Translations under genes and position numbers: made by a program
From: Methylobacterium bullatum
GTDB lineage: Bacteria > Pseudomonadota > Alphaproteobacteria > Rhizobiales > Beijerinckiaceae
Direction: 5' to 3'
NCBI RefSeq assembly: GCF_014845095.1
Contig: NZ_NKUG01000086.1
Span: 1-64,000 of the forward strand
DNA: 64,000 nt
Notes under the pieces: generated by a model
What the model was told of the DNA's origin: nothing
The model's input: only the letters and a program-made list of their open reading frames with translations
Databases searched by the model: none
In this document: positions 1 to 64,000 of the stretch, in pieces
Layout of the letters: each line of letters starts with the position of its first letter
Position numbering within the stretch: the first letter of the stretch is position 1

Positions 1-177
1 CTTTTTCGCCGAACCGGCATTCACCTCGACGTCGCGGGCGAGGTTTCCGCAAAGGATCGGCCGCACGCTTCGACCAACTCGCTTGTCCCCCCGGTCATCG
101 AAGCCGGTCGGACGAGCGCCGTCCATGACGAATCATGACGTCCGCGAGCGATCCGCCTCCTCCGGAGCAACCACAAT

Positions 178-197
178 TTAACGGCCTCTTCCGTTAA
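178..197. promoter_or_regulatory. Perfect 7-bp inverted repeat upstream of the membrane spermidine synthase-like gene
   Basis: TTAACGG and CCGTTAA arms are separated by CCTCTT, about 30 bases before the ATG at 229. There is no T-run, so it looks more like an operator or mRNA hairpin than a terminator. The first 177 bases of the window hold no gene I can support. Confidence 0.3.
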
Positions 198-228
198 TCG
201 GCCGGCGGAAACGGAGTGGGCTCGACCA

Positions 229-2496
229 ATGACCATGGCAGCGGACGGAGCCCGGCATGCCGGTTTGAGCGGATCGTCCCGAGCGACGGCGTTTCTCGCG
301 CTGTTCGTCGCCACGATCTTCCTCTCGGCCCTGCTGCTCTTCGGCGTCCAGCCGATGTTCACCAAGATGGTGCTGCCGGTCCTCGGCGGCTCGCCCTCGG
401 TCTGGTCCGTGGCGATGGTGGTGTTCCAGTCCCTGCTTCTGGCCGGCTACGCCTATGCCCATGCCCTGGCCCGCTACCTGCCGCTGCGCGTCGCCGCCCC
501 GCTCCACCTCGCCGTGATGGGCTGCGCCCTGGCGGCTCTGCCGATCGAACTGGCCGCGGGCTGGGGCAAGCCGCCCGCCGATGGGGAAGCCGTCTGGCTG
601 CTCGGGCTGTTCCTCGTTTCGGTGGGCCTGCCGTTCTTCGCCCTGTCGGCGAACGGGCCGCTGCTGCAGGCCTGGTTCTCGCGCTCGAACCACCCCCATG
701 CGCGCGACCCGTACTTCCTCTACGGGGCGTCGAACATCGGCTCTTTCACGGCCCTGATCGCCTATCCCCTCGCCATCGAGCCGCTCCTCACCCTGCGCGA
801 CCAGAGCCGGGTCTGGATGCTGGGATTCGCGGTTCTCGCCGGACTGATCGCGATCTGCGCCGCCGCAGCCGCGCGCAACGCCTCGGCCCCGTCCCGGATC
901 GCGGCCGGCGTCGCGGCGGCCTCCGCCTCCCGGCGTGAGATCTGGCGCCAGCGGTTCGGCTGGATCGCCCTCTCCCTGGTGCCCTCGGGCCTCCTCGTCT
1001 CGGTGACGGCGCACATCTCCACCGATGTGGCGGCCGCGCCCCTGCTCTGGGTCGCGCCCCTGGCGCTGTTCCTCCTCACCTTCGTCCTCGCCTTCCGCGA
1101 GCGGATGGTCCCGTCCCAGACCGTCCTCGCCTGCCTCCAGGTCTTCGGCACCGCGATGGCGCTCCTGCCCATGACGGCGGCGTTCCCGCTCGGCATCGGA
1201 TTGGCGCTCCATCTCGGCCTTTTCTTCGTCAACGCCATGATCTGCCACGGGGCGCTCTACACGCGCCGCCCGGATGCGGCGCGGCTCACCGAGTTCTATC
1301 TCTGCCTGTCCTTCGGAGGCATGCTCGGGGGCATCTTCTGTGGGCTCCTCGCGCCGCGCATCTTCTCCACCGTCCTCGAATACCCGATCCTGCTCGTGGC
1401 CGCCCTGCTGTGCCGGCCGGACCTGTCCATCCTGTCCGCCGCGTCCTGGCGCGAGAACCGGCGCTCGCTCGCCATCCTGGCCGGGCTGATCGTGCTGGCC
1501 CTCCTGATCAACCTGACGATCCTGCCACGCTCCTGGCTCATCGTCGGCGCCCTCTGCCTGATGGGGGCGATGATCGCATTCTGGCGCAAGCCGCAGAACG
1601 TGGCGCTTCTGGCGATGGGCCTCGCCCTGTTCTCGGCCACGGTCAGCGGAGCCCTGACCTCGGGCGCGTCGGTGCGCTCGTTCTTCGGGGTGCACAAGAT
1701 CGCCACCTCGACGGACGGACATTTCCGCACCCTCAGCCACGGCACCACCCTGCACGGCGCGATGCGGATCGCCAACGAGGACGGTACGCCGTTCACCGGG
1801 CGGCCCGAGCCGGTGACCTACTTCACCATGGAGGGCGGCATCGGCCGCGCGATCGCCGCCGTCCGGTCACGCCAAGGCGGACGCCTCGACACGGTGGCCG
1901 TGGTCGGGCTCGGTGCCGGCAGCCTCGCCTGCCATGCCCAGGCCGGCGAGGCTTGGACCTTCCTGGAGATCGACCCGGAAGTGGTCCGCATCGCGCGGAA
2001 TCCCGCCCTGTTCCGCTTCCTCGGAGCCTGCGCCCCCGATGCCCGGATCGTCCTCGGCGATGCGCGCCTGACCCTGGCCGACGAGCCCGGTGGGAAGAGC
2101 CTGATCGTGGTCGACGCCTTCTCCTCCGACTCGATCCCGAGCCATCTCATGACGCGGGAAGCACTGGCGCTCTACGCCGCGAAGCTCGCGCCCGAAGGCG
2201 CCCTCGTCGTCCACATCTCGAACCGGCACCTCGAACTGCGCCACATCCTCGCCCGCGCGGCAGCCGACAAGGGCCTCGTCACCTTCGTCCGCGACGGGCG
2301 CCTGATGGACAGCATCGACGGACCGCGCTTCCGTCAGGCCTCTATCGTCGTCGCCATCGCCCGCGACGAGGCCCATCTCGGGACGCTCGCCGAACCGGGC
2401 GAGTGGACGCGGGTCGTGCCCGACATGGGCCGCCGTCCCTGGAGCGACGATTTCAGCAACGTCGTCGAGGCCATGCTCGACGAGATGAGGCGATGA
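229..2496 (+). CDS. Membrane-fused spermidine synthase-like protein
   Basis: The 755-residue protein has a long hydrophobic N-terminal part (about residues 20-480) made of many membrane helices, followed by a soluble spermidine/spermine synthase-like methyltransferase fold (about 540-730). In that domain VAVVGLGAGSLACHA is the nucleotide-binding glycine loop, FLEIDPEVV the acidic residue after beta-2, and VDAFSSDSIPSHLMT the region matching the aminopropyltransferase DAFSSDxIPxHL signature. Proteins of this fused MFS/spermidine synthase layout are common in proteobacteria, but their substrate is generally unknown, so polyamine synthesis is not assured. ATG at 229 is used; a second ATG follows at 235. 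It stands alone, facing the TAXI gene tail to tail with 15 bases between the stops. Confidence 0.85.
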   Translation: MTMAADGARHAGLSGSSRATAFLALFVATIFLSALLLFGVQPMFTKMVLPVLGGSPSVWSVAMVVFQSLLLAGYAYAHALARYLPLRVAAPLHLAVMGCALAALPIELAAGWGKPPADGEAVWLLGLFLVSVGLPFFALSANGPLLQAWFSRSNHPHARDPYFLYGASNIGSFTALIAYPLAIEPLLTLRDQSRVWMLGFAVLAGLIAICAAAAARNASAPSRIAAGVAAASASRREIWRQRFGWIALSLVPSGLLVSVTAHISTDVAAAPLLWVAPLALFLLTFVLAFRERMVPSQTVLACLQVFGTAMALLPMTAAFPLGIGLALHLGLFFVNAMICHGALYTRRPDAARLTEFYLCLSFGGMLGGIFCGLLAPRIFSTVLEYPILLVAALLCRPDLSILSAASWRENRRSLAILAGLIVLALLINLTILPRSWLIVGALCLMGAMIAFWRKPQNVALLAMGLALFSATVSGALTSGASVRSFFGVHKIATSTDGHFRTLSHGTTLHGAMRIANEDGTPFTGRPEPVTYFTMEGGIGRAIAAVRSRQGGRLDTVAVVGLGAGSLACHAQAGEAWTFLEIDPEVVRIARNPALFRFLGACAPDARIVLGDARLTLADEPGGKSLIVVDAFSSDSIPSHLMTREALALYAAKLAPEGALVVHISNRHLELRHILARAAADKGLVTFVRDGRLMDSIDGPRFRQASIVVAIARDEAHLGTLAEPGEWTRVVPDMGRRPWSDDFSNVVEAMLDEMRR

Positions 2497-2511
2497 GGGG
2501 AAAAGCCGCGC

Positions 2512-3942
2512 CTATTCCGCCGCCGGCCGATCCAGCCTGAGGAGACGCGCGGACCGCGTCCGCAGGGGCCGGCGCTCGGGCTCGGCGCCGGTGACAAGGG
2601 AACGGCGGGCATCCGCGATGGCGCCGTGCACGGCGTCGATGGCCAGGATCAGGGCGTTCATCGCGCGGGTGTCGACGTTGCGCTCGCGGGCGTGCTGGAC
2701 GACGTCGGTGACGAGGTCGTCGGTCTCGCGAACGAGGCCGTCGAGCTGCTCCCTCGTGGTGGCCGAGCGGATGTCCCTGAGGATGTCGAGGAGCCGGTCG
2801 AGGACCACGTCCACCCGCTCGCGGCGCTGGCGGGCGAGGCGCTGGCCGAGCCAGGCGATGCCGGAGCCGATGGTGCCGCCGAAAAAGGCGAGCAGGTAGA
2901 CGTAATCCTCGTAGCGCTCGAACAGGGTCTGCTGCTCGCGCTCGAAATAATCGACCGCGCCCGGATGGTTGGGCAGGCGGGCGCTGGTGGCGGCCACCGA
3001 CGTCTCGAAATCCGGGGCCTTCATCAGGTTGGCGATGGGCGCGCCGGGCGCCAGCTTCGAGCGCCATTCGAACAGGTGCTGGGTGACGGAGGCCACCGAG
3101 TAGCGGCTCACCCCGCCCCGCGCCATCAGCCGGTAGGAAGCGCCCACCGTCTTCACGTCCTCCTCGGGGCGCTTGGGCCGGCCGCCGAACGTGCCGGCGG
3201 GGATCGTCGCCGATTGCAGTTCGGGCATCCGCTGCACGATGGCGTCGCCGTCGGGGACGGAGACGATGGTGATCTTCTTCTCGTGGGAGGCCATCTCCAC
3301 CGCCCGGACCGTGGAGATCGCGGCCTTCGAGGTCGGCGCCGCGATGACGGCGACGGCGTCCACGGTGCCGGCCTGCAGCGCGGCGGTCACCTCGCCGGGC
3401 TTGAGCGGCACCAGGGCGATATGGCCGGCGGTGAGGGCATGGCCGGGCTCGGGCGCCGGCACGGGGGTGAAATCGTAGAAGCCGAGGAGGTTGGTGACGA
3501 AGGGCCGGTCGGCCGCGTGTCGTTCGACGATGCCGAGGCGCTTGGTCGCGAGGTCGGGGAAGCTCTCGATCGCGCTGGCCTCGGGGGTGGCGATGAGAAG
3601 CGTCTCCTCGTGAAGGAGCGCAAGCGTCAGGCCGTTATCGGGCAGGAAGACGTCGGGCCGGACCACGGCGAGATCGGCGTTCCCGGCCTGGAGCGCGGCG
3701 GCGCTGTCGCGCACGTCGTCATAGGTCCGCACGTTGAGGCGCACGTCCTCCCGCGCCCGTTTGAGGGCCTGGGCATAGGTTTCGAGCAGTTGCGCCTCGG
3801 CCCCGTCGCGCGGGCCGACCGCCACGGTGAGCACCGTCGGGCGCGACAGGTAGACCACGGCGGCCGCGAGAACGGCGAAGCCGAGGCCGAGCGCGACCAG
3901 GAGCCACTCGCGCTTCAGGAGGAATGCCGGCATGACATGCAT
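2512..3942 (-). CDS. TAXI-family TRAP transporter solute-binding protein
   Basis: The 476-residue protein begins with a short cytoplasmic stretch and one N-terminal membrane helix (LLVALGLGFAVLAAAVVYL). A periplasmic binding domain of the TAXI type follows (about 40-300: TVLTVAVGPRDG, NADLAVVRPDV). A second hydrophobic helix near residue 345 (YVYLLAFFGGTIGSGIAWLG) and a basic C-terminal cytoplasmic tail follow, so the protein looks membrane-anchored at both ends rather than freely periplasmic. TAXI proteins bind carboxylates or amino acids for TRAP permeases, but no permease subunits are adjacent, as is common for these anchored versions. The start MHVMPAFLL is chosen because the longer frame adds 56 residues without membrane or fold character. 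It is divergent from recX. Confidence 0.8.
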   Translation of the reverse strand: MHVMPAFLLKREWLLVALGLGFAVLAAAVVYLSRPTVLTVAVGPRDGAEAQLLETYAQALKRAREDVRLNVRTYDDVRDSAAALQAGNADLAVVRPDVFLPDNGLTLALLHEETLLIATPEASAIESFPDLATKRLGIVERHAADRPFVTNLLGFYDFTPVPAPEPGHALTAGHIALVPLKPGEVTAALQAGTVDAVAVIAAPTSKAAISTVRAVEMASHEKKITIVSVPDGDAIVQRMPELQSATIPAGTFGGRPKRPEEDVKTVGASYRLMARGGVSRYSVASVTQHLFEWRSKLAPGAPIANLMKAPDFETSVAATSARLPNHPGAVDYFEREQQTLFERYEDYVYLLAFFGGTIGSGIAWLGQRLARQRRERVDVVLDRLLDILRDIRSATTREQLDGLVRETDDLVTDVVQHARERNVDTRAMNALILAIDAVHGAIADARRSLVTGAEPERRPLRTRSARLLRLDRPAAE

Positions 3943-4031
3943 GCGTCCTCTCGGGGTAAGACAGGCAACCGGTTCACGGTCGAGACGATGCGCCTCATGA
4001 TCCTGAAACCTGTCCGAAGCGTGATGAACCG

Positions 4032-4697
4032 ATGAGCGCTCGAAACGTTGCAGCGGGACGTGTCGTGCCCTCGCGACAGGCAAAATCCACGCCCCGCGAG
4101 GCAAAGCCAATGTCGCGCGAGGCAGAGCCCACGCCCCGCGCGGCGAAACCTACGCCGCCGATCACGGCCGCGTATCTGGAGCGCGTCGCCCTGCAGTATC
4201 TGGAGCGCTACAGCGCCTCCGTAGCGATGCTGCGCCAGACCTTGGAGCGCCGGGTCGCCAAGCGGTGCCGGCTCCGGGACGAAGACCCCGCCGCCTTCGC
4301 CGAGACCGTCGCCGCCATCGTGGAGCGCGCCCGTTCCTCCGGCCTCGTGGACGACGCCCGGTTCACCGCCGCGCGGGCGGCGACCCTGCGCCGGCGCGGG
4401 GCCTCCGCCCGCGGCCTCTCGGCCAAGCTCGCCGCCAAGGGGGTCGACCGGACGCTCATCGCCGAAACCCTGGAGACCGAGCGCGACCGGGGTGAGGAGG
4501 AGGGCACCGATGCCGAGGAGGTGGCGGCCCGCGCCTATGCCAAGCGCCGCCGGCTCGGCCCGTTCCGCCGCCCCGACCTCCGCGCCGCCCACCGCGACAA
4601 GGATCTCGCCTCGATGGCGAGGGCCGGGTTCTCGTACGGATTGGCGAAAACGATCGTCGACGAGGAGGTGAATGCGGAGGACGGGCTCGACCGGTGA
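4032..4697 (+). CDS. recX: RecX-family regulatory protein
   Basis: The 221-residue protein has a basic, Pro/Ala-rich N-terminal leader of about 40 residues, then the all-helical RecX repeat fold: [60 protein letters not shown] and a C-terminal FSYGLAKTIVDE helix. RecX binds RecA filaments and limits strand exchange. recX often follows recA or lexA, but neither is next to it here. The two genes downstream on the same strand are the rSAM/UdgX DNA-metabolism pair, 320 bases away across a palindromic repeat. Start ATG 4032 is the first in the frame. Confidence 0.8.
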   Translation: MSARNVAAGRVVPSRQAKSTPREAKPMSREAEPTPRAAKPTPPITAAYLERVALQYLERYSASVAMLRQTLERRVAKRCRLRDEDPAAFAETVAAIVERARSSGLVDDARFTAARAATLRRRGASARGLSAKLAAKGVDRTLIAETLETERDRGEEEGTDAEEVAARAYAKRRRLGPFRRPDLRAAHRDKDLASMARAGFSYGLAKTIVDEEVNAEDGLDR

Positions 4698-4783
4698 TGG
4701 CCGTCTCGTCGTGAGCCGGGCGGTGCTGCCCCACTCCTCGCACGCCTACGGCATTCACACCTTTCGCGCGCTACGCGGCCGTC

Positions 4784-4889
4784 CTCCCACTTGTGGGGAG
4801 GAATTGGAGGTGGGGGTGGTTGGGTGACCCTCAGCCGTCGGAGGCCAGCGGCGCCACCCCCACTCCTGACCTCTCCCCACAGGGGGGAG
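4784..4889. repeat. Imperfect palindromic intergenic repeat, family A
   Basis: Two arms of about 35 bases (4784-4818 and 4855-4889) are inverted copies of each other with a handful of mismatches, around the core CTGTGGGGAGAGG. They can form one long hairpin. The element fills most of the 319-base gap between recX and the radical SAM gene; I see no gene in this gap. Smaller palindromes sharing a CTCTCCCC/GGGGAGAG core occur at 29836 and 31403. Confidence 0.7.
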
Positions 4890-5016
4890 AGGGACGCGCG
4901 ATGCCAGATGAACCCGGTGGTCCCACATGCGGGGAGACGGGAAAGCGCGCTGCGACATTTTCGGCCGCGCCCGACAAAAACTTGAACGAAACACGAACGA
5001 CGCGCATGTCCCTGTC

Positions 5017-6231
5017 ATGGACGAGACCCTCGCCAAGAAGCTGCGCATCCTGGCCGATGCCGCGAAATACGATGCGTCCTGCTCCTCGTCGGGAGCGCCC
5101 AAACGGGTGGCCGGCAAGGGCGAACTCGGCTCGACCACCGGCGCCGGCATCTGCCACGCCTACACGCCGGACGGGCGCTGTATCTCGCTCCTGAAGATCC
5201 TGCTGACCAATTACTGCCTGTTCGACTGCGCCTATTGCGTGAACCGGCGCTCCTCCAACGTCGCCCGCGCCAAGTTCACCGTCGAGGAGGTCGTGACCCT
5301 CACGGTGGAGTTCTACAAGCGCAACTATATCGAAGGGTTGTTCCTCTCCTCGGGCATCATCAAGTCGCCCGACCACACGATGGAACTTCTGACGCGGGTG
5401 GCGAAGTCCCTGCGGCGCGACCACGGCTTTCGCGGCTACATTCACCTCAAGTCGATCCCGGAGGCGAGCCCGTGGCTGGTGGAGGAGGCGGGGCTCTATG
5501 CCGACCGGCTCTCGATCAACCTCGAACTCCCCACCGATGCCAGCCTGCACCGGCTGGCGCCGGAAAAGAACGGCCCGGTCATCCAGAACGCGATGAAGCA
5601 GATCGGCGCCCGGATCACCGAGGCGAAGGCCGAGAAGCGCCGGTTCTCGCCCGCCGGGCAGTCGACGCAGGTCATCGTCGGTGCGGACACCACCACCGAC
5701 GAGGCGCTGATCCGCAAGAGCGCCCTCCTGTACGGATCGTTCAACCTGAAGCGGGTCTATTACTCGGCCTTCAGCCCGATCCCCGACGGCTCCGCCATCC
5801 TGCCCCTGAAATCCCCGCCGCTCCAGCGCGAGCACCGGCTCTACCAGGCCGATTGGCTGATCCGGTATTACGACTTCTCCGCCGACGACGTGGCCGATGC
5901 CGCCGAGGACGGCATGTTCTCCCTCGACATCGACCCGAAACTGGCCTGGGCGCTGAAGCACCGGGGGCGTTTCCCCGTGGACGTGAACGCCGCCGACCGC
6001 GAGATGCTGCTGCGGGTGCCGGGCCTCGGTGCGCGGGCCGTGGACAAGATCGTGAAGGCGCGCCGCCACACGCGGCTGCGCCTGGACGACGTCGCCCGTC
6101 TCACCTCCGGCCTCAAGCGCGCCCGCCCGTTCCTGATTGCCGCCGATTATCACCCGGGACCCGGGGGCACCGACAGGCTGGACCTGCGCGCCAAGCTCGT
6201 CGAGCCGGCGCGGCAGCTGAGCTTGTTTTGA
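5017..6231 (+). CDS. Radical SAM protein linked to UDG-family protein (rSAM_link_UDG)
   Basis: The 404-residue protein carries a radical SAM CxxxCxxC motif at Cys67, Cys71 and Cys74 (NYCLFDCAYCVNRR), a TIM-barrel body (LFLSSGI, INLELPT, TQVIVGA) and a C-terminal helix-hairpin-helix module (PVDVNAADREMLLRVPGLG), which suggests DNA binding. This matches the TIGRFAM family rSAM_link_UDG, annotated as a putative DNA modification/repair radical SAM protein. Members are nearly always next to the UDG-like partner, as here, where the partner begins 177 bases downstream. The reaction is unknown. The start MDETLAKKL (ATG 5017) is chosen; the open frame extends 30 residues upstream into non-conserved sequence. 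Confidence 0.9.
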   Translation: MDETLAKKLRILADAAKYDASCSSSGAPKRVAGKGELGSTTGAGICHAYTPDGRCISLLKILLTNYCLFDCAYCVNRRSSNVARAKFTVEEVVTLTVEFYKRNYIEGLFLSSGIIKSPDHTMELLTRVAKSLRRDHGFRGYIHLKSIPEASPWLVEEAGLYADRLSINLELPTDASLHRLAPEKNGPVIQNAMKQIGARITEAKAEKRRFSPAGQSTQVIVGADTTTDEALIRKSALLYGSFNLKRVYYSAFSPIPDGSAILPLKSPPLQREHRLYQADWLIRYYDFSADDVADAAEDGMFSLDIDPKLAWALKHRGRFPVDVNAADREMLLRVPGLGARAVDKIVKARRHTRLRLDDVARLTSGLKRARPFLIAADYHPGPGGTDRLDLRAKLVEPARQLSLF

Positions 6232-6301
6232 CGGGGTCGGATGACACGCCGCTCTTCTCTCCCCCCTCCGCCCTCCGATATTCACACATCTCGCGGGCAG
6301 C

Positions 6302-6407
6302 GCGGGTCCCCTCTCCTGGAAGGAGAGGGACAGGGTGAGGTGCGTGACCTCTTCGAAGATGGACCACACCTCACCCCAACCCTCTCCTTCCAGGAGAGGG
6401 AGCCCGC
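6302..6407. repeat. Long near-perfect palindromic intergenic repeat, family B
   Basis: Arms 6302-6342 and 6367-6407 (41 bases each) differ at only a few positions as inverted copies and flank a 24-base loop. The core is CTCTCCTGGAAGGAGAG. The right arm carries AGGAGAGGG, which lies about 10 bases before the GTG at 6409 and could serve as Shine-Dalgarno sequence for the downstream gene. Confidence 0.75.
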
Positions 6408-6408
6408 C

Positions 6409-7923
6409 GTGAGCGATGTGGAACACCCTCTGACAAAGGGAACAGCCGTCGAGCAGACGGGTCGATCCAGGAATTCCGCAGAGGGGGCAAGGTCGGGTGG
6501 ATCACTCCAAACGATCACCCTCCGCGAGGGCGCCGATCTCGACGGGTTCCGCGCCGCAGCGCGCCGGCTCGCCGCCGCATCGGTCCCGCCCGATAGAGCA
6601 GTCTGGTCCATCGGGCAGGCCCCCGGCCTGTTCGGACAGGTCTCCCAGCCCGAATCCGGCTCCGATGCGCCACTAAGCCTGCCGCGCGCGGCGGCCGACC
6701 TGATCCGCATGGTCGTCCCGCACCGCGACCCCGAGCGCTATGCCCTGCTCTACACCCTGATCTGGCGCGTCATCCATGGCGAGCGCGGGCTGATGGAGGT
6801 CGGAAGCGATCCGCTGGTCCATCGCCTCGACCGGATGCGCAAGGCCATCGCCCGCGACCTCCACAAGATGCACGCCTTCCTGCGGTTCCGGCGGACGGAA
6901 GTCGATGGCGTCGAGCGCTTCGTCGCCTGGTTCGAGCCGGACCATCACATCCTGGAGGCGGCGAGCACCTTCTTCGTCGCGCGCTTCCGATCCCTGAACT
7001 GGTCGATCCTCACGCCTGACGGCTCGGCCCATTGGGACGGCGACACCCTGACCTTCGGGCCGCCGGGACGTCGCGAGGATGCGCCCGAGGCGGATGGGTT
7101 CGAGGCCGGCTGGCGCGATTACTACGAGAGCACGTTCAATCCCGCCCGCACCAACCTCGCCGCCATGCGGGCGGAGATGCCGAAGAAGTACTGGCGCAAC
7201 ATGCCGGAGACTGCGGCGATTCCCGGCCTCGTCCGCGCCGCCTCAGCCCGCACGGAAGCCATGATCGAGAGGGAGCCGCAGATGCCGACCAAGCGCAATC
7301 CCGCCAAGGCCGTCGCCGCGATGTCCGACCAGGATCCCGCCTCACTGGAGGAGCTCAACGCCATCATCCGGCGCTCCGAGCCCCTGGTGCCGGGCGCGAC
7401 CCAGGCCGTCCTCGGCGAAGGCCCCGCCCATGCCGCCATCGCCTTCGTCGGCGAGCAGCCGGGCGACCAGGAGGACCGGCAGGGGCGGCCCTTCGTGGGA
7501 CCGGCCGGGCAGCTCTTGTCCCGCGCCATGGCGGATGCCGGGATAGAGCGGAACGCGGCCTACCTCACCAATGCGGTCAAGCATTTCAAGTTCGAGGAGC
7601 GCGGCAAGCGCCGCATCCACCAGAAGCCCACCGCCGGGGAAGTGAGCCATTACCGCTGGTGGCTCGACCGGGAGCTGGATTTCGTGGCCCCCAAACTCGT
7701 CGTGGCCCTGGGCGCCACCGCCGTCCTGGCCCTGACGGGCAAGGCGATCCCCATCACCCGCGCCCGTGGCCCGGCCGCCTTCGGCAAGGCCTATGAGGGG
7801 TTCATCACCGTGCACCCCTCCTATCTCCTGCGCCTGCCGGACGAGGCCAAGGAAGACGCCTACGTGGCCTTCGTGGCCGACCTGAAACGGGTGGGCGACC
7901 TCGCGCGCGAGTTGGGGGCCTAG
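6409..7923 (+). CDS. DUF4130-UdgX fusion: UDG-superfamily DNA-binding protein
   Basis: This is a fusion. Residues about 34-290 match the DUF4130 DNA-metabolism domain (YALLYTLIWRVIHGERGL, KMHAFLRFR). Residues about 310-504 are a UdgX-type uracil-DNA glycosylase domain, with motif GEQPGDQED (348-356), the UdgX-specific loop KRRIH (400-404) and motif HPS (469-471). In characterised mycobacterial UdgX the loop histidine forms a covalent bond with the sugar after uracil excision; His404 here sits at that position. With the radical SAM neighbour this forms the conserved rSAM/DUF4130/UDG set. The start is uncertain: the frame opens at 6241, but that portion translates the palindromic repeat. GTG 6409 has a good ribosome site, and GTG 6418 is an alternative. 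Confidence 0.85.
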   Translation: MSDVEHPLTKGTAVEQTGRSRNSAEGARSGGSLQTITLREGADLDGFRAAARRLAAASVPPDRAVWSIGQAPGLFGQVSQPESGSDAPLSLPRAAADLIRMVVPHRDPERYALLYTLIWRVIHGERGLMEVGSDPLVHRLDRMRKAIARDLHKMHAFLRFRRTEVDGVERFVAWFEPDHHILEAASTFFVARFRSLNWSILTPDGSAHWDGDTLTFGPPGRREDAPEADGFEAGWRDYYESTFNPARTNLAAMRAEMPKKYWRNMPETAAIPGLVRAASARTEAMIEREPQMPTKRNPAKAVAAMSDQDPASLEELNAIIRRSEPLVPGATQAVLGEGPAHAAIAFVGEQPGDQEDRQGRPFVGPAGQLLSRAMADAGIERNAAYLTNAVKHFKFEERGKRRIHQKPTAGEVSHYRWWLDRELDFVAPKLVVALGATAVLALTGKAIPITRARGPAAFGKAYEGFITVHPSYLLRLPDEAKEDAYVAFVADLKRVGDLARELGA

Positions 7924-7968
7924 CCAAGCGGCGGTGGCGTCGCCGGGCTTAGCGCCCCCGTCGTGATG

Positions 7969-8154
7969 CTACGTTGTCCGAGGACGAAACCCTTCGTAGG
8001 TCATGTAGATCAGGGTTCCGGCCAACACGGCGCTGGCCAGACTGTCCCAGATTCCGTCGACGATCAGGGCGATCGCCAGGCTGAGCAGGGTCAGGGCGGC
8101 GAGGATCGATGGGATTGCCCAGGTCCGGGACCGGATGAGCGGGCGCGTCTTCAT
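7969..8154 (-). CDS. Small two-helix membrane protein downstream of PepSY gene
   Basis: This 61-residue protein starts ATG 8154, overlapping the stop of the PepSY gene as ATGA, so it is probably translationally coupled. It has a basic N-terminus (MKTRPLIRSR), two hydrophobic segments (AIPSILAALTLLSLAIALIV and LASAVLAGTLIYM) and a short tail ending FRPRTT. A small membrane protein behind a TonB receptor/PepSY pair is a recurring arrangement in proteobacterial iron uptake; its role is unknown. The overlap, membrane character and open frame support it being a real gene. Confidence 0.65.
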   Translation of the reverse strand: MKTRPLIRSRTWAIPSILAALTLLSLAIALIVDGIWDSLASAVLAGTLIYMTYEGFRPRTT

Positions 8155-9326
8155 TCCGCGGCTCCTGCGCCAGACGGCCTCGCACCGGGCTGCACCCGCT
8201 CGCCGGCCGTCTTCCATCGTCTGCGGGCGATCCAGAGATAGAGCCCGCTGCCGATGACGACGATGGTCGCGAGATCGAGAAGCGCCCAGACGATCTTGAG
8301 GGGAAGGCCGCCGTAATCGCCGAAATGCAGCGGTTGCGAGACCAGCAGGGCCTGGATGTACCAGGGCATCGCACGCATGTCGGTGAGCGCGCCGGTCTCG
8401 GCATCGATGAGCGCGGGCTTGAGCAGCCGCGAGGTCAGCGGCGTGTCGCCGGCCATGAACACGGCGTAGTGGTTGTTGCTGCTCACGACGGTGCCGGGAT
8501 AGGCGACGAAGCGCGGGCTCATGTTCGGTGCGGCGGCCTTGGCCGTCGCCACCGCCTCGGCGATGGAGGCGAGGCGGACGGGGCGCGGAGCATCGCGATA
8601 GGGCGCGGTCATCTCGGCGAGCTGGCCGAATTGCCAGAGCTTCAGCATGAGGTCGGCCCAGGTGTTCACCACGCCCGTCCCCCCGACGATCAGCGCCCAG
8701 CACAAGGTCGCGACGCCCACGAGGTTGTGCCAGTCGAGCCATCGGATCCGCCGCGTCCGGCTGCGCCGGACGGTGCCGAAGTCGAGCTTTCGCATGAACG
8801 GACCGTAGAGGACGACGCCGGAGACGATGGCCAGCACGAACAGGAAGCCCATCGCGCCGAGGAAGAGCTTGCCGCCGAGGCCGAGGAACATGTCGACATG
8901 CAATCGCAGCAGGAAGCCGACCGGGCCTTCGTTCGGCTTGGGCTCCCGGAGGAGCGCGGCGCTGCGCAGGTCCATGGACAGGATCGTCGTCTCAGGCGGA
9001 GGGGAGCGGACCTCCCGGGCGAGATTGACGAAGGCGACATCCGGCTCGTCGTGGTCGAAGACGAGGTACTGGACCACGAGGCCGGGTTCTATGGCCTGGG
9101 CCGATGCGACGACCGTGTCCAACGACACGTGCGCCGTCCCCGCCGGCATCGCCGGCACCTCGGGCTCGTAGCCGAGGACGCCGTCGAGCTCGTGATGGAA
9201 GATGAGTGGCAGGCCCGTCAGGCACAGCATCGGCATGAAGGCCATGCTGACGAGGCTCGTCCAGGTATGGACGAACGACCAGAGCCGGAAGGCTCGCAGC
9301 TGCGGCGCGTCGGGGCCCGTCGCCAT
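8151..9326 (-). CDS. PepSY-associated TM-helix protein (putative siderophore/iron reductase)
   Basis: The 391-residue inner-membrane protein has four main hydrophobic helices: FVHTWTSLVSMAFMPMLCLTGLPLIF, LFLGAMGFLFVLAIVSGVVLYGPF, LVGVATLCWALIVGGTGVV and IVWALLDLATIVVIGSGLYLWIA. Paired histidines next to them (FVHTW, RLHVDMFLG, WLDWHN, PLHFGDYGG) are typical of the PepSY_TM family, related to PiuB and FegB, where they are thought to bind heme and reduce siderophore iron. The gene begins 3 bases after the stop of the truncated TonB receptor and overlaps the 61-residue gene downstream, so these were once one iron-uptake operon. Confidence 0.85.
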   Translation of the reverse strand: MATGPDAPQLRAFRLWSFVHTWTSLVSMAFMPMLCLTGLPLIFHHELDGVLGYEPEVPAMPAGTAHVSLDTVVASAQAIEPGLVVQYLVFDHDEPDVAFVNLAREVRSPPPETTILSMDLRSAALLREPKPNEGPVGFLLRLHVDMFLGLGGKLFLGAMGFLFVLAIVSGVVLYGPFMRKLDFGTVRRSRTRRIRWLDWHNLVGVATLCWALIVGGTGVVNTWADLMLKLWQFGQLAEMTAPYRDAPRPVRLASIAEAVATAKAAAPNMSPRFVAYPGTVVSSNNHYAVFMAGDTPLTSRLLKPALIDAETGALTDMRAMPWYIQALLVSQPLHFGDYGGLPLKIVWALLDLATIVVIGSGLYLWIARRRWKTAGERVQPGARPSGAGAAE

Positions 9327-9328
9327 CG

Positions 9329-10162
9329 TCAGAAGTCCAGCTGGGCCGAGACGAGGTAGGTCCGGGGCGCTCCGAGGGTCAGGAACCCGTTTCCGGTGGA
9401 CGCCCAATAATTCTCGCCCGACACGTTCTCGACGGTGGCCCGCACCGTTACGGGTTTGCCCCACGTGCCGAGGAACGTGTAGCGGAGGCCGGCATCGAAC
9501 CGCGTCCAATCCGGGATGGGCTGCAGATTGGTCTGATCGTAATATTGGGACGCCGTGTGGATGACCCGGCCTGTCAGGGTCAGGCCGCGCGGCAACCAGG
9601 GCGGCAGGTCGTATTCGCCGTAGAGGCTGAGCGTGGTGCCGGGGACACCGGGCGCGACCTTGCCGTCGAAAGCCCCGCCCTCGGTACGGACCAAGCGACC
9701 GTCGGTGAAGGCGATGCCCCCGATGAGGCGCGCGCCCGGCGCGATCTCGCCGAACAGACTGAACTCGATCCCCCGGTTCCGCTGCAGGCCGTTGAGCGCG
9801 TAGTTCCGCGTCGCCGGGTCCTGGAAGGCGTTGGGCTGGTTGATCTCGAACAGGGCGGCGCTGACGCCGACGACACCGAAATCGTACTTCACGCCGATCT
9901 CCTTCTGGTCGGCGATGGTCGGTGGGAGCGCCTGGTTCGGGTTGCTGGCCGTGACCGGCGAGGCACCGCTCGAGAGCAGGCCCTCGATATAGTTGCCGTA
10001 GAGCGAGAGGTGCTCCAGGGGCTTGACGACGAGGCCGACCGCCGGCGTCCAGGCGACCTTGTCGTAGCTCGACGTGGCGTCGCCGAAGGCGACGCTGCGG
10101 TTGATCTGCATGGACCCGCGGGCATTGCCGACCGGAGACGGACGCCATGGGCCGGCATGATT
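9329..10162 (-). pseudogene. TonB-dependent siderophore receptor, C-terminal remnant
   Basis: The frame encodes only the last third of a siderophore receptor beta-barrel. Recognisable strands are SSYDKVAWTPAVGLVVKP, LEHLSLYGNYIEGL, GVKYDFGVVGVSAALFEI, RNRGIEFSLFGEI, LSLYGEYDLP, WTRFDAGLRYTF and a terminal aromatic strand TYLVSAQLDF. Signal peptide, TonB box, plug domain and roughly the first half of the barrel are absent. Upstream, in the same reading frame, a TAG stop (10163-10165) closes a small secreted-protein gene, so the receptor's 5' part appears to have been deleted. An ATG at 10111 could start a 260-residue product, but it could not form a gated channel. Confidence 0.8.
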
Positions 10163-10432
10163 CTAGTTCGGGATCAGCTCGCGGGCCGGGCCGCCGGTCT
10201 CCTGGCCACGGGCCTGGGCATAGAAAGGGAGAGCGGGGTTCTTGGCGTTTCCGCTGTCCGTGTCCGGTCCGCCGAGCCAGGACGCGGACTGCGCCGGCGC
10301 CGGGATCGAGCCGGTGATCGTCGGGCTCTCCAGCCGATGCGGGGCGGGCCGGGCCTGGGAGGCCCCGGTCAGGGCGGCGAACGTGCAGGCGGACGCGAAA
10401 ACGACGGCCGAAAAAGTCTTGATCATCGTCAT
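10163..10432 (-). CDS. Small exported protein of unknown function
   Basis: The 89-residue product has a clear signal peptide (MTMIKTFSAVVFASACTFAALTG, cleavage near ASQA-RP) and a Pro/Gly-rich, low-complexity mature part (ESPTITGSIPAPAQ). A Shine-Dalgarno GGAG lies 8-9 bases before the ATG. The stop codon is in the same frame as the receptor remnant, so this may be either a separate gene or a junction created by the deletion that removed the receptor's 5' end. I do not recognise a family. Confidence 0.55.
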   Translation of the reverse strand: MTMIKTFSAVVFASACTFAALTGASQARPAPHRLESPTITGSIPAPAQSASWLGGPDTDSGNAKNPALPFYAQARGQETGGPARELIPN

Positions 10433-10714
10433 GTCAGGTCTCCGGTGATTCCTGCTCGATCCGATCTCGTCGAGCAGTGATGCCGGACAGACGACGTCTT
10501 CGGCTGCTTATTCCATGACCCTGTCGAAAAATTCCAACGCCATGATCGAGACCAGATCAGCGCGAACGAATACTCGATGCCGAGTGCGAAGTTTTTCGTG
10601 CAGACGTGGAATAAACAGGATTTCGCGGCGTCCATGCCCCTGTCGCCGGCCCCGAAATTTGTTCGGTCCGGCCAGCGTGCCGACTGGAGCCCCGCCCATG
10701 CCAGGAGACAGGAG

Positions 10715-11245
10715 ATGATGGACATGATGCGCCTCATCGAGCCGCTGATCCCGGCCCTGCGCCGCTACGCGCACGCCCTCCTGCGCAATCCGACCGATGC
10801 CGACGATCTGGTGCAGGATTGCCTCGAGCGGGCCGTCACCCGTTGGCATCAGCGCCAGGCCGACGGCGACGCGCGGACCTGGCTCTTCGCCATCCTCCAC
10901 AATCTCGCGGTGACGCAGATGCGCCAGCGCGCGCGCCGCGGCGCCCACATGCCGATCGAGGACATTGCGGAGGCAAACCTCGCGGTGGCGCCGACGCAGG
11001 AGAGTGGCCTGCGCCACCGGGACCTGATGACGGCGCTCGACGCTCTGCCGGAAGAGCAGCGCAGTGTGCTCCTTCTGGTGACGGTGGAGGGCCTGTCCTA
11101 CGCCGAGACCGCCGACATCCTCGCGATTCCGACCGGGACCGTGATGTCCCGCCTGTCCCGGGCCAGGGACCGGATGATCCAATCGATGGACGGGACCGAA
11201 GCCTCCGTCCCTGCCAAGCGCCCGCTCCTGCGGAGGGTGAAATGA
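10715..11245 (+). CDS. ECF-family RNA polymerase sigma factor
   Basis: The 176-residue protein has the two ECF domains: sigma region 2 (LIPALRRYAHALLRNPTDADDLVQDCLERAV, ARTWLFAILHNLA) and region 4 (ALDALPEEQRSVLLLVTVEGLSYAETADILAIPTGTVMSRLSRAR). AGGAGA sits 7 bases before ATG 10715; an upstream ATG at 10577 would add 46 unconserved residues. The anti-sigma gene overlaps the stop by ATGA, and a peroxidase and cytochrome b follow, so the target is probably oxidative-stress defence and the operon itself. It is divergent from the remnant iron-receptor unit but lacks the FecR partner expected of an iron-starvation sigma factor. Confidence 0.9.
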   Translation: MMDMMRLIEPLIPALRRYAHALLRNPTDADDLVQDCLERAVTRWHQRQADGDARTWLFAILHNLAVTQMRQRARRGAHMPIEDIAEANLAVAPTQESGLRHRDLMTALDALPEEQRSVLLLVTVEGLSYAETADILAIPTGTVMSRLSRARDRMIQSMDGTEASVPAKRPLLRRVK

Positions 11246-12033
11246 CCATGCGTCCGATCGGTGAAGACGATCTCCAGGGCCTCGTGGACGAGCGGCTCGA
11301 TACCGCCCGGAGGCGCGAGGTCGAGGCCTATCTCGATGCCCATTCCGAGGCGCGGGCGCGGGTGGCGCGGATGATTTCCCTGCGCGAGGAGATGCGGGCC
11401 GCCTTCGCGCCCATCGCCGCCGAGCCGGTTCCCGCCCGGCTCAACCTGGCGCGGATCGTCGAGGCGCGCCGCCGGCCGGCACGTCCGATCTGGCAGGTTT
11501 TCCCCATCTGGCAGGCGATGGCGGCCGGGCTGCTCCTCCTCGTCGGAGGCGCCGGTGGCTGGGGCCTGCGCGAGGTGGTCTCGCCCGTGCCCACCGGCAT
11601 CGAGGCGCTGGCCCAGTCCGCCAGCATGAACTACGCGGTCTATGCTCCCGACCACACCCGCCCTGTCGAGCTCGCCGCCGCCGACCGGGACGAACTCGCC
11701 GGCTGGTTCTCGGCCCGGATGAGGCGGCCGGTGGCGGTGCCGGACCTGAGCGGCTCCGGCTACCGCCTCATGGGAGGGCGTCTCGTCGCCACGCAGCAGG
11801 GGCCCGCCGGGCTGCTGATGTACGACGATGGGCACGGCGCGCGCTTCGTCATGTTGATGCGGCCCATGAGCGTTCCCGGCGACGCGCCGATGCGCGCCCA
11901 CACGACGGAGACGTCGAACGGCTACGCCTGGGTCCAGGACGGGCTCGGCTACAGCCTCGTGGGGGCGGCCGACCCTTCGATCCTGCACCCCCTCGCCAAC
12001 GAGATTCGCCGCGCAACCGCTAAAGCCATCTGA
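11242..12033 (+). CDS. Membrane anti-sigma factor
   Basis: The 263-residue protein has an N-terminal cytoplasmic sigma-binding region (IGEDDLQGLVDERLDTARRREVEAYLDAHSEARARV), one transmembrane helix (MAAGLLLLVGGAGGWGL, about residues 92-110) and a periplasmic domain. The layout matches the RsiW-like anti-sigma family without a clear HxxxCxxC zinc motif. The start ATG 11242 overlaps the sigma factor stop, which is typical of co-translated sigma/anti-sigma pairs; ATG 11248 is an alternative. It is inferred to hold the ECF factor at the membrane until a periplasmic or oxidative signal arrives. Confidence 0.85.
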   Translation: MTMRPIGEDDLQGLVDERLDTARRREVEAYLDAHSEARARVARMISLREEMRAAFAPIAAEPVPARLNLARIVEARRRPARPIWQVFPIWQAMAAGLLLLVGGAGGWGLREVVSPVPTGIEALAQSASMNYAVYAPDHTRPVELAAADRDELAGWFSARMRRPVAVPDLSGSGYRLMGGRLVATQQGPAGLLMYDDGHGARFVMLMRPMSVPGDAPMRAHTTETSNGYAWVQDGLGYSLVGAADPSILHPLANEIRRATAKAI

Positions 12034-12042
12034 AGGCCCGCC

Positions 12043-13155
12043 ATGTCCCTCCTGAACGACCTCACCGGGGCCGATCCGGCCTTGAGCCCGCGGGCCGCTT
12101 GTCTGCGCCTCGCCGCCATCGGGGCGCTCGTCGCCGGCACGACGGGGGCTTTCGCCTATGCCGGCGGCTGGCTCTCTCCGGGGGACCTGACCCAGGCGCG
12201 GATCGTCGACCGCTTCGAGCGGGTGAATGGCCCCCATCCGGGCTTTCGGCGAAACCACGCCAAAGGGCTCTGCCTCGCCGGGCGCTTCGAGAGCAACGGC
12301 CGGGGCGCGCGTGTGTCGACGGCGTCGCTGTTTGCCGCGGGACGGGTCACGCCCGTCACCGGCCGCATCGCGCTCGCGGGCGGCCAGCCCTACGCGGCGG
12401 ACGCGGCCACGACGGTGCGCAGCCTTGCGCTGCGTTTCCACCTTCCCGACGGCGAGGAATGGCGCACCGGCAACAACGACATTCCGGTCTTCCCGGTCCG
12501 TAGCCCGGAGGGGTTCTACACGCAGCTTCTGGCCGCCAAGCCCGATCCGGCCACGGGCAGGCCCGATCCCGAGGCGCTCAAGGCGTTCTTCGCCGCGCAT
12601 CCCGAGAGCGCGCAAGCGGCGGCCCTGATCAAGGCGCGGACGATCACCTCAGGCTTTGCCGACGACACCTTCCGGAGCCTGAACGCCTTCCGGTTCATCG
12701 CCACGGACGGGACCCGGACGCCCGTACGCTGGGCGTTCGTGCCGGAGCAGGCCGCCACGGCGGAGAGCCCAGCCCAGAGGGCTCGCGCGGACAACAACGT
12801 TCTGTTCGACGACTTCGAGTCCGCCGTCCGTCGGGCGCCCGTGCGGTGGCATCTCGTCGTCACCCTGGGGCAGCCCGGCGACCCCACGGCCGATGCGACG
12901 CGTCCCTGGCCGGTCGAGCGGCAGAGCCTGGACGTCGGGACCGTGATCGTCGCGGACACGCAGTCGGAAGCGGACGGCAATTGCCGCGACGTCAATTTCG
13001 ATCCTCTCGTCTTGCCCGCCGGCATCGTGGGATCGGACGATCCGCTGCTCAGCGCCCGTTCGGCGGCCTATGCGCAATCCTTCACGCGCCGCGCCGGCGA
13101 ACCGAAAACGCCGAGCGCCGTCCAAAACATGCCCGCAACGGGAGCCGGATTGTGA
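12043..13155 (+). CDS. Catalase-related peroxidase (SrpA-like)
   Basis: The 370-residue protein belongs to the short catalase-related heme peroxidase group. It has an N-terminal hydrophobic segment (LRLAAIGALVAGTTGAFAYAGGWL) that could be a signal anchor, the distal histidine region (FRRNHAKGLCLAGRF), the FHLPDGEEWRTGNNDIPVFPVRSPEGF stretch and the proximal heme tyrosine context RSAAYAQSFTRR. The length is far below a true catalase, so peroxidase activity with organic or hydrogen peroxide is more likely than high-rate dismutation. It lies 9 bases after the anti-sigma gene and overlaps the cytochrome b561 gene, which may donate electrons. Confidence 0.9.
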   Translation: MSLLNDLTGADPALSPRAACLRLAAIGALVAGTTGAFAYAGGWLSPGDLTQARIVDRFERVNGPHPGFRRNHAKGLCLAGRFESNGRGARVSTASLFAAGRVTPVTGRIALAGGQPYAADAATTVRSLALRFHLPDGEEWRTGNNDIPVFPVRSPEGFYTQLLAAKPDPATGRPDPEALKAFFAAHPESAQAAALIKARTITSGFADDTFRSLNAFRFIATDGTRTPVRWAFVPEQAATAESPAQRARADNNVLFDDFESAVRRAPVRWHLVVTLGQPGDPTADATRPWPVERQSLDVGTVIVADTQSEADGNCRDVNFDPLVLPAGIVGSDDPLLSARSAAYAQSFTRRAGEPKTPSAVQNMPATGAGL

Positions 13156-13697
13156 GCCACACCGCGCGCTTCAACCGGCCGGCCCGGCTGCTGCACTGGA
13201 CCATGGCGGCCCTGATCCTTGCCATGCTGTTCATCGGCGTGGCGATGGTGACCTCGCTGGCGCACTACCACACCCTGGTCGCGCTGCACCGCCCACTCGG
13301 GATCGGCATCCTGGTCCTCGCGCTGTTGCGCCTGCTCAACCGCTGGCGCCATCCGCCGCCCGACCTGCCGTCGGACCTTCCGGGCTGGCAGCGGCGGGCG
13401 GCCCATGTCTCGCACGTCTTGCTCTACGGGTTGATGCTCGCGCTGCCGCTGGTCGGCTGGGCGATGCTGTCGGCGGCCGGCTATCCGATCGGGCTCGCCG
13501 GCTCCCTCGTCCTGCCGCCGATCCTGCCGCGCGATCCAAGTCTCTATGCGTGGCTCCGTCCGCTTCACACATTCCTGGCCTACACCCTGTTCGGTCTCAT
13601 CCTCGCCCATCTGGGGGCGGCCCTGATGCATGGGCTGATCCGCCGGGATGGGGTTTTCTCCAGTATGGTCCCGGCTCGGCCGTCCCGTGTCCGCTGA
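13152..13697 (+). CDS. Cytochrome b561 family protein
   Basis: The 181-residue protein has four membrane helices with the histidine pattern of bacterial b561 proteins: LLHWTMAALILAMLFIG, LVALHRPLGIGILVLALLRL, HVSHVLLYGLMLALPLVGW and LHTFLAYTLFGLILAHLGAALMHGLI. It would carry heme b and pass electrons from the quinone pool. GTG 13152 overlaps the peroxidase stop codon (GTGA), so translation is coupled. The pairing of a catalase-related peroxidase with a b561 suggests quinol-driven peroxide reduction at the inner membrane (inference). Confidence 0.88.
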   Translation: MSHTARFNRPARLLHWTMAALILAMLFIGVAMVTSLAHYHTLVALHRPLGIGILVLALLRLLNRWRHPPPDLPSDLPGWQRRAAHVSHVLLYGLMLALPLVGWAMLSAAGYPIGLAGSLVLPPILPRDPSLYAWLRPLHTFLAYTLFGLILAHLGAALMHGLIRRDGVFSSMVPARPSRVR

Positions 13698-13865
13698 TGT
13701 GGCACGAAGCGGCGCGCGAAGCCGTCATGCCAGAAACGAAACCGGCCGGTCGCTCGATGTCGGGTGCCGATCAGGCCGGTCTTCCCGATCGTGGGGGTGA
13801 GGGTGTGACCAGCGTCGCAGGGGGGCGGGGATGCCGGATGGGACAATAGGATGTCGAACACGAAT

Positions 13866-13905
13866 GGGGCCCCGACCATTGCCGGTCGGGACCCCATATT
13901 TGTTT
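13866..13905 (+). terminator. Rho-independent terminator-like hairpin after the ECF operon
   Basis: A 12-bp stem with one mismatch (13866-13877 with 13884-13895) closes a 6-base loop and is followed by ATATTTGTTT. It lies 170 bases after the b561 stop and before the convergent beta-helix gene. The rest of the gap 13698-14007 shows no gene. Confidence 0.6.
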
Positions 13906-14007
13906 CAAGTTCGGCTGCGACACCAGATCGTCGATGCTCTTCACACCGAACGTCTGGCGTCATGCGCTTCGGCCCAGCCTAAGCTCTGTCCGAAGGCACG
14001 GATCGGA

Positions 14008-16206
14008 TCAGCTCCAGGTGAACTCGTTGGTCAAATGGGCCATGGGTGCCTGGCCGGTCACTTCGGTCACGTCGATGCCGGCGCCGATATTGCCCTCGCC
14101 CCAGACGATGTTGCCCGGATTTCCCGCGTTCTGATACGAGGAATCCGTCACCACCGTACTCTCGTTCACGCCCCAGAGCAGGGCGTTCGAGAGCGGGTTT
14201 CCACGCCCCTGGTCCGCCGCGATGTTGTCGAAGGAGCGGGTGAACTCGAACGTGTTGTTCTGGCCGTAATCCGCGAAGGCGCCGTTGCCCATATGGATCG
14301 CGTCGACGTTGCGGACTGTGCCGTTGTTCGATCCCTCGAAGATGACACCCTGGCCGCTCGGTGAGTTGTTGCCGTCGATGACCCCGTTCGAGACGGTGAC
14401 GTTGTCGCTGTAGTAGATCGAGATGTTGTCCTCGGTCCAGGCGACGTTCGGATCGTTGTGGACGTAGAAGTTGTTGAGGGTGCTGTCCGGCGACTGGCCC
14501 ATCTGCACGAGTTGCCCGCGGGGGAAGGGCCCGCGCATATCGTACCCTTCGATGTTTTCCAGTTCCGCACCCGGCGAGTATTGGATGAGCACGCCCGTCG
14601 ACGTGTCGTGGAACGTGGCGTTCGTCACGCTCAGGTCTTCGGCCTCGAAGGCCGAAATCCCGTAATGGTCCGGGGTCCGCTCGGCGCCCGTCTCAGGGGC
14701 GCCCACGTTGAAGACCTCCACGTTCTGGATATCGACGTTGTCGCCCTCCATGACGCGGATGCCGGCGCCTTCCTCGGTGCCACCGTTTCCATTGATATGG
14801 ATGCGGACGTTCTCGACCGTCACATTGTCCACGTGATCGATGTCGATGCCGGGACCGCTATCGACATAGATGTCCATGTCGCGGATGACATCGCCTTCCC
14901 GAGCGACGATCGTCCCGTCATGGCGTGTCAGCGGAGCCGTGTCGTCCCCGGGCACCGGATCGGATGGCGGCGCGACCACCGGAGGCTCCTCGGGCGAGGG
15001 CGTCGGTCCGATGTCCGGAACCACCGGATCCGGTCCCTCGGAGATGGGATCCGGTTTGCCGACGTCCGGCACCGGCTCTGAGACGCCCTGGCCGAAGTCG
15101 TTCGTCCAATGCGCCATGGGCGCCTGGCCGGTCACTTCGGTCACGTCGATGCCGGCGCCGATATTGCCCTCTCCCCAGACGATGTTGCCCGGATTTCCCG
15201 CGTTCTGGTACGAGGAATCGGTCACCACCGTGCTCTCGTTCACGCCCCAGAGCAGGGCGTTCGAGAGCGGATGTCCACGCCCCTGGTCCTCCGCGATGTT
15301 GTCGAAGGAGCGCGTGGAGTCGAAGGTGTTGTTCTGGCCGTAATCCGCGAAGGCGCCGTTGCCCATATGGATCGCGTCGACGTTGCGGACGGTGCCGTCG
15401 TTCGATCCCTCGAAGATGACCCCCTGGCCGCTCGGCGAATTGTTGCCGTCGATGACGCCGTTGGAGACGGTGACGTTGTCGCTGTAGTAGATCGAGATGT
15501 TGTCCTCGGTCCAGGCGACGTTCGGATCGTTGTGGACGTAGAAGTTGTTGAGGCTGCTGTCCGGCGACTCGCCGAACTGTACGAGCTGACCGCGGGGGAA
15601 GGGCCCGCGCATGTCGTAACCTTCGATGCCCTCGAGTGTGGCGCCCGGCGAGTATTGGACCAGGATGCCCGTCGACGTGTCGTGGAAGGTCGCGTTCGTC
15701 ACGCTCAGAGCCTCGGCCTCGAAGGCCGAAATTCCGTAATGGTCCGGGGTCCGCTCGGCGCCCGTCTCGGGTGCGCCCTCGTTGAAGACTTCGACGTTTT
15801 GGACGGTGACGTTGTCACCCCGCATGATACGGATGCCGGCACCTTCCTCGGTGCCGCCGTTTCCATTGATATGGATGCGGACGTTCTCGATGGTCACGTT
15901 GTTTACGTGATCGACGTCGATGCCGGGCCCGCTATCGACATAGATGTCGAGGTCGCGAATGACATCGCCTTCCCGGGCGACGATCGTCCCGTCATGGCGT
16001 GTGAGCGGAGCCGTGCCGGCGCCGGATTCCACCAGATCCTGACTGTCGGAGAGAGGCTCCCGGCTGCCCATGTCCGGAACCGGGCTCGAAATACCGTTCT
16101 CGGTGAAGCTTGAAACGAAGTCGTATGTCGGGCTCGACCAGAGACCCGTATCGAAGGTGGAACGCTCCTCGTCTTGCGACGCGACGTCATGATGCGAATG
16201 CTGCAT
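14008..16206 (-). CDS. Tandemly duplicated right-handed beta-helix protein
   Basis: The 732-residue acidic protein consists of two near-identical copies of a ~308-residue unit (about 65-372 and 423-730, a period of 358 residues) joined by a Pro/Asp-rich linker. Each copy has the short repeating NVT-x-x-NV rungs of a parallel beta-helix (pectate-lyase/NosD-like fold), such as DNVTVQNVEVFN and LSVTNATFHDTSTG. No signal peptide is visible, so secretion, if any, would need a C-terminal type I signal. The start MQHSHHDVA is preferred, with GGAAAA just upstream; the frame opens 28 residues earlier. No catalytic residues could be assigned; carbohydrate binding or surface function is a guess. Confidence 0.75.
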   Translation of the reverse strand: MQHSHHDVASQDEERSTFDTGLWSSPTYDFVSSFTENGISSPVPDMGSREPLSDSQDLVESGAGTAPLTRHDGTIVAREGDVIRDLDIYVDSGPGIDVDHVNNVTIENVRIHINGNGGTEEGAGIRIMRGDNVTVQNVEVFNEGAPETGAERTPDHYGISAFEAEALSVTNATFHDTSTGILVQYSPGATLEGIEGYDMRGPFPRGQLVQFGESPDSSLNNFYVHNDPNVAWTEDNISIYYSDNVTVSNGVIDGNNSPSGQGVIFEGSNDGTVRNVDAIHMGNGAFADYGQNNTFDSTRSFDNIAEDQGRGHPLSNALLWGVNESTVVTDSSYQNAGNPGNIVWGEGNIGAGIDVTEVTGQAPMAHWTNDFGQGVSEPVPDVGKPDPISEGPDPVVPDIGPTPSPEEPPVVAPPSDPVPGDDTAPLTRHDGTIVAREGDVIRDMDIYVDSGPGIDIDHVDNVTVENVRIHINGNGGTEEGAGIRVMEGDNVDIQNVEVFNVGAPETGAERTPDHYGISAFEAEDLSVTNATFHDTSTGVLIQYSPGAELENIEGYDMRGPFPRGQLVQMGQSPDSTLNNFYVHNDPNVAWTEDNISIYYSDNVTVSNGVIDGNNSPSGQGVIFEGSNNGTVRNVDAIHMGNGAFADYGQNNTFEFTRSFDNIAADQGRGNPLSNALLWGVNESTVVTDSSYQNAGNPGNIVWGEGNIGAGIDVTEVTGQAPMAHLTNEFTWS
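14014..14940. repeat. Intragenic direct repeat, copy 2 (C-terminal half)
   Basis: It matches 15088-16014 at a constant offset of 1074 bases with scattered, mostly silent differences, for example the shared GGCCGGTCACTTCGGTCACG segments at 14052 and 15126. An in-frame duplication of about 0.9 kb inside one gene. Confidence 0.85.
15088..16014. repeat. Intragenic direct repeat, copy 1 (N-terminal half)
   Basis: Counterpart of the 14014-14940 copy. The N-terminal 45 residues of the protein (FVSSFTENGISSPVPDMG) also resemble the end of a unit plus linker, which suggests that the gene once had, or can gain, further copies. Confidence 0.85.
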
Positions 16207-16914
16207 TCGTTTTCCAGTTGTGTCTGCGATCGGTCCTGATGCCGATCCTCTCAATCCGCGCCGATTCTGGTCACGGATCCCCCTCAGCATCGGCGTTGTC
16301 CGCTGACACTATTCCCAAGATTATTATCGCAATGATGAGCGAATAATCGGATTTGTTGATTTATCGGGCAGTACTAAGAAGAACTTCCTCTATGTTTTCC
16401 GGCAAATGTACAGATAGGTACACTTCGGTAATCTAGTACTTTATTGATACAACAAATCTTAGTGAGCAGAACTTGTTCAAAATGTGTCGCTGATGATTTT
16501 CGATCCTGTCGAGCGGCTCACCGATCGTGCCGGACGAGAGGGGGGAGGCATGCCGGTGCGTGCACAGCGCGGACCCGTTTCTACCGGACGGAAGCTGAGG
16601 CCCGGCCCGGCGATCAATCATCGAATCGAGAGCGGTGGAGCGGGGCGGCGGGAGTTGGGAGGAGGCCGTCTTCACCCGAAGGCGGGAGGTGGCCTCGGAT
16701 GCTGCCGGCCGCTCCGAGCGGGTGGGTGCAGGCTCGAATGCCCGACCTGGCGGGGCCACCGTCGCTCAAGACGGACGTAGTCCCGATGCGCACTTCCTCG
16801 CGGAGCCCAAGGCCGCGATGATACGGGTGGTGCGCTCCCGATCAATACAGTCGATTGCAACACTCTGGATAGCGTCGAACGCCCGCTCATATCATCGTAT
16901 GTGGAAACAATCTG
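16207..16914. other. Intergenic region with an AT-rich patch; no supported gene
   Basis: About 0.7 kb lies between the divergently transcribed beta-helix and acyltransferase genes. The part at 16320-16480 is clearly AT-richer than its surroundings. Several frames are open across it, but they lack recognisable protein character and their ribosome sites are poor. It is likely to hold both promoters; one palindrome is listed separately. Confidence 0.5.
16407..16422. promoter_or_regulatory. Palindrome TGTAC-N6-GTACA, candidate operator
   Basis: Perfect 5-bp half-sites around AGATAG lie in the AT-rich patch between divergent genes. The size and symmetry fit a dimeric DNA-binding regulator; no regulator is assigned. 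Confidence 0.35.
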
Positions 16915-17958
16915 ATGATATACAATGTCCAGTCCTTGAGGGCGGTCGCAGCCTATCTCGTCGTCTGCTTCCACTGCCAAGTCTTGCTGTTCGGCCATCT
17001 CAAATACTCGATGGGCTCCTGGGGGGTCGATATCTTCTTCGTCATCAGCGGGTTCGTGATGGCCTACACCACCGACGGCCGGATCGCGCCACCATATCAA
17101 TTCATCATGAAACGGCTGGTTCGCGTCGTTCCGCTGTACTGGTTCATGACGATGGCCGTTTTTCTCGCAGCCCTCTCGATGCCCTTCCTGTTTCGCAGCA
17201 TCGATGACGGGCTGGGTCATCTGCTCATGTCGCTGGCATTCATCCCCTTCGAGAAATCGAACGGCTTGATACAGCCTATCCTGTTCCTTGGATGGACTCT
17301 AAACTACGAAATGTTCTTCTATTGTCTCTTTTTTCTGGGTCTGTACGTTTATCCGGAAATAAACCGGTACATTTATGTCAGTCTTGTCATCGTGGCCCTC
17401 GTGATGATCGGGCTGCTGCTTCGGCCAGAAAATGCGCTGGGCCGATTCTATACGAATGCTATTATCCTTGAATTCGCTGCGGGCATGTGGATTTGCTATG
17501 TTGTCCGCCGCATCACTGTTCCGGCTGGTCTTCTCAACGTCTCGATGATCGGCGCCTTGGGCCTCGCCAGTTTCGGTCTGTTGCTGGCGGCAGAATTTCT
17601 TTGGCCGACAGCACCTCGCTTCGTCGCACTTGGTTTGCCGGCAGCCTCACTCGTCACTGCCGCAGTGTTGCTGGAAGCCAACGGCATCAGTTCGAGAACC
17701 GCCTTTGCCGTCGAGCAGGGAGACAGTAGCTATGCGCTGTACCTCACGCACTTCCTGTCTTATCAAGTATGTGAGAAAGTATTGTTTAAATTCTTTGATC
17801 CTCAGAATTTCTCTCTGAGGATGGTCGCATTCGTCGGCGCAGTCGTACTCGCCGGACTCGTTGCCCGGATCGTACATCGTCGGATCGAGGTTCCTTTGAC
17901 TCAATGCGTCAGAGGCTTGTTCAGTGGCCTGAAGCGCCCGTCTCACGCTAGTTCATAG
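16915..17958 (+). CDS. Acyltransferase 3 family membrane protein
   Basis: The 347-residue integral membrane protein has about ten helices. The family start is typical: QSLRAVAAYLVVCFHC with the catalytic-type arginine and histidine, then WGVDIFFVISGFVMAYT. Acyltransferase 3 (OafA/ExoZ-type) enzymes add acetyl or other acyl groups to exported polysaccharides or lipids. Base composition is visibly lower in GC than the neighbours and codon use includes many A/T-ending codons, so transfer from another source is plausible. ATG 16915 follows GTGGAAACAATCTG. No polysaccharide cluster is adjacent. An AT-rich 237-base gap with a small GATATTT/AAATATC hairpin follows. Confidence 0.85.
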   Translation: MIYNVQSLRAVAAYLVVCFHCQVLLFGHLKYSMGSWGVDIFFVISGFVMAYTTDGRIAPPYQFIMKRLVRVVPLYWFMTMAVFLAALSMPFLFRSIDDGLGHLLMSLAFIPFEKSNGLIQPILFLGWTLNYEMFFYCLFFLGLYVYPEINRYIYVSLVIVALVMIGLLLRPENALGRFYTNAIILEFAAGMWICYVVRRITVPAGLLNVSMIGALGLASFGLLLAAEFLWPTAPRFVALGLPAASLVTAAVLLEANGISSRTAFAVEQGDSSYALYLTHFLSYQVCEKVLFKFFDPQNFSLRMVAFVGAVVLAGLVARIVHRRIEVPLTQCVRGLFSGLKRPSHASS

Positions 17959-18195
17959 ATATTTTCCGAAATATCCGATGTCATTCTGATTATTTGATAA
18001 TATAATTTTATTATGCTAGGTGAAAGCAACTATACAAATTAAAAATAACCGGATGCACAATTTATAATCCTCAGGATCTATTTGTTCCGTCATCCTCCGG
18101 CAACTTGTGCACCCACGCGGTCGCTGATGTTTGCGAGACCATCGAGGCGGTCCGAGCACGGGGGCTCCACGTCCCGCCCTACGGTCGCGACCTGC

Positions 18196-19263
18196 TCAGA
18201 AGGCGTAGCGAACGTGGCAATAGGGCATCAGCTCGGCCAGATGATCCTTGAGGCGCGCGATCCATCGGCCCTTCCAGCCGGTTCGATAGCGCAGGTTGTC
18301 GCCTCCTCCCTGCGACCGTTTCCCCTCCTGGATGTCGGGCCGCCAGAGCAGGTCTTCCGCGCGGGGGTGCCAGTTCAGGTTGACCGCGTGGAGATCCGCA
18401 TTGTGCGTGAGCAGGATGATCTCGGCCTTGAGCTGTGCCTTGGCCGCCGGGCCGATCCCCTCGTCGATGGCGGTGAACAGGTCGCGCCAATCGGCTTCCC
18501 AGCCTTCGTAGAGGATGACCGGCGAGAAGTTCACGTGGACTTCGAAACCGGCCGCCACGAAATCGTCGATGGCGGCGATGCGCTCATGCATCGGCGCCGT
18601 GCGCACATCGACGACCTTGGCGATCCGCTCCGGCATCAGCGAGAAGCGGATACGGGTCTTGCCCCGGGGATCATAGGTGAGCAGCTCCCGGTTCACGGCC
18701 TTCGTGGCGAAGGAGGCCTTGGCGTTGGGGAGATCGCGGAACAGGCCGACCATGTCGCGCACGTTGTCCGACAGGGTCGCGTCCACGGACAGATCGCCAT
18801 TCTCGCCGAGATCGTAGACCCAATGGGCCGCATCCACCGTATCGGGCTCCGGTAGCGGCCCCTGGCGTGCGGCGTGGCGTGTGATCGCGGCGCAGACCTG
18901 CTCGATGTTCACGAAGAGGGAGATCGGATTGGCGAAGCCCTTGCGCCGGGGGACGTAGCAGTAAGCGCAGGCCATCGCGCAGCCATTCGAGGTCGAGGGC
19001 GCGATGAAGTGGGCGCTGCGCCCGTTCGGCCGCATCGTCAGGCCCTTCTTCACACCGAGCACCAAGGTCGAGCGTTTGATCCGCAGCCAATCCTCCGCGG
19101 AGCCTGCGTTTCCGTGCAGGTTCGGGATGTTCCAGTGCGACGGGACCTCGATCCGCTCGGCGTGGGGAAAACGGTCGAGGATCGCGAGCCCGCGCCCGAA
19201 ATTCGCCACGGCGGGCTCGTGGTAGATCGTGCGGATATCCAGGATGTCGCGGGAAAGGGCCAT
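18196..19263 (-). CDS. Spore photoproduct lyase-family radical SAM protein
   Basis: The 355-residue protein has the radical SAM motif in SNGCAMACAYCYVPRR (CxxxCxxC), then FVNIEQV, VYDLGENGDLSVDATLSDN and a C-terminal half resembling spore photoproduct lyase (SASFATKAVN-type segment SFATKAVNRELL, VHVNFSPVILYEGW). True SplB repairs a UV thymine dimer in spores; this organism is not expected to sporulate, so the substrate is uncertain, though repair of DNA photolesions is possible. The start MALSRDILDIRTIYHEP is chosen because the longer frame adds 33 unconserved residues. The ribosome site is weak. Confidence 0.8.
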   Translation of the reverse strand: MALSRDILDIRTIYHEPAVANFGRGLAILDRFPHAERIEVPSHWNIPNLHGNAGSAEDWLRIKRSTLVLGVKKGLTMRPNGRSAHFIAPSTSNGCAMACAYCYVPRRKGFANPISLFVNIEQVCAAITRHAARQGPLPEPDTVDAAHWVYDLGENGDLSVDATLSDNVRDMVGLFRDLPNAKASFATKAVNRELLTYDPRGKTRIRFSLMPERIAKVVDVRTAPMHERIAAIDDFVAAGFEVHVNFSPVILYEGWEADWRDLFTAIDEGIGPAAKAQLKAEIILLTHNADLHAVNLNWHPRAEDLLWRPDIQEGKRSQGGGDNLRYRTGWKGRWIARLKDHLAELMPYCHVRYAF

Positions 19264-19486
19264 GCGGTGTCCAGCGGCGCGCCGTTGCACCTCGGCCGGA
19301 TAGATAGGGCGGTGAGCGCCGGAGAGGATGACGTTCCGGCCGGGGCGCGGCTCCGCGGACACGTCGTTAACAGGAAGTTACCGTCCGCCCCTTTGTGGCG
19401 GCACCGAAACATGCGCTCAAGGCGCTTGCGTGCGGCTCCCGTCGCAGGAGGTGAAACCATTGCCTTGGCTACCGCGTATTCCAGGC

Positions 19487-19648
19487 ATGGTCAGTTTCGA
19501 CATGCTCATCGATGATCTGGAACGAGAGAAGCAGGCGCTCGTGCAGGACACGGCACGCCGTGGACCTGCGTCCTATGCCGTCATCGATATGCTGATCGCG
19601 CTCGACCTGAAGATCTTCGCCTTGAGAACGCTGAGCGAGGACCGCTGA
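19487..19648 (+). CDS. Small hypothetical protein
   Basis: Fifty-three residues, MVSFDMLIDDLEREKQALVQ to RTLSEDR, mostly predicted helix with an amphipathic, coiled-coil-like middle. The frame is open from 19328, but the upstream part has no protein character. No family is recognised. It could be a real small cytosolic protein, since it reads like a compact helix pair, yet the ribosome site is poor. Confidence 0.4.
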   Translation: MVSFDMLIDDLEREKQALVQDTARRGPASYAVIDMLIALDLKIFALRTLSEDR

Positions 19649-19823
19649 ATCCGGCCCGGACAGGACCGGGTCGCTCGTCTCGATGTCGTCGAAACCACCG
19701 GATTCTGCCTGCGGCATCGAAAGGTCCGAGCGCCTCGGACGGCGCCGGGTCGCATCCCGCACGCGGGGGAGTTCGTGTTCCGGGGCGAGCGTCGGTCGTC
19801 GGGTTTACCGCTCGTGGAGCCTG

Positions 19824-22609
19824 TCAGGCCGCGGCGACGTTCTTTTTGGCAAAGGCGAACTTGTACGCGTCTGCGGCGGGTAACGGCTCGCTCAGGAGGT
19901 AGCCCTGGGCTTCCGTGCAGCCTTCGCGACGGACGCGAGTCAGCTGCGCTTCGTCCTCGATGCCCTCCGCCGTGATGCTCGCCCCCAGCCGTTCGCCGAG
20001 TCCGACGATGGCGCGCACGATGGCGGCCGTGTCGGCATCGGCGATTTCACGAATGAACGAACGGTCGATCTTGATCTTGTCGAAGGGAAACCGCCGGAGG
20101 TAGCTGAGCGACGAGTAGCCGGTGCCGAAATCGTCCAGGGCAATGCGGACCCCGAACGCGCGAAGCCGGTGGAGGCAGGCGGTCACGCTTTCCACGTCAC
20201 CGATCAGCACGCTCTCGGTGATCTCCAGTTCCAGACGGTTCGGCGGCAGGCCGGAAGCGGCCAAAGCCGATATCACGCAATGTTCCAGGCCGGGCTCCGC
20301 GAATTGCACCGCCGAGACGTTGACCGCGACCCGCAGATCGCCCGGCCAGGCCGCAGCTTCCCGGCAGGCTTCCTGCAAAGCCCATGTCCCGAGGGGAACG
20401 ACGAGACCGGTCTCTTCGGCCAACGGAATGAAATCGGCGGGCGAGACGATGCCTCTCACGGGGTGGTGCCAGCGCATCAGCGCCTCGAAGCCGCTGGCGG
20501 TGTCGGTGGCAAGGTCGATGATCGGCTGATAATGCAGTTCGAACTCGCCGAGCCGCACGGCTTCGCGCATGTCGAGTTCGAGGACGTTTCGCTCTGCGAT
20601 CGCCGCATCCATGGCGGGTTCGCAGAAGCGGAACGTGCCTCGGCCGGCCGCTTTCGCGCGGCCGAGGGCGATGTCGGCGTTCTTCAGCAACTGGTCCGGG
20701 TCGCCGCCGTCCTGAGGCCCGACGGCGATGCCGATGCTGACGCCGACGCTGACCGAACGACCGTCGAGATCGAAAGGCCGCTTCAGCGCCTCGATGACCT
20801 GCTGCGCTGCGGCACTGGCATTCTGAGGTTGGTCGAGTCCCCTCAGCACGATGGCGAATTCGTCGCCGCCGAGCCGGGCGACGGTGTCCCCCTCGTGAAC
20901 GTTCGCCGTCAGGCGCTCTGCGACCTGGCGCAGCAGGCTGTCTCCCGTCGGGTGACCGAGGCTGTCATTGATCGCTTTGAAGCGGTCCAGATCGCAGGCG
21001 AGAACCGCGAAGATGTGCCCGCGCCGTTCGACATTGTCCATTTCCCGGCCGAGTCTGTCGCGGAACAGCACGCGATTGGGCAAGCCGGTCAAGGCATCGT
21101 GCAACGCCAGATGCTCCAGCTGCTGTTCCGCATGCTTGCGCCTTCCGATGTCGATATGCGTCCCGACGATGCGCACGGGGATTCCTTCCGCATCGCGCGT
21201 CACCACCTTGCCGCGCGACAGGACCCAGCCGTAGGGGCCGGCCTTCGTCCGCATCCGGAGCTCGCATTCGAAAACCGGCGTCCGTCCGTCGATATGGTCC
21301 GATAGGAGCCGCCGGGCCGTCGCTGCATCGTCGGGATGCATCAACTGTTGCAAGGCGCGCATATGTCCGTCGATCTCGCCCGGTCGTCGCCGAGCATGGT
21401 CTGCCAACGGTCCGAGAACCAGATGTTGCCCGTGGGGATGTTCCAATCCCAGAGGCCGTCGCTGCCGCTGTCCAGGGCGAAAGCGAGCCGTTCCTCGCTG
21501 GACCGTAACGCCGTTTCGGCGGCCTTGCGGTCGGTGACGTCGCGAAGCGACGACACGTAGCCGATGGGCTCGGACGAGCCCGGCAGGCGCGTGACCTTGA
21601 GGCACGCCTCGATCCACACCCAGGACCCATCCCGCCGACGATGGCGCTGGGTCGTGATGGCCCCTTCGATCCGGCCTGCTACGAGATCGGCGAGGACCTG
21701 CTCAAGGTCGGCGACATCGTCCGGATGGATGAAATCGAGGGGCCGAGTGCCGATGATGTCCTCCGGGCGATAGCCGAGGACGGTCATCGAGGCAGGCGAT
21801 ACATACCGGCGGGTCCTATCGAGATCGGACCAGATGATGACGTCGGTGGTATTCTCGGCGAGGAGCCTGTAGGCGGCTTCGCTTTCGCGCAAGGCGTGAT
21901 TGGCCCGGCGCATACGGTCGACGAACAGGGCGAGTGCCGCGAAACCGACAATCGTGAGCATGATCGCGGCGATGCCCGCGGCGAGCGCGAAATGCGGCAG
22001 ACTCGATGCCGTGTCGGGCGCGGCCATGTTCGGAACCAGCTCGGCCGCGCCCATGGCGATGAAATGCACGCCCGCGATGGAAACCGTTAGAAGCATCGCC
22101 GCCACGGCTGTCGCGTATCGCAGCGTGTCACGCGCGAAAATGACGAAGGCGATGGCGGTAAGCGACCAGCCGACGAGCAGCGCGGTCACGAGGAGCGGCA
22201 AGTTCATTGATTGGACGACGGCGAACCGGATACTCGCCATCCCCGCGAGATGCATCCCCGTCATGCTCATGCCCAGGATCACCGCGGCCCCTACGGCCAC
22301 CACGGGTATGGCGCACCACCGGGACAAGGTGAGCGCCGCCATGGAACCGAGGATGCCGACGAGAAGCGAGACGAGGGTGAGTTTCAGATCATAGGCGATC
22401 GCGATGCCGGGGTCGTAGCCGAGCATCCCGATGAAGTGGGTGCTCCACATCCCGGCACCGGCCGAGAAACCAGCCGCGAACAACCAGGCCCATGTCTCGA
22501 AGCCCCGGCTCCGAAAAACGTGGCGAGCGAGCCGCAGGGCAGTATGGCACGATACCCAGCATACGAGCGCCGCCAGCGGCAGGACCCACCAATGATGCTG
22601 CTCGGTCAT
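19824..22609 (-). pseudogene. MHYT-PAS-PAS-GGDEF-EAL protein interrupted by a frameshift
   Basis: Two overlapping frames together make one ~928-residue cyclic-di-GMP protein. The first frame (start ATG 22609) has an MHYT membrane sensor with three motif copies (WSTHFIGML, MTGMHLAGMA, AGVHFIAMGA), a PAS domain (LAENTTDVIIWSDLD) and the beginning of a second PAS (SGSDGLWDWNIPTGNIWFSDRWQTML). It then runs into a stop at 21341. The second frame continues that PAS (EIDGHMRALQQLMHPDDA), followed by GGDEF (RLGGDEFAIVL) and EAL (GFEALMRWHHP). The break lies near 21385-21400 and equals a loss of one base. Both catalytic motifs are intact, so it is either a recent mutation or a sequencing error. Confidence 0.8.
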
Positions 22610-22705
22610 GCACAAAAAGGCACGATACATTCTACGACAGCCTTTCGCCACCTTAGGGGCGACACTGCCGAAGTGTGGTTTAACAAAATCGGAATTTTGG
22701 CCGCA

Positions 22706-22726
22706 AAATAGAATATAGCTCTATTT
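22706..22726. promoter_or_regulatory. AAATAGA/TCTATTT inverted repeat upstream of the MHYT gene
   Basis: A perfect 7-bp inverted repeat with a 7-base spacer in an AT-rich stretch, about 100 bases before the MHYT-PAS start. It could be an operator or promoter element of that gene. The gap 22610-22893 has no gene. Confidence 0.3.
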
Positions 22727-22893
22727 GAGGAGTGGATTGCTTCAATGGAGCCTGCTCTTCGAGCCTCGGCGCCGATCCGTTCCCATGCCGATTGTTGATG
22801 ATGGGCCATGCACGGCGACCCTCGCCGTGTAAGGCGGCGGACAATCTGCCTTGATGCGCGCGCATCGCCCGCCTCTCGGAGGGGGCGGACCGG

Positions 22894-23202
22894 CTACTTC
22901 CATCCGCCCCCGGGCAGGCGGCCGTGATAGGGCGTGTTGCGGCAATGGCCCCACGGCCCGCGCCAGTAACCGGGAGGGCAGCCATTGCCGGCCCGTGCCT
23001 GATACCACCCGCCCGGAAGACGTCCGACATAGGGTGTCGAGCGGCAATGCCCCCATGGGCCACGCCACGCTCCGGGGCCGCAGCCGCCCGCGACACGCAG
23101 CACGGGTGCCTCGCTCGCGGAGGCTGGGGCGATGGGAAAGGCCATCGCCGGCAGCGATGCGACGCTAAAGATGGCGACCAGGGCGACGAGGCGTGGCTTC
23201 AC
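22894..23202 (-). CDS. GCG_CRPN-type small secreted repeat protein
   Basis: The 102-residue protein has a signal peptide (MKPRLVALVAIFSVASLPAMAFP) and then two copies of a Gly/Pro/Cys-rich unit: GCGPGAWRGPWGHCRSTPYVGRL and GCPPGYWRGPWGHCRNTPYHGRL. The lead GCG and the CR-N pattern match the family NCBI names 'GCG_CRPN prefix-to-repeats', found in Rhizobiales. Function is unknown; the paired cysteines suggest disulfides or metal binding outside the cytoplasm. The start is GTG 23202, preceded by AGAGG at 8 bases. Confidence 0.75.
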   Translation of the reverse strand: MKPRLVALVAIFSVASLPAMAFPIAPASASEAPVLRVAGGCGPGAWRGPWGHCRSTPYVGRLPGGWYQARAGNGCPPGYWRGPWGHCRNTPYHGRLPGGGWK

Positions 23203-23571
23203 GTGCTGATCCTCTCATGACGAGGGAATTACACATGGGCGCGTCACGTTCGGCAACCAACATCATGAGCGGCGGTTAGCGAAATCTATCGACAAACTGC
23301 GCATTCATTGATGAATGTCGCTAAGGCGTGCGCGAAGACGCTGGGCGCCTCCTGTCGCGGGTCGCGAATTCCGCTGAAACCCGCATCGCTCAGGGCGTCC
23401 ATTTCCCGCCAGCCATCCCGCATCGCGGGCGCGCCGCCGATGGCGACGCGATCGTGGCAGCCCCTTTAGGTCACCAAGCCCGCGCGGCCATGGCCGCGCA
23501 TGACTTCTTCCCATCCCATCCCAGTCTTCGCCGAGGGAGACGGTGCGGTTCGAGCGCGCCGGCCATTCGGA
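23203..23571. other. Intergenic region, no supported gene
   Basis: It lies between the divergent GCG_CRPN start and the 3' end of the ABC exporter gene. Short open frames exist on both strands, but none has a ribosome site with convincing protein content. Nothing else was recognised. Confidence 0.5.
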
Positions 23572-25353
23572 TCACGGCGTAGCGCGCTCCAGAACGCCAT
23601 TCCGGGCGGCCATCCGCACCCGGTCCGCCGCATCGTCGGCCTGGGCGAATTGCGCATTGTAGAGGCGCCGGTAGGCCCCGTCCGCCGAAAGGAGCGCCTC
23701 GTGCCGTCCCTGCTCCACGATGCCCTCCGAGCCGACCACGACGATCCGGTCCGCCTTGCGGATGGTGGCGAGCCGGTGGGCGATGACGAGGGTGGTGCGG
23801 CCCTCGGAGAGTTCCACGAGGGAGCCCTGGATCGCCTGTTCGGTCTCGCTATCGAGGGCCGAGGTGGCCTCGTCGAGGATCAGGATCGGCGGGTTCTTGA
23901 GAAACACGCGGGCGATGGCGAGGCGCTGTTTCTGGCCGCCCGAGAGCTTCACGCCGCGTTCGCCGACGACGGTGTCGAGGCCGTTGGGCAGTCCCTCGAT
24001 CAGGGCGGAGAGCTTGGCCCGCTCCGCGGCCTGCGCGATCTGCGCCTCGGTGGCGTCGAGCCGGCCATAGGCGATGTTCTCGCGGATCGTGCCCGCGAAC
24101 AGGAAGACGTCCTGCTGCACGATGCCGATCTGCCGGCGCAGTGAGGCGAGGGTGAGGTCGCGGATGTCGATGCCATCAATGGTGATGCGCCCGCTCTCCA
24201 CCTCGTAAAACCGCGGAATGAGGGAGCACAACGTCGTCTTGCCGGCCCCGGACGGGCCGACGAAGGCGACGGTCTCGCCGGCGGCGATGTCGAGATCGAG
24301 CCCCGACAGGACGGGCCGGCCGGCGGTGTAGCCGAAACTCACGGCCTCGAAGCGGATGTCGCCCTTCAGCGCCGGCACGGAGACGGCGCCGGGGCGGTCG
24401 ACGATGTCGGGCTCGGTGGCGAGCAGCTCGGCGTAGCGCCGGAAGCCCGCGACCCCCTTCGGGTAGGTCTCCACGACGGCACCGATCTTCTCGAGCGGCC
24501 TATAGAAGACGCCCACCAGCAGCAGGAACCCGATGAACCCACCGGGCGAGAGCTCGCCACGCACGACGAAGGCCGCGCCGCCCAGCAGCACGACGATCTG
24601 GACGAGCCGCATGCCGAGATAATTGATCGACAGGCTGGCGGCCATGATCCGGTAGGCTTCGAGCTTGGTCTCGCGGTACTTCCGGTTGTCGGAGGCGAAC
24701 AGGCGCCGCTCGTGCGGCTCGTTGGCGAAAGCCTGCACCACGCGCATGCCGCCGACATTCTCCTCGATGCGGGCGTTGAAGGCGGCGACACGACCGTATT
24801 GCGTCTGCCAGTTCCGCGTCATGCGACCGCCGTAGCGGAGGGTGACGAAGGCGATCACCGGCAGGATGGCGGCGGTCAGGAAGGCCAGGGGCGGGTGGAC
24901 GTAGACCATCAGCGCGAAGGCGCCGATGAGCGTCATCACCGCGATGAAGAGGTCCTCCGGCCCGTGATGTGCGACTTCGCCGATCTCCTCCAGGTCCTTG
25001 GTGACGCGGGCGACGAGGTGGCCGGTCTTCTGGTTGTCGAAATAGCGGAACGAGAGCTTCTGCAAATGATCGAAGGCACGGCGACGCATCTCGGTCTCGA
25101 TATTGATGCCGAGCACGTGCCCCCAATAGGTCACCACCACCATGAGGCCGGCATTGGCCACGTAGATCACCCCGAGGCCGAGGGCGGCGAGCACGATCAA
25201 CTGCCAATCCTGGCGCGGCAGCAGCACATCGACGAAGGCCTTCACGGCCATGGGAAAGCCCAGTTCGAGCAGGCCCGACAGGACGGCGCATCCGAAATCG
25301 ACGAGGAACAGGGTCCGGTGCGGGCGGTAATAGGCGAGGAAGTCCTTCAGCAT
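23572..25353 (-). CDS. ABC exporter, fused membrane and ATPase domains
   Basis: The 593-residue half-transporter has six membrane helices (about 10-300) with the IETEMRRRAFDHLQKLSFRYFD coupling region. The nucleotide-binding domain has Walker A GPSGAGKTT, signature LSGGQ and Walker B ILILDEATS, plus the H-loop IAHRLATI. It is expected to work as a homodimer exporting a lipid, peptide or small molecule. The start ATG 25353 overlaps the end of the FhuF-like gene by 7 bases. In an operon with a siderophore-type permease and reductase it may export apo-siderophore or recycle it (inference). Confidence 0.88.
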   Translation of the reverse strand: MLKDFLAYYRPHRTLFLVDFGCAVLSGLLELGFPMAVKAFVDVLLPRQDWQLIVLAALGLGVIYVANAGLMVVVTYWGHVLGINIETEMRRRAFDHLQKLSFRYFDNQKTGHLVARVTKDLEEIGEVAHHGPEDLFIAVMTLIGAFALMVYVHPPLAFLTAAILPVIAFVTLRYGGRMTRNWQTQYGRVAAFNARIEENVGGMRVVQAFANEPHERRLFASDNRKYRETKLEAYRIMAASLSINYLGMRLVQIVVLLGGAAFVVRGELSPGGFIGFLLLVGVFYRPLEKIGAVVETYPKGVAGFRRYAELLATEPDIVDRPGAVSVPALKGDIRFEAVSFGYTAGRPVLSGLDLDIAAGETVAFVGPSGAGKTTLCSLIPRFYEVESGRITIDGIDIRDLTLASLRRQIGIVQQDVFLFAGTIRENIAYGRLDATEAQIAQAAERAKLSALIEGLPNGLDTVVGERGVKLSGGQKQRLAIARVFLKNPPILILDEATSALDSETEQAIQGSLVELSEGRTTLVIAHRLATIRKADRIVVVGSEGIVEQGRHEALLSADGAYRRLYNAQFAQADDAADRVRMAARNGVLERATP

Positions 25354-26060
25354 GATGCTTTCGTCAGGTGATCGACGGGGCAGAGGGCACCGCAGGAGGG
25401 GACGCCCGGTATGCGGTAGCGCATACAGCAAACCCGCCGCCGCCGCTCCTCGCCGCCTCGGAAAGCCTGGGCCAGCGGGCAGCGGCCGAACGCATCGCCA
25501 CCGCATCGGCCGAGGCACGCCTCGGCGCGGGAGGAGGCCGGCAGGGCGTCACCACTCAACGCGCGCAGGGCGAAATCAGCGGTAACGCCGGCATTGCACC
25601 AGAGAACATGGCGGGACAGTCCGTAATGCGTCTGGCACAGGTCGAAGAACGGCCGCAGGTGGCCCTCGATCAGGGGATCGAGGCCGGGCTCCGGGCTTGC
25701 GCGCCGGTCGTCCTCCTCCGCCACGATGAAGCGGGAGACGATGCCGCTCTCGTCGAGTTCGAAGCCGACCCTGTCGAACCCGATCGGCAGGGCACGGCCG
25801 AGGCGGCTGAGTGCGGTGAAGTAGGGGATGATCAGGGCGGGAAGGTAGTACTGCGTCCAGAGCGAGACCAGGGCGCGACGGTCGGCGGTCTCGAAGCCGT
25901 CGCCTGACGCCCTGCCGAACCCGTCCACCACCTCGTCGAAGGCTGCTTTGCTGGTGAGGATCGAGAGCGGCCGGGTTCCGGACCCGGACGGCGCCGTGGC
26001 GATCCGGCAGCCGAAGGCCGACAGTGACGGCGGAACCAGTGCGGCGAGTTGATCGATCAT
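25347..26060 (-). CDS. FhuF-like ferric siderophore reductase
   Basis: The 237-residue protein ends with the FhuF-type 2Fe-2S cysteine pattern in RRRVCCMRYRIPGVPSCGALC (CC-x10-C-x2-C). This pattern defines the FhuF group of cytoplasmic proteins that reduce siderophore-bound Fe(III). The body (YYLPALIIPYFTALSRLGRALP, HYGLSRHVLWCNAGV) fits the family. The start ATG 26060 overlaps the MFS gene stop as ATGA and the end overlaps the ABC gene, so all three are translationally coupled. Confidence 0.85.
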   Translation of the reverse strand: MIDQLAALVPPSLSAFGCRIATAPSGSGTRPLSILTSKAAFDEVVDGFGRASGDGFETADRRALVSLWTQYYLPALIIPYFTALSRLGRALPIGFDRVGFELDESGIVSRFIVAEEDDRRASPEPGLDPLIEGHLRPFFDLCQTHYGLSRHVLWCNAGVTADFALRALSGDALPASSRAEACLGRCGGDAFGRCPLAQAFRGGEERRRRVCCMRYRIPGVPSCGALCPVDHLTKASC

Positions 26061-27295
26061 GCGCGCCCCGCGACCCGATCGGCATCGAGGGTCCGGCGGA
26101 TCGTCGCGCGCAGGGCGGCAACGGCGACGGCGTAGAACAGGATCGCGATGCTGAAATAGGCCGGCCAGCCCACATGCGCCGCGAGCGCCGGCACGGCGAC
26201 GCGCAGGGGCATCGCGGCAAAGTACGCCGCTCCGAACAGGAGCGCGTAATCGGTGGCGGGACGAGGCCCCTGCGCCCAGCGATAGATCATGTTGAACACC
26301 GGCACTCCGAGGCCGCCGCCGCCGACGATGCCGAGGATCGTCGCGGCGATCGCGAGAGGGGCCGACCCGGTGGCGGCGCCGGCGATCATCAGCCCGCCGC
26401 CGGCGATCACGCCCAGCGCCGAGACCGTGATGAGCCGCAGGGTCCCGACCCGTCGCACGAGGACGCCCGAGACCAGGGCCATGACGAGGTTGATGACAGG
26501 CGAGAGAGAACCGGTGACGAACCCGACCTCCCGCAACGACACCCCCAGATCCAGCAGGGCGAGGTTGTTCAGGCCGGAGAGGGCGAACATGGCGGCGAAG
26601 TACAGGCCCAGGACCAGAATGCGTGGCCCCAGGAGGCGCAGGCGTTCGAAGGGGGCCGTCATGCGTTCCGCCGGACCGGCATCGCGGCGAAGCCGGACTT
26701 CCGGGTAGCGCAGCATCGGCAGCAGGCAGAGGAGATTGAGACCGGCGATGCCCAGCACGGCGGCCTGCCAGCCGATCATGTCGTAGTACCCGACCAGCAG
26801 GCCCGAGCCGGCGATTCCGCCCAGGGACGCGCCGGAGAGTTTGGCCGATGCCACGAAGGGCCGCCGGTCGACGGGCACCGTCTCGACCACCAGGGCTTCG
26901 AGGGCGATGTCCATGGTGGCGACGCAGAAGCAGGTCGCCACCGCGAGACCGAGGAGAAGGCCGAGCGGCCACGCTTCGCCCAGGCTCAGCACCAGCAGCA
27001 ATGCGATGGTCGCGCCCTGCATCAGCGCGATCCAGCCGATGCGATGCGGCAGGCGGGGCAGGCGCAGCCTGTCGATGGCGACGGCCCAGAGAAACGTCAG
27101 ACCGACGGGCAGGTTGATGAGCTGCAGCAGACCGATCTCGGCGAGCTCGACGCCGCGTGCCCGCAGGATCAGCGGGGCGCCGCTGGCCAGGAAGCCGAGC
27201 GTGGTCCCGAAGGTGATGTAGAGGCTGAAGAACGGCAGCAGGGGCCGCGCCCGGCGCCACGCTCTGGACGCCCCGTCGAACCGGGTCCCGCTCAT
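26057..27295 (-). CDS. MFS permease, RhtX/FptX- or AmpG-like
   Basis: The 412-residue protein has about twelve hydrophobic helices. The stretch LWAVAIDRLRLPRLPHRIGW resembles the loop in AmpG and in the RhtX/FptX single-component siderophore importers. With a FhuF-like reductase directly downstream, uptake of ferri-siderophore across the inner membrane is the likely role (inference). A different anion or muropeptide substrate cannot be excluded. The start MSGTRFDG at 27295 is chosen; the frame opens 20 residues earlier. Confidence 0.8.
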   Translation of the reverse strand: MSGTRFDGASRAWRRARPLLPFFSLYITFGTTLGFLASGAPLILRARGVELAEIGLLQLINLPVGLTFLWAVAIDRLRLPRLPHRIGWIALMQGATIALLLVLSLGEAWPLGLLLGLAVATCFCVATMDIALEALVVETVPVDRRPFVASAKLSGASLGGIAGSGLLVGYYDMIGWQAAVLGIAGLNLLCLLPMLRYPEVRLRRDAGPAERMTAPFERLRLLGPRILVLGLYFAAMFALSGLNNLALLDLGVSLREVGFVTGSLSPVINLVMALVSGVLVRRVGTLRLITVSALGVIAGGGLMIAGAATGSAPLAIAATILGIVGGGGLGVPVFNMIYRWAQGPRPATDYALLFGAAYFAAMPLRVAVPALAAHVGWPAYFSIAILFYAVAVAALRATIRRTLDADRVAGRA

Positions 27296-27508
27296 GCGCT
27301 CCGCGCCGCCCGGCCCGGTTGCTCGCTGGGGATAGGCACGGACCCTGGGAACCATGCTTCCGCGCCGGTCACGCCGGCTCCTCCGAGACGGCGCTGTACC
27401 GGCCTCGACTGACGCGGCGACCGATCCGCGATCCGGCGCGCGACGGGACAGGGCCTCCCTTCGGACATCCGGAGCCTCCCTGTGTCTTGACGTGCGCGCA
27501 GTTTTTAA

Positions 27509-27525
27509 ACAGTCTAATCTACTGT
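27509..27525. promoter_or_regulatory. ACAGT-N7-ACTGT palindrome upstream of the iron operon
   Basis: Half-sites ACAGT and ACTGT flank CTAATCT, within an AT-rich spot in the 334-base gap 27296-27629. On the minus strand TTTACA follows the pattern of a -35 element about 220 bases before the MFS start. It is a candidate iron-regulator site, but it does not clearly match the Irr or RirA consensus. The remainder of the gap holds no gene. Confidence 0.35.
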
Positions 27526-27629
27526 AAACATTGGCCTTTCGTTCGGATTATGACGTGCCCCGCTTTCATGCAAGGTCCGTTTGGACGCAGTGCCGCCGGC
27601 CTTCGCTCCTCGCGCTCCGTATCCGGCTC

Positions 27630-28382
27630 CTATTGCCCCGGCATGGTGAGGATCAGCGGCCCGCTGCGCGAGGCGATGACCGTATGCTCGTATTGTACCG
27701 TGAGGGCCTTCGGCTGGCTGTAGAGGGTCCAGGGGTCGTCGCCATCCGCGGCGAACTCGGCGCCGAGGGACAGGAACGGCTCGACGGTGAAGACCAGCCC
27801 CTCCTGCATGATCCGTCGCTCGGAGGCGTCGGGCCAGGTGGCGATCTCGGTCGGTTCCTCGTGCAATGACAGGCCGACGCCGTGGCTCGCGAGGTTGCGG
27901 ACGAGAGTGTAGCCGTTCTTCCGCGCGAAGGCTCCGACGGCCCGTCCGATATCGGCCAGGGGCTTGCCGGTACCGACCTGGCGCAGGCCTGTCCACATCG
28001 CTCGGCGCCCGTCCCTGCACAGTCGCTCCACCGCCCGCGTCACCGGCGGCACCGCGAAGGACGCGCCCGTATCGGCGAAGTAGCCGTCCTTCTCGGCGGA
28101 CACGTCGATATTGACGAGATCGCCCGGATTGATCCTGCGGTCGCTCGGAATGCCGTGGGCGATTTCCTCGTTGACGCTGATGCAGGTGGCTCCGGGGAAG
28201 GCGTAGACGAGTTCCGGTGCCGGGCGAGCTCCGGCCGACTCCATGATCCGCCGCCCGATCCCGTCGAGGTCGCGGGTGGTCATGCCGGGCTCGATGGCCT
28301 TGCCCATCGCCTCGAGGGTGTCGGCGACGATGCGCCCGATCCGCTTCAGGCCGGCCAGCTCGTCGTCATTCGACACCGTCAT
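27630..28382 (-). CDS. map: Type I methionine aminopeptidase
   Basis: The 250-residue pita-bread enzyme removes the N-terminal methionine from new proteins. All expected residues are visible: His76 (HGIPS), metal ligands Asp93 (NIDVSAEKDG), Asp104 (FADTG), His167 (ASHGVG), Glu201 (FTVEPF) and Glu232 (VQYEHTV). The length is typical for the bacterial type I enzyme. AAGGGATGACGAC precedes the ATG. It is monocistronic or the last gene after the CoA transferase, whose start is more than 1 kb upstream. Confidence 0.93.
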   Translation of the reverse strand: MTVSNDDELAGLKRIGRIVADTLEAMGKAIEPGMTTRDLDGIGRRIMESAGARPAPELVYAFPGATCISVNEEIAHGIPSDRRINPGDLVNIDVSAEKDGYFADTGASFAVPPVTRAVERLCRDGRRAMWTGLRQVGTGKPLADIGRAVGAFARKNGYTLVRNLASHGVGLSLHEEPTEIATWPDASERRIMQEGLVFTVEPFLSLGAEFAADGDDPWTLYSQPKALTVQYEHTVIASRSGPLILTMPGQ

Positions 28383-28522
28383 GTCGTCATCCCTTCATGG
28401 CGCCGGAGGCGGCTCCGCTCGCGCGGTTCTGCCATCCTCCGCGAGCCCGGCAAAGCCTGGGCCGCCCCAGATGCCGTTCGCTCCCCATGGGTCTGACGGG
28501 CCTATGACGTGCTGGCTCCCGC

Positions 28523-29746
28523 TCAGGCGGCGAAGGCGCCGCGCAAGCGCAGGGCCTCGATCTCGTCCGCCGAGAGGCCGAACTCCGAGAGCACGTCCTC
28601 GGTATGTTCGCCGAGAAGCGGCGCATGCCTGCGGGCACGCTGCGGTGTGCCCGTGAGCTTCACGGGGAAACCGATGTTCGGCACCGTGCCCTCGATCGGG
28701 TGGGGAACCTCGATGCGCATCTGCCTGTGCCGGCCATGCTCGCTTTCGAACGCTTCCGGATAGGTGTTCATGCGGCCGGCCGGAATGCCGGCAGCGAGAA
28801 GCAGAGACACCCATTCCTCACTGGTCCTGGCGGCAAAGCTCCGCTCCAGCTCCTCGATCAGCTCTTCGCGGTTGGCGAGGCGCGCGGGGATGTCGACGAA
28901 GCGGGCATCCTCGAACAGTTCGGCGCGATCGAGCACGTCGCAGAGCAGGCGCCAGAGCTTCTGGTTCGTGGCCCCCATGACGAAGTAGCCGTCCGAGGCC
29001 CGCACCGCCTGGTAGGGGGCGCTCATGCGGTTGGAGGTGCCGAGCGGCTGCGGGATCCGTCCCGTCCCCCAATATTCCGAGACGTCCCAGATCGAGAAGG
29101 CCAGGGCCGCGTCGAAAAGCGAGGCGTCGATATACTGGCCCTCACCGCTCGCCTGTCGGCCGATATAGGCTGAAAGGATCGCGTAGACGGTGAACAACGC
29201 GCAGCCGATATCGGCGACCGGCACGCCGGCCTTCACCGGCGGACCGCCCGGATGGCCGGTGACGCTCATCACCCCCGACATCGCCTGGGCCATCAGGTCG
29301 TAGCCGGGGCGCTTCGCCCAGGGACCCGACTGGCCGAAGCCCGAAATGCTCGCATAGATGAGCCCTGGATTGCGGGCGCGCATCGCCTCGTATCCGAGGC
29401 CGAGGCGCGCCATCACGCCGGGCCGGTAATTCTCGACCAGCACATCCGCATTGGCGGCCATATCGAGGAGCAGGTCGCGCCCGGCATCGGATTTGAGGTT
29501 CAGGGCGAGGCTGCGCTTGTTCCGGTTCATGTTGAGGAAGCCCATGCTGTCGGGCCCCTTCATCTTGAACCCCATGGCGCTGCGGGTCTGGTCGCCCGTG
29601 CCCGGCGGCTCCACCTTGATGACATCCGCTCCGAGATCGCCGAGCAGCATGCTGCAGAACGGCCCCGCCATCACCTGCGTCACGTCGAGGACGCGGATGC
29701 CCGCGAGGGGGAGGGGGCGGGGTTCTTCGTGCACGGAGTGATCCAT
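28523..29746 (-). CDS. CaiB/BaiF family (type III) CoA transferase
   Basis: The 407-residue protein shows the family fold from its first strand (LAGIRVLDVTQVMAGPF, GDLGADVIKVEPPGTGDQTR) through VENYRPGVMARLGLGYE and KRPGYDLMAQAMSG. Asp179 in GVPVADIG aligns with the catalytic aspartate that forms the acyl-enzyme in formyl-CoA:oxalate CoA transferase. The oxalate-specific glycine loop is not obvious, so the acid cannot be named. Neighbours point to short organic acids: an ACS-type transporter upstream on the same strand and a glyoxylate-type aminotransferase beyond. Confidence 0.85.
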   Translation of the reverse strand: MDHSVHEEPRPLPLAGIRVLDVTQVMAGPFCSMLLGDLGADVIKVEPPGTGDQTRSAMGFKMKGPDSMGFLNMNRNKRSLALNLKSDAGRDLLLDMAANADVLVENYRPGVMARLGLGYEAMRARNPGLIYASISGFGQSGPWAKRPGYDLMAQAMSGVMSVTGHPGGPPVKAGVPVADIGCALFTVYAILSAYIGRQASGEGQYIDASLFDAALAFSIWDVSEYWGTGRIPQPLGTSNRMSAPYQAVRASDGYFVMGATNQKLWRLLCDVLDRAELFEDARFVDIPARLANREELIEELERSFAARTSEEWVSLLLAAGIPAGRMNTYPEAFESEHGRHRQMRIEVPHPIEGTVPNIGFPVKLTGTPQRARRHAPLLGEHTEDVLSEFGLSADEIEALRLRGAFAA

Positions 29747-29835
29747 CGTGCTCGATTCCTGTTTTGCGCCGGGGGTGGGTGCGGCCCGCCGGCGGTGGCG
29801 TTACGCGAGGAGGACACGACTCGCTGTGTGCATCT

Positions 29836-29895
29836 CCTCTCCCCGCCTGCGGGGAGAGGGGATTGCGCTCTGGCTTCGGCTCAAGCCAGCGCAGC
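29836..29895. repeat. Palindromic intergenic repeat (GGGGAGAG core)
   Basis: An 11-bp perfect stem CCTCTCCCCGC/GCGGGGAGAGG (29836-29859) is followed by a second inverted pair, GCGCTCTGGCTT with AAGCCAGCGC (about 29865-29895). It lies between the ACS transporter stop and the CoA transferase start, and may act as transcript processing or attenuation structure. Confidence 0.6.
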
Positions 29896-29905
29896 CAGGA
29901 TCGCG

Positions 29906-31201
29906 CTACTCCGCAGGAACCGCCCGTCCCAGGGGCGGTACCACCGGCTCCTCTTCGAACGGGCGCTCCGGGTGCATGGTGAAGGCGAGGACCGCGCCCA
30001 GGAGGCAAAGGCCGATGGAGCCGACGAAGGGCAGGGTCCAGCTTCCCGTCATGTCCACGATCATCCCGAACACGATCGGCGAGATGATCGCCGCCACCGC
30101 CGAGCCGGTATTCATCAGGCCCGCTGCCGTGCCCGAATATTTCGGCGCGATGTCCATCGGCACCGACCAGATCGGGCCGATCACCAATTCGGCGAAGAAG
30201 AAGCCGGAGCTGAGCAGCAGCGCCACCAGGGTCAGGTCCCGTGTGAAGAACACGCCGGTGAGACTCGCCGCCGCGCCGAGGAAGCCGACCACGATGACGC
30301 TGAGCCGGGCGAGCTTGAGATCCCCTGTGCGCTTCAGGATGCGGTCGCTGAACACGCCGCCGAGGGTGTCGCCGACGACGCCGGCGAAGAACACGCCCGA
30401 GGCGAACAGGGCGGAGTTCTTCAGGTCCAGCCCATAGTTGAGCTTGAAGAAGCTCGGCAGCCAACCGAGGAACAGCCACAAGGTCCAGCCGTAGCAGAAA
30501 TAGGTCAGCGTCACCGGTAGCATGCGCCGGGTCAGGCGGCCCCAGGGCACGTTCTGCTTGGCGCCCACTTGGCTCGGGGGCGGCAGCACCGCGAGTTCCT
30601 CCGGTGTGATCGCAGGGTGATCCTTCGGGTCGTCGCGGAAGTAGAGGTACCAGACCACGACCCAGGCGAAGCTCGCCACCCCTAAGATGACGAACCCGAT
30701 GCGCCAGCCGAACTGGTAGATCAGGAAGGCCACGATGGGCGGCGCCACCGCGTTGCCCAGTCGAGCGAAGGCATGCGTGATGCCCTGCGCGAAGCCGCGC
30801 TTGCCCGGCGCGGTCCAGTTCTGCATGGCGCGGGTGGCAGTGGGGAAAGTGGCGCCTTCGCCGAAGCCGAGGAGGACGCGGGCGAGGAACAGGCTGATGA
30901 GCCCGCCCACGAACCCGGTGAGGATCGTCGCCGAGGCCCAGATCAGGCCGCAGACGAGGAGGGTCCGCCGCGCGCCGAACTTGTCGCCCACCGAGCCGCC
31001 GATGACCTGGAAGATCGCGTAGGGATAGGCGAAGGCGGACAGGATCAGGCCGAACTGGGTGTTCGAGAGCCCGAGATCTTTCATGATCTCGCCGCCCGCC
31101 GTGGCGATGTTCACCCGGTCGAGATAGGTGACGAAATACATCAGGCAGAGCAGGAACAGCACCATGTTCGACGCGGAGACGCGTCTTTTAGCTGGCGTCA
31201 T
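29906..31201 (-). CDS. MFS transporter of the anion:cation symporter (ACS) family
   Basis: The 431-residue protein has twelve membrane helices. The opening MVLFLLCLMYFVTYLDRVNIA with DRVN after helix 1 and GGSVGDKFGARRTLL between helices 2 and 3 are hallmarks of the ACS family, which carries organic anions such as tartrate, phthalate, galactonate or glucarate. The FGEGATFPTATRAMQNW segment also fits. The substrate is not determinable; together with the CoA transferase and aminotransferase a small carboxylate or hydroxy acid is plausible. No substrate-binding partner gene is present. Confidence 0.88.
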   Translation of the reverse strand: MTPAKRRVSASNMVLFLLCLMYFVTYLDRVNIATAGGEIMKDLGLSNTQFGLILSAFAYPYAIFQVIGGSVGDKFGARRTLLVCGLIWASATILTGFVGGLISLFLARVLLGFGEGATFPTATRAMQNWTAPGKRGFAQGITHAFARLGNAVAPPIVAFLIYQFGWRIGFVILGVASFAWVVVWYLYFRDDPKDHPAITPEELAVLPPPSQVGAKQNVPWGRLTRRMLPVTLTYFCYGWTLWLFLGWLPSFFKLNYGLDLKNSALFASGVFFAGVVGDTLGGVFSDRILKRTGDLKLARLSVIVVGFLGAAASLTGVFFTRDLTLVALLLSSGFFFAELVIGPIWSVPMDIAPKYSGTAAGLMNTGSAVAAIISPIVFGMIVDMTGSWTLPFVGSIGLCLLGAVLAFTMHPERPFEEEPVVPPLGRAVPAE

Positions 31202-31402
31202 CGGGGTTTCCTCGGGTTGAGCGCGCCACCCGCCCCGGTTTGATCACCGGTTGTTTGTGGGATCACGCGTGGTTGGGTCTGGCTGGGTCGTCGCTTTTTC
31301 TTGCTCTCTCGTAGGGTAGAGGCGTCTGTTGCTGTGGTGCGTGTCCTCCGTGCCGGAAGGGCAATCGCGCCTGATGCCTCACGCGAACGGAGGCGTGGGT
31401 TT

Positions 31403-31428
31403 CCCTCTCCCCGCAGGCGGGGCGAGGG
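31403..31428. repeat. Palindromic intergenic repeat (GGGGAGAG core)
   Basis: Twelve-base arms CCCTCTCCCCGC and GCGGGGCGAGGG (one mismatch) lie in the 325-base gap 31202-31526 between the ACS transporter start and the aminotransferase end. The gap contains no supported gene. Confidence 0.55.
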
Positions 31429-31526
31429 GATGCTCACGCCCGGACCGCGCACCCATTGCTGCACGGTAGAGGTCGTCTACTCGGATCGGCGCCCAGTCGC
31501 CCCGCCTTCCTTGGGGGAAGCCGTTT

Positions 31527-32702
31527 TCAATCGTCGATACCGGAGCGCAGGGCGTCCATGGCCGCCAGCACACCGCCGCGCGCGTGCGGGACGCCGCCGG
31601 CCTTGAGGCCCATCTCGACGCCCGACAGCGCCGCCATCAGCATCAGGTCGTTGCATTCGCCGAGATGGCCGATGCGGAAGATCTTGCCCGCCATCTTGGC
31701 GAGCCCGGTGCCGAGGGAGAGGTCGTATTTCTCGAGGATCAGAGTGCGCAGGGCATCCGCGTCATGGCCCTCCGGCATCACCACGGCGGTGAGCACGGGC
31801 GAGTATTCCGACGGTTCCCGGCACAGAACCTCCAGGCCCCAGCCCTCGACGGCGGCGCGGGTGGCGGCGGCGAGACGCTGGTGGCGGGCAAAGACCTCGG
31901 CCAAGCCTTCCTCTCGCAACATGGCGATGGCTTCGCGCAGGCCGTAGAGGAGGTTCGTGGCGGGGGTATAGGGGAAGTAGCCGCCGGTATTCGGCTTCAG
32001 CATGTCTTCCCAATCCCAGTAGGAACGGGGCAGAGTCGCTGTCTTCGCGGCGGCCAGAGCCTTGTCCGACAGGGCGACGAGACCGAGGCCCGGCGGCAGC
32101 ATCAGGCCCTTCTGCGAGCAGCTCACCGCGACGTCGACGCCCCATTCGTCATGGGCATATTCGGCCGAGCCGAGCCCCGAGATCGTATCCACGAGGAAGA
32201 GCGCGGTATGGTTCGCCCGGTCGATCGCCTTGCGGATCTCCGCGATCCGGCTCGTGGCGCCGGTGGAGGTCTCGTTATGCACCACCATCACGGCCTTGAT
32301 CGACTTGGCGCGGTCCTCGGCCAGGATCGCCTCGACCTGCGCCGGATCGACCCCGCGGCGCCAGTCGCCGGGGACGAACTCCACCTCGATGCCCCAGCGC
32401 GCCGCCATCTGGCGCCACAGGGTGGCGAAATGGCCTGTCTCGAACATCAACACCCGGTCGCCGGCCGAGAGCGTATTGACGATAGCCGATTCCCAGGCAC
32501 CCGTGCCGGAACCCGGATAGATGATCACCGGCGACCGCGTCTGGAAGATGGCCTGGGCGCCTTCCAGCACCGCCTTGCCGAGTCCGGCGAAATCGGGGCC
32601 GCGATGGTCGATCACCGGCATGTCCATGGCGCGCAGGACACGCTCGGGCACCGGGCTGGGGCCTGGAATATGCAGGAAATGGCGTCCGGTCCGTGTCGTC
32701 AT
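31527..32702 (-). CDS. Class V aminotransferase, serine/alanine-glyoxylate type
   Basis: The 391-residue PLP enzyme starts HFLHIPGPSPVPERVLRAMDMPVIDHRGPDF, which is the typical opening of alanine- or serine-glyoxylate aminotransferases. It has the glycine-rich YPGSGTGAWESA cofactor loop, LVDTISGLGSAEY for the PLP-ring aspartate, and SCSQKGLMLPPG with the Schiff-base lysine. The amino donor is uncertain (serine, alanine, aspartate or a sulfonate/phosphonate amine). The divergent GntR regulator shares its upstream region. The start MTTRTG at 32702 is chosen; the frame opens at 32801, but that would run across the putative operator. Confidence 0.87.
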   Translation of the reverse strand: MTTRTGRHFLHIPGPSPVPERVLRAMDMPVIDHRGPDFAGLGKAVLEGAQAIFQTRSPVIIYPGSGTGAWESAIVNTLSAGDRVLMFETGHFATLWRQMAARWGIEVEFVPGDWRRGVDPAQVEAILAEDRAKSIKAVMVVHNETSTGATSRIAEIRKAIDRANHTALFLVDTISGLGSAEYAHDEWGVDVAVSCSQKGLMLPPGLGLVALSDKALAAAKTATLPRSYWDWEDMLKPNTGGYFPYTPATNLLYGLREAIAMLREEGLAEVFARHQRLAAATRAAVEGWGLEVLCREPSEYSPVLTAVVMPEGHDADALRTLILEKYDLSLGTGLAKMAGKIFRIGHLGECNDLMLMAALSGVEMGLKAGGVPHARGGVLAAMDALRSGIDD

Positions 32703-32809
32703 CGAGATCTCCGCGATGGCCGGTCGAGGGAAAGCTGCGCCCGGATCGATGATCCACTGTGCGTCGGAGCAGAAAATTGCATTCATTTTTTGAGAGGGCA
32801 AGCATTATT

Positions 32810-32859
32810 ATGCGAACATCTCGTCTCGACCTTCCTGCTTTCGGCTGCTAGGTTCGCAT
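32810..32859. promoter_or_regulatory. Inverted half-sites ATGCGAA/TTCGCAT in the gntR divergent promoter
   Basis: ATGCGAA (32810-32816) and TTCGCAT (32853-32859) are perfect inverted copies 43 bases apart, close to four helical turns. The second ends one base before the gntR ATG. This layout fits autoregulation by the GntR protein with DNA looping or two bound dimers, and control of the divergent aminotransferase. Confidence 0.5.
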
Positions 32860-32860
32860 T

Positions 32861-33616
32861 ATGGTGCTTGGGCCTGTCACTGAACCGGAGGCCGATGCCG
32901 GCCTCGAACCCGCCGATGGAGCGCGTCTTTCCGCGATGCCGTCGCTGGCGAAATCCCTCCACGGCGAGCTTCTGGCACGCCTGCGGGACTACATCGTCGA
33001 GGGCAATCTGGCCGTCGGCGCGCGGGTGCCGGAGCGGATGCTCTGCGAGCGCTTCGGCATCTCGCGCACGCCACTGCGCGAGGCGCTGAAGGTGCTGGCT
33101 TCGGAGGGGCTGATCGAGCTCCTGCCGAACCGGGGCGCGCGGGTGCGCCAGCTCGGCGCCGAGGAACTCGTGGATCTGTTCGACGTCATGGGCGGGCTCG
33201 AGGCCCTGGCCGGACGCCTGGCCTGCGAGAAGATCACGCCCGCCGCCTATGACGAGATCGAGCGGCTGCATCACGAGATGTACGGCTGCTACATGCGGCG
33301 CGACCTGCACGGCTACTTCGCCTGCAACCAGGCGATCCACGACCGGATCGTGCAGGCGGCGGACAACGAGCCGTTGCGAGCGAGTTACGCCAATTTCGCC
33401 GGGCGCCTGCGCCGTGTGCGCTACTCGGCCAATCTCGACGAGAATCGCGACCGCTGGGGCGAGGCGATGCGCGAGCATGAGGAAATCCTCGATGCATTGC
33501 GCAGGCGCGCCGGCAATGAGCTCAGCGACATCCTATTCGGGCACCTGCGCAACAAGCGCCGGGCGGCGGCGGGGCGGGAGACAACGTGTCCGCCGGACGC
33601 CGGCGTCGCATCGTGA
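32861..33616 (+). CDS. GntR-family regulator, FadR/FCD subfamily
   Basis: The 251-residue protein has an N-terminal winged helix (LRDYIVEGNLAVGARVPERMLCERFGISRTPLREALKVLASEGLIELLPNRGARV, about 36-95) and an FCD effector domain (about 100-230). The latter has metal-binding residues in the helical bundle (FACNQAIHDRI, EHEEILDAL, FGHL). FCD regulators usually sense carboxylates through a metal site. It is divergent from the aminotransferase and convergent with threonine aldolase, so glyoxylate, glycolate or a related acid is a reasonable effector (inference). Confidence 0.9.
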   Translation: MVLGPVTEPEADAGLEPADGARLSAMPSLAKSLHGELLARLRDYIVEGNLAVGARVPERMLCERFGISRTPLREALKVLASEGLIELLPNRGARVRQLGAEELVDLFDVMGGLEALAGRLACEKITPAAYDEIERLHHEMYGCYMRRDLHGYFACNQAIHDRIVQAADNEPLRASYANFAGRLRRVRYSANLDENRDRWGEAMREHEEILDALRRRAGNELSDILFGHLRNKRRAAAGRETTCPPDAGVAS

Positions 33617-33623
33617 CGGCGGC

Positions 33624-34670
33624 TCAGCGGCGCACCTCATGAAACCGTGCGGCCTGCGCCCGGATCACGTCCGCCGCTTGCAGGATGCCGGCCCGGTCGA
33701 CGTCGAGATGGGTGGTCGCCCGGATCTGATGCGCGCCGATGGCGCGGATACGCACATCTTCCGCGAGACACGCTTCGGCGAAGGCGGTTGCGGTGATGCC
33801 CAGCGCCTCCACCGAGAAGCACAGGATGTTGGACTGGGCCGCATCGGGCTCGATGGCGAGACCCGGCGCGCCGGTGATGCGGGCCTTCAGCTCGCCGGCA
33901 TTGGCGTTGTCGAGTTCCAGCTGGTCCACATGGTGATCGAGGGCGTAGAGGCCCGCGGCGGCCAGGATTCCCGACTGGCGCATGGCGCCACCGAGCCGGT
34001 ACTTCCACCGCCACGCCTCGACGATGAAGTGGCTCGCGCCGCACAGGACGGCGCCGACCGGGCAGCCGAGTCCCTTGCTCAGATCGATCCAGACGCTGTC
34101 GAAGCCTTTGGCGTAGTCCCTGGCGGAGATGTCGGTGGCGGCCACGGCGTTGAGGAGGCGCGCCCCGTCGATATGCGCCTTCATGCCCTTGTGATGGGCG
34201 AGGTCGCGGATGCGGCGCATGTCGGTGAGCGGCCAGACCGAGCCGCCCGAAAAGCTCGTGGTCTGCTCCACCGAGACCAGGGCCGAGCGCGGCGCGGTGC
34301 GGGCGGGGGGGCGGATCGCCGCCTCGAACGCCTCTGGCGTGAAGAGGCCGGCCGGGGTGGAAAGAGCCTTCACCGAGACGCCGCCGATGGCCGCCGAGCC
34401 GGCGGCCTCGGTGTTGTAGATATGGGACTGATCGTCGACCACGATCTCGTCGCCGGGCCGGGTCTGGACCAGGATCGAGACGAGGTTGCACATCGTGCCC
34501 GAGGGCATGAACACCCCCGCTTCCATCCCGAGCAGGTCGGCGACGCGCTCGCACAAGGCCAGGGTCGTCGGATCGGAATCGGATTGCTCGTCACCCACCT
34601 CCGCGCGGGCCATGGCCTCACGCATGCCGGGTGTGGGCCGCGTTTGCGTATCGCTATACAAATCGATCAT
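33624..34670 (-). CDS. ltaE: Low-specificity L-threonine aldolase
   Basis: The 348-residue PLP enzyme cleaves threonine or allo-threonine to glycine and acetaldehyde. It has the family opening MIDLYSDTQTRPTPGMREAM, the EVGDEQSDSDPTTLALCERVADLLG segment, MPSGTMCNLVSILVQT, the HIDGARLLNA aspartate that holds PLP and the lysine in DLSKGLGCPVGAVLCG, followed by RLGGAMRQSG. Start ATG 34670 is used, with ATG 34694 eight codons upstream possible. It ends 8 bases from the gntR stop and is divergent from the large FAD dehydrogenase. Glycine and glyoxylate link it to the surrounding genes. Confidence 0.88.
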   Translation of the reverse strand: MIDLYSDTQTRPTPGMREAMARAEVGDEQSDSDPTTLALCERVADLLGMEAGVFMPSGTMCNLVSILVQTRPGDEIVVDDQSHIYNTEAAGSAAIGGVSVKALSTPAGLFTPEAFEAAIRPPARTAPRSALVSVEQTTSFSGGSVWPLTDMRRIRDLAHHKGMKAHIDGARLLNAVAATDISARDYAKGFDSVWIDLSKGLGCPVGAVLCGASHFIVEAWRWKYRLGGAMRQSGILAAAGLYALDHHVDQLELDNANAGELKARITGAPGLAIEPDAAQSNILCFSVEALGITATAFAEACLAEDVRIRAIGAHQIRATTHLDVDRAGILQAADVIRAQAARFHEVRR

Positions 34671-34796
34671 CTGCCGGCCCTGTTTTGCATGCAATCCGTG
34701 TGGGCCATTCTAGCCGGTCGGGACGATCCCGCCACCCTACCGGAACCCGCATCGCTTTGAAGCCGGCCCACGGCACTCCCACGAGGACGATGGATC

Positions 34797-37700
34797 ATGA
34801 CCGCAACGGCTGAGCCCGCCACCGGCCCGAACCGCGCCCCTTCGCCCGTCGCCGGGCCGGGGCCGGTCAGTCCGCGCGCCGCCAACCGGCAGGGCGCCGG
34901 CCTGCCGCGCCGCCTCGCCGAGGCCCTCGCCGGCGAGGCGAAGTTCGATGCCTTCACCCGGGGGCGCTATGCCAACGACGCGTCGATCTACCAGATCATG
35001 CCGGCGGGGGTGGTCCTGCCCCGCAGCGCCGCCGACATCGCCGCCACCCTGAAGATCGCCGCCGAGCACGACGTGCCGGTGATCCTGCGCGGCGGCGGCA
35101 CGTCCCAGAACGGCCAGCCCATCGGGCGCGGCCTCGTGGTCGATTGCTCACGCCATTTCAACGGGATCATCGCCTACGACCCAGAGGCCGGAACGATCAC
35201 CGTCGAGCCCGGCATGGTGCTGGAGCGGTTGAACACGCGGGTGAAGGCCGATGGCTGGTTCTTCCCCGTGGAACCCTCCACCGCCACCCGCTGCACCATC
35301 GGCGGGATGGCCGGCAACAATTCCTGCGGTGCGCGCTCCCTGCGCTTCGGCAAGATGAGCGACAACGTCCTCGGGATGGAGGCCTTGTTCCATGACGGCG
35401 AGCCCTTCGGCTTCGGCCTCACCGGGAACGCGGCGACGGGCGTCACCGGCTCGCGGCGGGCGGACGCCCTCGCCGCCGCCATGCGGGCTCTGGCCGAATC
35501 CGAGCGCGACGAGATCCTGCGCATGTACCCGCGCGTGCAGCGCCGGGTCGGCGGCTACAATCTCGATGCGCTGATCGCGGCGCGGCCGAACCTCGCCCAT
35601 CTCCTCGTCGGCTCGGAAGGGACGCTGGCGGCCACCACCAGCGTGACGTTGAAGCTGTCGCGCCTGCCGACGCACCGGGTTATGGGCGTCTGCCACTTCC
35701 CGTCGTTCCGCTCCGCCATGGAGACGACGAAGGCCATCGTCGATCTCGATCCCGTGGCGGTGGAGCTCGTGGACAACAACGTGCTGGTGCTCGGCGCCGA
35801 CATCCCGCTGTTCCGGGCGACTTTGGCCGACATCACCCGTGGCACGCCGAACTGTCTGCTGCTGGTGGAGTTCGCCGGCGACGACCGGGACGCGCTCCTG
35901 GCCGATCTTCGGCGTCTCGACGCGTGCATGGCCGATAACGGCCATGTGGACGCCGTGGTGGAGGTGCCGGAGCCGATCCGCCAGAAATCGGTCTGGGAGG
36001 TGCGCGAGGCCTGCCTCAACATCATGATGTCGATGAAGGGGGATGCCAAGCCCGTCTCCTTCATCGAGGATTGCGCGGTGCCGCTGGAGCATCTCGCCGA
36101 TTACACCGACGCGGTGACGGAGGTGTTCACCCGCTACGGCACGCGCGGCACCTGGTACGCCCACGCCTCCGTCGGCTGTCTGCATGTCCGCCCGATCCTC
36201 GACATGAAGCAGGGCGGAGACGTCGCCAAGATGCGCGCCATCGCGGAGGCCGCGAGCGAACAGGTCCGCCGCTTTAAGGGATCGTATTCGGGCGAGCATG
36301 GCGACGGCATCTCGCGCTCGGAATACATCGCGCCGATGTTCGGCGAACGCCTGACCCGCGCCTTCGAACAGGTGAAGGACGGGTTCGACCCGGAGAACCG
36401 GCTCAACCCCGGCAAGATCGTCCGGCCGCTCAAGATGGACGACCGCTCGCTGATGCGGTTCCAGCCGGGCTACGCGGTGAGCCAGCCGAAGAAGACCGCC
36501 CTCGACTGGTCGGAATGGGGCGGTTTCGGCGGCGCCGTCGAGATGTGCAACAACAACGGCACGTGCCGGAAGCTCGCGGGCGGGGCGATGTGTCCGTCCT
36601 ACCGGGCCACGAAAGACGAGCAGCATCTGACCCGTGGCCGGGCGAACTCCCTGCGGCTCGCGATTTCGGGTCAGCTCGGCGCGGACGCCTTCACCAGCCG
36701 CGAGATGAAGCGGACCCTGGATCTCTGCGTCTCGTGCAAGGCCTGCCGCCGCGAATGCCCCACAGGCATCGACATGGCCAAGATGAAGGTCGAGTTCCTG
36801 CACCATTACCACGCCCGCCACGGCCTGCCCCTGAAAGAGCGGCTGGTGGCGGCCCTGCCGCTCTATGCCGGCACCGCCGCCTGGCTGGCGCCGCTCCTCA
36901 ACCTGCGCGACCGGGTGCCCGCCTTGGCGAGGCTGTCGGAGCGGGTCGCCGGGCTCTCGGCGCGGCGCACCCTGCCGCGCTGGCGCAGACCCTGGGTCGA
37001 GCAGGGCGAGCCGGCCCATCCGGGCGACGTGACCGGGGATTTCCGCGACATCGTGCTGTTCGGCGACACGTTCAACCGCGCCTTCGAGCGGGAGAACCTG
37101 GAGGCGGCCGAGCGTGTGCTGATCGCCGCCGGTTACCGCCTGCACCGGGTCTTCCCCAACCGTGGACGACGCGCCCTCTGCTGCGGCCGCACCTATCTCG
37201 CCTCCGGCCAGACCGACCGGGCCCGCGAGGAGGCGAGCCGCACGCTCACCACCCTACTGCCCTTCATCCGGGCCGGTGCCCGGATCGTCGGGCTCGAACC
37301 GTCCTGCCTGCTGACCTTCCGCGACGAGTTCGCGTCCCTGCTCCCCGGCCCGGAGGCGGGGGAGTTGAGCAAGGCGAGCCTGCTGTTCGAGGAGCTGCTC
37401 GCCGTCGATCTCGATGCCGGGCGGATCGCCCTGCCTCTGGCGGACCAGGGCGGGCGCGTCGCCCACCTGCACGGCCATTGCCACCAGAAGGCCTTCGCCG
37501 CCATGGGCGCGGTGGAAACGGTGCTGCGCGCGGTGCCGGGGCTCGACGTGAGGGTCATCGAGTCGAGCTGCTGCGGCATGGCGGGCGTCTTCGGATACGG
37601 CGCCGAGACCATCGACGTGTCGCTCGCCATGGCCGAGCTCTCGCTGTTCCCGGCCCTGCGCAAGGCCGGCCCGGACGATCTCGTCGTGGCCGACGGCACC

Positions 37701-37799
37701 AGCTGCCGCCACCAGATCCACGACGGTCTCGGGCTCGAAGCGCTCCATGTGGCGCGCGTGCTGGACGCGGCGATGGTGGCGTCGGCCGACCGTCACTGA
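34797..37799 (+). CDS. FAD/4Fe-4S D-lactate or glycolate dehydrogenase (GlcD-GlcF fusion type)
   Basis: The 1000-residue protein joins a VAO-type FAD domain (PVILRGGGTSQNGQPIGRG, AGNNSCGARSLRFGKMSDNV), the FAD-oxidase C-terminal domain (GSYSGEHGDGISRSEYI, DPENRLNPGKIV, near 500-545), an Fe-S segment and CCG domains. Cysteines near 584-597 (CNNNGTCRKLAGGAMCPSY) and 645-657 (CVSCKACRRECP) would hold 4Fe-4S clusters. LHGHCHQKAF and ESSCCGMAGVFGY (near 925) are the CCG motifs. Members oxidise D-lactate, glycolate or D-2-hydroxyglutarate and pass electrons to quinone. The glyoxylate-related neighbours favour glycolate. A Pro/Ala-rich 35-residue N-terminal extension is unusual. Confidence 0.88.
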   Translation: MTATAEPATGPNRAPSPVAGPGPVSPRAANRQGAGLPRRLAEALAGEAKFDAFTRGRYANDASIYQIMPAGVVLPRSAADIAATLKIAAEHDVPVILRGGGTSQNGQPIGRGLVVDCSRHFNGIIAYDPEAGTITVEPGMVLERLNTRVKADGWFFPVEPSTATRCTIGGMAGNNSCGARSLRFGKMSDNVLGMEALFHDGEPFGFGLTGNAATGVTGSRRADALAAAMRALAESERDEILRMYPRVQRRVGGYNLDALIAARPNLAHLLVGSEGTLAATTSVTLKLSRLPTHRVMGVCHFPSFRSAMETTKAIVDLDPVAVELVDNNVLVLGADIPLFRATLADITRGTPNCLLLVEFAGDDRDALLADLRRLDACMADNGHVDAVVEVPEPIRQKSVWEVREACLNIMMSMKGDAKPVSFIEDCAVPLEHLADYTDAVTEVFTRYGTRGTWYAHASVGCLHVRPILDMKQGGDVAKMRAIAEAASEQVRRFKGSYSGEHGDGISRSEYIAPMFGERLTRAFEQVKDGFDPENRLNPGKIVRPLKMDDRSLMRFQPGYAVSQPKKTALDWSEWGGFGGAVEMCNNNGTCRKLAGGAMCPSYRATKDEQHLTRGRANSLRLAISGQLGADAFTSREMKRTLDLCVSCKACRRECPTGIDMAKMKVEFLHHYHARHGLPLKERLVAALPLYAGTAAWLAPLLNLRDRVPALARLSERVAGLSARRTLPRWRRPWVEQGEPAHPGDVTGDFRDIVLFGDTFNRAFERENLEAAERVLIAAGYRLHRVFPNRGRRALCCGRTYLASGQTDRAREEASRTLTTLLPFIRAGARIVGLEPSCLLTFRDEFASLLPGPEAGELSKASLLFEELLAVDLDAGRIALPLADQGGRVAHLHGHCHQKAFAAMGAVETVLRAVPGLDVRVIESSCCGMAGVFGYGAETIDVSLAMAELSLFPALRKAGPDDLVVADGTSCRHQIHDGLGLEALHVARVLDAAMVASADRH

Positions 37800-37848
37800 C
37801 GGCCGGGCAGGGCGGCCGGTCATGGTCGTGAGGGCGTGATGGATGGTA

Positions 37849-37875
37849 TCGAGAAAGGCGGGCCGCCTTTCTCGA
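37849..37875. terminator. Perfect 13-bp hairpin after the dehydrogenase gene
   Basis: TCGAGAAAGGCGG and CCGCCTTTCTCGA are perfect inverted arms around a single G, 50 bases after the dehydrogenase stop and 29 bases before the next start. There is no clear U-tract, so it could end transcription, stabilise the upstream mRNA end, or be an operator. Confidence 0.45.
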
Positions 37876-37903
37876 GTGGAATCCGCCTCGCTCAGGGGAC
37901 AAC

Positions 37904-38287
37904 ATGACCGACCTGGAGCAGAACAAGGCGACTGTGATCGCCTTCTATCGGTTGATGTTCGACGAGTGCCTGCCGCGCGAAGCCATCGAGCGTTATGCGG
38001 GCGACAACTACATCCAGCACAACCCGCATGTGGCGAACGGCAAGGACGGCTTCATCGCCTATTTCGAGCGCATGGCGCATGAATGGCCGGGCAAGCGGGT
38101 GGAGGTGAAGCGGGCGGTCGCCGAGGGGGATCTCGTGGTGCTGCATTGCCTGCAGCACTGGCCGGGCGACCACGATTATGCGGCCATCGATATCTTCCGG
38201 CTCGATCAGGGCGGCAGGATCGTCGAGCATTGGGACGTGCTGCAGATCCTGCCCGATTCCTCCGCCAATCCGAACGGGATGTTCTAG
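37904..38287 (+). CDS. SnoaL-like / NTF2-fold protein
   Basis: The 127-residue protein is a single NTF2-fold domain of the SnoaL-like polyketide-cyclase group: [68 protein letters not shown]. Such proteins are small dimers with a hydrophobic pocket and often unknown substrates; the conserved His, Asp and Trp are present. AGGGGAC precedes ATG 37904. No obvious partner is adjacent. Confidence 0.8.
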
Positions 38288-38761
38288 GGAGCGCGTGGCC
38301 CGCTTTCGGCCTTGGCCATTTCAGTCTCAGCCATTTCCAGTCTTGGCCATGTCATCCGGATGTCGTCTGGCCGATGACGTCTGGCGATGTGGGCACGTCA
38401 GAGCTCCCCACACTTTGGCATGATGCGCTGCCGGCCGCTTCCGCCGTTCCACGCTCGATCGTGCCCCGATCTGGACTCAGTTGGGCGTCGATGCGCTCGG
38501 TTTGCCCAGGATGCGTATCGAGATCCGCGTCACCGCCATCATTCCCTGAGCCATCCCGGCACGCTCTGCGGCGGGGCGTGGTGGCAGGATGTTTCGCATT
38601 GACAGCAACGCTTCGGCGTTCGACCTCTCGGTGGGCGCGGGGGATACCGCCGGGGCGTCGTTTCTCATTCTCGATAGCGGGTTCTCTACGGTCGGCCGCG
38701 TTGGTCCGCCACGAAAGAACTCGTTCCAAGTGGCTCCCTCGACTGGAGCCGGAGTCTCCGA
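38288..38761. other. Intergenic region with short imperfect tandem repeats; no supported gene
   Basis: At 38311-38353 three imperfect copies of a 15-16-base unit (CTTGGCCATTTCAGT, CTCAGCCATTTCCAGT, CTTGGCCATGTC) follow one another. The rest shows no gene with a ribosome site. Confidence 0.5.
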
Positions 38762-39178
38762 ATGATCGTCTACCTGTCAGCCCTTGCCGGTGGTGCCCTG
38801 ATCGGGACCTCCGCCGCCCTGCTCCTCGTCCTCAACGGCCGCATCGCCGGGATCAGCGGCATCGCCGCCGGGGCGATGCTGCCGTTGAGCCGGGACACGC
38901 CGTGGCGCTGGGCCTTCCTCGCCGGCCTGCTCCTCGGCCCGGTCCTGTATCGCCTCGCCTTCGGTGCATGGCCCGTCGTGCAGCTCGACGCACCGTGGAG
39001 CCTCATCGTCCTCGGCGGTCTCCTCGTCGGCTACGGGACGCGGCTCGGCGGGGGGTGCACCAGCGGCCACGGCGTCTGCGGCCTCGCCCGGCTGTCGCCC
39101 CGCTCCATCGCGGCGGTGGCGACCTTCATGGCCGCCGCCGCCGCGACGGTGTTCCTCGTCCGCCACGGAGGATGGTGA
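38762..39178 (+). CDS. YeeE/YedE family membrane protein, first half
   Basis: The 138-residue protein has four hydrophobic helices and the signature LGGGCTSGHGVCGLARLSPRS, a cysteine-bearing loop characteristic of the YeeE/YedE (TsuA-like) thiosulfate and sulfur-compound permeases. In many bacteria the permease is split into two genes, as here. The second half starts at the stop codon of this one (TGATG), so the two are co-translated and probably form one transporter. The encapsulin-cysteine desulfurase operon nearby also concerns sulfur, but is on the other strand. Confidence 0.87.
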   Translation: MIVYLSALAGGALIGTSAALLLVLNGRIAGISGIAAGAMLPLSRDTPWRWAFLAGLLLGPVLYRLAFGAWPVVQLDAPWSLIVLGGLLVGYGTRLGGGCTSGHGVCGLARLSPRSIAAVATFMAAAAATVFLVRHGGW

Positions 39179-39609
39179 TGGACACCTTGCGTTCCGCGGT
39201 GGGCTTGTTCGCCGGCCTCCTGTTCGGATTCGGCCTCGCTCTGTCGGGCATGATGGACCCGGAGCGCGTCCTCGGTTTTCTCGACATCGCCGGAGCCTGG
39301 GACCCGAGCCTCGCCTTCGTGCTGGGGGGCGCCGTCGGCGTCTCGGCCCTCAGCTACCTCCTCGTCAGGCGGATGCGGAAACCCGTTCTCGCGCAACGGT
39401 TCGAGATTCCCCATAACCGGCCGATCACCGCCAGCCTGATCGCGGGGGCCGCTCTGTTCGGCATCGGCTGGGGCCTCGTCGGCCTCTGTCCCGGCCCGGC
39501 TCTCGCCGGCCTGACGCTCGGCCTGCCTCAGGTGATCGGCTTCGTGGCGGCGATGGTGACCGGGATGCTGCTCCACCGCTTTACCACCGCTCGCCGCCGC
39601 GCCTCGTGA
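39178..39609 (+). CDS. YeeE/YedE family membrane protein, second half
   Basis: The 143-residue protein has about four helices with GLLFGFGLALSGMMDPERVLGFLDIAGAWDPSLAFVLGGAVGV and the second signature GIGWGLVGLCPGPALAGL, where the cysteine is conserved. It is the C-terminal equivalent of the single-chain YeeE permeases. ATG 39178 overlaps the upstream stop, with GGAGG six bases before; an in-frame ATG at 39172 is also possible. Transport of sulfur compounds such as thiosulfate is known for characterised members; the exact substrate here is not shown. Confidence 0.87.
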   Translation: MDTLRSAVGLFAGLLFGFGLALSGMMDPERVLGFLDIAGAWDPSLAFVLGGAVGVSALSYLLVRRMRKPVLAQRFEIPHNRPITASLIAGAALFGIGWGLVGLCPGPALAGLTLGLPQVIGFVAAMVTGMLLHRFTTARRRAS

Positions 39610-39722
39610 ACCGAGCCCGCCGGGCTCTCTGCAGGCGCGCCGGGAAGGATGGCCTTCGTGCTCCCCCGGTGACGGCATTGATCACGAACACCTGTGCCGT
39701 ATCGCCGTAAGGACAAGCCAGA

Positions 39723-40115
39723 ATGCATCATCGTCTTCTCCTGGCCGCGATCCTCATCGCGGGTTCGCTCGGCACTTCCGCCGTGGCCGAGACGCTCGCG
39801 CTCGAGGTGGCGGATGCCCAGGCCATGATCGATGACGGTGACGGCCGGATTTTCGTTCGCCTGACTCGTAGAAGCGCGACCGCACTTGCTGGTTTCACGC
39901 GGGCACATATCCGCCGACCGATCGCGGTTCTCGTCGACGGGAGGGTAAAGTCCACTCCGTTCATCCAAGAGCCGCTCGTCACCGGCGCCCTATCGGTCGG
40001 CGGTCTGGCCGACCGCGAGGAGGCCCTCGCCGTGTCGAAACGGCTGCGGAGCGGGCGGTCCGTCTTGACAGTGGCCCCGGCCGAATCGACTGGCCGCCAA
40101 GAACGCGCACCGTAG
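39723..40115 (+). CDS. Exported single-domain protein resembling the SecD P1 head
   Basis: The 130-residue protein has a signal peptide (MHHRLLLAAILIAGSLGTSAVAE). Its mature part resembles the P1 head subdomain of SecD: FVRLTRRSATALAGFTRAHIRRPIAVLVDGRVKS, then PFIQEPLVTGALSVGGLADREEALAVSKRLRSG. In SecD the same pattern (LT..N.GK.LAIVLDG.V.SAP.I.EPI..G...I.G....EA..LA..LRAG) lies in the large periplasmic loop. Here there are no membrane helices, so the domain is free in the periplasm. A role in secretion or as an independent binding module is unknown. Its stop lies inside a 17-base tandem duplication. Confidence 0.65.
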   Translation: MHHRLLLAAILIAGSLGTSAVAETLALEVADAQAMIDDGDGRIFVRLTRRSATALAGFTRAHIRRPIAVLVDGRVKSTPFIQEPLVTGALSVGGLADREEALAVSKRLRSGRSVLTVAPAESTGRQERAP

Positions 40116-40135
40116 GAGAACGCGCACCGTAGGAG
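40102..40135. repeat. Perfect 17-base tandem duplication across a stop codon
   Basis: Two exact copies of AACGCGCACCGTAGGAG (40102-40118 and 40119-40135). The first contains the TAG stop of the SecD-head-like gene. It is likely a recent slippage event. Confidence 0.8.
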
Positions 40136-40187
40136 GAAGCGCAGTGGAGCCGGTGAGCTTCGGCTCCAGCGAAGGGCGAGCTGCATG

Positions 40188-40225
40188 GCATTCGGCCCGG
40201 TCGGAGAACCGACCGGGCCGAATGC
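40188..40225 (-). terminator. Perfect 17-bp hairpin after the encapsulin operon
   Basis: Arms 40188-40204 and 40209-40225 pair without mismatch around an AGAA loop, about 30 bases past the stop of the cysteine desulfurase gene. No U-tract follows on either strand, but the stability and place suggest a transcript end or a shared end with the convergent secreted-protein gene. Confidence 0.5.
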
Positions 40226-40253
40226 TATCGCCTTGCGTCTTCGGGCCGTTGCG

Positions 40254-42227
40254 CTATCGGCGCGGCAGGCTGTGGAGCCCCTTCAGGAAGGTGTCGACGT
40301 CCGCGCGGGTGTTGTAGAAGGCCAGCGAGGCGCGCACCGACTGGTCGACGCCGAAGCGGCGCAGGGCCGGCAGGGCGCAATGGTGGCCCGAGCGCACGGC
40401 GATGCCGCGGGCGTCGAGGTGCTTGGCCACCGCTTCGTTGTCATGCCCGTCGACGACGAAGGACATGACGCTGGCTTTCTGTCGCGCGGTCCCGATCAGG
40501 CGCAGGCCCTTCACCTCGGCAAGCCCGGCTTGCGCGTATTCGAGCAGGTCGTGCTCGTAGGCCGCGATGCCGGGAAGTCCGACGCTCTCGAGGTAGTCCA
40601 GGGCCGCGCCGAGCCCCACCGCTCCCGCGATGTCCGGCGTGCCCGCCTCGAACTTCTCGGGAACGCCCTTGTAGACCGTCTTCGAGAAGGTGACGTCCTC
40701 GATCATGTGGCCGCCGCCCTGCCACGGAGGCATCGCCTCCAGCAGCGCGCGCTTGCCGTAGAGGGCGCCGATGCCCGTCGGCCCGAACACCTTGTGCCCG
40801 GAGAAGACGAGGAAGTCGGCGTCCAGCGCCTGAACGTCCAGTGGGATGTGCGGCGACGATTGCGCCGCATCCACCAGCACCGGCACCCCGTAGGCATGCG
40901 ACAGGGCGATGATCTCACGGACCGGGTTGATGGTGCCCAGAGCGTTGGCCACATGGGTGATCGAGACGATCTTGGTGCGGCCCGACAGGAGGGTCGCGAA
41001 CTGCTCGAAGATGATCTCGCCGCGATCGTCCACGGGAATCACGCGCAGGGTCGCCCCGGTCGCCTGGGTGAGGAGCTGCCAGGGGACGATGTTGGCGTGA
41101 TGCTCGATGGTCGAGACGATGATCTCGTCGCCCGGGCCGATATTGGCGCGACCGTAGGAGTTGGCGACGAGGTTGATCGCTTCCGTGGTGCCCCGGAGGA
41201 AGATGATCTCGTCCGTCGAGGCGGCGTTGATGAAGCGACGCACCTTCTCGCGCCCGCCCTCGAACAGGTCCGTGGAGCGCGCCGCGAGGGTGTGCGCGGC
41301 CCGGTGAATGTTCGAGTTGTGGCGGGCGTAGAACTCGCTCGTCGCGTCGATGACGCTCTGCGGCTTGTGGGTGGTGGCCGCATTGTCGAGCCAGACCAGC
41401 GGATGCCCGTTGATGCTCTGGTGCAGGGCCGGGAAGTCCTTGCGCACCCGCTCCACGTCGAAGGGGGCCGCCACCGGGCTGGAGCCCTGCGACGAGACAT
41501 GGGGCGCATGGCCGGGGCGAGGCTCGTGGCGAGTCGACGGGGCGGGCGCGGCGTTGCCCGTCCGGCTGCGGTCGGTCAGGAAATAGTACTCGCCCGATGA
41601 GAACGGCTCGTCGGCGATCTCCACCTTCCGGCCGGCGCGGGAGACCGTCTCCTGCGAGGCGTTCTGGCCCCGATGACCGGGCGCTTCCGGCACCAGGGAC
41701 GGCGCGAACCCATGCGCGAAGGCATTGGCGCGCGGGTGGTCCTTGGCGATCGTGGCGTGGAGATCGTGGCCGCCGGGGAGGAAGGCGGCGACATCGGCGA
41801 CGCTCGGCACGAAGAACTCGGGCAGGCCCCCACGGGGAGCCTGCGCCTCGGGATGGACCGAGGGAAATGCCGATGCTTGAGCGAAGCCCGGACCGGTGAG
41901 GCCGGGAAGGCCGACCGGAGGCGATCCGAACGAGCGGGCGGCCAGCGCCGAGGCGTCGGGCTGAAGGCCCGACGGCGCGGCGCCCGAGGGGATCGACGGC
42001 GTGCCGAGATCCGCTTTGGGGGCGAGGGGGTGGCCGAAGCCCTGGGGAATGTTCTCCAGGGCCTGCGGTGCTTGCGGCGTCTGCGGCAGGTTGGGGGTCA
42101 GGGGCGCGGACGCCGCCTGACCCTGACCGTAGATCTCGCGGGCGAGGCGCCCGACGAGATCCGCATGCGCCGTGTCGCCGAACACCCCGGTGGGGAGGCC
42201 GACAGACGGCGCGTTAAGCGTAGTCAT
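40254..42227 (-). CDS. Encapsulin cargo cysteine desulfurase (SufS-like) with long disordered leader
   Basis: The 657-residue protein has a C-terminal group II cysteine desulfurase (from FDVERVRKDFPALHQ, about 250, to the end). It shows the PLP-binding Lys479 (FSGHKVFGPTG) and the active-site Cys617 (RSGHHCALP), so it should take sulfur from cysteine. The first ~245 residues are Pro/Ala/Gly-rich and low in complexity, with short conserved-looking islands (GLPEFFVPSVADVAAFLPGG, SSGEYYFLTDRSR). This is typical of the leader that loads cysteine desulfurase into Family 2 encapsulins. The start overlaps the shell gene by 14 bases, so shell and cargo are co-translated. Confidence 0.92.
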   Translation of the reverse strand: MTTLNAPSVGLPTGVFGDTAHADLVGRLAREIYGQGQAASAPLTPNLPQTPQAPQALENIPQGFGHPLAPKADLGTPSIPSGAAPSGLQPDASALAARSFGSPPVGLPGLTGPGFAQASAFPSVHPEAQAPRGGLPEFFVPSVADVAAFLPGGHDLHATIAKDHPRANAFAHGFAPSLVPEAPGHRGQNASQETVSRAGRKVEIADEPFSSGEYYFLTDRSRTGNAAPAPSTRHEPRPGHAPHVSSQGSSPVAAPFDVERVRKDFPALHQSINGHPLVWLDNAATTHKPQSVIDATSEFYARHNSNIHRAAHTLAARSTDLFEGGREKVRRFINAASTDEIIFLRGTTEAINLVANSYGRANIGPGDEIIVSTIEHHANIVPWQLLTQATGATLRVIPVDDRGEIIFEQFATLLSGRTKIVSITHVANALGTINPVREIIALSHAYGVPVLVDAAQSSPHIPLDVQALDADFLVFSGHKVFGPTGIGALYGKRALLEAMPPWQGGGHMIEDVTFSKTVYKGVPEKFEAGTPDIAGAVGLGAALDYLESVGLPGIAAYEHDLLEYAQAGLAEVKGLRLIGTARQKASVMSFVVDGHDNEAVAKHLDARGIAVRSGHHCALPALRRFGVDQSVRASLAFYNTRADVDTFLKGLHSLPRR

Positions 42228-43605
42228 GGTAGTTGCCCAGCAGCACGTTATCGAGGCGTGCGATGGCGTCTTCCACCAGCACCGCGGCCGAGAAGTAGCG
42301 GGTCACGAGGTGCGAGGCGATGGAATGGTCGTTGGTGCCCATGTAGCGCACCGACAGGCCGGTCTCGATCTCGCCGGTGACGCCGGACTTCTGCAGGCCG
42401 ACCACGCCCTGTTCGCCTTCGCCGACGCGGAGCAGCAGGATTGAGGTGGTTTGGGCGCCGGTCACCGGGTCGATGTCGATGGGGAGCTTGTCGCTGGGCA
42501 CGATCGGCACGCCGCGCCAGGTGATGAAGGGCGAGCCGAACAGGTGGATCACCACCGGCGGCACGCCGCGGCGGGTGGCTTCACGGCCGAAGGCCGCAAT
42601 GGCGCGAGGATGGGCCACGAAGAAGGCGGGCTTCTTCCAGACCAGGGTCAGGAGCTCGTCGAGGTCGTCCGGGGTGGGCGGGCCGCCGCGCGTCGGGATG
42701 CGCTGGCGCTGGCTGACTTCGTGGAGCAGGCCGAACTCGGAATTGTTGAACAGCTCCCACTCTTCCCGCTCCTTCACGGCATCGACCGTGAGGCGGATCT
42801 GCTCGCGCAGCTGGTCGATCTCGTTGGAGTAGAGATCGGTGACGCGGGTGTGGGTGTGCAGGATCGTCTGGATCGTGGAGAGGTGGTACTCGCGCGGGTC
42901 GACCTCGTAATCGACATAGGTCGTGGGCAGGCGCGGCTCGCCGGTATGGACCGCCAGAAGCTCGATGCCCTGCTCGCCCTCGCTGTTGGTGTGGCCCTTG
43001 AGGCGGTCACGCTCTTCCACGAACTGGGAGATGCGCGAGCGGATGCCCTCGTCCTCGATGGCGGAGCGGTCCAGGGTGAGCAGCGTCACCGCCGAGAGCG
43101 CCTTCACGGCGGGAGCGGGCGCGTTCTCGCTCACGAGATCGTTGTCGCCGAAATAGTCGCCGCCGGTGGCCAGACCCTGGCGCAGGCGGTTCTTGAACGG
43201 GCCCGACAGGGTCAGTTCGACGGTGCCCTCGGCCACGACGGTGAGGCTGCGGCCGGTGGAGCCCTCCTCGGCGATGATCTCGCCCGCCTTGTGCTGGGAG
43301 ACGGTGAACTTGGAGGCCAGTGCCGACAGCTCGTTGTCGCCGAGGCGGCTGAACAGCGGGACGCTGCGCAGGGAGGCCGGGCGCACGGTGTGGGTGCCGC
43401 CGTCGTTGGCGAGGACAATCCTGCCGGGCTTGGCCAGCACCACGGCGCGGCGGTTGACCCGGTAGACGCCGCCGGCGACGTCGACGAAGGGCAGCAGGCG
43501 ATGGAACCAGCGGGGGGTGTTGGCCGCGTTCTGGACCGACGTGACGGTCGCCGTTGCAAGATTGCGTGCCGCCGAGGCGCTCACGCTCAGACCGGGTCCA
43601 CTCAT
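42214..43605 (-). CDS. Family 2B encapsulin shell protein with cNMP-binding-like insert
   Basis: The 463-residue protein has the Family 2 encapsulin shell (HK97 fold) in two parts: residues 1-70 (NAANTPRWFHRLLPFVDVAGGVYRVNRR) and about 225-463 (PTTYVDYEVDPREY, NNSEFGLLHEV, FGREATRRGVPPVVIHLFGSPFITWRGVPIVPSDK, RYMGTNDHSIASHLVTRYFSAAVL). A cyclic-nucleotide-binding-like domain is inserted at about 79-185 (VPLFSRLGDNELSALA, GGDYFGDNDLV). That insert defines Family 2B. The phosphate-binding cassette looks degenerate: APAPAVKA stands where cAMP binders have PRAAT, so the ligand arginine is missing. The start MSGPGLSVSA is chosen over a frame opening 51 residues earlier. Confidence 0.93.
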   Translation of the reverse strand: MSGPGLSVSASAARNLATATVTSVQNAANTPRWFHRLLPFVDVAGGVYRVNRRAVVLAKPGRIVLANDGGTHTVRPASLRSVPLFSRLGDNELSALASKFTVSQHKAGEIIAEEGSTGRSLTVVAEGTVELTLSGPFKNRLRQGLATGGDYFGDNDLVSENAPAPAVKALSAVTLLTLDRSAIEDEGIRSRISQFVEERDRLKGHTNSEGEQGIELLAVHTGEPRLPTTYVDYEVDPREYHLSTIQTILHTHTRVTDLYSNEIDQLREQIRLTVDAVKEREEWELFNNSEFGLLHEVSQRQRIPTRGGPPTPDDLDELLTLVWKKPAFFVAHPRAIAAFGREATRRGVPPVVIHLFGSPFITWRGVPIVPSDKLPIDIDPVTGAQTTSILLLRVGEGEQGVVGLQKSGVTGEIETGLSVRYMGTNDHSIASHLVTRYFSAAVLVEDAIARLDNVLLGNYHDYA

Positions 43606-43954
43606 GGGGGTTCGTCTCCGTATTGCGGCAGGAGGCGTCGGCCGGCCGTGACGCGGCGCATGCCGCATCGTAGCCGTGCCTGTCACGCGTCCGCTCTCGC
43701 TCGATGATGATCTTGGACTGATCTTGGTCGGCCCCCGCCGCCTCAGACAAAGCGTCACTGCGGGGACGCTTTGTTTCTAACGCTCGATCTTGAAGAGGGT
43801 CAATGAAATTCTGTTCTATAAATTCGTAGAACTAGAGAATGGATATTCTATTTTTCGTTATATAAGATAATTCAATTCTATAGTTCGACGGTATAGGAGA
43901 TTATTTATCTCGCCTGTACGGATGGATGGGAGAAGAAGAGTTGAAAAATCGTCC
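43606..43954. other. AT-rich leader between acetyltransferase and shell genes
   Basis: The 349-base gap is strongly AT-rich at 43790-43915, unlike its flanks. It holds a 10-bp hairpin (ACAAAGCGTC 43747-43756 with GACGCTTTGT 43765-43774) and three direct repeats, listed separately. No gene is supported. An internal promoter for shell and cargo is likely. Confidence 0.6.
43814..43887. promoter_or_regulatory. Three direct repeats TTCTAT-N2/3-TTCG, about 3 helical turns apart
   Basis: Copies start at 43814 (spacer AAA), 43846 (spacer TT) and 43876 (spacer AG); intervals are 32 and 30 bases. The first is also part of a GTTCTA/TAGAAC inverted pair. On the coding (minus) strand the unit reads CGAA-N2/3-ATAGAA. 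It lies about 210-280 bases before the shell start and looks like a cooperative binding array for an unknown regulator. Confidence 0.6.
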
Positions 43955-44821
43955 CTAGATCCCGTCACCGAAAAACTGGTCCATGCTGAGGGCGGGGTCC
44001 TCGGTGGGGCTGATGCGCGACACGACGCGGGCCGGCACGCCCGCGACGGTGGTGTGGGCGGGCACGTCGTGCAGCACCACGGCGGCGGCGGCGACCTTCG
44101 CGCCCTCGCCGACCCGGATATTGCCCAGCACCTTGGCGCCGACGCTGAGAAGGACCCCGCGTTCGATCTTCGGATGGCGGTCGCCGCTTTCCTTGCCGTT
44201 GCCCCCGAGGGTCACCGATTGCAGGATCGAGACATCGTCGGCGATCACCGTGGTCTCGCCGATGACGACGCCGGTGGCGTGATCGATGAACACGCCCGAT
44301 CCGATTCGCGCGGCGGGATGGATGTCGGCCCCGAACACCTCCGAGATCCGGCTCTGGATATGCAGCGCCAGGGTGGCGCGGCCCTGGTGCCAAAGCCAAT
44401 GGGCCACCCGGTAGCCCTCCAGAGAGGCCAGCCCTTTGTAGAATAGGAAGGGATCGAGATAGCGGCGGCAGGTGGGGTCGCGCTCGCGGATGGCGACGAT
44501 GTCGCGGACCGCGTGACCGCCCGCATGCGGGTCCGCCTGGAAGGCGGCGAGGCAGAGGTCGCGGGTGGACAGGCGGGAGAGATCGCCGTCGCCGAGGCGA
44601 TGGGCGAGCCGGTAGGCGAGGGCATGGATCAGGCTCGGCTGATCCAGGACCGTCGCCTGGTTGATGCCGGCATAAAGCGGCTCTTCGATCAACGCGGCTT
44701 CGGCCTCGGCGCGCATGGCACGCCAGAGGTCGGCTTCGACGGTGGTCTGGCTCACGGTGCGCAGGGGCGGACGGAGGATGTTGGTGGGAACGCTGCGCGT
44801 CGCCAGGCTGCCCGCTGTCAT
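43955..44821 (-). CDS. cysE: Serine O-acetyltransferase
   Basis: The 288-residue enzyme makes O-acetylserine, the precursor of cysteine. It has the helical N-terminal SAT domain (LWRAMRAEAEAALIEEPLYAGINQATVL, DPTCRRYLDPFLFYKGLASLEGYRVAHWLWHQGR) and the left-handed beta-helix of hexapeptide repeats (IGSGVFIDHATGVVIGETTVIADDVSILQSVTLGG). His residues in FIDHATG and in DRHPKI are at catalytic positions. Its place beside an encapsulated cysteine desulfurase is a known Family 2 cargo-operon theme and suggests supply of cysteine to the desulfurase. It lies 65 bases after a 63-residue gene on the same strand. Confidence 0.92.
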   Translation of the reverse strand: MTAGSLATRSVPTNILRPPLRTVSQTTVEADLWRAMRAEAEAALIEEPLYAGINQATVLDQPSLIHALAYRLAHRLGDGDLSRLSTRDLCLAAFQADPHAGGHAVRDIVAIRERDPTCRRYLDPFLFYKGLASLEGYRVAHWLWHQGRATLALHIQSRISEVFGADIHPAARIGSGVFIDHATGVVIGETTVIADDVSILQSVTLGGNGKESGDRHPKIERGVLLSVGAKVLGNIRVGEGAKVAAAAVVLHDVPAHTTVAGVPARVVSRISPTEDPALSMDQFFGDGI

Positions 44822-44886
44822 GATCGGTCTTCCACTCCTCGCGCCCGGCTCGCGAGAGCCTGCCTTTACCCCCGCAGACCGCGCGC

Positions 44887-45078
44887 TCAGCCGATGCGTT
44901 GGAACAGCGTCGCGATGTAGCCGACGAGCAGGCCGTGGCCCTCGAACTGGACGTTCACCGCCTCTGCCCCGTCGGGGCCGGATACGATGTCGACGATACG
45001 CCCCGTGGCGTGACGCCAGATGCCCAGCGCCTCGGCGACATCGAGTCTCGCGAACACGACCTGATCTCCGAGAACCAT
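44887..45078 (-). CDS. Small conserved-looking protein at the head of the encapsulin operon
   Basis: The 63-residue protein begins MVLGDQVVFARLDVAEALGIWRHATG and reads as a compact beta-barrel, SH3-like fold (VFARL, GRIVDIVS, AVNVQFEGHGLLVGYI). A strong ribosome site (GGAGGGAACG) precedes the ATG. It is the first gene of the minus-strand run through serine acetyltransferase, shell and cargo. I do not recognise a named family. A regulator or accessory of sulfur metabolism is possible but unproven. Confidence 0.65.
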   Translation of the reverse strand: MVLGDQVVFARLDVAEALGIWRHATGRIVDIVSGPDGAEAVNVQFEGHGLLVGYIATLFQRIG

Positions 45079-45550
45079 CGTTCCCTCCTCCGGGTATCGT
45101 TTTTCAGTGTTGGGGGATCGTCCGTGCGCCTGACGGCCAATGCCGGTCAGGACCTCACATGCCTCGAAACGCTCGTCTCATGGGTCGAACCTATGAGCTT
45201 TCGCCGAGTATCGGCATTCGTGCGAGGCGAGGCGTACACTCGGCATGCGCCGGGTGGATCGTCACGTCTGAGGGTAACAGTCCAAGGCGTAACGACACGG
45301 ATTTCCAATCCAAGCATTGCCTGCGGACAAACCTGTCTCGGGAGGCATGGTGCAGGCAGGCGGTTCTTTTTTTTGTCTCCCTGCATTGTGCATATCTTGG
45401 CTCGTTCGGGTCAACGAGAGTGATTTTCAAAGACCAGGCGCTTCCCGAAAGATCCTTCCCTCGAGTCCGGTGCGGGGAGCAGGCTTGTCCTTCCGCTTCG
45501 ATTCCCGGCCATCGGCCTCCGGGGCCGGCATCGCCGGTGTCTGACCCCGG
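45079..45550. other. Intergenic region upstream of the encapsulin operon, no supported gene
   Basis: This 472-base gap separates the 63-residue gene start from the end of the molybdopterin reductase gene. It contains a 13-base palindrome GGATT-TCC-AATCC (45299-45311) and a run of T at about 45366-45374. Open frames here lack protein character. It should carry the main promoter of the small gene-cysE-shell-cargo run. Confidence 0.5.
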
Positions 45551-46330
45551 TCAGATTCCGCTGAACCAGTTGTAGCCCTGGTCCTCCCAGTAGCCGCCGG
45601 GATAGTCGTTGGTCACGAAGACCGAGACGATGTGCTTGGGGCTCTTGAAGCCGAGCTTCGTCGGCACGCGCACCCGGAGGGGGTAGCCGTATTCGAGAGG
45701 CAGGGCGCTGCCGCCGAAATCCAGGGCCAGCACCGTCTGCGGATGGAGGGCGCTCGGCATGTCGAGGCTGCCGTAATAGCGGTCGGCGCATTTGAAGCCG
45801 ACATACTTCGCGGTGAGGTCGGCCCCGACCCGCTCCAGGAAGGCCTTCAGCGGCACGCCGCTCCACTGGCCGATCTGGCTCCAGCCCTCGATGCAGATGT
45901 GACGGGTGATCTGGCTCTCCTGCGGCAGGGCGCGCAGCTTTTGCAAGGTCCAGGGCGTCTTGTCGGCGACGAGGCCCGACACGTCGAGCTTCCAGGTCGC
46001 CTCGTCGATCTCGGGGATGTTGTCCGGCGGGTAGTAGGCGTTGAAGCGGAACGGCGTGTCGATCATGCTCGCCGGATAGGTCGGTGCCAACTTGTTCGGG
46101 TCGAACAGCCAGGCCTGGACCCGGTCGTTGGCACGCGACATCGCCCACAGCGTGCGGTCGATCAGCGTGCCGTTGGTGCCGGTGGAGAGGTCGCAGCCCG
46201 AAAGCAGCGACAGGGCGCCGAGAGACAGGCCCGAGCGCAGGAACAGGCGGCGCTCCAGCTTCACCAGTTCCGGTTGGATCTCCCGGCGAAGCGCGCGCAG
46301 GCGTTTCGCCTCGGTCTCGTCACGGCTCAT
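45551..46330 (-). CDS. Periplasmic molybdopterin oxidoreductase (MsrP/sulfite-oxidase fold)
   Basis: The 259-residue protein has a Tat-type leader (ERRLFLRSGLSLGALSLLSGC, twin arginine at 27-28) ending in a lipobox, with Cys46 as the likely lipid anchor. The catalytic domain has the molybdenum-ligand cysteine, Cys146, in HICIEGWSQIGQWSGVPL, and LEYGYPLRVRVPTKLGFKSPKHI. It belongs to the sulfite-oxidase superfamily, like MsrP (YedY), which repairs oxidised methionines in the periplasm. It is shorter than MsrP and is paired with a cytochrome b rather than a clear MsrQ. The start overlaps the cytochrome gene as ATGA. Confidence 0.87.
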   Translation of the reverse strand: MSRDETEAKRLRALRREIQPELVKLERRLFLRSGLSLGALSLLSGCDLSTGTNGTLIDRTLWAMSRANDRVQAWLFDPNKLAPTYPASMIDTPFRFNAYYPPDNIPEIDEATWKLDVSGLVADKTPWTLQKLRALPQESQITRHICIEGWSQIGQWSGVPLKAFLERVGADLTAKYVGFKCADRYYGSLDMPSALHPQTVLALDFGGSALPLEYGYPLRVRVPTKLGFKSPKHIVSVFVTNDYPGGYWEDQGYNWFSGI

Positions 46331-46974
46331 GAGCGCGTCTCCACGGGGTCGAGGGGAATGCGGGCGCGGCCTGTGACCATCGCGACGAGGGTGCGCGGCA
46401 CCAGGATGACGAGCGCGAGATGGAGCAGGATGAAGCCGACGAGGCCGGACATGGCGAGGAAATGCACGCGCCGCGCCCATTCATAGCCGCCGAACAAAGC
46501 GGCGAGTCCCTGCAACTGGACCGGTTTCCACAAAGCGAGGCCGGAGGCGACGAGGAGGATTCCGAGAAGGAACGCCACCAGATAGGCGACCCTCTGCACC
46601 GCGTTGTACTCGCCGATCCGGTGGGCGAGGCGCAGCCTGACGGCGTCGGCGGCGTCGCGCCAGAACGCCCTCGGGCTCAGCGGCAGGAACGATCTGGCGA
46701 AATGCCGTGCGAACAGGCCGTAGAGGACGTAGGCGAGGCCGTTCAGGGCGAACAACCACATGGCGGCGAAGTGCCAGGCGAGCGCCCCTCCCAGCCATCC
46801 GCCGAGGGTCGCCCATTTCGGGAAGACGAAGGGGAAAAACGGCGAGGCGTTGTAGATCGCCCAGCCGCTGAACAGCATGCAGAACACCGCGACCGCATTG
46901 ATCCAGTGGGTCACGCGCACGATGAGCGGGTGGATCACCGTGATGCGAAACTGCGTGTTCGAGGAGACGGTCAT
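46327..46974 (-). CDS. Cytochrome b/b6 membrane partner of the molybdopterin enzyme
   Basis: The 215-residue protein has four to five membrane helices with histidines for two b hemes: IVRVTHWINAVAVFCMLFSGWAI, LAWHFAAMWLFALNGLAYVLYGL, VQRVAYLVAFLLGILLVASGLAL and RVHFLAMSGLVGFILLHLALVILV. It resembles Ni,Fe-hydrogenase/formate-dehydrogenase-type cytochrome b561 subunits. It should pass electrons from quinol to the downstream molybdopterin protein, whose start codon overlaps its stop. MTVSSNTQ at 46974 has AGGA at a good distance; the frame opens at 46983. Confidence 0.88.
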   Translation of the reverse strand: MTVSSNTQFRITVIHPLIVRVTHWINAVAVFCMLFSGWAIYNASPFFPFVFPKWATLGGWLGGALAWHFAAMWLFALNGLAYVLYGLFARHFARSFLPLSPRAFWRDAADAVRLRLAHRIGEYNAVQRVAYLVAFLLGILLVASGLALWKPVQLQGLAALFGGYEWARRVHFLAMSGLVGFILLHLALVILVPRTLVAMVTGRARIPLDPVETRS

Positions 46975-47030
46975 CCAGAACATCCTATGAGCGGTGGCGT
47001 CTCGGTCCCCGCTCCCATCCGCGACCTCAT

Positions 47031-47129
47031 CCTGAGGCGCCGGAGCGAAGCGAAGGCCTCGAAGGAGATCTCCAGATATCGCTGTGCGTTCCGGAGGGCT
47101 TCTTCGAGGCCGCTTCGCGGCACCTCAGG
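47031..47129. repeat. Imperfect palindromic intergenic repeat, family C
   Basis: Left arm CCTGAGGCGCCGGAGCGAAG followed by CGAAGGCCTCGAAGGAG pairs with CTTCTTCGAGGCCGC and TTCGCGGCACCTCAGG (right arm 47099-47129). Hairpins of this CCTGAGGTGC...GGCCTCGAAG type are unlike families A and B in this window. It lies between the second paralogous periplasmic protein and the cytochrome b gene. Confidence 0.6.
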
Positions 47130-47194
47130 GGAGGTGTGTGGGTGGGGGAAGCGGTCGACGAGGCTTGTGAATGGCTTCGTCGACGTTGCCTCAT

Positions 47195-47794
47195 TCACAT
47201 CGACGGGACGGTGCCGTTGCGGCCGACGATGAGGATCACGGCGGTGGGCTTGCCGTCCGTGCCCTTCTTTGTGAAGGCCACGACCTTCGCTCCGTCGACG
47301 ACGATGGACTTGTCACCCGGATCGACCAGGGTCACCGGCACGTCGTCCGGAACATTCACCTTCTTCTCACCGCCCTGGTACTTAACCAGAAGGGTTCGCC
47401 CCTCGGTGCCGGAGATGGTGCCGATGGCGCCGTTGGTCATGGTGGAGTTGGAGCCTAGATCCCACGGGTAATGACCGTCCGCCGTGCCACGCAGGGAGGA
47501 GGCGAAGACGGTGACCTGGAGCGCCTTCTGCGAACCGTCCGGCTGCGGGATCGCCGCGGTGCCGATGTAGCTGTCGGGCTTGATGTCGGTGATCTTGCCG
47601 GTGGAGGCCGCCAGCACCTTCACGTCGGGTGCCATGCTGACCGTCAGTGCCTCGCCCACGCGCGGCTTGATCGTCACGGCCGTGCCGTCGACCTTCTCGA
47701 TGGTGCCGCGATAGCGCGTGATGTCGTCGGCCTGGGCGGCGGTGGCCGTCACGGCGAGGGTCAGGGTGAGCGTCGTCAGGAAGGATTTCAGCAT
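47195..47794 (-). CDS. Periplasmic protein of unknown function, paralog 2
   Basis: The 199-residue protein has a signal peptide (MLKSFLTTLTLTLAVTATAAQADD) and an all-beta mature part of repeated short strands: YRGTIEKVDGTAVTIKPRVGEALTVSMAPDVKVLAA, DSYIGTAAIPQPDGSQKALQVTVFA, LRGTADGHYPWDL and a C-terminus ending GRNGTVPSM. The first segment is similar to the OB-like pattern of DUF5666 proteins. It is a clear paralog of the gene just upstream (same order of blocks and same end). It lies upstream of cytochrome b and the molybdopterin reductase on the same strand, 220 bases away across a repeat. Confidence 0.7.
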   Translation of the reverse strand: MLKSFLTTLTLTLAVTATAAQADDITRYRGTIEKVDGTAVTIKPRVGEALTVSMAPDVKVLAASTGKITDIKPDSYIGTAAIPQPDGSQKALQVTVFASSLRGTADGHYPWDLGSNSTMTNGAIGTISGTEGRTLLVKYQGGEKKVNVPDDVPVTLVDPGDKSIVVDGAKVVAFTKKGTDGKPTAVILIVGRNGTVPSM

Positions 47795-47906
47795 GGCGGT
47801 TCCTCGATGGTTCGGCGTCGTTGTGGTCGGGGCGGAGTGATAGAATCCGGCCCCGGTGCCGGGGCTGCGCCGCCGCCCCGGAAGGGTGTGTTCGCGGGGC
47901 TGCCGC

Positions 47907-48512
47907 CTACATGGGCGGGACGGTGCCGTTCTCGCCGACGATCATCCTGTCGGCGACCATCGTGCCGGCGGCATCCGCCTTGGTGATCGCCACCACGCGG
48001 GCGCCGACCTTGATGACGGATGTGTCGGAGGGGTTGAGGGAGACGATCGGCACGTCCTCGGGGACCGTGATGGTCTTCTCGCCGCCCTTGTAGGTCACGG
48101 TGATCGTGCGGCCGGTCGTGCCCGCGAGGGCGCCCACGGCGCCGTTCGTCATCGTGTTCTCCTTCTCGAGGTCCCACGGATAATGGCCGTCGCCCGTGCC
48201 GCGCATGCTCGGGGCGAAGACGGCGACTTCGAGGGCCTTGAGGGTGCCATCGGCCTGGGGCGTCGCGGCTGTGCCGACGTAGCTGTCGGGCTTGATGTCG
48301 CCGATCTCGGCCTTGCTGGCGGCGGCCACCCTCATCGCATCGGCGAACTTCACCGAGACGGCCTGACCGATGCGGGGCTTGATCGTGACGTGATCGGCCG
48401 CGACGGATTCGATCGTTCCGCGCACGCGGACCAGTGGAGAATCGGCCAGGACGGGCAGGCCGGAGGACAGGCCGACGCACAGGGTGGCGGCCGCGATGAT
48501 CCGTCGTGTCAT
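47907..48512 (-). CDS. Periplasmic protein of unknown function, paralog 1
   Basis: The 201-residue protein has a signal peptide (MTRRIIAAATLCVGLSSGLPVLAD). It has the same block order as its downstream paralog: VRGTIESVAADHVTIKPRIGQAVSVKF, DSYVGTAATPQADGTLKALEVAVFAPSMRGTGDGHYPWDL, KGGEKTITVPEDVPIVSLNPSDTSVIKVGARV, ending GENGTVPPM. The two genes are 112 bases apart and arose by tandem duplication. ATG 48512 is chosen because it starts the signal peptide; the frame opens 39 residues earlier. Function unknown. Confidence 0.7.
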   Translation of the reverse strand: MTRRIIAAATLCVGLSSGLPVLADSPLVRVRGTIESVAADHVTIKPRIGQAVSVKFADAMRVAAASKAEIGDIKPDSYVGTAATPQADGTLKALEVAVFAPSMRGTGDGHYPWDLEKENTMTNGAVGALAGTTGRTITVTYKGGEKTITVPEDVPIVSLNPSDTSVIKVGARVVAITKADAAGTMVADRMIVGENGTVPPM

Positions 48513-48655
48513 GGAATGCCTTGCGCTGGAGCGATCCCGGCTGTCGGGACCCTCGCCGGACGCTTCCGCCTGCACGGCGGGAAGCGCTCGGACAACGCGC
48601 GATGTGGCATCGGGTTCGTATGCGCACAAATCAATTGCGCGCTATCATGGACCCG

Positions 48656-49516
48656 TCAGTGGGCCATCAGCATCGGCATGGTGGCATGGGCCAGCACGTG
48701 ACTGGTGGCGCCTCCGAAGATCATCTGGCGCAGGCGGCTCTGGGTATAGGCACCCTTGATCAGGAGATCGCAGCCGAATTCCTGCGCCTCGTTGAGGAAG
48801 ACCTCGCCGGGTGTGCGCCGGCCTTCGGTGAAGGCCTTGTGGTCCGCGAAGATGCCTTCGCAGGCGAGCGCTCTGGCCAGATCCTCCGCGCTCGGCCCCG
48901 GCACCATGCCGCCCTCCGCGCTGACGACGCGGATACGCGAGGCCTTGCGCAGGAAGGGCATGGCGAAGGCCACGGCCCGCGCGGTCTCGCTCGACCCGTT
49001 CCAGGCGATCAGGATCGCCTCGCCGAGGCTCGTCGGAGGAGTGGGGGGCGCCAGCAGGATCGGCCGGCCGCTCTCGAACAGGGCCGTCTCGAACGTGGTC
49101 ATGCGCGGGGCGCCATCCCCGGACCCGGGCCGGCCCACCACGGTGGCGGTGAACAGGCGGGCGTAATGTCCGAGGAAGGCGTCGCCCGCCGGCACGTCCG
49201 GGCGCCAGCGGTAGCGGGTTCCGGCGGCGGCCACGAATTCGGGGGTGCACGGCCCTTCCGTGGCGACGGGAATGCCGGCGCCGGCGAGGAAATCGACGAA
49301 GCGCTTGCCGGCATCCTCGGCCTCGGCCTTGTCGGCCTCCTCGTCGCGCAGCCACGTCATGCCGCCGACCATGTCCACCGGAACGTATTCGGCGAGGGCC
49401 GGACGCAGGGAGACGCCTTCGATCAGGCTGCCGAAGCGGCGTCCCACCAGGAGCGTGGTCGCGAAGACGGAGGGCAGCGCGTCATGGAGCGCCACCGGAA
49501 CGAGCAGGGTCTTCAT
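48656..49516 (-). CDS. Universal stress protein (two UspA domains)
   Basis: The 286-residue protein begins KTLLVPVALHDALPSVFATTLLVGRRFGS and has a second half EAILIAWNGSSETARAVAFAMPFLRKASRIRVVSAEGG, which are the first strands of two UspA-type folds. The second half ends GCDLLIKGAYTQSRLRQMIFGGATSHVLAHATMPMLMAH, where GGATSHVL resembles the ATP-loop G-x9-G-(S/T) motif. Tandem USP proteins are common in alphaproteobacteria and help survival under stress. No ribosome site is strong. It is monocistronic, 143 bases before the paralog pair on the same strand. Confidence 0.87.
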   Translation of the reverse strand: MKTLLVPVALHDALPSVFATTLLVGRRFGSLIEGVSLRPALAEYVPVDMVGGMTWLRDEEADKAEAEDAGKRFVDFLAGAGIPVATEGPCTPEFVAAAGTRYRWRPDVPAGDAFLGHYARLFTATVVGRPGSGDGAPRMTTFETALFESGRPILLAPPTPPTSLGEAILIAWNGSSETARAVAFAMPFLRKASRIRVVSAEGGMVPGPSAEDLARALACEGIFADHKAFTEGRRTPGEVFLNEAQEFGCDLLIKGAYTQSRLRQMIFGGATSHVLAHATMPMLMAH

Positions 49517-49765
49517 CGCCGGGAGCCTCCATCCACATCATCGCCGCCGACGGGCAGGCTAGTGCGGTTTCGCGTTCCCGAAAACTCCGGCTCGTCGTCA
49601 ACCCACGCTTTTCTGCGGCCTTCGCGGGTCACGCCGTGAATCCGTGCCTACGAGGAGCCGGCGAGGCTAAAACGACAGGTGAAGCTTGGCTATAGAGCCG
49701 TGCCGATCATCGCCGTGATCCGGACGATATCAGTAGAATGGCCCGCATGACGATGACATTCTTCG

Positions 49766-49790
49766 GGAACCCAATGGAGGGGCTGTCGTT
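49766..49790 (+). promoter_or_regulatory. EcfG (general stress response) type promoter
   Basis: GGAAC (49766-49770) and CGTT (49787-49790) are separated by exactly 16 bases, matching the GGAAC-N16/17-CGTT consensus of the alphaproteobacterial EcfG/PhyR regulon. It lies about 100 bases before the DUF4142 gene start. The remaining part of the gap 49517-49888 shows no gene. Confidence 0.65.
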
Positions 49791-49888
49791 GTCCGGCAAA
49801 CGTGGCGTTGTCGGATACGCCGATCCACAGAGATGTGGTCCGGTACGCCGCCTTTGCGTTTTCAAGATCATATCCAGAGGTCAGAATC

Positions 49889-50587
49889 ATGAATAATTAC
49901 GTTGCGCTGTCCGCCATTGCCGTCGTCATGGCGACCCCCGCCGCCGCCCAGACCATGTCCGGCGATTTCCGGCTCCAGGCGATGCAGGCCAATGCGTTCG
50001 AGGTCCAGTCGAGCCAGATCGCGCTGTCGAAGAGCCGCAATCCGCAGGTCATCCGCTTCGCCCGTGACGCCGTGCGTGACCACCGGGCCGCGAACGTGGC
50101 CCTGGCCGGCGGCGAGCGGACCTATGCCGGCAACGGTGGTCCCGGCGGCCTGATCGGCGCGCCCTTGGCGATTGCCGGCGGCGCGGTGGGCGCGGCCACG
50201 GGTGCCGCCACGGGCGTCGTGGCCGGTACGCTCAGCGGCGGCCCTGTCGGCGCCGTCGAGGGGATCGGCAGCGGCGCGAGCCGTGGCGCCGCCGCCGGCA
50301 GCCAGGCCTTCAACGGCGATGTCGACACCACCGCCGGCACCACCATGGTCCCGGTCGATCCGCAGCAGCAGGCCATGCTCTCCGAGCTCGCCGCCGCTCC
50401 GGCCGGCCCGCGCTTCGACCGTCTCTACGGCCAGATCCAGGTGCGGTCGCACGAGGCGGCCATCGGCATGTACCAGTCCTACGCGCAGACCGGCACGAAC
50501 CCGGCCCTGCGCGCCCATGCCGAGCAGGCGCTGCCGGTGCTCCAGCAGCATTACCAGATGGCGCAGCGCCTCCCCAGCGCCCGCTAA
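49889..50587 (+). CDS. DUF4142 exported protein interrupted by a glycine-zipper segment
   Basis: The 232-residue protein has a signal peptide (MNNYVALSAIAVVMATPAAAQ). The ferritin-like DUF4142 helices appear in two pieces: FRLQAMQANAFEVQSSQIALSKSRNPQVIRFARDAVRDHRAAN (about 25-72) and GQIQVRSHEAAIGMYQSYAQTGTNPALRAHAEQALPVLQQHYQMAQ (about 180-227). Between them lies a Gly/Ala-rich stretch with GxxxG spacing (GGAVGAATGAATGVVAGTLSG), like glycine-zipper membrane segments. A CAGAGG ribosome site precedes ATG 49889. The EcfG-type promoter upstream and frequent induction of DUF4142 genes under stress suggest a general-stress envelope protein. Confidence 0.75.
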   Translation: MNNYVALSAIAVVMATPAAAQTMSGDFRLQAMQANAFEVQSSQIALSKSRNPQVIRFARDAVRDHRAANVALAGGERTYAGNGGPGGLIGAPLAIAGGAVGAATGAATGVVAGTLSGGPVGAVEGIGSGASRGAAAGSQAFNGDVDTTAGTTMVPVDPQQQAMLSELAAAPAGPRFDRLYGQIQVRSHEAAIGMYQSYAQTGTNPALRAHAEQALPVLQQHYQMAQRLPSAR

Positions 50588-50642
50588 GGGGTTGAAACCC
50601 ACCGCCGGTCGATGGGCCGGCGGTGGAACGGATGCACTAAAA

Positions 50643-50677
50643 AACGCCGGGCCGATGAGGCCCGGCGTTATGTTTTT
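50643..50677. terminator. Bidirectional rho-independent terminator
   Basis: A perfect 11-bp stem (50643-50653 with 50659-50669) with a GATGA loop is followed by ATGTTTTT on the plus strand and preceded by a run of A that gives a T-run on the minus strand. It serves the DUF4142 gene and probably the convergent carbonic anhydrase gene. A further hairpin, CCCCCGTATCC/GGATACGGGGG, lies just beyond, at about 50707-50732. Confidence 0.85.
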
Positions 50678-50755
50678 GCGTGCATCTCACCGGATCGGGT
50701 GATGGCCCCCGTATCCGGCAGGATACGGGGGCTCAGGATATGTGGGCCGATGCGA

Positions 50756-51427
50756 TCAGACTTCGCTGCTGTGCATCAGGGAGGCCGGGGTCATCGTCTT
50801 TCCGCCGCCATCGACGGCGGGCTCGAAATCACCCGTCTCGGGATTGCGCAGGAGAAGCTCGCCATGGGCGATGCCGAAATGCGCGCCGTGGAGCGCCAGG
50901 CGGCCATCGGCGACGCGCTCGCGCACGAAGGGGAACGTCATCAGGTTCTCGAGGCTCTGCGCCACGGTGGCGTATTCGAGGCGCGTCAGGTGGTCCGGTC
51001 CCTTCTGCACCTTGAGCTTCTCCTCAGCGCCCTTCACCAGGGAGACCCATTTGCCGATGAAGTCGCTCGTCGAGAGCGGGCCTGGCGGGTTTGCGTAAGC
51101 CTTGATGCCGCCGCAGGTGGCGTGGCCCAGAACGACAATGTGCTTCACTTCCAGGGCCTGGACGGCGAACTCGATGGCCGCCGAGGTGCCGTGATACTCG
51201 CCGCCCTCCTCGAAGGGGGGAACGAGGTTGGCCACGTTGCGGATGATGAAGAGTTCGCCCGGTCCGGTATCGAAGATGACTTCCGGCGAAACGCGGCTGT
51301 CACAGCAGCCGATCAGCAAGACTTCCGGGCTCTGCCCTTGTGCCAGGGCGGCGTAGCGTTTGGCCTCGTGGGACAAGCGTCCATCGAGGAACGACCGGTA
51401 TCCTGAGGTCAGCTTTTGTGGGAACAT
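50756..51427 (-). CDS. can: Beta-class carbonic anhydrase
   Basis: The 223-residue enzyme interconverts CO2 and bicarbonate. Zinc ligands and the Asp/Arg dyad are visible: Cys42-Asp43-Ser-Arg45 in GCCDSRVSPE, and His102 and Cys105 in LGHATCGGIKA. The FIIRNVANLVPP segment is also typical of the family. AAGGAAGG precedes ATG 51427 at a good distance. It appears monocistronic. Bicarbonate supply matters to carboxylases of C1 and C2 assimilation, but no such gene is adjacent. Confidence 0.93.
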   Translation of the reverse strand: MFPQKLTSGYRSFLDGRLSHEAKRYAALAQGQSPEVLLIGCCDSRVSPEVIFDTGPGELFIIRNVANLVPPFEEGGEYHGTSAAIEFAVQALEVKHIVVLGHATCGGIKAYANPPGPLSTSDFIGKWVSLVKGAEEKLKVQKGPDHLTRLEYATVAQSLENLMTFPFVRERVADGRLALHGAHFGIAHGELLLRNPETGDFEPAVDGGGKTMTPASLMHSSEV

Positions 51428-51571
51428 GCGTTTTCCTTCCTTGAGCGTTGTTGTTGGGGGTCGCCGTGACAACCCGGTTCTCGACATTCAGCCTCGACTA
51501 GCGAGACCTGTGCCGTATCTGGTTCCGAGGCCCTATCTGGCCCAGTCTCGGGCCGGTGGCCCAGTGCGGGG

Positions 51572-52132
51572 TCACACCTGATGCCAGGTCAGGGTGACGG
51601 GCGGCTCGGGCCGCTCGCCCGACGCGATGCGTCTGGCCAGGCGAGCGAGGCCCGCGGGCTCGATCCGTTCACCGCTGGCCTCCAACTCGTCGAGCGTCCA
51701 CCAGCGCGTGCCGAGGACCGTGCTGTCCTCGGTCTCGGCGAGGCGGCTGGTATCGACCTCGTCGCTGGGCAGACGCACGACGAAATAGCGTTCGCGGGCA
51801 TCACGCGGCTTCGGGAACAGAAAGAACGGACCGTCGCAGGCAGCGACCTGCGGCCCGATCTCGGCATCGAAAACCCCGATTTCCTCGCCGAGTTCCCGAA
51901 GGCAGGCTTGCGCGTGGCTTTCGCCGGGCTCCAGCCCGCCACCGGGCATGAACCAGAAGGTCCGCTCCTCCGGCCTCGATGGATCGATGGGGCGTTGCGC
52001 CTCGTAGGCGATCAGGAGCAGCCGGTCCTGCGGGTCGAAGACGAGGGCACGGGCGACGTGGCGCAGGGGAGGCGCACCGGACCCTTGGCTGGACTCGGGT
52101 TCGGGGGGCTGGGTCGACGAGGGACGAATCAT
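51572..52132 (-). CDS. Nudix hydrolase
   Basis: The 186-residue protein has one Nudix fold with a complete Nudix box, GGGLEPGESHAQACLRELGEEIGV, in the usual G-x5-E-x7-REUxEExGU order, so hydrolysis of a nucleoside diphosphate-linked substrate is expected. The first 25 residues are Pro/Ser-rich and probably flexible. The strand RHVARALVFDPQDRLLLIAYE opens the domain. It is 9 bases downstream of the DUF429 gene's stop on the same strand and may form an operon with it. The substrate is not determinable from sequence. Confidence 0.88.
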   Translation of the reverse strand: MIRPSSTQPPEPESSQGSGAPPLRHVARALVFDPQDRLLLIAYEAQRPIDPSRPEERTFWFMPGGGLEPGESHAQACLRELGEEIGVFDAEIGPQVAACDGPFFLFPKPRDARERYFVVRLPSDEVDTSRLAETEDSTVLGTRWWTLDELEASGERIEPAGLARLARRIASGERPEPPVTLTWHQV

Positions 52133-52141
52133 GACGACGGT

Positions 52142-52894
52142 CTAGCAGGGAATTGGACCCTCGCCAGCAGGCGCCCAGATCACCACGGGCAGGCCGTGAC
52201 GGTCGCGTCCCGGCGGGTCGGGCATCGGGATGGCGCGTCCGAGGACGATGTCGCGGGCGACGACCAGGGCGGCGAGGGCGTCGAGGTGATCGTCGGCCCC
52301 TACGCCCGCCGGTCTGCCTGCGTCCACGATCGCTGCGGGTAGACCGGCCCTTCGCAGGAGCGCGCGGCGCTCTTCCAGCCCTTCCCGACGCCCCGGCCCC
52401 TTCTTGGCCGATGCCAGCGGACGGTCGCCGTTGAGGCGGCGGAACGCCACTTCCGGGTGAACCTCATGAACCCGCTCGCGCAGCGGCGGCCGCGCCAGGA
52501 GCAGGTCATCCACCTCGCGGATGTAGCGGGTGATGTTCCAGCACTGGATCGAGGGTGCGAAGGGAGGGACGCTGGCGGCGCGGGAGAGCGCCTTGGCCTC
52601 CTCGTAGCTGCCGGCATGAACCGCTGCCCGTGGCGGCACCGGGAAGACACTGGATCGCCCGCCCGCGAGATAAGCCCTGGCCGCGCGGTCGGCGACCCGG
52701 CCGCCGCCCTCGACGCGGTCGGGCAGGCCGATCGGGACGTCGATCCCGACGCAGACCGGGGCTTCCGGCCCGTCCAGGATATCGGAGACGCGGGCAAAGC
52801 TCCCGGCGCGGTAGCGGCCGGGATCGTCGAGATCGAGGAGGGCTCCGGCCCAGGCGCCGCGGCAGCCGTCGAGTCCGGCGATCCAGCGCGTCAT
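52142..52894 (-). CDS. DUF429 protein (RNase H-like predicted nuclease)
   Basis: The 250-residue protein starts MTRWIAGLDGCRGAWAGALLD and has the DUF429 landmarks: VCVGIDVPIGLPD, RSSVFPVPPRAAVHAGSYEEAKAL, QCWNITRYIREVD, HEVHPEVAFRRLNG and DDHLDALAALVVA. The aspartates in GLDGCRG, GIDVPIG and DDHLDA are in positions expected for an RNase H-like metal site. The biological role is unknown. The start is set to MTRW at 52894; the frame opens 35 residues earlier. Confidence 0.83.
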   Translation of the reverse strand: MTRWIAGLDGCRGAWAGALLDLDDPGRYRAGSFARVSDILDGPEAPVCVGIDVPIGLPDRVEGGGRVADRAARAYLAGGRSSVFPVPPRAAVHAGSYEEAKALSRAASVPPFAPSIQCWNITRYIREVDDLLLARPPLRERVHEVHPEVAFRRLNGDRPLASAKKGPGRREGLEERRALLRRAGLPAAIVDAGRPAGVGADDHLDALAALVVARDIVLGRAIPMPDPPGRDRHGLPVVIWAPAGEGPIPC

Positions 52895-53017
52895 GCGAGC
52901 CCCGCGAACCGCGACGGCTCTGGCGGGTTGATGCTGCTCACGGACGGCCGGCTTCGAGGGCCGTCCCGTCGCACCGGATAACGCCGCCGCCGGCGGCACG
53001 CTTCACAGGATCGTTCC

Positions 53018-53416
53018 ATGGACATCGCCGTCGACAAGGTCACCGAGATCATCCCCCGGGTCAGGGCGCTCGACGTGAAGGAGGGTGCCACCGACCCCGA
53101 TTCGGGCTCCAACCCGATCGATGACGGCTCCACCGACGTGCTCACGTCGGGCACCGACGATGCCACGGAATCGGAGGTCCGTTCGATGATCTCCGGCCTC
53201 AACGACGACGAGCGGGCCAATCTCCTCGCCCTTCTCTATGTCGGGCGCGGCGACATGGAGGCGGAGGAATGGGGTGAGGCCGTGCGCTTCGCCCGCGAAC
53301 GCGAGGCGGTGGGCGAGGGCGCGCTGCACGAGATCATGGCCTCGCCCGATGCGGGCGATCTCCTCGACGAAGGGCTCGCCGCCCTCGGGATCAGCCAGGA
53401 CGTCTCGGAGGCTTGA
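53018..53416 (+). CDS. DUF3775 domain protein
   Basis: The 132-residue acidic protein begins MDIAVDKVTEIIPRVRALDVKEG, then has a Ser/Thr/Asp-rich linker, and a helical domain SEVRSMISGLNDDERANLLALLYVGRGDMEAEEWGEAVRFARE that is the core of DUF3775, a small family common in Rhizobiales. Cytoplasmic; function unknown. The gene stands alone between the divergent DUF429 gene and the transglutaminase-like gene. Confidence 0.78.
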   Translation: MDIAVDKVTEIIPRVRALDVKEGATDPDSGSNPIDDGSTDVLTSGTDDATESEVRSMISGLNDDERANLLALLYVGRGDMEAEEWGEAVRFAREREAVGEGALHEIMASPDAGDLLDEGLAALGISQDVSEA

Positions 53417-53652
53417 GACCGGACGGTGGTGAGCCGGCCTCATCACCATCCGCCCGCGTGGTGGCTCGTGTCCCCGCCGAACCCGTCGTAGTCGGCTGGT
53501 GCGGTTTGGCGTGGCGCCGGGGCAACGATCTCCCGTTTCCGCAATCATGCCCCGAAATCCACAGCGTTAACCTTTTATTAACCCGACGATTGCCGATCCA
53601 ACGTGGCCGTGAGACGTTCGTTAACAACAGATTAACGAGACGAGCGGCGGCC

Positions 53653-54330
53653 ATGCGGATCGCGATTTCGAAGTTCCACGATGCGGTGCACGCCCTCAAG
53701 CGCGGCATCGGTGGTTTGGGTCTGCTCTCCGGCCTGGCGGTCGCGTCCCTCGCCGCCATGCCGAACCTCGCCTCCGCTCAGACCCTGGCCTCGCTCCCCA
53801 GCGTGGCGAGCACCATCTCCACCACCGGTGCCGCCCGCCCGATCAGCGCTTGGGTCACCTTCTGCGAGACCTACGCCTCCGAATGCGCGGTGAATGTCTC
53901 GGAGCCCGCGACGATCAGCCTGACGCCGGGTGTCTGGAACACCATCGTCTCGGTGAACCGCCGCGTGAACAAGTCCATCCGTGCCGTCACCGACATGGAC
54001 CAGCTCGGCATGGCCGACCGCTGGGATCTGGCCGAATCCGGTGCCGGCGATTGCGAGGATTTCCAGCTCCTGAAGCGCAAGCTCCTCGCCGAGGCCGGCC
54101 TGCCGCGCCGGGCCATGCGGATGACGGTGGTCATTGACGAGAAGGGGGAGGGGCATGCCGTCCTCACGCTGATCACCGACCGGGGCGACCTCATCCTCGA
54201 CAACAAGACCAACAGCGTGCTGCCCTGGCGTCAGACCGGCTACACTTTCATCAAACGCGAGAGCCAGAATGCCATGGCCTGGGTGTCCCTCGGCCGTGCC
54301 GCGTCGCCGGTGACCACAGCCAACCGCTAG
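53653..54330 (+). CDS. Bacterial transglutaminase-like cysteine proteinase (BTLCP)
   Basis: The 225-residue exported protein has a signal peptide (cleavage near NLASA-QT, residue 42) and the BTLCP (peptidase C93) domain. The catalytic triad is visible as Cys134 (GAGDCEDFQLLKR), His168 (EGHAVLTL) and Asp183 (ILDNKT). Cys71 and Cys78 may form a disulfide. The partner in some bacteria, LapD, is controlled by the related protease LapG through c-di-GMP; here two GGDEF-EAL genes lie in the window, but no LapD-like protein is adjacent. ATG 53653 is chosen because the signal peptide starts there; the frame opens 80 residues earlier. Confidence 0.9.
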   Translation: MRIAISKFHDAVHALKRGIGGLGLLSGLAVASLAAMPNLASAQTLASLPSVASTISTTGAARPISAWVTFCETYASECAVNVSEPATISLTPGVWNTIVSVNRRVNKSIRAVTDMDQLGMADRWDLAESGAGDCEDFQLLKRKLLAEAGLPRRAMRMTVVIDEKGEGHAVLTLITDRGDLILDNKTNSVLPWRQTGYTFIKRESQNAMAWVSLGRAASPVTTANR

Positions 54331-54444
54331 GAGCGGGATTCGCTGGGACGAGCCGTCCCGGAGGGAGATCGCATCAAAGGCGATACATTAGCGACTTGTT
54401 AAGCGCGTGCGGGTGAGGGTTGCCGGGTTCGGGAATCCCTCGCC

Positions 54445-54789
54445 ATGACGAAGCTGAGCCGCTCGCCCGCAGCCTTGCTGCTGGCCGCCATCCTGCCCCT
54501 GTGCTGCACGGCCCCCGCCTCGGCCCTGAATTCCGACGTCGGTGCCCTGCACGCCTCCTGGCGCGGATGCCTGCATCGGAATTTCGACTTGCAGGCACTC
54601 GTGACGAGCCGGACGCTGGCCGTCGAGTCGGCCGTGAAATCCTGCCGTGCCAGCGAAGCGGCTTATCTCGCCGCCCTGTCGACGTCCCCCCTGGTGGATG
54701 ACGAGGACGTATCCCGGGTCCGTCCGGCCCTGATCCAGCGCGCCAAGGGCTGGCTTCTACAGAAGGCGAGCGGCACGCGCCCGCTCTGA
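54445..54789 (+). CDS. Small exported protein of unknown function
   Basis: The 114-residue protein has a signal peptide (MTKLSRSPAALLLAAILPLCCTAPASA) and a helical mature part (DVGALHASWRGCLHRNFDLQALVTSRTLAVESAVKSCRASEAAYLAAL) with two cysteines, which could pair. No family is recognised. It lies 115 bases after the BTLCP gene on the same strand and converges on the GAF-PAS-GGDEF-EAL gene, with 7 bases between stops. Confidence 0.65.
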   Translation: MTKLSRSPAALLLAAILPLCCTAPASALNSDVGALHASWRGCLHRNFDLQALVTSRTLAVESAVKSCRASEAAYLAALSTSPLVDDEDVSRVRPALIQRAKGWLLQKASGTRPL

Positions 54790-54796
54790 CGCCTCG

Positions 54797-57010
54797 TCAG
54801 GCCGCCCTGGGACCCCGCCTGCCTTCGACCCGCCCGCCCATGACCAGGGCGGCCAGCGCCTCGGCGGTCATGGCCCGGCCGTAGAGATAGCCCTGGCCCT
54901 CGCGGCAGCCCATGATGCGCAGCATCGTGTCCTGCTCGATCGTCTCGATTCCCTCCGCGATGACATCCAGGCCGAAGCTCTGAGCCATGCCGAGCACGGC
55001 CCGGACGATCTCCGCGTCGTGCCGATCCGTGAGGATGTCCCGCACGAAGCCGCGGTCGATCTTCAGGCGCGTCAGCGGGAAACGCTTGAGCGAACTCAGC
55101 GAGGCATAGCCCGTGCCGAAATCGTCGAAGGCGATGGAGACGCCGTGCCGATGGAGCTCGCGCAACGGGTCCAGCAGGAAATCGTCGGTCTGAAGGGCGA
55201 TCCGCTCCGTCACCTCGATTTCGAGCAGGCTCGGCGGCAAGGCGTGGCGTTCCAGGGCGCCGATCACCTCGCGAGCCAGCCGTCCCGTCCTGAGATGAGC
55301 CCCGAACAGGTTCACGGCGACCCGCAAGGGAGGCAGGCCGAGGGCGCGCCAGAGCGCGGATTGCCGGCAGGCATCGTCGACGATCCATCGGCCGATGGAG
55401 GCGGCGAGGGGATGGGCTTCGAGGGCGTCGATGAAGGCGGCCGGCAAGAGCAGGCCGCGGGTGGGATGCTGCCATCTCAGCAGGGCCTCGGCGCCGATGA
55501 CCTGTCCCGAATCCAGCTCGACCTGCGGCTGGTAGTGCAGCACCAGTTCGGCACGCTCCACCGCTCGGGTCAGCTCGTCGTGGAGCGTCCGCCGGGCGAC
55601 CACCGCATTGCGCATGGATTGTTCGAACAGGCGAAAGCAGCGCCGTCCGTCACGCTTGGCCTGGTAGAGGGCCAGATCCGCATCGGCGATCAGCTCGTCC
55701 CGGACGGTTCCCGGCCCGCCTATCGCCGCGCCGATGCTGAGACCCACATGGAAGACGTGCCCTGCCACCGGGAACGGGGTCTGGAACGCCTCCAGGATCT
55801 GCGCGGCCAGGGCCCCCGCATCGAGCGGGCTGCCCCGGCCCGGCAGGAGCAGCGCGAACTCGTCCCCGCCGAACCGGGCCACCGTGATCTGGGCGGTGAC
55901 CCAGGACGACAGCCGAACCGCCACGGCCTGGAGCAGCACGTCCCCGACGGCGTGGCCCAGGCTGTCGTTGACCTCCTTGAAGCCGTCGAGATCGAGCAGC
56001 ATCACCGTGGCGTACTGGTCCGTCGTGAGGCTGGCGTCCAGGCGCTCGTCGAAGAGGGCGCGGTTGGTGAGGCCGGTCAGCTTGTCGTGGTGGGCGAGTT
56101 GAACCAGCTTGGCGTCGCGGGCGCGCCACTCGCTGATGTCGCGGATGACGGCGCCCATCCCGATCCCGCCGGGTCCCTGCCAGATCGACATCGAGAACTC
56201 GATCGGGAACGTGCGACCGTCGCGGTGCAGCGCTGTCAGTTCGATGGTGCGGCCGGCGAGGTGTGACGCCCCCCCGGAGGCGATCCGGCGAAGCCCCGCT
56301 TTGTGGGCGGCGCGGAGCGGCTCGGGAATGATGATCTCGGCGGGCCGGCCGACCATCCCGCCCGCGCCATGGCCGAACAAGGCCTCGGCCGAGGGATTGC
56401 AGAAGGTGATCGTGCCCGTCCCGTCCACCACGAGCAGGGCATATTCGGCGGCCTGAGCGAAGCCGATCGCCGCCGCGTTGGCCAGTTGCGCCCGTCGAAT
56501 CTCCAGCCGGTCCATGACGAGGCCGGCGAAAGCGGCGAGCTTCGACCGCTCGGCATCGTCGAAACCGTCGCGCGGTTTCGTGTCGAGAACGCCGAGCGAG
56601 CCGATGCAATGCCCCTCGGCCGTGATCAGAGGCGCGCCGGCATGGAACCTGACGCCCGGCAGGTCGCGGAAGAGGAGCCCCTCGTCGTCCGCGTTTACCA
56701 CCACGATCCCGGACTGCGTGAGGACGCGCTCGCATGGCTGGCCGTGTCGCGGAAGGCGGTGAAGATCGACGCCGATCCGGGCCACGAGCCACGAGACCTC
56801 GTCGTCCACGAGGGAAACCCAAGCCATCGGCATGCCGAGGCTCGCCGCCGTCACCGCGACGATGCGTTCGAGGCCGGCATCCGGGGCGGCGCCGATCACG
56901 TGGCAGGAGCGCAGAGCGGTCAGACGCTCGGCGTCGTCCGTGGGGGCCGTTCGGTCGTCGGTTCCGGCGGGTGCCGATGGTGAAGGAATCATGGAATCGG
57001 CACCGAACAT
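54797..57010 (-). CDS. GAF-PAS-GGDEF-EAL cyclic-di-GMP protein
   Basis: The 737-residue cytoplasmic protein has four domains: GAF (about 30-180, AVTAASLGMPMAWVSLVDDEVSWLVA), PAS (about 195-310, AEYALLVVDGTGTITFCNPSAEALFG), GGDEF with intact RFGGDEFALLL and LDLDGFKEVNDSLGHAVGD, and EAL with GAEALLRWQHP, VAVNLFGAHL and FDDFGTGYASLSSLKRF. Both catalytic motifs are intact, so cyclase or phosphodiesterase activity, or switching between them, is possible. No membrane helix is seen, so the GAF and PAS domains sense cytoplasmic cues. ATG 57010 is chosen; ATG 56992 is an alternative, and neither has a clear ribosome site. Confidence 0.88.
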   Translation of the reverse strand: MFGADSMIPSPSAPAGTDDRTAPTDDAERLTALRSCHVIGAAPDAGLERIVAVTAASLGMPMAWVSLVDDEVSWLVARIGVDLHRLPRHGQPCERVLTQSGIVVVNADDEGLLFRDLPGVRFHAGAPLITAEGHCIGSLGVLDTKPRDGFDDAERSKLAAFAGLVMDRLEIRRAQLANAAAIGFAQAAEYALLVVDGTGTITFCNPSAEALFGHGAGGMVGRPAEIIIPEPLRAAHKAGLRRIASGGASHLAGRTIELTALHRDGRTFPIEFSMSIWQGPGGIGMGAVIRDISEWRARDAKLVQLAHHDKLTGLTNRALFDERLDASLTTDQYATVMLLDLDGFKEVNDSLGHAVGDVLLQAVAVRLSSWVTAQITVARFGGDEFALLLPGRGSPLDAGALAAQILEAFQTPFPVAGHVFHVGLSIGAAIGGPGTVRDELIADADLALYQAKRDGRRCFRLFEQSMRNAVVARRTLHDELTRAVERAELVLHYQPQVELDSGQVIGAEALLRWQHPTRGLLLPAAFIDALEAHPLAASIGRWIVDDACRQSALWRALGLPPLRVAVNLFGAHLRTGRLAREVIGALERHALPPSLLEIEVTERIALQTDDFLLDPLRELHRHGVSIAFDDFGTGYASLSSLKRFPLTRLKIDRGFVRDILTDRHDAEIVRAVLGMAQSFGLDVIAEGIETIEQDTMLRIMGCREGQGYLYGRAMTAEALAALVMGGRVEGRRGPRAA

Positions 57011-57443
57011 GAGCGGTTTCGATGGGGATACTCTGTCAAATGCTAACAGACCGTGCCGCAAGGGCTCGCAGGTATCGATGTCGTTGGTGTGTTCAAGATA
57101 CCGCTTTCATGGGGCGAAGGCAGGACGATCGGCCGTCTTCGGAAGAACAGGTCAACAATCCTGACGGATATTGCGGAACCTCTTGGGAGGCGGTCGACGA
57201 TACCTCAAACATCAGATGTGGCTACGGTTCCACCCATGGGCCCACTTGAGGCGACATTGGTCACGTGCGTCGTTTTTCAGACCGAGAGACGTCTGGGTAA
57301 ATGCTGCGCGATGATCAATCAAATATCCGAAATCCTATTAAAATCTCTTAACCATGTCGAAAAATCACCGCAAACCAAACCTTTGATAATGGCTTGATGT
57401 ATATCTATCGTTCCATCAGATTTCGATCCGACGGAGGTCAATC
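57011..57443. other. Intergenic region, no supported gene
   Basis: About 430 bases separate two divergent genes. The part near 57300-57430 is AT-rich and should contain the promoter of the small gene at 57444. Open frames crossing it do not look like proteins. Confidence 0.5.
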
Positions 57444-57659
57444 ATGGCGCATTCGATCTACGTGAGGAAGATCGGCGAGGGCTGCGAGAGTTCCTGGAAG
57501 ACTCTGGCCCATGCCATCCAGACGCGGAGCGAGGCGGTCATGCTCGCCCGGAGACTGGCATCGTCCTATCCGGAATCGGGTGCGGATCCCTTCAAGCGGG
57601 TGTTCTGGTTCCGCGACCGGACCGGGCTGCACGAGATCCGGGCCTCCCCCGAAAGCTAA
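57444..57659 (+). CDS. Small hypothetical protein
   Basis: The 71-residue protein MAHSIYVRKIGEGCESSWKT to RDRTGLHEIRASPES has a strong ribosome site (GGAGG, 7 bases before ATG). It reads as a small alpha/beta fold with the stretch SEAVMLARRLASSYPESGADPFKRVFWFRDRTG. Small proteins of this type occur in Rhizobiales, but no function is known. It is 107 bases before the CoA-ester lyase on the same strand. Confidence 0.65.
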   Translation: MAHSIYVRKIGEGCESSWKTLAHAIQTRSEAVMLARRLASSYPESGADPFKRVFWFRDRTGLHEIRASPES

Positions 57660-57765
57660 TTCCGGATCGCTCTTCCTGTGCGGTGAGAGCTTGAAACGGG
57701 AGGGGGGCGGCGGTATCGCCGGGCGGCCGGTGCATCGAGCCACGGCGTCAGGAGATCGCCGCGCC

Positions 57766-58653
57766 ATGACCGAGATCCGTCCGCGTCGCAGCGTCCTTGC
57801 CATGCCCGGCTCCAATCCACGGGTCCTGGAGAAGGCGCGCGGCCTGCCCACCGACGTCGTGATGATCGATCTGGAGGATGGCGTCGCCCCCGAAATGAAG
57901 GCGGAGGGACGGGACGCCGTCGCCGCCACGGTGGCTTCCCGGCCCTATGGGCGGCGCGAGGTCGTGGTCCGCATCAACGGCCTCGACACGCCATGGGGGG
58001 AGGCCGATCTCGCGCGCATCGCCCCTGCCGGGCCGGACGCGATCGTGATCCCGAAGGTCTCCGGACCCGATGCCCTCGTGGCGGTCGGCTCGCGCCTGCG
58101 CCGCCTCGGCGCGCCGGACCATACCCGCGTCTGGGCGATGATCGAGACGCCGTTGGCGATCCTCCACATCGCCGAGATCGCCAGCGCCGCCCGCGACGTG
58201 GATACGCGCCTATCGTGCCTGCTCGTCGGGCCAAACGACCTCGCCAAGTCCAGCCGGGTCCGGCTCGGAATGCCGGGCCGTCCGGCCCTGATGCCGTGGC
58301 TGATGAACGTGGTCATGGCAGCCCGAGCCTACGAGGTCGACGTGATCGACGGCATCTACAATGCCTTTCGCGATGAGAGCGGGTTCAGGGCCGAGTGCGA
58401 GCAGGGCCGCGACAGCGGCTTCGACGGCAAGATGCTGATCCATCCCGGCCAGATCGCCACCGCCAACGAGCTGTTCGGTCCCTCGGAGGCCGAGATCGAG
58501 GAGGCGCGGGCGATCATCGCCGTCTTCGCCGAGCCGGAGAACCGGACGCGCGGGGCCATCGCCTTTCGTGGGCGGATGATCGAGCGGCTCCATGCCGTGG
58601 AGGCGTCCCGGATCGTCGCCCTCGCCGACGCCATCGCGGCACGGGCGGCGTGA
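57766..58653 (+). CDS. CoA-ester lyase, HpcH/HpaI (CitE-like) family
   Basis: The 295-residue TIM-barrel enzyme begins RPRRSVLAMPGSNPRVLEKARGLPTDVVMIDLEDGVAP, the standard CitE/malyl-CoA lyase start, with Glu and Asp of the metal site in LEDGVAP. RINGLDTPWG, PKVSG, WAMIETPLAILH and GFDGKMLIHPGQI follow. Family members cleave citryl-CoA, malyl-CoA or methylmalyl-CoA esters. It is shorter than the dedicated malyl-CoA lyase of the serine cycle (about 320 residues), so a side role is likely. Its stop overlaps the GTG of the dUTPase gene, an unusual pairing. Confidence 0.85.
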   Translation: MTEIRPRRSVLAMPGSNPRVLEKARGLPTDVVMIDLEDGVAPEMKAEGRDAVAATVASRPYGRREVVVRINGLDTPWGEADLARIAPAGPDAIVIPKVSGPDALVAVGSRLRRLGAPDHTRVWAMIETPLAILHIAEIASAARDVDTRLSCLLVGPNDLAKSSRVRLGMPGRPALMPWLMNVVMAARAYEVDVIDGIYNAFRDESGFRAECEQGRDSGFDGKMLIHPGQIATANELFGPSEAEIEEARAIIAVFAEPENRTRGAIAFRGRMIERLHAVEASRIVALADAIAARAA

Positions 58654-59156
58654 GCGGCGCACCTCCGACTGTTCCCCCGGCGGTCGATCTGCGAATCCGC
58701 GACCCGCGATTGCGGGAATGGGGCTTTCCGCGCTGGGGCTCGGCGGCGGCGGCGGGTCTCGACCTCCATGCCTGTCTCGACGAGCCCGTGACCCTGGCGC
58801 CGCAGGCCCCCGCAATCCTGATCCCGGCGGGGTTCAGTGTGCTGATCCGGGATCCGGACTGGTGCGGCCTCGTCTTCCCGCGCTCCGGCCTCGGTCACCG
58901 CGAAGGGCTGGTGCTGGGCAACGGGACCGGCGTCATCGATGCGGATTACGAGGGGCCGCTCATGATCTCGGCCTGGAACCGCAACGCCGACCCGGCCGCG
59001 ACGATCGTCATCCGCCCCGGCGACAGGATCGCGCAACTGGTCTTCACCCGCGTGACGCGGCCGGCCTTCACCATCGTCGACGCCCCTGATCTCGACGGAC
59101 CCGGCCCGCAATCCGGGCGCGGGCAGGGCGGCTTCGGATCGACGGGCCGACGCTAG
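58650..59156 (+). CDS. dut: dUTP diphosphatase
   Basis: The 168-residue protein has all five dUTPase motifs: AAAAGLDLHA (1), PRSGLGHREG (2), LGNGTGVIDADYEGPL (3, with the catalytic aspartate and the Tyr region), RIAQLVFTRV (4) and GRGQGGFGSTG (5, the Gly-rich arm that closes the active site). It converts dUTP to dUMP, keeping uracil out of DNA, which connects in theme with the UdgX fusion elsewhere in the window. GTG 58650 overlaps the stop of the lyase gene as GTGA, so translation is coupled. Confidence 0.92.
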   Translation: MSGAPPTVPPAVDLRIRDPRLREWGFPRWGSAAAAGLDLHACLDEPVTLAPQAPAILIPAGFSVLIRDPDWCGLVFPRSGLGHREGLVLGNGTGVIDADYEGPLMISAWNRNADPAATIVIRPGDRIAQLVFTRVTRPAFTIVDAPDLDGPGPQSGRGQGGFGSTGRR

Positions 59157-59305
59157 CCGCGACACGGCGGGCGCGCCGCGCCCGACCATGCTGAGCGATC
59201 CGTGTACGCCATAACCCTCTGAAGCCGCCGAAATGTGGACCCCGGGGGCGTACCGGGGCAAGACACGACCGTCGGCGGCGTGTCCAACCACCTGCTGGCT
59301 GTAAC

Positions 59306-60301
<996 letters not shown>

Positions 60302-60317
60302 GGCATCGCTCCTTGTT

Positions 60318-60384
60318 GAACAGGGCCTCGAATTAGCGGTTGCCGGATTGATCGATAAGCTGCGACAATTTCAACGACCTGTTC
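60318..60384. promoter_or_regulatory. Inverted half-sites in the AKR/LysR divergent promoter
   Basis: GAACAGG (60318-60324) and CCTGTTC (60378-60384) are perfect inverted copies 60 bases apart in the 97-base gap between the divergent starts. Distant inverted half-sites fit LysR-type binding of a tetramer at recognition and activation sites, though the classic T-N11-A motif is not obvious. Confidence 0.35.
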
Positions 60385-60398
60385 TACGATGTTCATCA

Positions 60399-61292
60399 AT
60401 GAAGCGGGCCGACCTTCCAGCGCTGTCGATTTTCGCTACGGTTGCCAGGCATGGCAGCTTCCGGGGAGCCGCTCGTGCGGAGGGGATATCGGTCTCGGCG
60501 ATCAGCCACGCGGTTCGCGGGTTGGAAGAGAGCCTCGGCTTTCGGCTGTTGGACCGCACGACCCGCAGCGTCGCTCCGACGCAAGCCGGTCGCCGTCTTC
60601 TCGAAGGCTTGGCCCCGGCGCTCGCCTCGATCGCCGACGCCGTGGAAGTCGCGGGTGAAACCGGCCATCAATTGACGGGCACGATCCGGCTGTCGGTGCC
60701 ACGCTCTGCGGCCGAACTCGTTCTGTTGCCGCTGGTGCTCGCCTTCACACGTCACCATCCCGGCGCGGCGGTGGACATGCTGGTCGAGGACGGGCTGACC
60801 GACATCGTTGCCGGAGGCTTCGACGCCGGCGTGCGGTTCGGCGAGAGTCTTGAGCAGGATATGATCGCTGTCCCGATCGGTCCTCGTCAGCGCGCGGCGG
60901 TGGTGGGGTCGTCCGCCTATTTCAAAACGCATCCGATCCCGACGACACCGAACGATCTGGCCGATCATGTCGGTATCCGTCGGCGCTTTGCGGGCGGGGC
61001 TTTGTATACCTGGGAGTTCGAGAAGAACGGCGCGACGATGGCGGTCGCGATGCAGGGGCCGATCACGTTGAACGATGACGGATTGATCGTCGATGCGGCC
61101 TTGGCGGGTGCGGGCCTCGCTTACGTGTTCGAAGGACAGGTGCTGGCCAACATCAAGTCCGGAGCGTTGGTGCGCGTGTTGGAGGACTGGTGCGATCTCT
61201 TCTCCGGCTTCTTTCTCTACTATCCCAGCCGCAAGCTGATGCGGCCCGTGATGCGAGCCTTCATCGATTGCATCCGTAATTCACCTCGGTGA
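60399..61292 (+). CDS. LysR-family transcriptional regulator
   Basis: The 297-residue protein has the N-terminal LysR helix-turn-helix (LPALSIFATVARHGSFRGAARAEGISVSAISHAVRGLEESLGFRLLDRTTRSVAPTQAG, 4-62) and a periplasmic-binding-like effector domain (GTIRLSVPRSAAELVLLPLVLAF to the end). ATG 60399 is used; the frame is open from 60300, but that part is the intergenic promoter. It is divergent from an aldo/keto reductase, which is likely its target. Confidence 0.92.
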   Translation: MKRADLPALSIFATVARHGSFRGAARAEGISVSAISHAVRGLEESLGFRLLDRTTRSVAPTQAGRRLLEGLAPALASIADAVEVAGETGHQLTGTIRLSVPRSAAELVLLPLVLAFTRHHPGAAVDMLVEDGLTDIVAGGFDAGVRFGESLEQDMIAVPIGPRQRAAVVGSSAYFKTHPIPTTPNDLADHVGIRRRFAGGALYTWEFEKNGATMAVAMQGPITLNDDGLIVDAALAGAGLAYVFEGQVLANIKSGALVRVLEDWCDLFSGFFLYYPSRKLMRPVMRAFIDCIRNSPR

Positions 61293-61559
61293 CGGGGAGT
61301 ACGCCGGCCGGCCATCGGTGGCTCTTGCGTACCCATCGCGCGCAACACCGCGCCACGGCGGAGAGTCGACACGGCAGGCCGACGGCGAAGTCAGAGAACT
61401 GAGGCCCGCTCCTCAGCCGCAATTTCCGTTTATGAGCCTTGTGTCCGGCCTGCCGGCGATGGACCTTGCATCCATCGCGGTCTGGCCCAATTGCGTCCCG
61501 TCTTCCGGATCGTCCGGCAGTCGCCGCGGCTTTCGATGGTCGGGAGAGACCGTGTCCTG

Positions 61560-62630
61560 ATGCCTGCCATGCCCGCATCCGTAGAAACGGCTTCGGCCCT
61601 CATCGCCATCGTCTGCGCCTCCGCGCCCGTCCATCTCGTCCTGAATCTCCGAAGCCTCGATTGCGCCATCCGGCTCGTCACCGGGGCGAAGGCCGCCGCG
61701 AGCGACGAGCTGTTTCACCCGGCCGATCTCATCATCGTGATGCACGATCCCCATAGCGGGATCGATGGTCCGACCGTGATCCGGGACCTGCGCGGTCACG
61801 ATGGACATGCCCGCACGGCGGTCCTGTTGCTCGGGGCCTCCTCCGCCCTGCGGCGGTCGGGGATCGAGGCCGGTGCCACCGACGTGATGACCGGTCCCAT
61901 CGATCCCCTCGATCTGCAGATCCGCGTCTGCAACCTGCTCGAACTCGCCCTGGCGCGTCAGGTCCTCCACCGGCAATCGGTCGCGATGTGCCGCGACGTG
62001 GACCGGGCGGGCGCCGAGGCGGCCTCGCGGGAGCGGGAGATCATCCGCCGCCTGATGCTGGCCGCCGAGTTCCGCGACGATCAGGCGGGGGATCACCTCA
62101 CGCGGGTCGCCGGCTGCGCCATCGCCATCGCCGAAGGGCTCGGCCTGTCGGAGGGGGATGCGAACGACATCGCCCTGGCCTCGACGATGCACGACATCGG
62201 CAAGATCAGCATCCCCGACAGCATCCTCATGAAGCCGGGGCCTCTCAGCGACAGCGAGCGCGAGGAGATGAAGCACCACGCGATCCGCGGCTACCGCATG
62301 CTCTACGACAGCCCCTCGCACCTCCTGCAGCTCGCCTCCGACATCGCCCTGACCCATCACGAGCGCTGGGATGGCGGCGGCTATCCGCAGGGATTGAGCA
62401 CGACGCAGATCCCGCTCGCGGGCCGCATCGTCGCCGTCGCCGACGTGTTCGACGCCCTGATCTCCGAGCGGGTCTATAAGAAGGCCTGGACCCCGGAGGC
62501 CGCGCGCCGGCATCTCGAAGAGCATGCCGGCACCCATTTCGACCCGGATTGCGTGGCCGCCTTCGTGGCCCGCTGGGACGACATCCTCGGGCTGGTGGAA
62601 AGCAACCCGCCGGAATCCGCCACCGTGTGA
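61560..62630 (+). CDS. HD-GYP cyclic-di-GMP phosphodiesterase with degenerate receiver domain
   Basis: The 356-residue protein has an N-terminal receiver-like domain (about 10-130) and a C-terminal HD-GYP domain (about 155-345). The latter has HDIGK (211-215), RGYRML, and HHERWDGGGYPQG (266-278), so the GYP motif is intact. The receiver lacks the usual phospho-acceptor aspartate at the end of strand 3 (LIIVMHDPHSG) and the conserved lysine (MTGPIDPLD where KP is expected). It may therefore be unphosphorylated and serve as a dimer or protein-binding module. ATG 61560 is chosen from domain start; the frame opens 23 residues earlier. Confidence 0.85.
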   Translation: MPAMPASVETASALIAIVCASAPVHLVLNLRSLDCAIRLVTGAKAAASDELFHPADLIIVMHDPHSGIDGPTVIRDLRGHDGHARTAVLLLGASSALRRSGIEAGATDVMTGPIDPLDLQIRVCNLLELALARQVLHRQSVAMCRDVDRAGAEAASREREIIRRLMLAAEFRDDQAGDHLTRVAGCAIAIAEGLGLSEGDANDIALASTMHDIGKISIPDSILMKPGPLSDSEREEMKHHAIRGYRMLYDSPSHLLQLASDIALTHHERWDGGGYPQGLSTTQIPLAGRIVAVADVFDALISERVYKKAWTPEAARRHLEEHAGTHFDPDCVAAFVARWDDILGLVESNPPESATV

Positions 62631-62643
62631 GCCGCCTGGAGGC

Positions 62644-63471
62644 TCAGGCGTCGGCGACGCCGGCCTCGTCCTGTGCCTGGAGCACGTCCGGCCGGGGCAT
62701 CGAGATGATGTTGTAGCCGGAATCGACGAAATGGACCTCGCCGGTGACGCCGCCGGACAGGTCCGAGAGCAGATAGACGGCCGACCCTCCGACCTCTTCC
62801 AGCGTTACCGTGCGCCGCAGGGGGGCGTGGGCGCGCTGGTGATTGAACATCAGGCGCGCATCGGCGATGCCGGCGCCGGCCAGGGTCCGCATCGGGCCCG
62901 CCGAGAGGGCGTTGACGCGGATCCCCTCCGGGCCGAGATCGCCGGCGAGATAGCGCACGGACGCCTCCAGTGCGGCCTTGGCGACGCCCATGACGTTGTA
63001 GTTCGGCATGATCCGGGTCGAGCCGCCATAGGTGAGCGTCAGCATCGAACCGCCACGTCGCATGCGCTTGGCCGCCCGCTGCGCGATCTCCGTGAAGGAG
63101 AAGCACGAGATCACCATGGTCCGCGAGAAGTTCTCGCGGCTGGTCACGTCGACATAGCGCCCCTTGAGCTGCGCCTTGTCCGAGAAGCCGATGGCGTGGA
63201 CGACGAAATCGATCCCGTCGGTGAAGCGCTCGTCGAGGGCGGCGAACAGCGCGTCCACGCTGGCGATGTCCTCCACGTCGCAGGGGATGACGATGTCGGA
63301 GCCGAGGGAGGCGGCGAGCGGCTTGACGCGTCGCCCGAGGGCGTCCCCCTGATAGGTGAACGCGAGTTCCGCGCCGTGGTCATGCAGGGACTTGGCGATG
63401 CCCCAGGCGATGGAATGATCGTTGGCGACCCCAAGAATCAGGCCGCGCTTGCCTGCCATCAAACCCGTCAT
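62644..63471 (-). CDS. fabI: Enoyl-ACP reductase
   Basis: The 275-residue NADH-dependent enzyme completes each round of fatty-acid elongation. It has the SDR-like cofactor site in KRGLILGVANDHSIAWGIAK, DVEDIASVDALFAAL, the FVVHAIGFSDK segment, the active-site Tyr-x6-Lys (YNVMGVAKAALEASVRYLA) and IRVNALSAGPMRTLAGAGI. The start MTGLMAGKRG at 63471 is chosen. The partial beta-ketoacyl-ACP synthase lies upstream on the same strand, in keeping with a fabA-fabB-fabI operon of alphaproteobacteria. Confidence 0.95.
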   Translation of the reverse strand: MTGLMAGKRGLILGVANDHSIAWGIAKSLHDHGAELAFTYQGDALGRRVKPLAASLGSDIVIPCDVEDIASVDALFAALDERFTDGIDFVVHAIGFSDKAQLKGRYVDVTSRENFSRTMVISCFSFTEIAQRAAKRMRRGGSMLTLTYGGSTRIMPNYNVMGVAKAALEASVRYLAGDLGPEGIRVNALSAGPMRTLAGAGIADARLMFNHQRAHAPLRRTVTLEEVGGSAVYLLSDLSGGVTGEVHFVDSGYNIISMPRPDVLQAQDEAGVADA

Positions 63472-63623
63472 ACGTGTCCCCGCATCCATCACGCCGAAGT
63501 GTCAGACAGTTCCGGCCATTGCGAGGACGCTTAGCGCGTGCATCGACGAACTGTCCAATCCGGCATCGAACGGATGAGCGGGCAACCGTTCAGGTGGGGC
63601 CCGCTCAGAGAGACAAGTGGCGA

Positions 63624-63746
63624 TCAAAAATAGCCGCGCGTCTCGTCCAGGGCCGTATCGACGAGCGCCTGTTTGGCCCGGATGCAGGCTGTGGCCACGA
63701 TACCGAGGCCTGCGAGAGTGCTCAGGGAAATCAGGATCATCACCAT
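63624..63746 (-). CDS. Possible 40-residue membrane protein
   Basis: The frame encodes a 40-residue peptide beginning MVMILISLSTLAGLGIVATA, a single hydrophobic helix, then CIRAKQALVDTALDETRGYF, a hydrophilic tail. It lies between fabB and fabI on the same strand. The ribosome site is weak, and the frame may be spurious, but it is the best candidate in the 385-base gap 63472-63856, which otherwise shows nothing. Confidence 0.35.
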   Translation of the reverse strand: MVMILISLSTLAGLGIVATACIRAKQALVDTALDETRGYF

Positions 63747-63856
63747 CGTGGACTTTCGGCTTCATTCTGGAAACGCGATGTCGAATCCGCGGTTCCGCAA
63801 AAAGAAGCCGGCGTCACGCCAGCAAAGCCGAAGTCGATCTCCGAAAGCTTGGCCGT

Positions 63857-64000
63857 TCAGGCGTCGATATTCTTGAGGACGAGGGTGGAATTGGTTCCGC
63901 CGAAGCCGAAGGAATTCGACACGACATGGCCGAGTTGGACGTTGTCGCGGCGCTGCCGGAGGATCGGCATGTCGGCGAAGGCCGGATCGATCTCGTCGAT
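63857..64000 (-). CDS. fabB: Beta-ketoacyl-ACP synthase I, 3' end only
   Basis: The last 47 codons lie in the window and run off its right edge. They encode the C-terminus [20 protein letters not shown], ending KNIDA, with the family-typical NSFGFGGTN motif near the active site of KAS enzymes. The gene position upstream of fabI supports FabB rather than FabF. The 5' part is not in the window. Confidence 0.85.

Follow-up and report, generated by a model that had tools for sequence, protein, structure and literature searches.

We analysed a 64,000-nucleotide stretch of Methylobacterium bullatum DNA (contig NZ_NKUG01000086.1), called the window below. Four genes lie in a minus-strand run and code for a 63-aa conserved protein, a serine O-acetyltransferase (SAT), a Family 2B encapsulin shell protein and a cysteine desulfurase (CD), as an earlier note on this DNA had reported. 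The genes and features are as follows.

38762..39178, plus strand: YeeE/YedE-type sulfur-transport protein, first of a pair (PF04143, 34.7 bits; cut-off 27)
39175..39609, plus strand: DUF6691 partner of the YeeE-type protein, start approximate (PF20398, 135.1 bits)
40254..42227, minus strand: CD cargo, 657 aa, SufS-type domain at about residues 256-654 (NF041166, PF00266)
41478..42227, minus strand: disordered cargo leader, CD residues 1-250 (AlphaFold2 pLDDT)
41571..41597, minus strand: leader motif B, CD residues 211-219, SGEYYFLTD (comparison with relatives)
42129..42170, minus strand: leader motif A, CD residues 20-33, AHADLVGRLAREIY (helix 20-33 in the model; comparison with relatives)
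42214..42227, minus strand: 14-base overlap where the shell gene ends and the cargo gene starts (shell tail DYA-stop, cargo MTTL)
42214..43605, minus strand: Family 2B encapsulin shell protein, HK97 fold, 463 aa, start ATG at 43605
42556..42573, minus strand: fivefold-pore segment RRGVPP, shell residues 345-350 (Pro349 aligns with SrpI Pro196)
43006..43398, minus strand: inserted cyclic-nucleotide-binding-like domain, about shell residues 70-200 (PF00027, 34.6 bits; cut-off 27.5)
43775..43803, minus strand: probable shell-cargo promoter in the window sequence, TTGAC (43803-43799) and TTAGAA (43780-43775), 17-bp spacer
43804..43818, minus strand: proximal palindrome TAGAACAGAATTTCA, abutting the -35 element
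43897..43911, minus strand: distal palindrome GAGATAAATAATCTC, its midpoint 101 bp upstream of TTGAC
43955..44821, minus strand: SAT, 288 aa (PF06426, PF00132; TIGR01172, 223.1 bits, cut-off 210.65)
44887..45078, minus strand: 63-aa conserved protein, with relatives upstream of SAT in genus stretches

In the profile search, the shell protein scored 572.8 bits against the Family 2B model NF041163 (encap_f2b, cut-off 400) and also matched PF19307 and PF00027. It exceeded the cut-off of the Family 2A model as well (423 vs 380), because the HK97 part is common to both families. The HK97 fold carried a cNMP-type domain inserted in the E-loop; since Family 2A is defined by the absence of this insert, a Family 2A assignment was ruled out, and the Family 2B shell with a cyclic-nucleotide-type insert described earlier was confirmed. 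The system was held by 49 of the 59 congeneric genomes in the genus survey. A reading of the insert plus a desulfurase as a new combination was rejected, since the part of Andreas and Giessen 2021 (PMC8346489) on these operons already lists 199 Family 2B operons with CD cargo across 9 phyla and gives SAT as their typical neighbour.

The cargo scored 818.7 bits against NF041166 (cut-off 800) and matched PF00266 at 6.9e-148 over residues 278-647. Its single cysteine, C617, lay in RSGHHCALP; C617 and K479 were invariant in 17 cargoes, and the catalytic cysteine was the only one in 20 of 22 genus cargoes. The Family 2A cysteine counts, made on complete open frames, could contain some upstream residues. 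Cysteine was also absent from 31 of 32 Methylobacterium shells, although these species counts are not independent because the loss is one inherited state in the genus; one shell (L179) was truncated and its row in the 22-locus genus table was misread. The AlphaFold2 model gave pLDDT below 50 at CD residues 1-22, 32-103 and 105-251 and placed a helix at 20-33, in agreement with a disordered leader of about 250 residues (about 245 in the earlier note). When matched by eye, leader motifs A and B were the counterparts of LARLANEFFS and AASPYYFLDG, respectively, in the Family 2A cargo, as given in part of PMC8049743, where the YYFL segment by itself failed to load cargo. The overlap of shell and cargo genes was exactly the 14 bases noted earlier; it recurred in all 22 genus loci, as well as in an Azospirillum 2A operon and a Kitasatospora 2B operon.

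The 63-aa protein had no Pfam or NCBIfam match. Relatives preceded SAT in 21 of 22 Methylobacterium stretches, and an HMM built from 12 rows found none beyond the genus loci among the loci searched; a small Aliarcobacter gene beside SAT was rejected as a relative, since it codes for a different peptide, which is hydrophobic. The YeeE-type/DUF6691 pair was present in 14 of the 22 genus stretches, and the PF04143 match of the DUF6691 partner (12.7 bits) was below the cut-off. A 349-bp spacer separates SAT from the shell gene and contains a conserved promoter; TTGAC with TA about 23 bp downstream was found in 20/20 spacers. This promoter suggests that shell and CD are probably transcribed as their own unit, from a start predicted near 43768, and a four-gene message as the only transcript was rejected for the same reason. 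Palindromic sites similar to those in the spacer adjoin cysteine-synthesis genes, and five of seven palindromic places in the genome itself were not by recognised sulfur genes. A consensus-guided scan placed the best window site elsewhere, at 70 bp, and not at the distal palindrome. Identification of the palindrome as an Lrp/AsnC site failed its control, as 48 of 200 permutations of the consensus performed equally well.

We favour, with modest confidence, a Family 2B encapsulin that holds the CD as a cysteine-fed, sulfur-sequestering compartment. Sixty shell proteins would form a T=1 container, as in solved relatives; the disordered leader, in which the two motif counterparts were observed, would load the cargo into the shell; and cysteine would enter via the narrow, proline-lined fivefold pore. 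The CD would then strip sulfur from cysteine, and the sulfur would accumulate inside, by analogy with a published Family 2A system. Sulfur storage in a Family 2A encapsulin was reportedly found by Benisch in 2024. SAT, judged from its family, may supply the cysteine precursor. Shell and cargo would share their own promoter under a putative regulator that binds the two palindromes and perhaps also serves cysteine synthesis, and the insert would be a fast-evolving module and not a cyclic-nucleotide gate in the Methylobacterium shell. The sulfur role suggested earlier is supported; Family 2A sulfur compartments have the same pore residue and the same type of cargo. For building a container that holds reactive sulfur, the cysteine-free genus shell also offers a practical place to start.

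Several points weigh against the favoured reading: the failure of the YYFL segment alone in PMC8049743, different residues at two SrpI places near cargo density, the lack of a rhodanese among the 12 window proteins scanned, and the palindromic places away from recognised sulfur genes. In addition, SufS-type enzymes usually hand their sulfur on to acceptors, and storage is only one of its possible uses. The shell might house the CD without storing sulfur, the persulfide being channelled to a dedicated acceptor that serves cofactors or Fe-S clusters. The SufS-type cargo is consistent with such channelling, and a co-regulated rhodanese is proposed as the acceptor in part of PMC8346489; however, no rhodanese was found among the 12 window proteins scanned (37904-48629), and a separate SufS in the genome (C31; TIGR01979, 562 bits), with a second PF00266 enzyme adjoining it, would serve housekeeping. 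We regard channelling as a serious possibility, though an unlikely one.

The insert resembled PKG domains in fold (Foldseek), and its pocket motif was FGDNDLVSENAPAPA (shell residues 152-166). A functional cyclic-nucleotide phosphate-binding cassette has both Glu and Arg (FGE....PR). The full cassette was absent from the Methylobacterium insert, with Pro163 at the phosphate-binding Arg place in 33/33 genus shell rows and Asp at the Glu place in 7/8; among 156 non-duplicate Family 2B rows, it was found only in two planctomycete shells (L089 and L096). The median dN/dS of the insert was 0.27, indicating purifying selection, and the stretch after the pocket, KALSAVTLLTLD, was invariant in 33 genus shell rows. 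Both observations would suit an insert that binds another small molecule and so regulates entry or partner docking, whereas the lack of a known ligand, the variation of the pocket sequence among 2B-CD lineages and a dN/dS threefold higher than the 0.08 of the HK97 part argue against it, and we give this role the same weight as channelling. Ligand-responsive gating, suggested in the earlier note and here narrowed to an insert that would sense cAMP or cGMP to control the pore, draws on the PF00027 score above cut-off and the PKG-domain fold match, but the Pro and Asp substitutions speak against it, as does the passage of PMC12407261 (citing its reference 35) stating that the Family 2B insert does not bind cyclic nucleotides; on sequence grounds this gating is not supported for the Methylobacterium shell, and we hold it to be very improbable. 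The purpose of the insert is testable, in that binding and flux can be compared between the broken Methylobacterium pocket and the apparently intact planctomycete one, with the same cargo type.

The question of what distinguishes sulfur shells among the Family 2B shells also becomes testable: one pore residue, Pro or mostly Tyr at the place of SrpI 196, tracks the cargo, and not the insert. Pro occupied the pore place in 43/43 Family 2B shells with a desulfurase nearby (judged within about 1.5 kb to 6 kb around each shell, contig permitting) and another residue in 111/113 without one seen nearby; the remaining two run to the edge of a contig. Most of the non-CD 2B shells in the comparison had Tyr there and lacked the YHDY tail. 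The survey leans towards Actinomycetota, as a query headed by a Kitasatospora shell gave 590 loci, of which the best 80 were used. Pore residue and cargo type follow a few clades, so the counts share ancestry. A terpenoid-type 2B shell merely beside an unrelated desulfurase would fit the match to the 2B model, but it can be dismissed as negligible given the CD-type pore and tail, the overlap throughout the genus, the cargo leader motifs and the absence of a terpene gene among the same 12 window proteins.

In shell trees (78 rows; second tree, 63 of the 78), the 2B-CD shells fell between 2A and the other 2B shells. AU tests rejected none of the placements tried: one 2B-CD clade gave p 0.44, Methylobacterium with the L147 shell and non-CD 2B shells p 0.27, and Methylobacterium, L147 and five others together beat the free tree (p 0.72). 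In the CD tree, 2A was nested within 2B-CD whether one SufS outgroup row or 17 were used, but without significance in the AU test (p 0.088), the 17-outgroup tree taking in 11 of 20 2A and 11 of 16 other 2B-CD cargoes. Tentatively, and with more doubt than for the readings above that invoke an acceptor or another ligand, the 2B-CD shells may be the ancestral sulfur compartments: the insert would have come first and been lost once to give 2A, and its cyclic-nucleotide pocket would have decayed, staying whole only in, for example, planctomycetes. The Methylobacterium compartment would then be nearly thiol-free, with a cysteine-free shell and a one-cysteine cargo under a cysteine-regulon operator, and could hold reactive sulfur without the container reacting.

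The SrpI/CyD system of Synechococcus elongatus (Family 2A; PDB 6X8M), as described in part of PMC8049743, shares the HK97 fold, the G-V-P-P pore, the leader motifs, the SufS-type cargo and the SAT neighbour. SrpI F262 and Y273, near cargo density, correspond to Y421 and H432 here. Unlike the Methylobacterium shell, SrpI has no insert, as had been said before, and the Synechococcus cluster includes cysK and rhodanese genes, with shell and cargo genes that do not overlap. The Acinetobacter baumannii Family 2A encapsulin (PDB 8T6R; 56% identity over 261 aligned residues) also lacks the insert, and in a sequenced strain the CD gene is downstream of the shell, as here. The Streptomyces 2B shells 9BHU, 9BJE and 9BIX have the insert in the corresponding position (44-55% identity across the aligned parts). 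None is described as a CD shell; the S. lydicus pair is covered in part of PMC12407261, and its system, unlike that of Methylobacterium, comprises two shell proteins. The closest likeness is to the Family 2B CD operons as described in part of PMC8346489, with a cNMP-type insert shell, a CD with a disordered leader and a SAT neighbour in common, to which Methylobacterium adds a 63-aa gene before SAT, a two-palindrome shell-CD promoter and a cysteine-free shell.

The window carries a minus-strand run of four genes in a 4.86-Mb genome, as follows.

44887-45078, minus strand: 63-aa open reading frame (ORF reading)
43955-44821, minus strand: serine O-acetyltransferase, SAT (gene reading)
42214-43605, ATG at 43605, minus strand: encapsulin shell (NCBIfam and Pfam matches)
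40254-42227, minus strand: cysteine desulfurase (match to an encapsulin-cargo model)

The shell scored 572.8 bits against the NCBIfam Family 2B model (cut-off 400), with PF00027 followed by PF19307, and was 99.6% identical to the shell on a Methylobacterium bullatum record; the desulfurase scored 818.7 bits against the encapsulin-cargo model (cut-off 800). The gene description in the earlier note was borne out, down to the 14-base overlap of shell and desulfurase. Between the cargo gene and a transporter pair, positions 39723-40115 encode a 130-aa protein with a match to the SecDF P1 head domain; the remaining 21 genus stretches gave no match to it. Upstream of the 63-aa gene, a molybdopterin oxidoreductase and cytochrome b561-type pair (45551-46983), which we read as MsrPQ-like, was also present at loci L067, L162 and L171.

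A shell match above the Family 2B cut-off was obtained in 49 of 59 Methylobacterium genomes (own plus 58; the match in genome G445 was partial), and weak matches only in 10. At all 31 genus loci of the first reading, including the window, a desulfurase match adjoined the shell, and SAT was matched at 30. Among 22 longer stretches (the window, M. bullatum and 20 others, from genomes overlapping those of the first 31 loci), the gene order of 63-aa protein, SAT, shell and desulfurase was kept in 21, and the 14-base overlap, beginning ATGACTA, in all 22. The G445 locus, L179, with a partial shell match and neither the 63-aa nor the SAT gene found nearby, is possibly decaying. A YeeE-type and DUF6691 gene pair flanked the locus, on one side or the other, in 14 of the 22; two of the eight stretches lacking it were short.

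Outside the genus, named genome contigs were scanned (best 80 of 590 relatives, query led by a Kitasatospora shell), and more relatives came from further surveys of 392, 387 and 292 genomes from the phyla of loci L089, L147 and L098, respectively. Family 2B shells near a desulfurase gene were found in Streptomyces, Kitasatospora, a few other actinobacteria, Planctomycetota, Cyanobacteriota, Bacillota (Sporomusa) and Verrucomicrobiota. Nearest to the window among 12 such shells compared were the verrucomicrobial L147 (64% identity) and L243 (62%), the rest showing 46-49%. Across 398 genomes of its own phylum, full-length 2B shells exceeded the cut-off in five, all of its own genus, and 12 others over the cut-off had matches patterned as in Family 2A, lacking the insert.

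The pore residue followed the cargo. The fivefold pore interior of SrpI, the Synechococcus elongatus Family 2A shell, is described in part of PMC8049743 as Gly194 and Pro196, and Pro349 of the window aligns with the latter. After removal of 12 duplicate loci (156 rows remaining), proline occupied this place in 43/43 Family 2B shells that had a desulfurase gene close by, eight of them from Methylobacterium, whereas the 113 without one seen had tyrosine (101), another residue (10) or proline (2; L087 and L096, where contig edges hide possible cargo). The tail pattern [YFH][HY][DEN][YL] was present in 41/43 versus 2/113, those two again being L087 and L096; both are states inherited in a few clades and do not count as independent events. 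All four Family 2A shells of the alignment also had proline.

The window insert aligned with those of Streptomyces, Kitasatospora and Nonomuraea shells, and its fold resembled cyclic-nucleotide domains by structure comparison. The canonical phosphate-binding cassette of such domains has Glu and Arg. The window cassette is FGDNDLVSENAPAPA, in which Pro163, invariant across 33 aligned genus rows, occupies the Arg place. Among the 156 non-duplicate rows, FGE with PR was kept only in the planctomycete 2B shells L089 and L096, whose cassettes are complete (FGEIALIKQGPRTA and FGEIALLQDCPRKA); the L089 shell adjoins a desulfurase gene. Evolution has been faster in the insert than elsewhere in the shell (mean pairwise identity among genus rows, 0.80 vs. 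0.96; median dN/dS, 0.27 vs. 0.08; 461 pairs), and these values indicate that the insert is under selection. A cyclic-nucleotide site would hardly be its selected function; part of PMC12407261 denies, on another paper's authority, any binding of cyclic nucleotides by the Family 2B insert.

In the shell tree, 2A and non-desulfurase 2B shells each fell on their own side of a branch (100/100) with desulfurase-associated 2B shells between; a single clade of the latter was not rejected (AU test, p 0.44). In the cargo tree (17 SufS outgroup rows), the encapsulin desulfurases formed one clade (100/99), with those of 2A (97/99) nested among those of 2B (96/91, 95/89), and the AU test against one 2B cargo clade gave p 0.088. 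These trees therefore suggest, rather than establish, that the insert was lost in the 2A ancestor.

No cysteine was present in 31 of 32 distinct genus shells, L051 having one (33 alignment rows, the window counted twice), and 69 other Family 2 shells had one to six each; in a later set the verrucomicrobial L242 was a cysteine-free counter-example. The L242 shell, a 2B shell beside a desulfurase, has Ala at the pore-side Cys place. This near-pore Cys (window place 343) was found in 25/32 aligned rows, with Ala in the six Methylobacterium rows. The catalytic cysteine was the only one in the desulfurase at 20/22 genus loci; L160 has two, and the L174 frame continues into another sequence. This L174 frame (9233-12742) runs without a stop for 1170 codons into transporter-like sequence. 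One-Cys catalytic parts also occurred elsewhere, among others in Acinetobacter, Variovorax, Kitasatospora and L147 desulfurases, so the shell state alone is unusual. The Methylobacterium compartment would be nearly thiol-free.

SAT-shell spacers were compared in 20 of the 21 stretches with SAT (L177, with a 1652-bp spacer, was omitted). In each, TTGAC preceded the shell start by 176-257 bp, and a TA followed it close to the -10 place. Consensus-free palindromy had two peaks before TTGAC, reaching 4.3 of 7 at 101 bp and 3.45 of 7 at 8 bp against a background of 1.88 (sd 0.47), and omitting seven near relatives left these top two places unchanged. In a consensus-guided scan, spacing 101 was common to 9/20 and 101-105 to 16/20, the outliers being M. 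bullatum and the window, both at 70, plus one locus at 67 and one at 130; 200 shuffles gave at most four loci with one common spacing. In the window, the conserved promoter and both palindromes lie at 43775-43911, with centres about 93 bp apart and poorly conserved sequence between. With one mismatch allowed, GARAATNNNATTCT matched 40 times in the window's own genome, where the reversed control matched 7 times; in four congeners the respective counts were 29-36 and 4-13 (counted per strand, palindromic places scoring twice). Of seven own-genome palindromic places that were inspected, one lies 173 bp before a cysteine-synthase-like gene (PF00291) whose start is a guess, and another (locus L276, region 286-2499) is at the 3' end of a gene that encodes an AsnC-type regulator and diverges from two adjacent PAPS-reductase-family genes; no recognised sulfur gene adjoined the other five, one of which has a DmmA-like gene next to it. 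In congener G408, a flavodoxin/FAD reductase similar to a sulfite reductase subunit has a site 67 bp before its guessed start.

The best reading of these genes, motifs, pore type, conservation and palindromes is cysteine-fed sulfur sequestration, in which transport and SAT would form the supply side, perhaps under shared regulation, and the shell would assemble, load the desulfurase and store sulfur under regulation. For Family 2A, part of PMC8049743 reports that cargo loading requires a disordered leader with the motifs LARLANEFFS and AASPYYFLDG, the AASPYYFLDG-bearing segment by itself giving no loading. For Family 2B, part of PMC8346489 counts 199 operons with cysteine desulfurase across nine phyla and finds the strongest enrichment among accessory genes for serine O-acetyltransferases and rhodaneses. 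A search of an open-access library for encapsulin and Methylobacterium surfaced one paper, which by its listing deals with Acetobacteraceae genomes. The window locus is a sound finding of an already published kind. What makes it valuable is the pore rule, the contrast of a broken with an intact insert pocket, the absence of cysteine from the shell, and the palindromes; a simple test follows from each.
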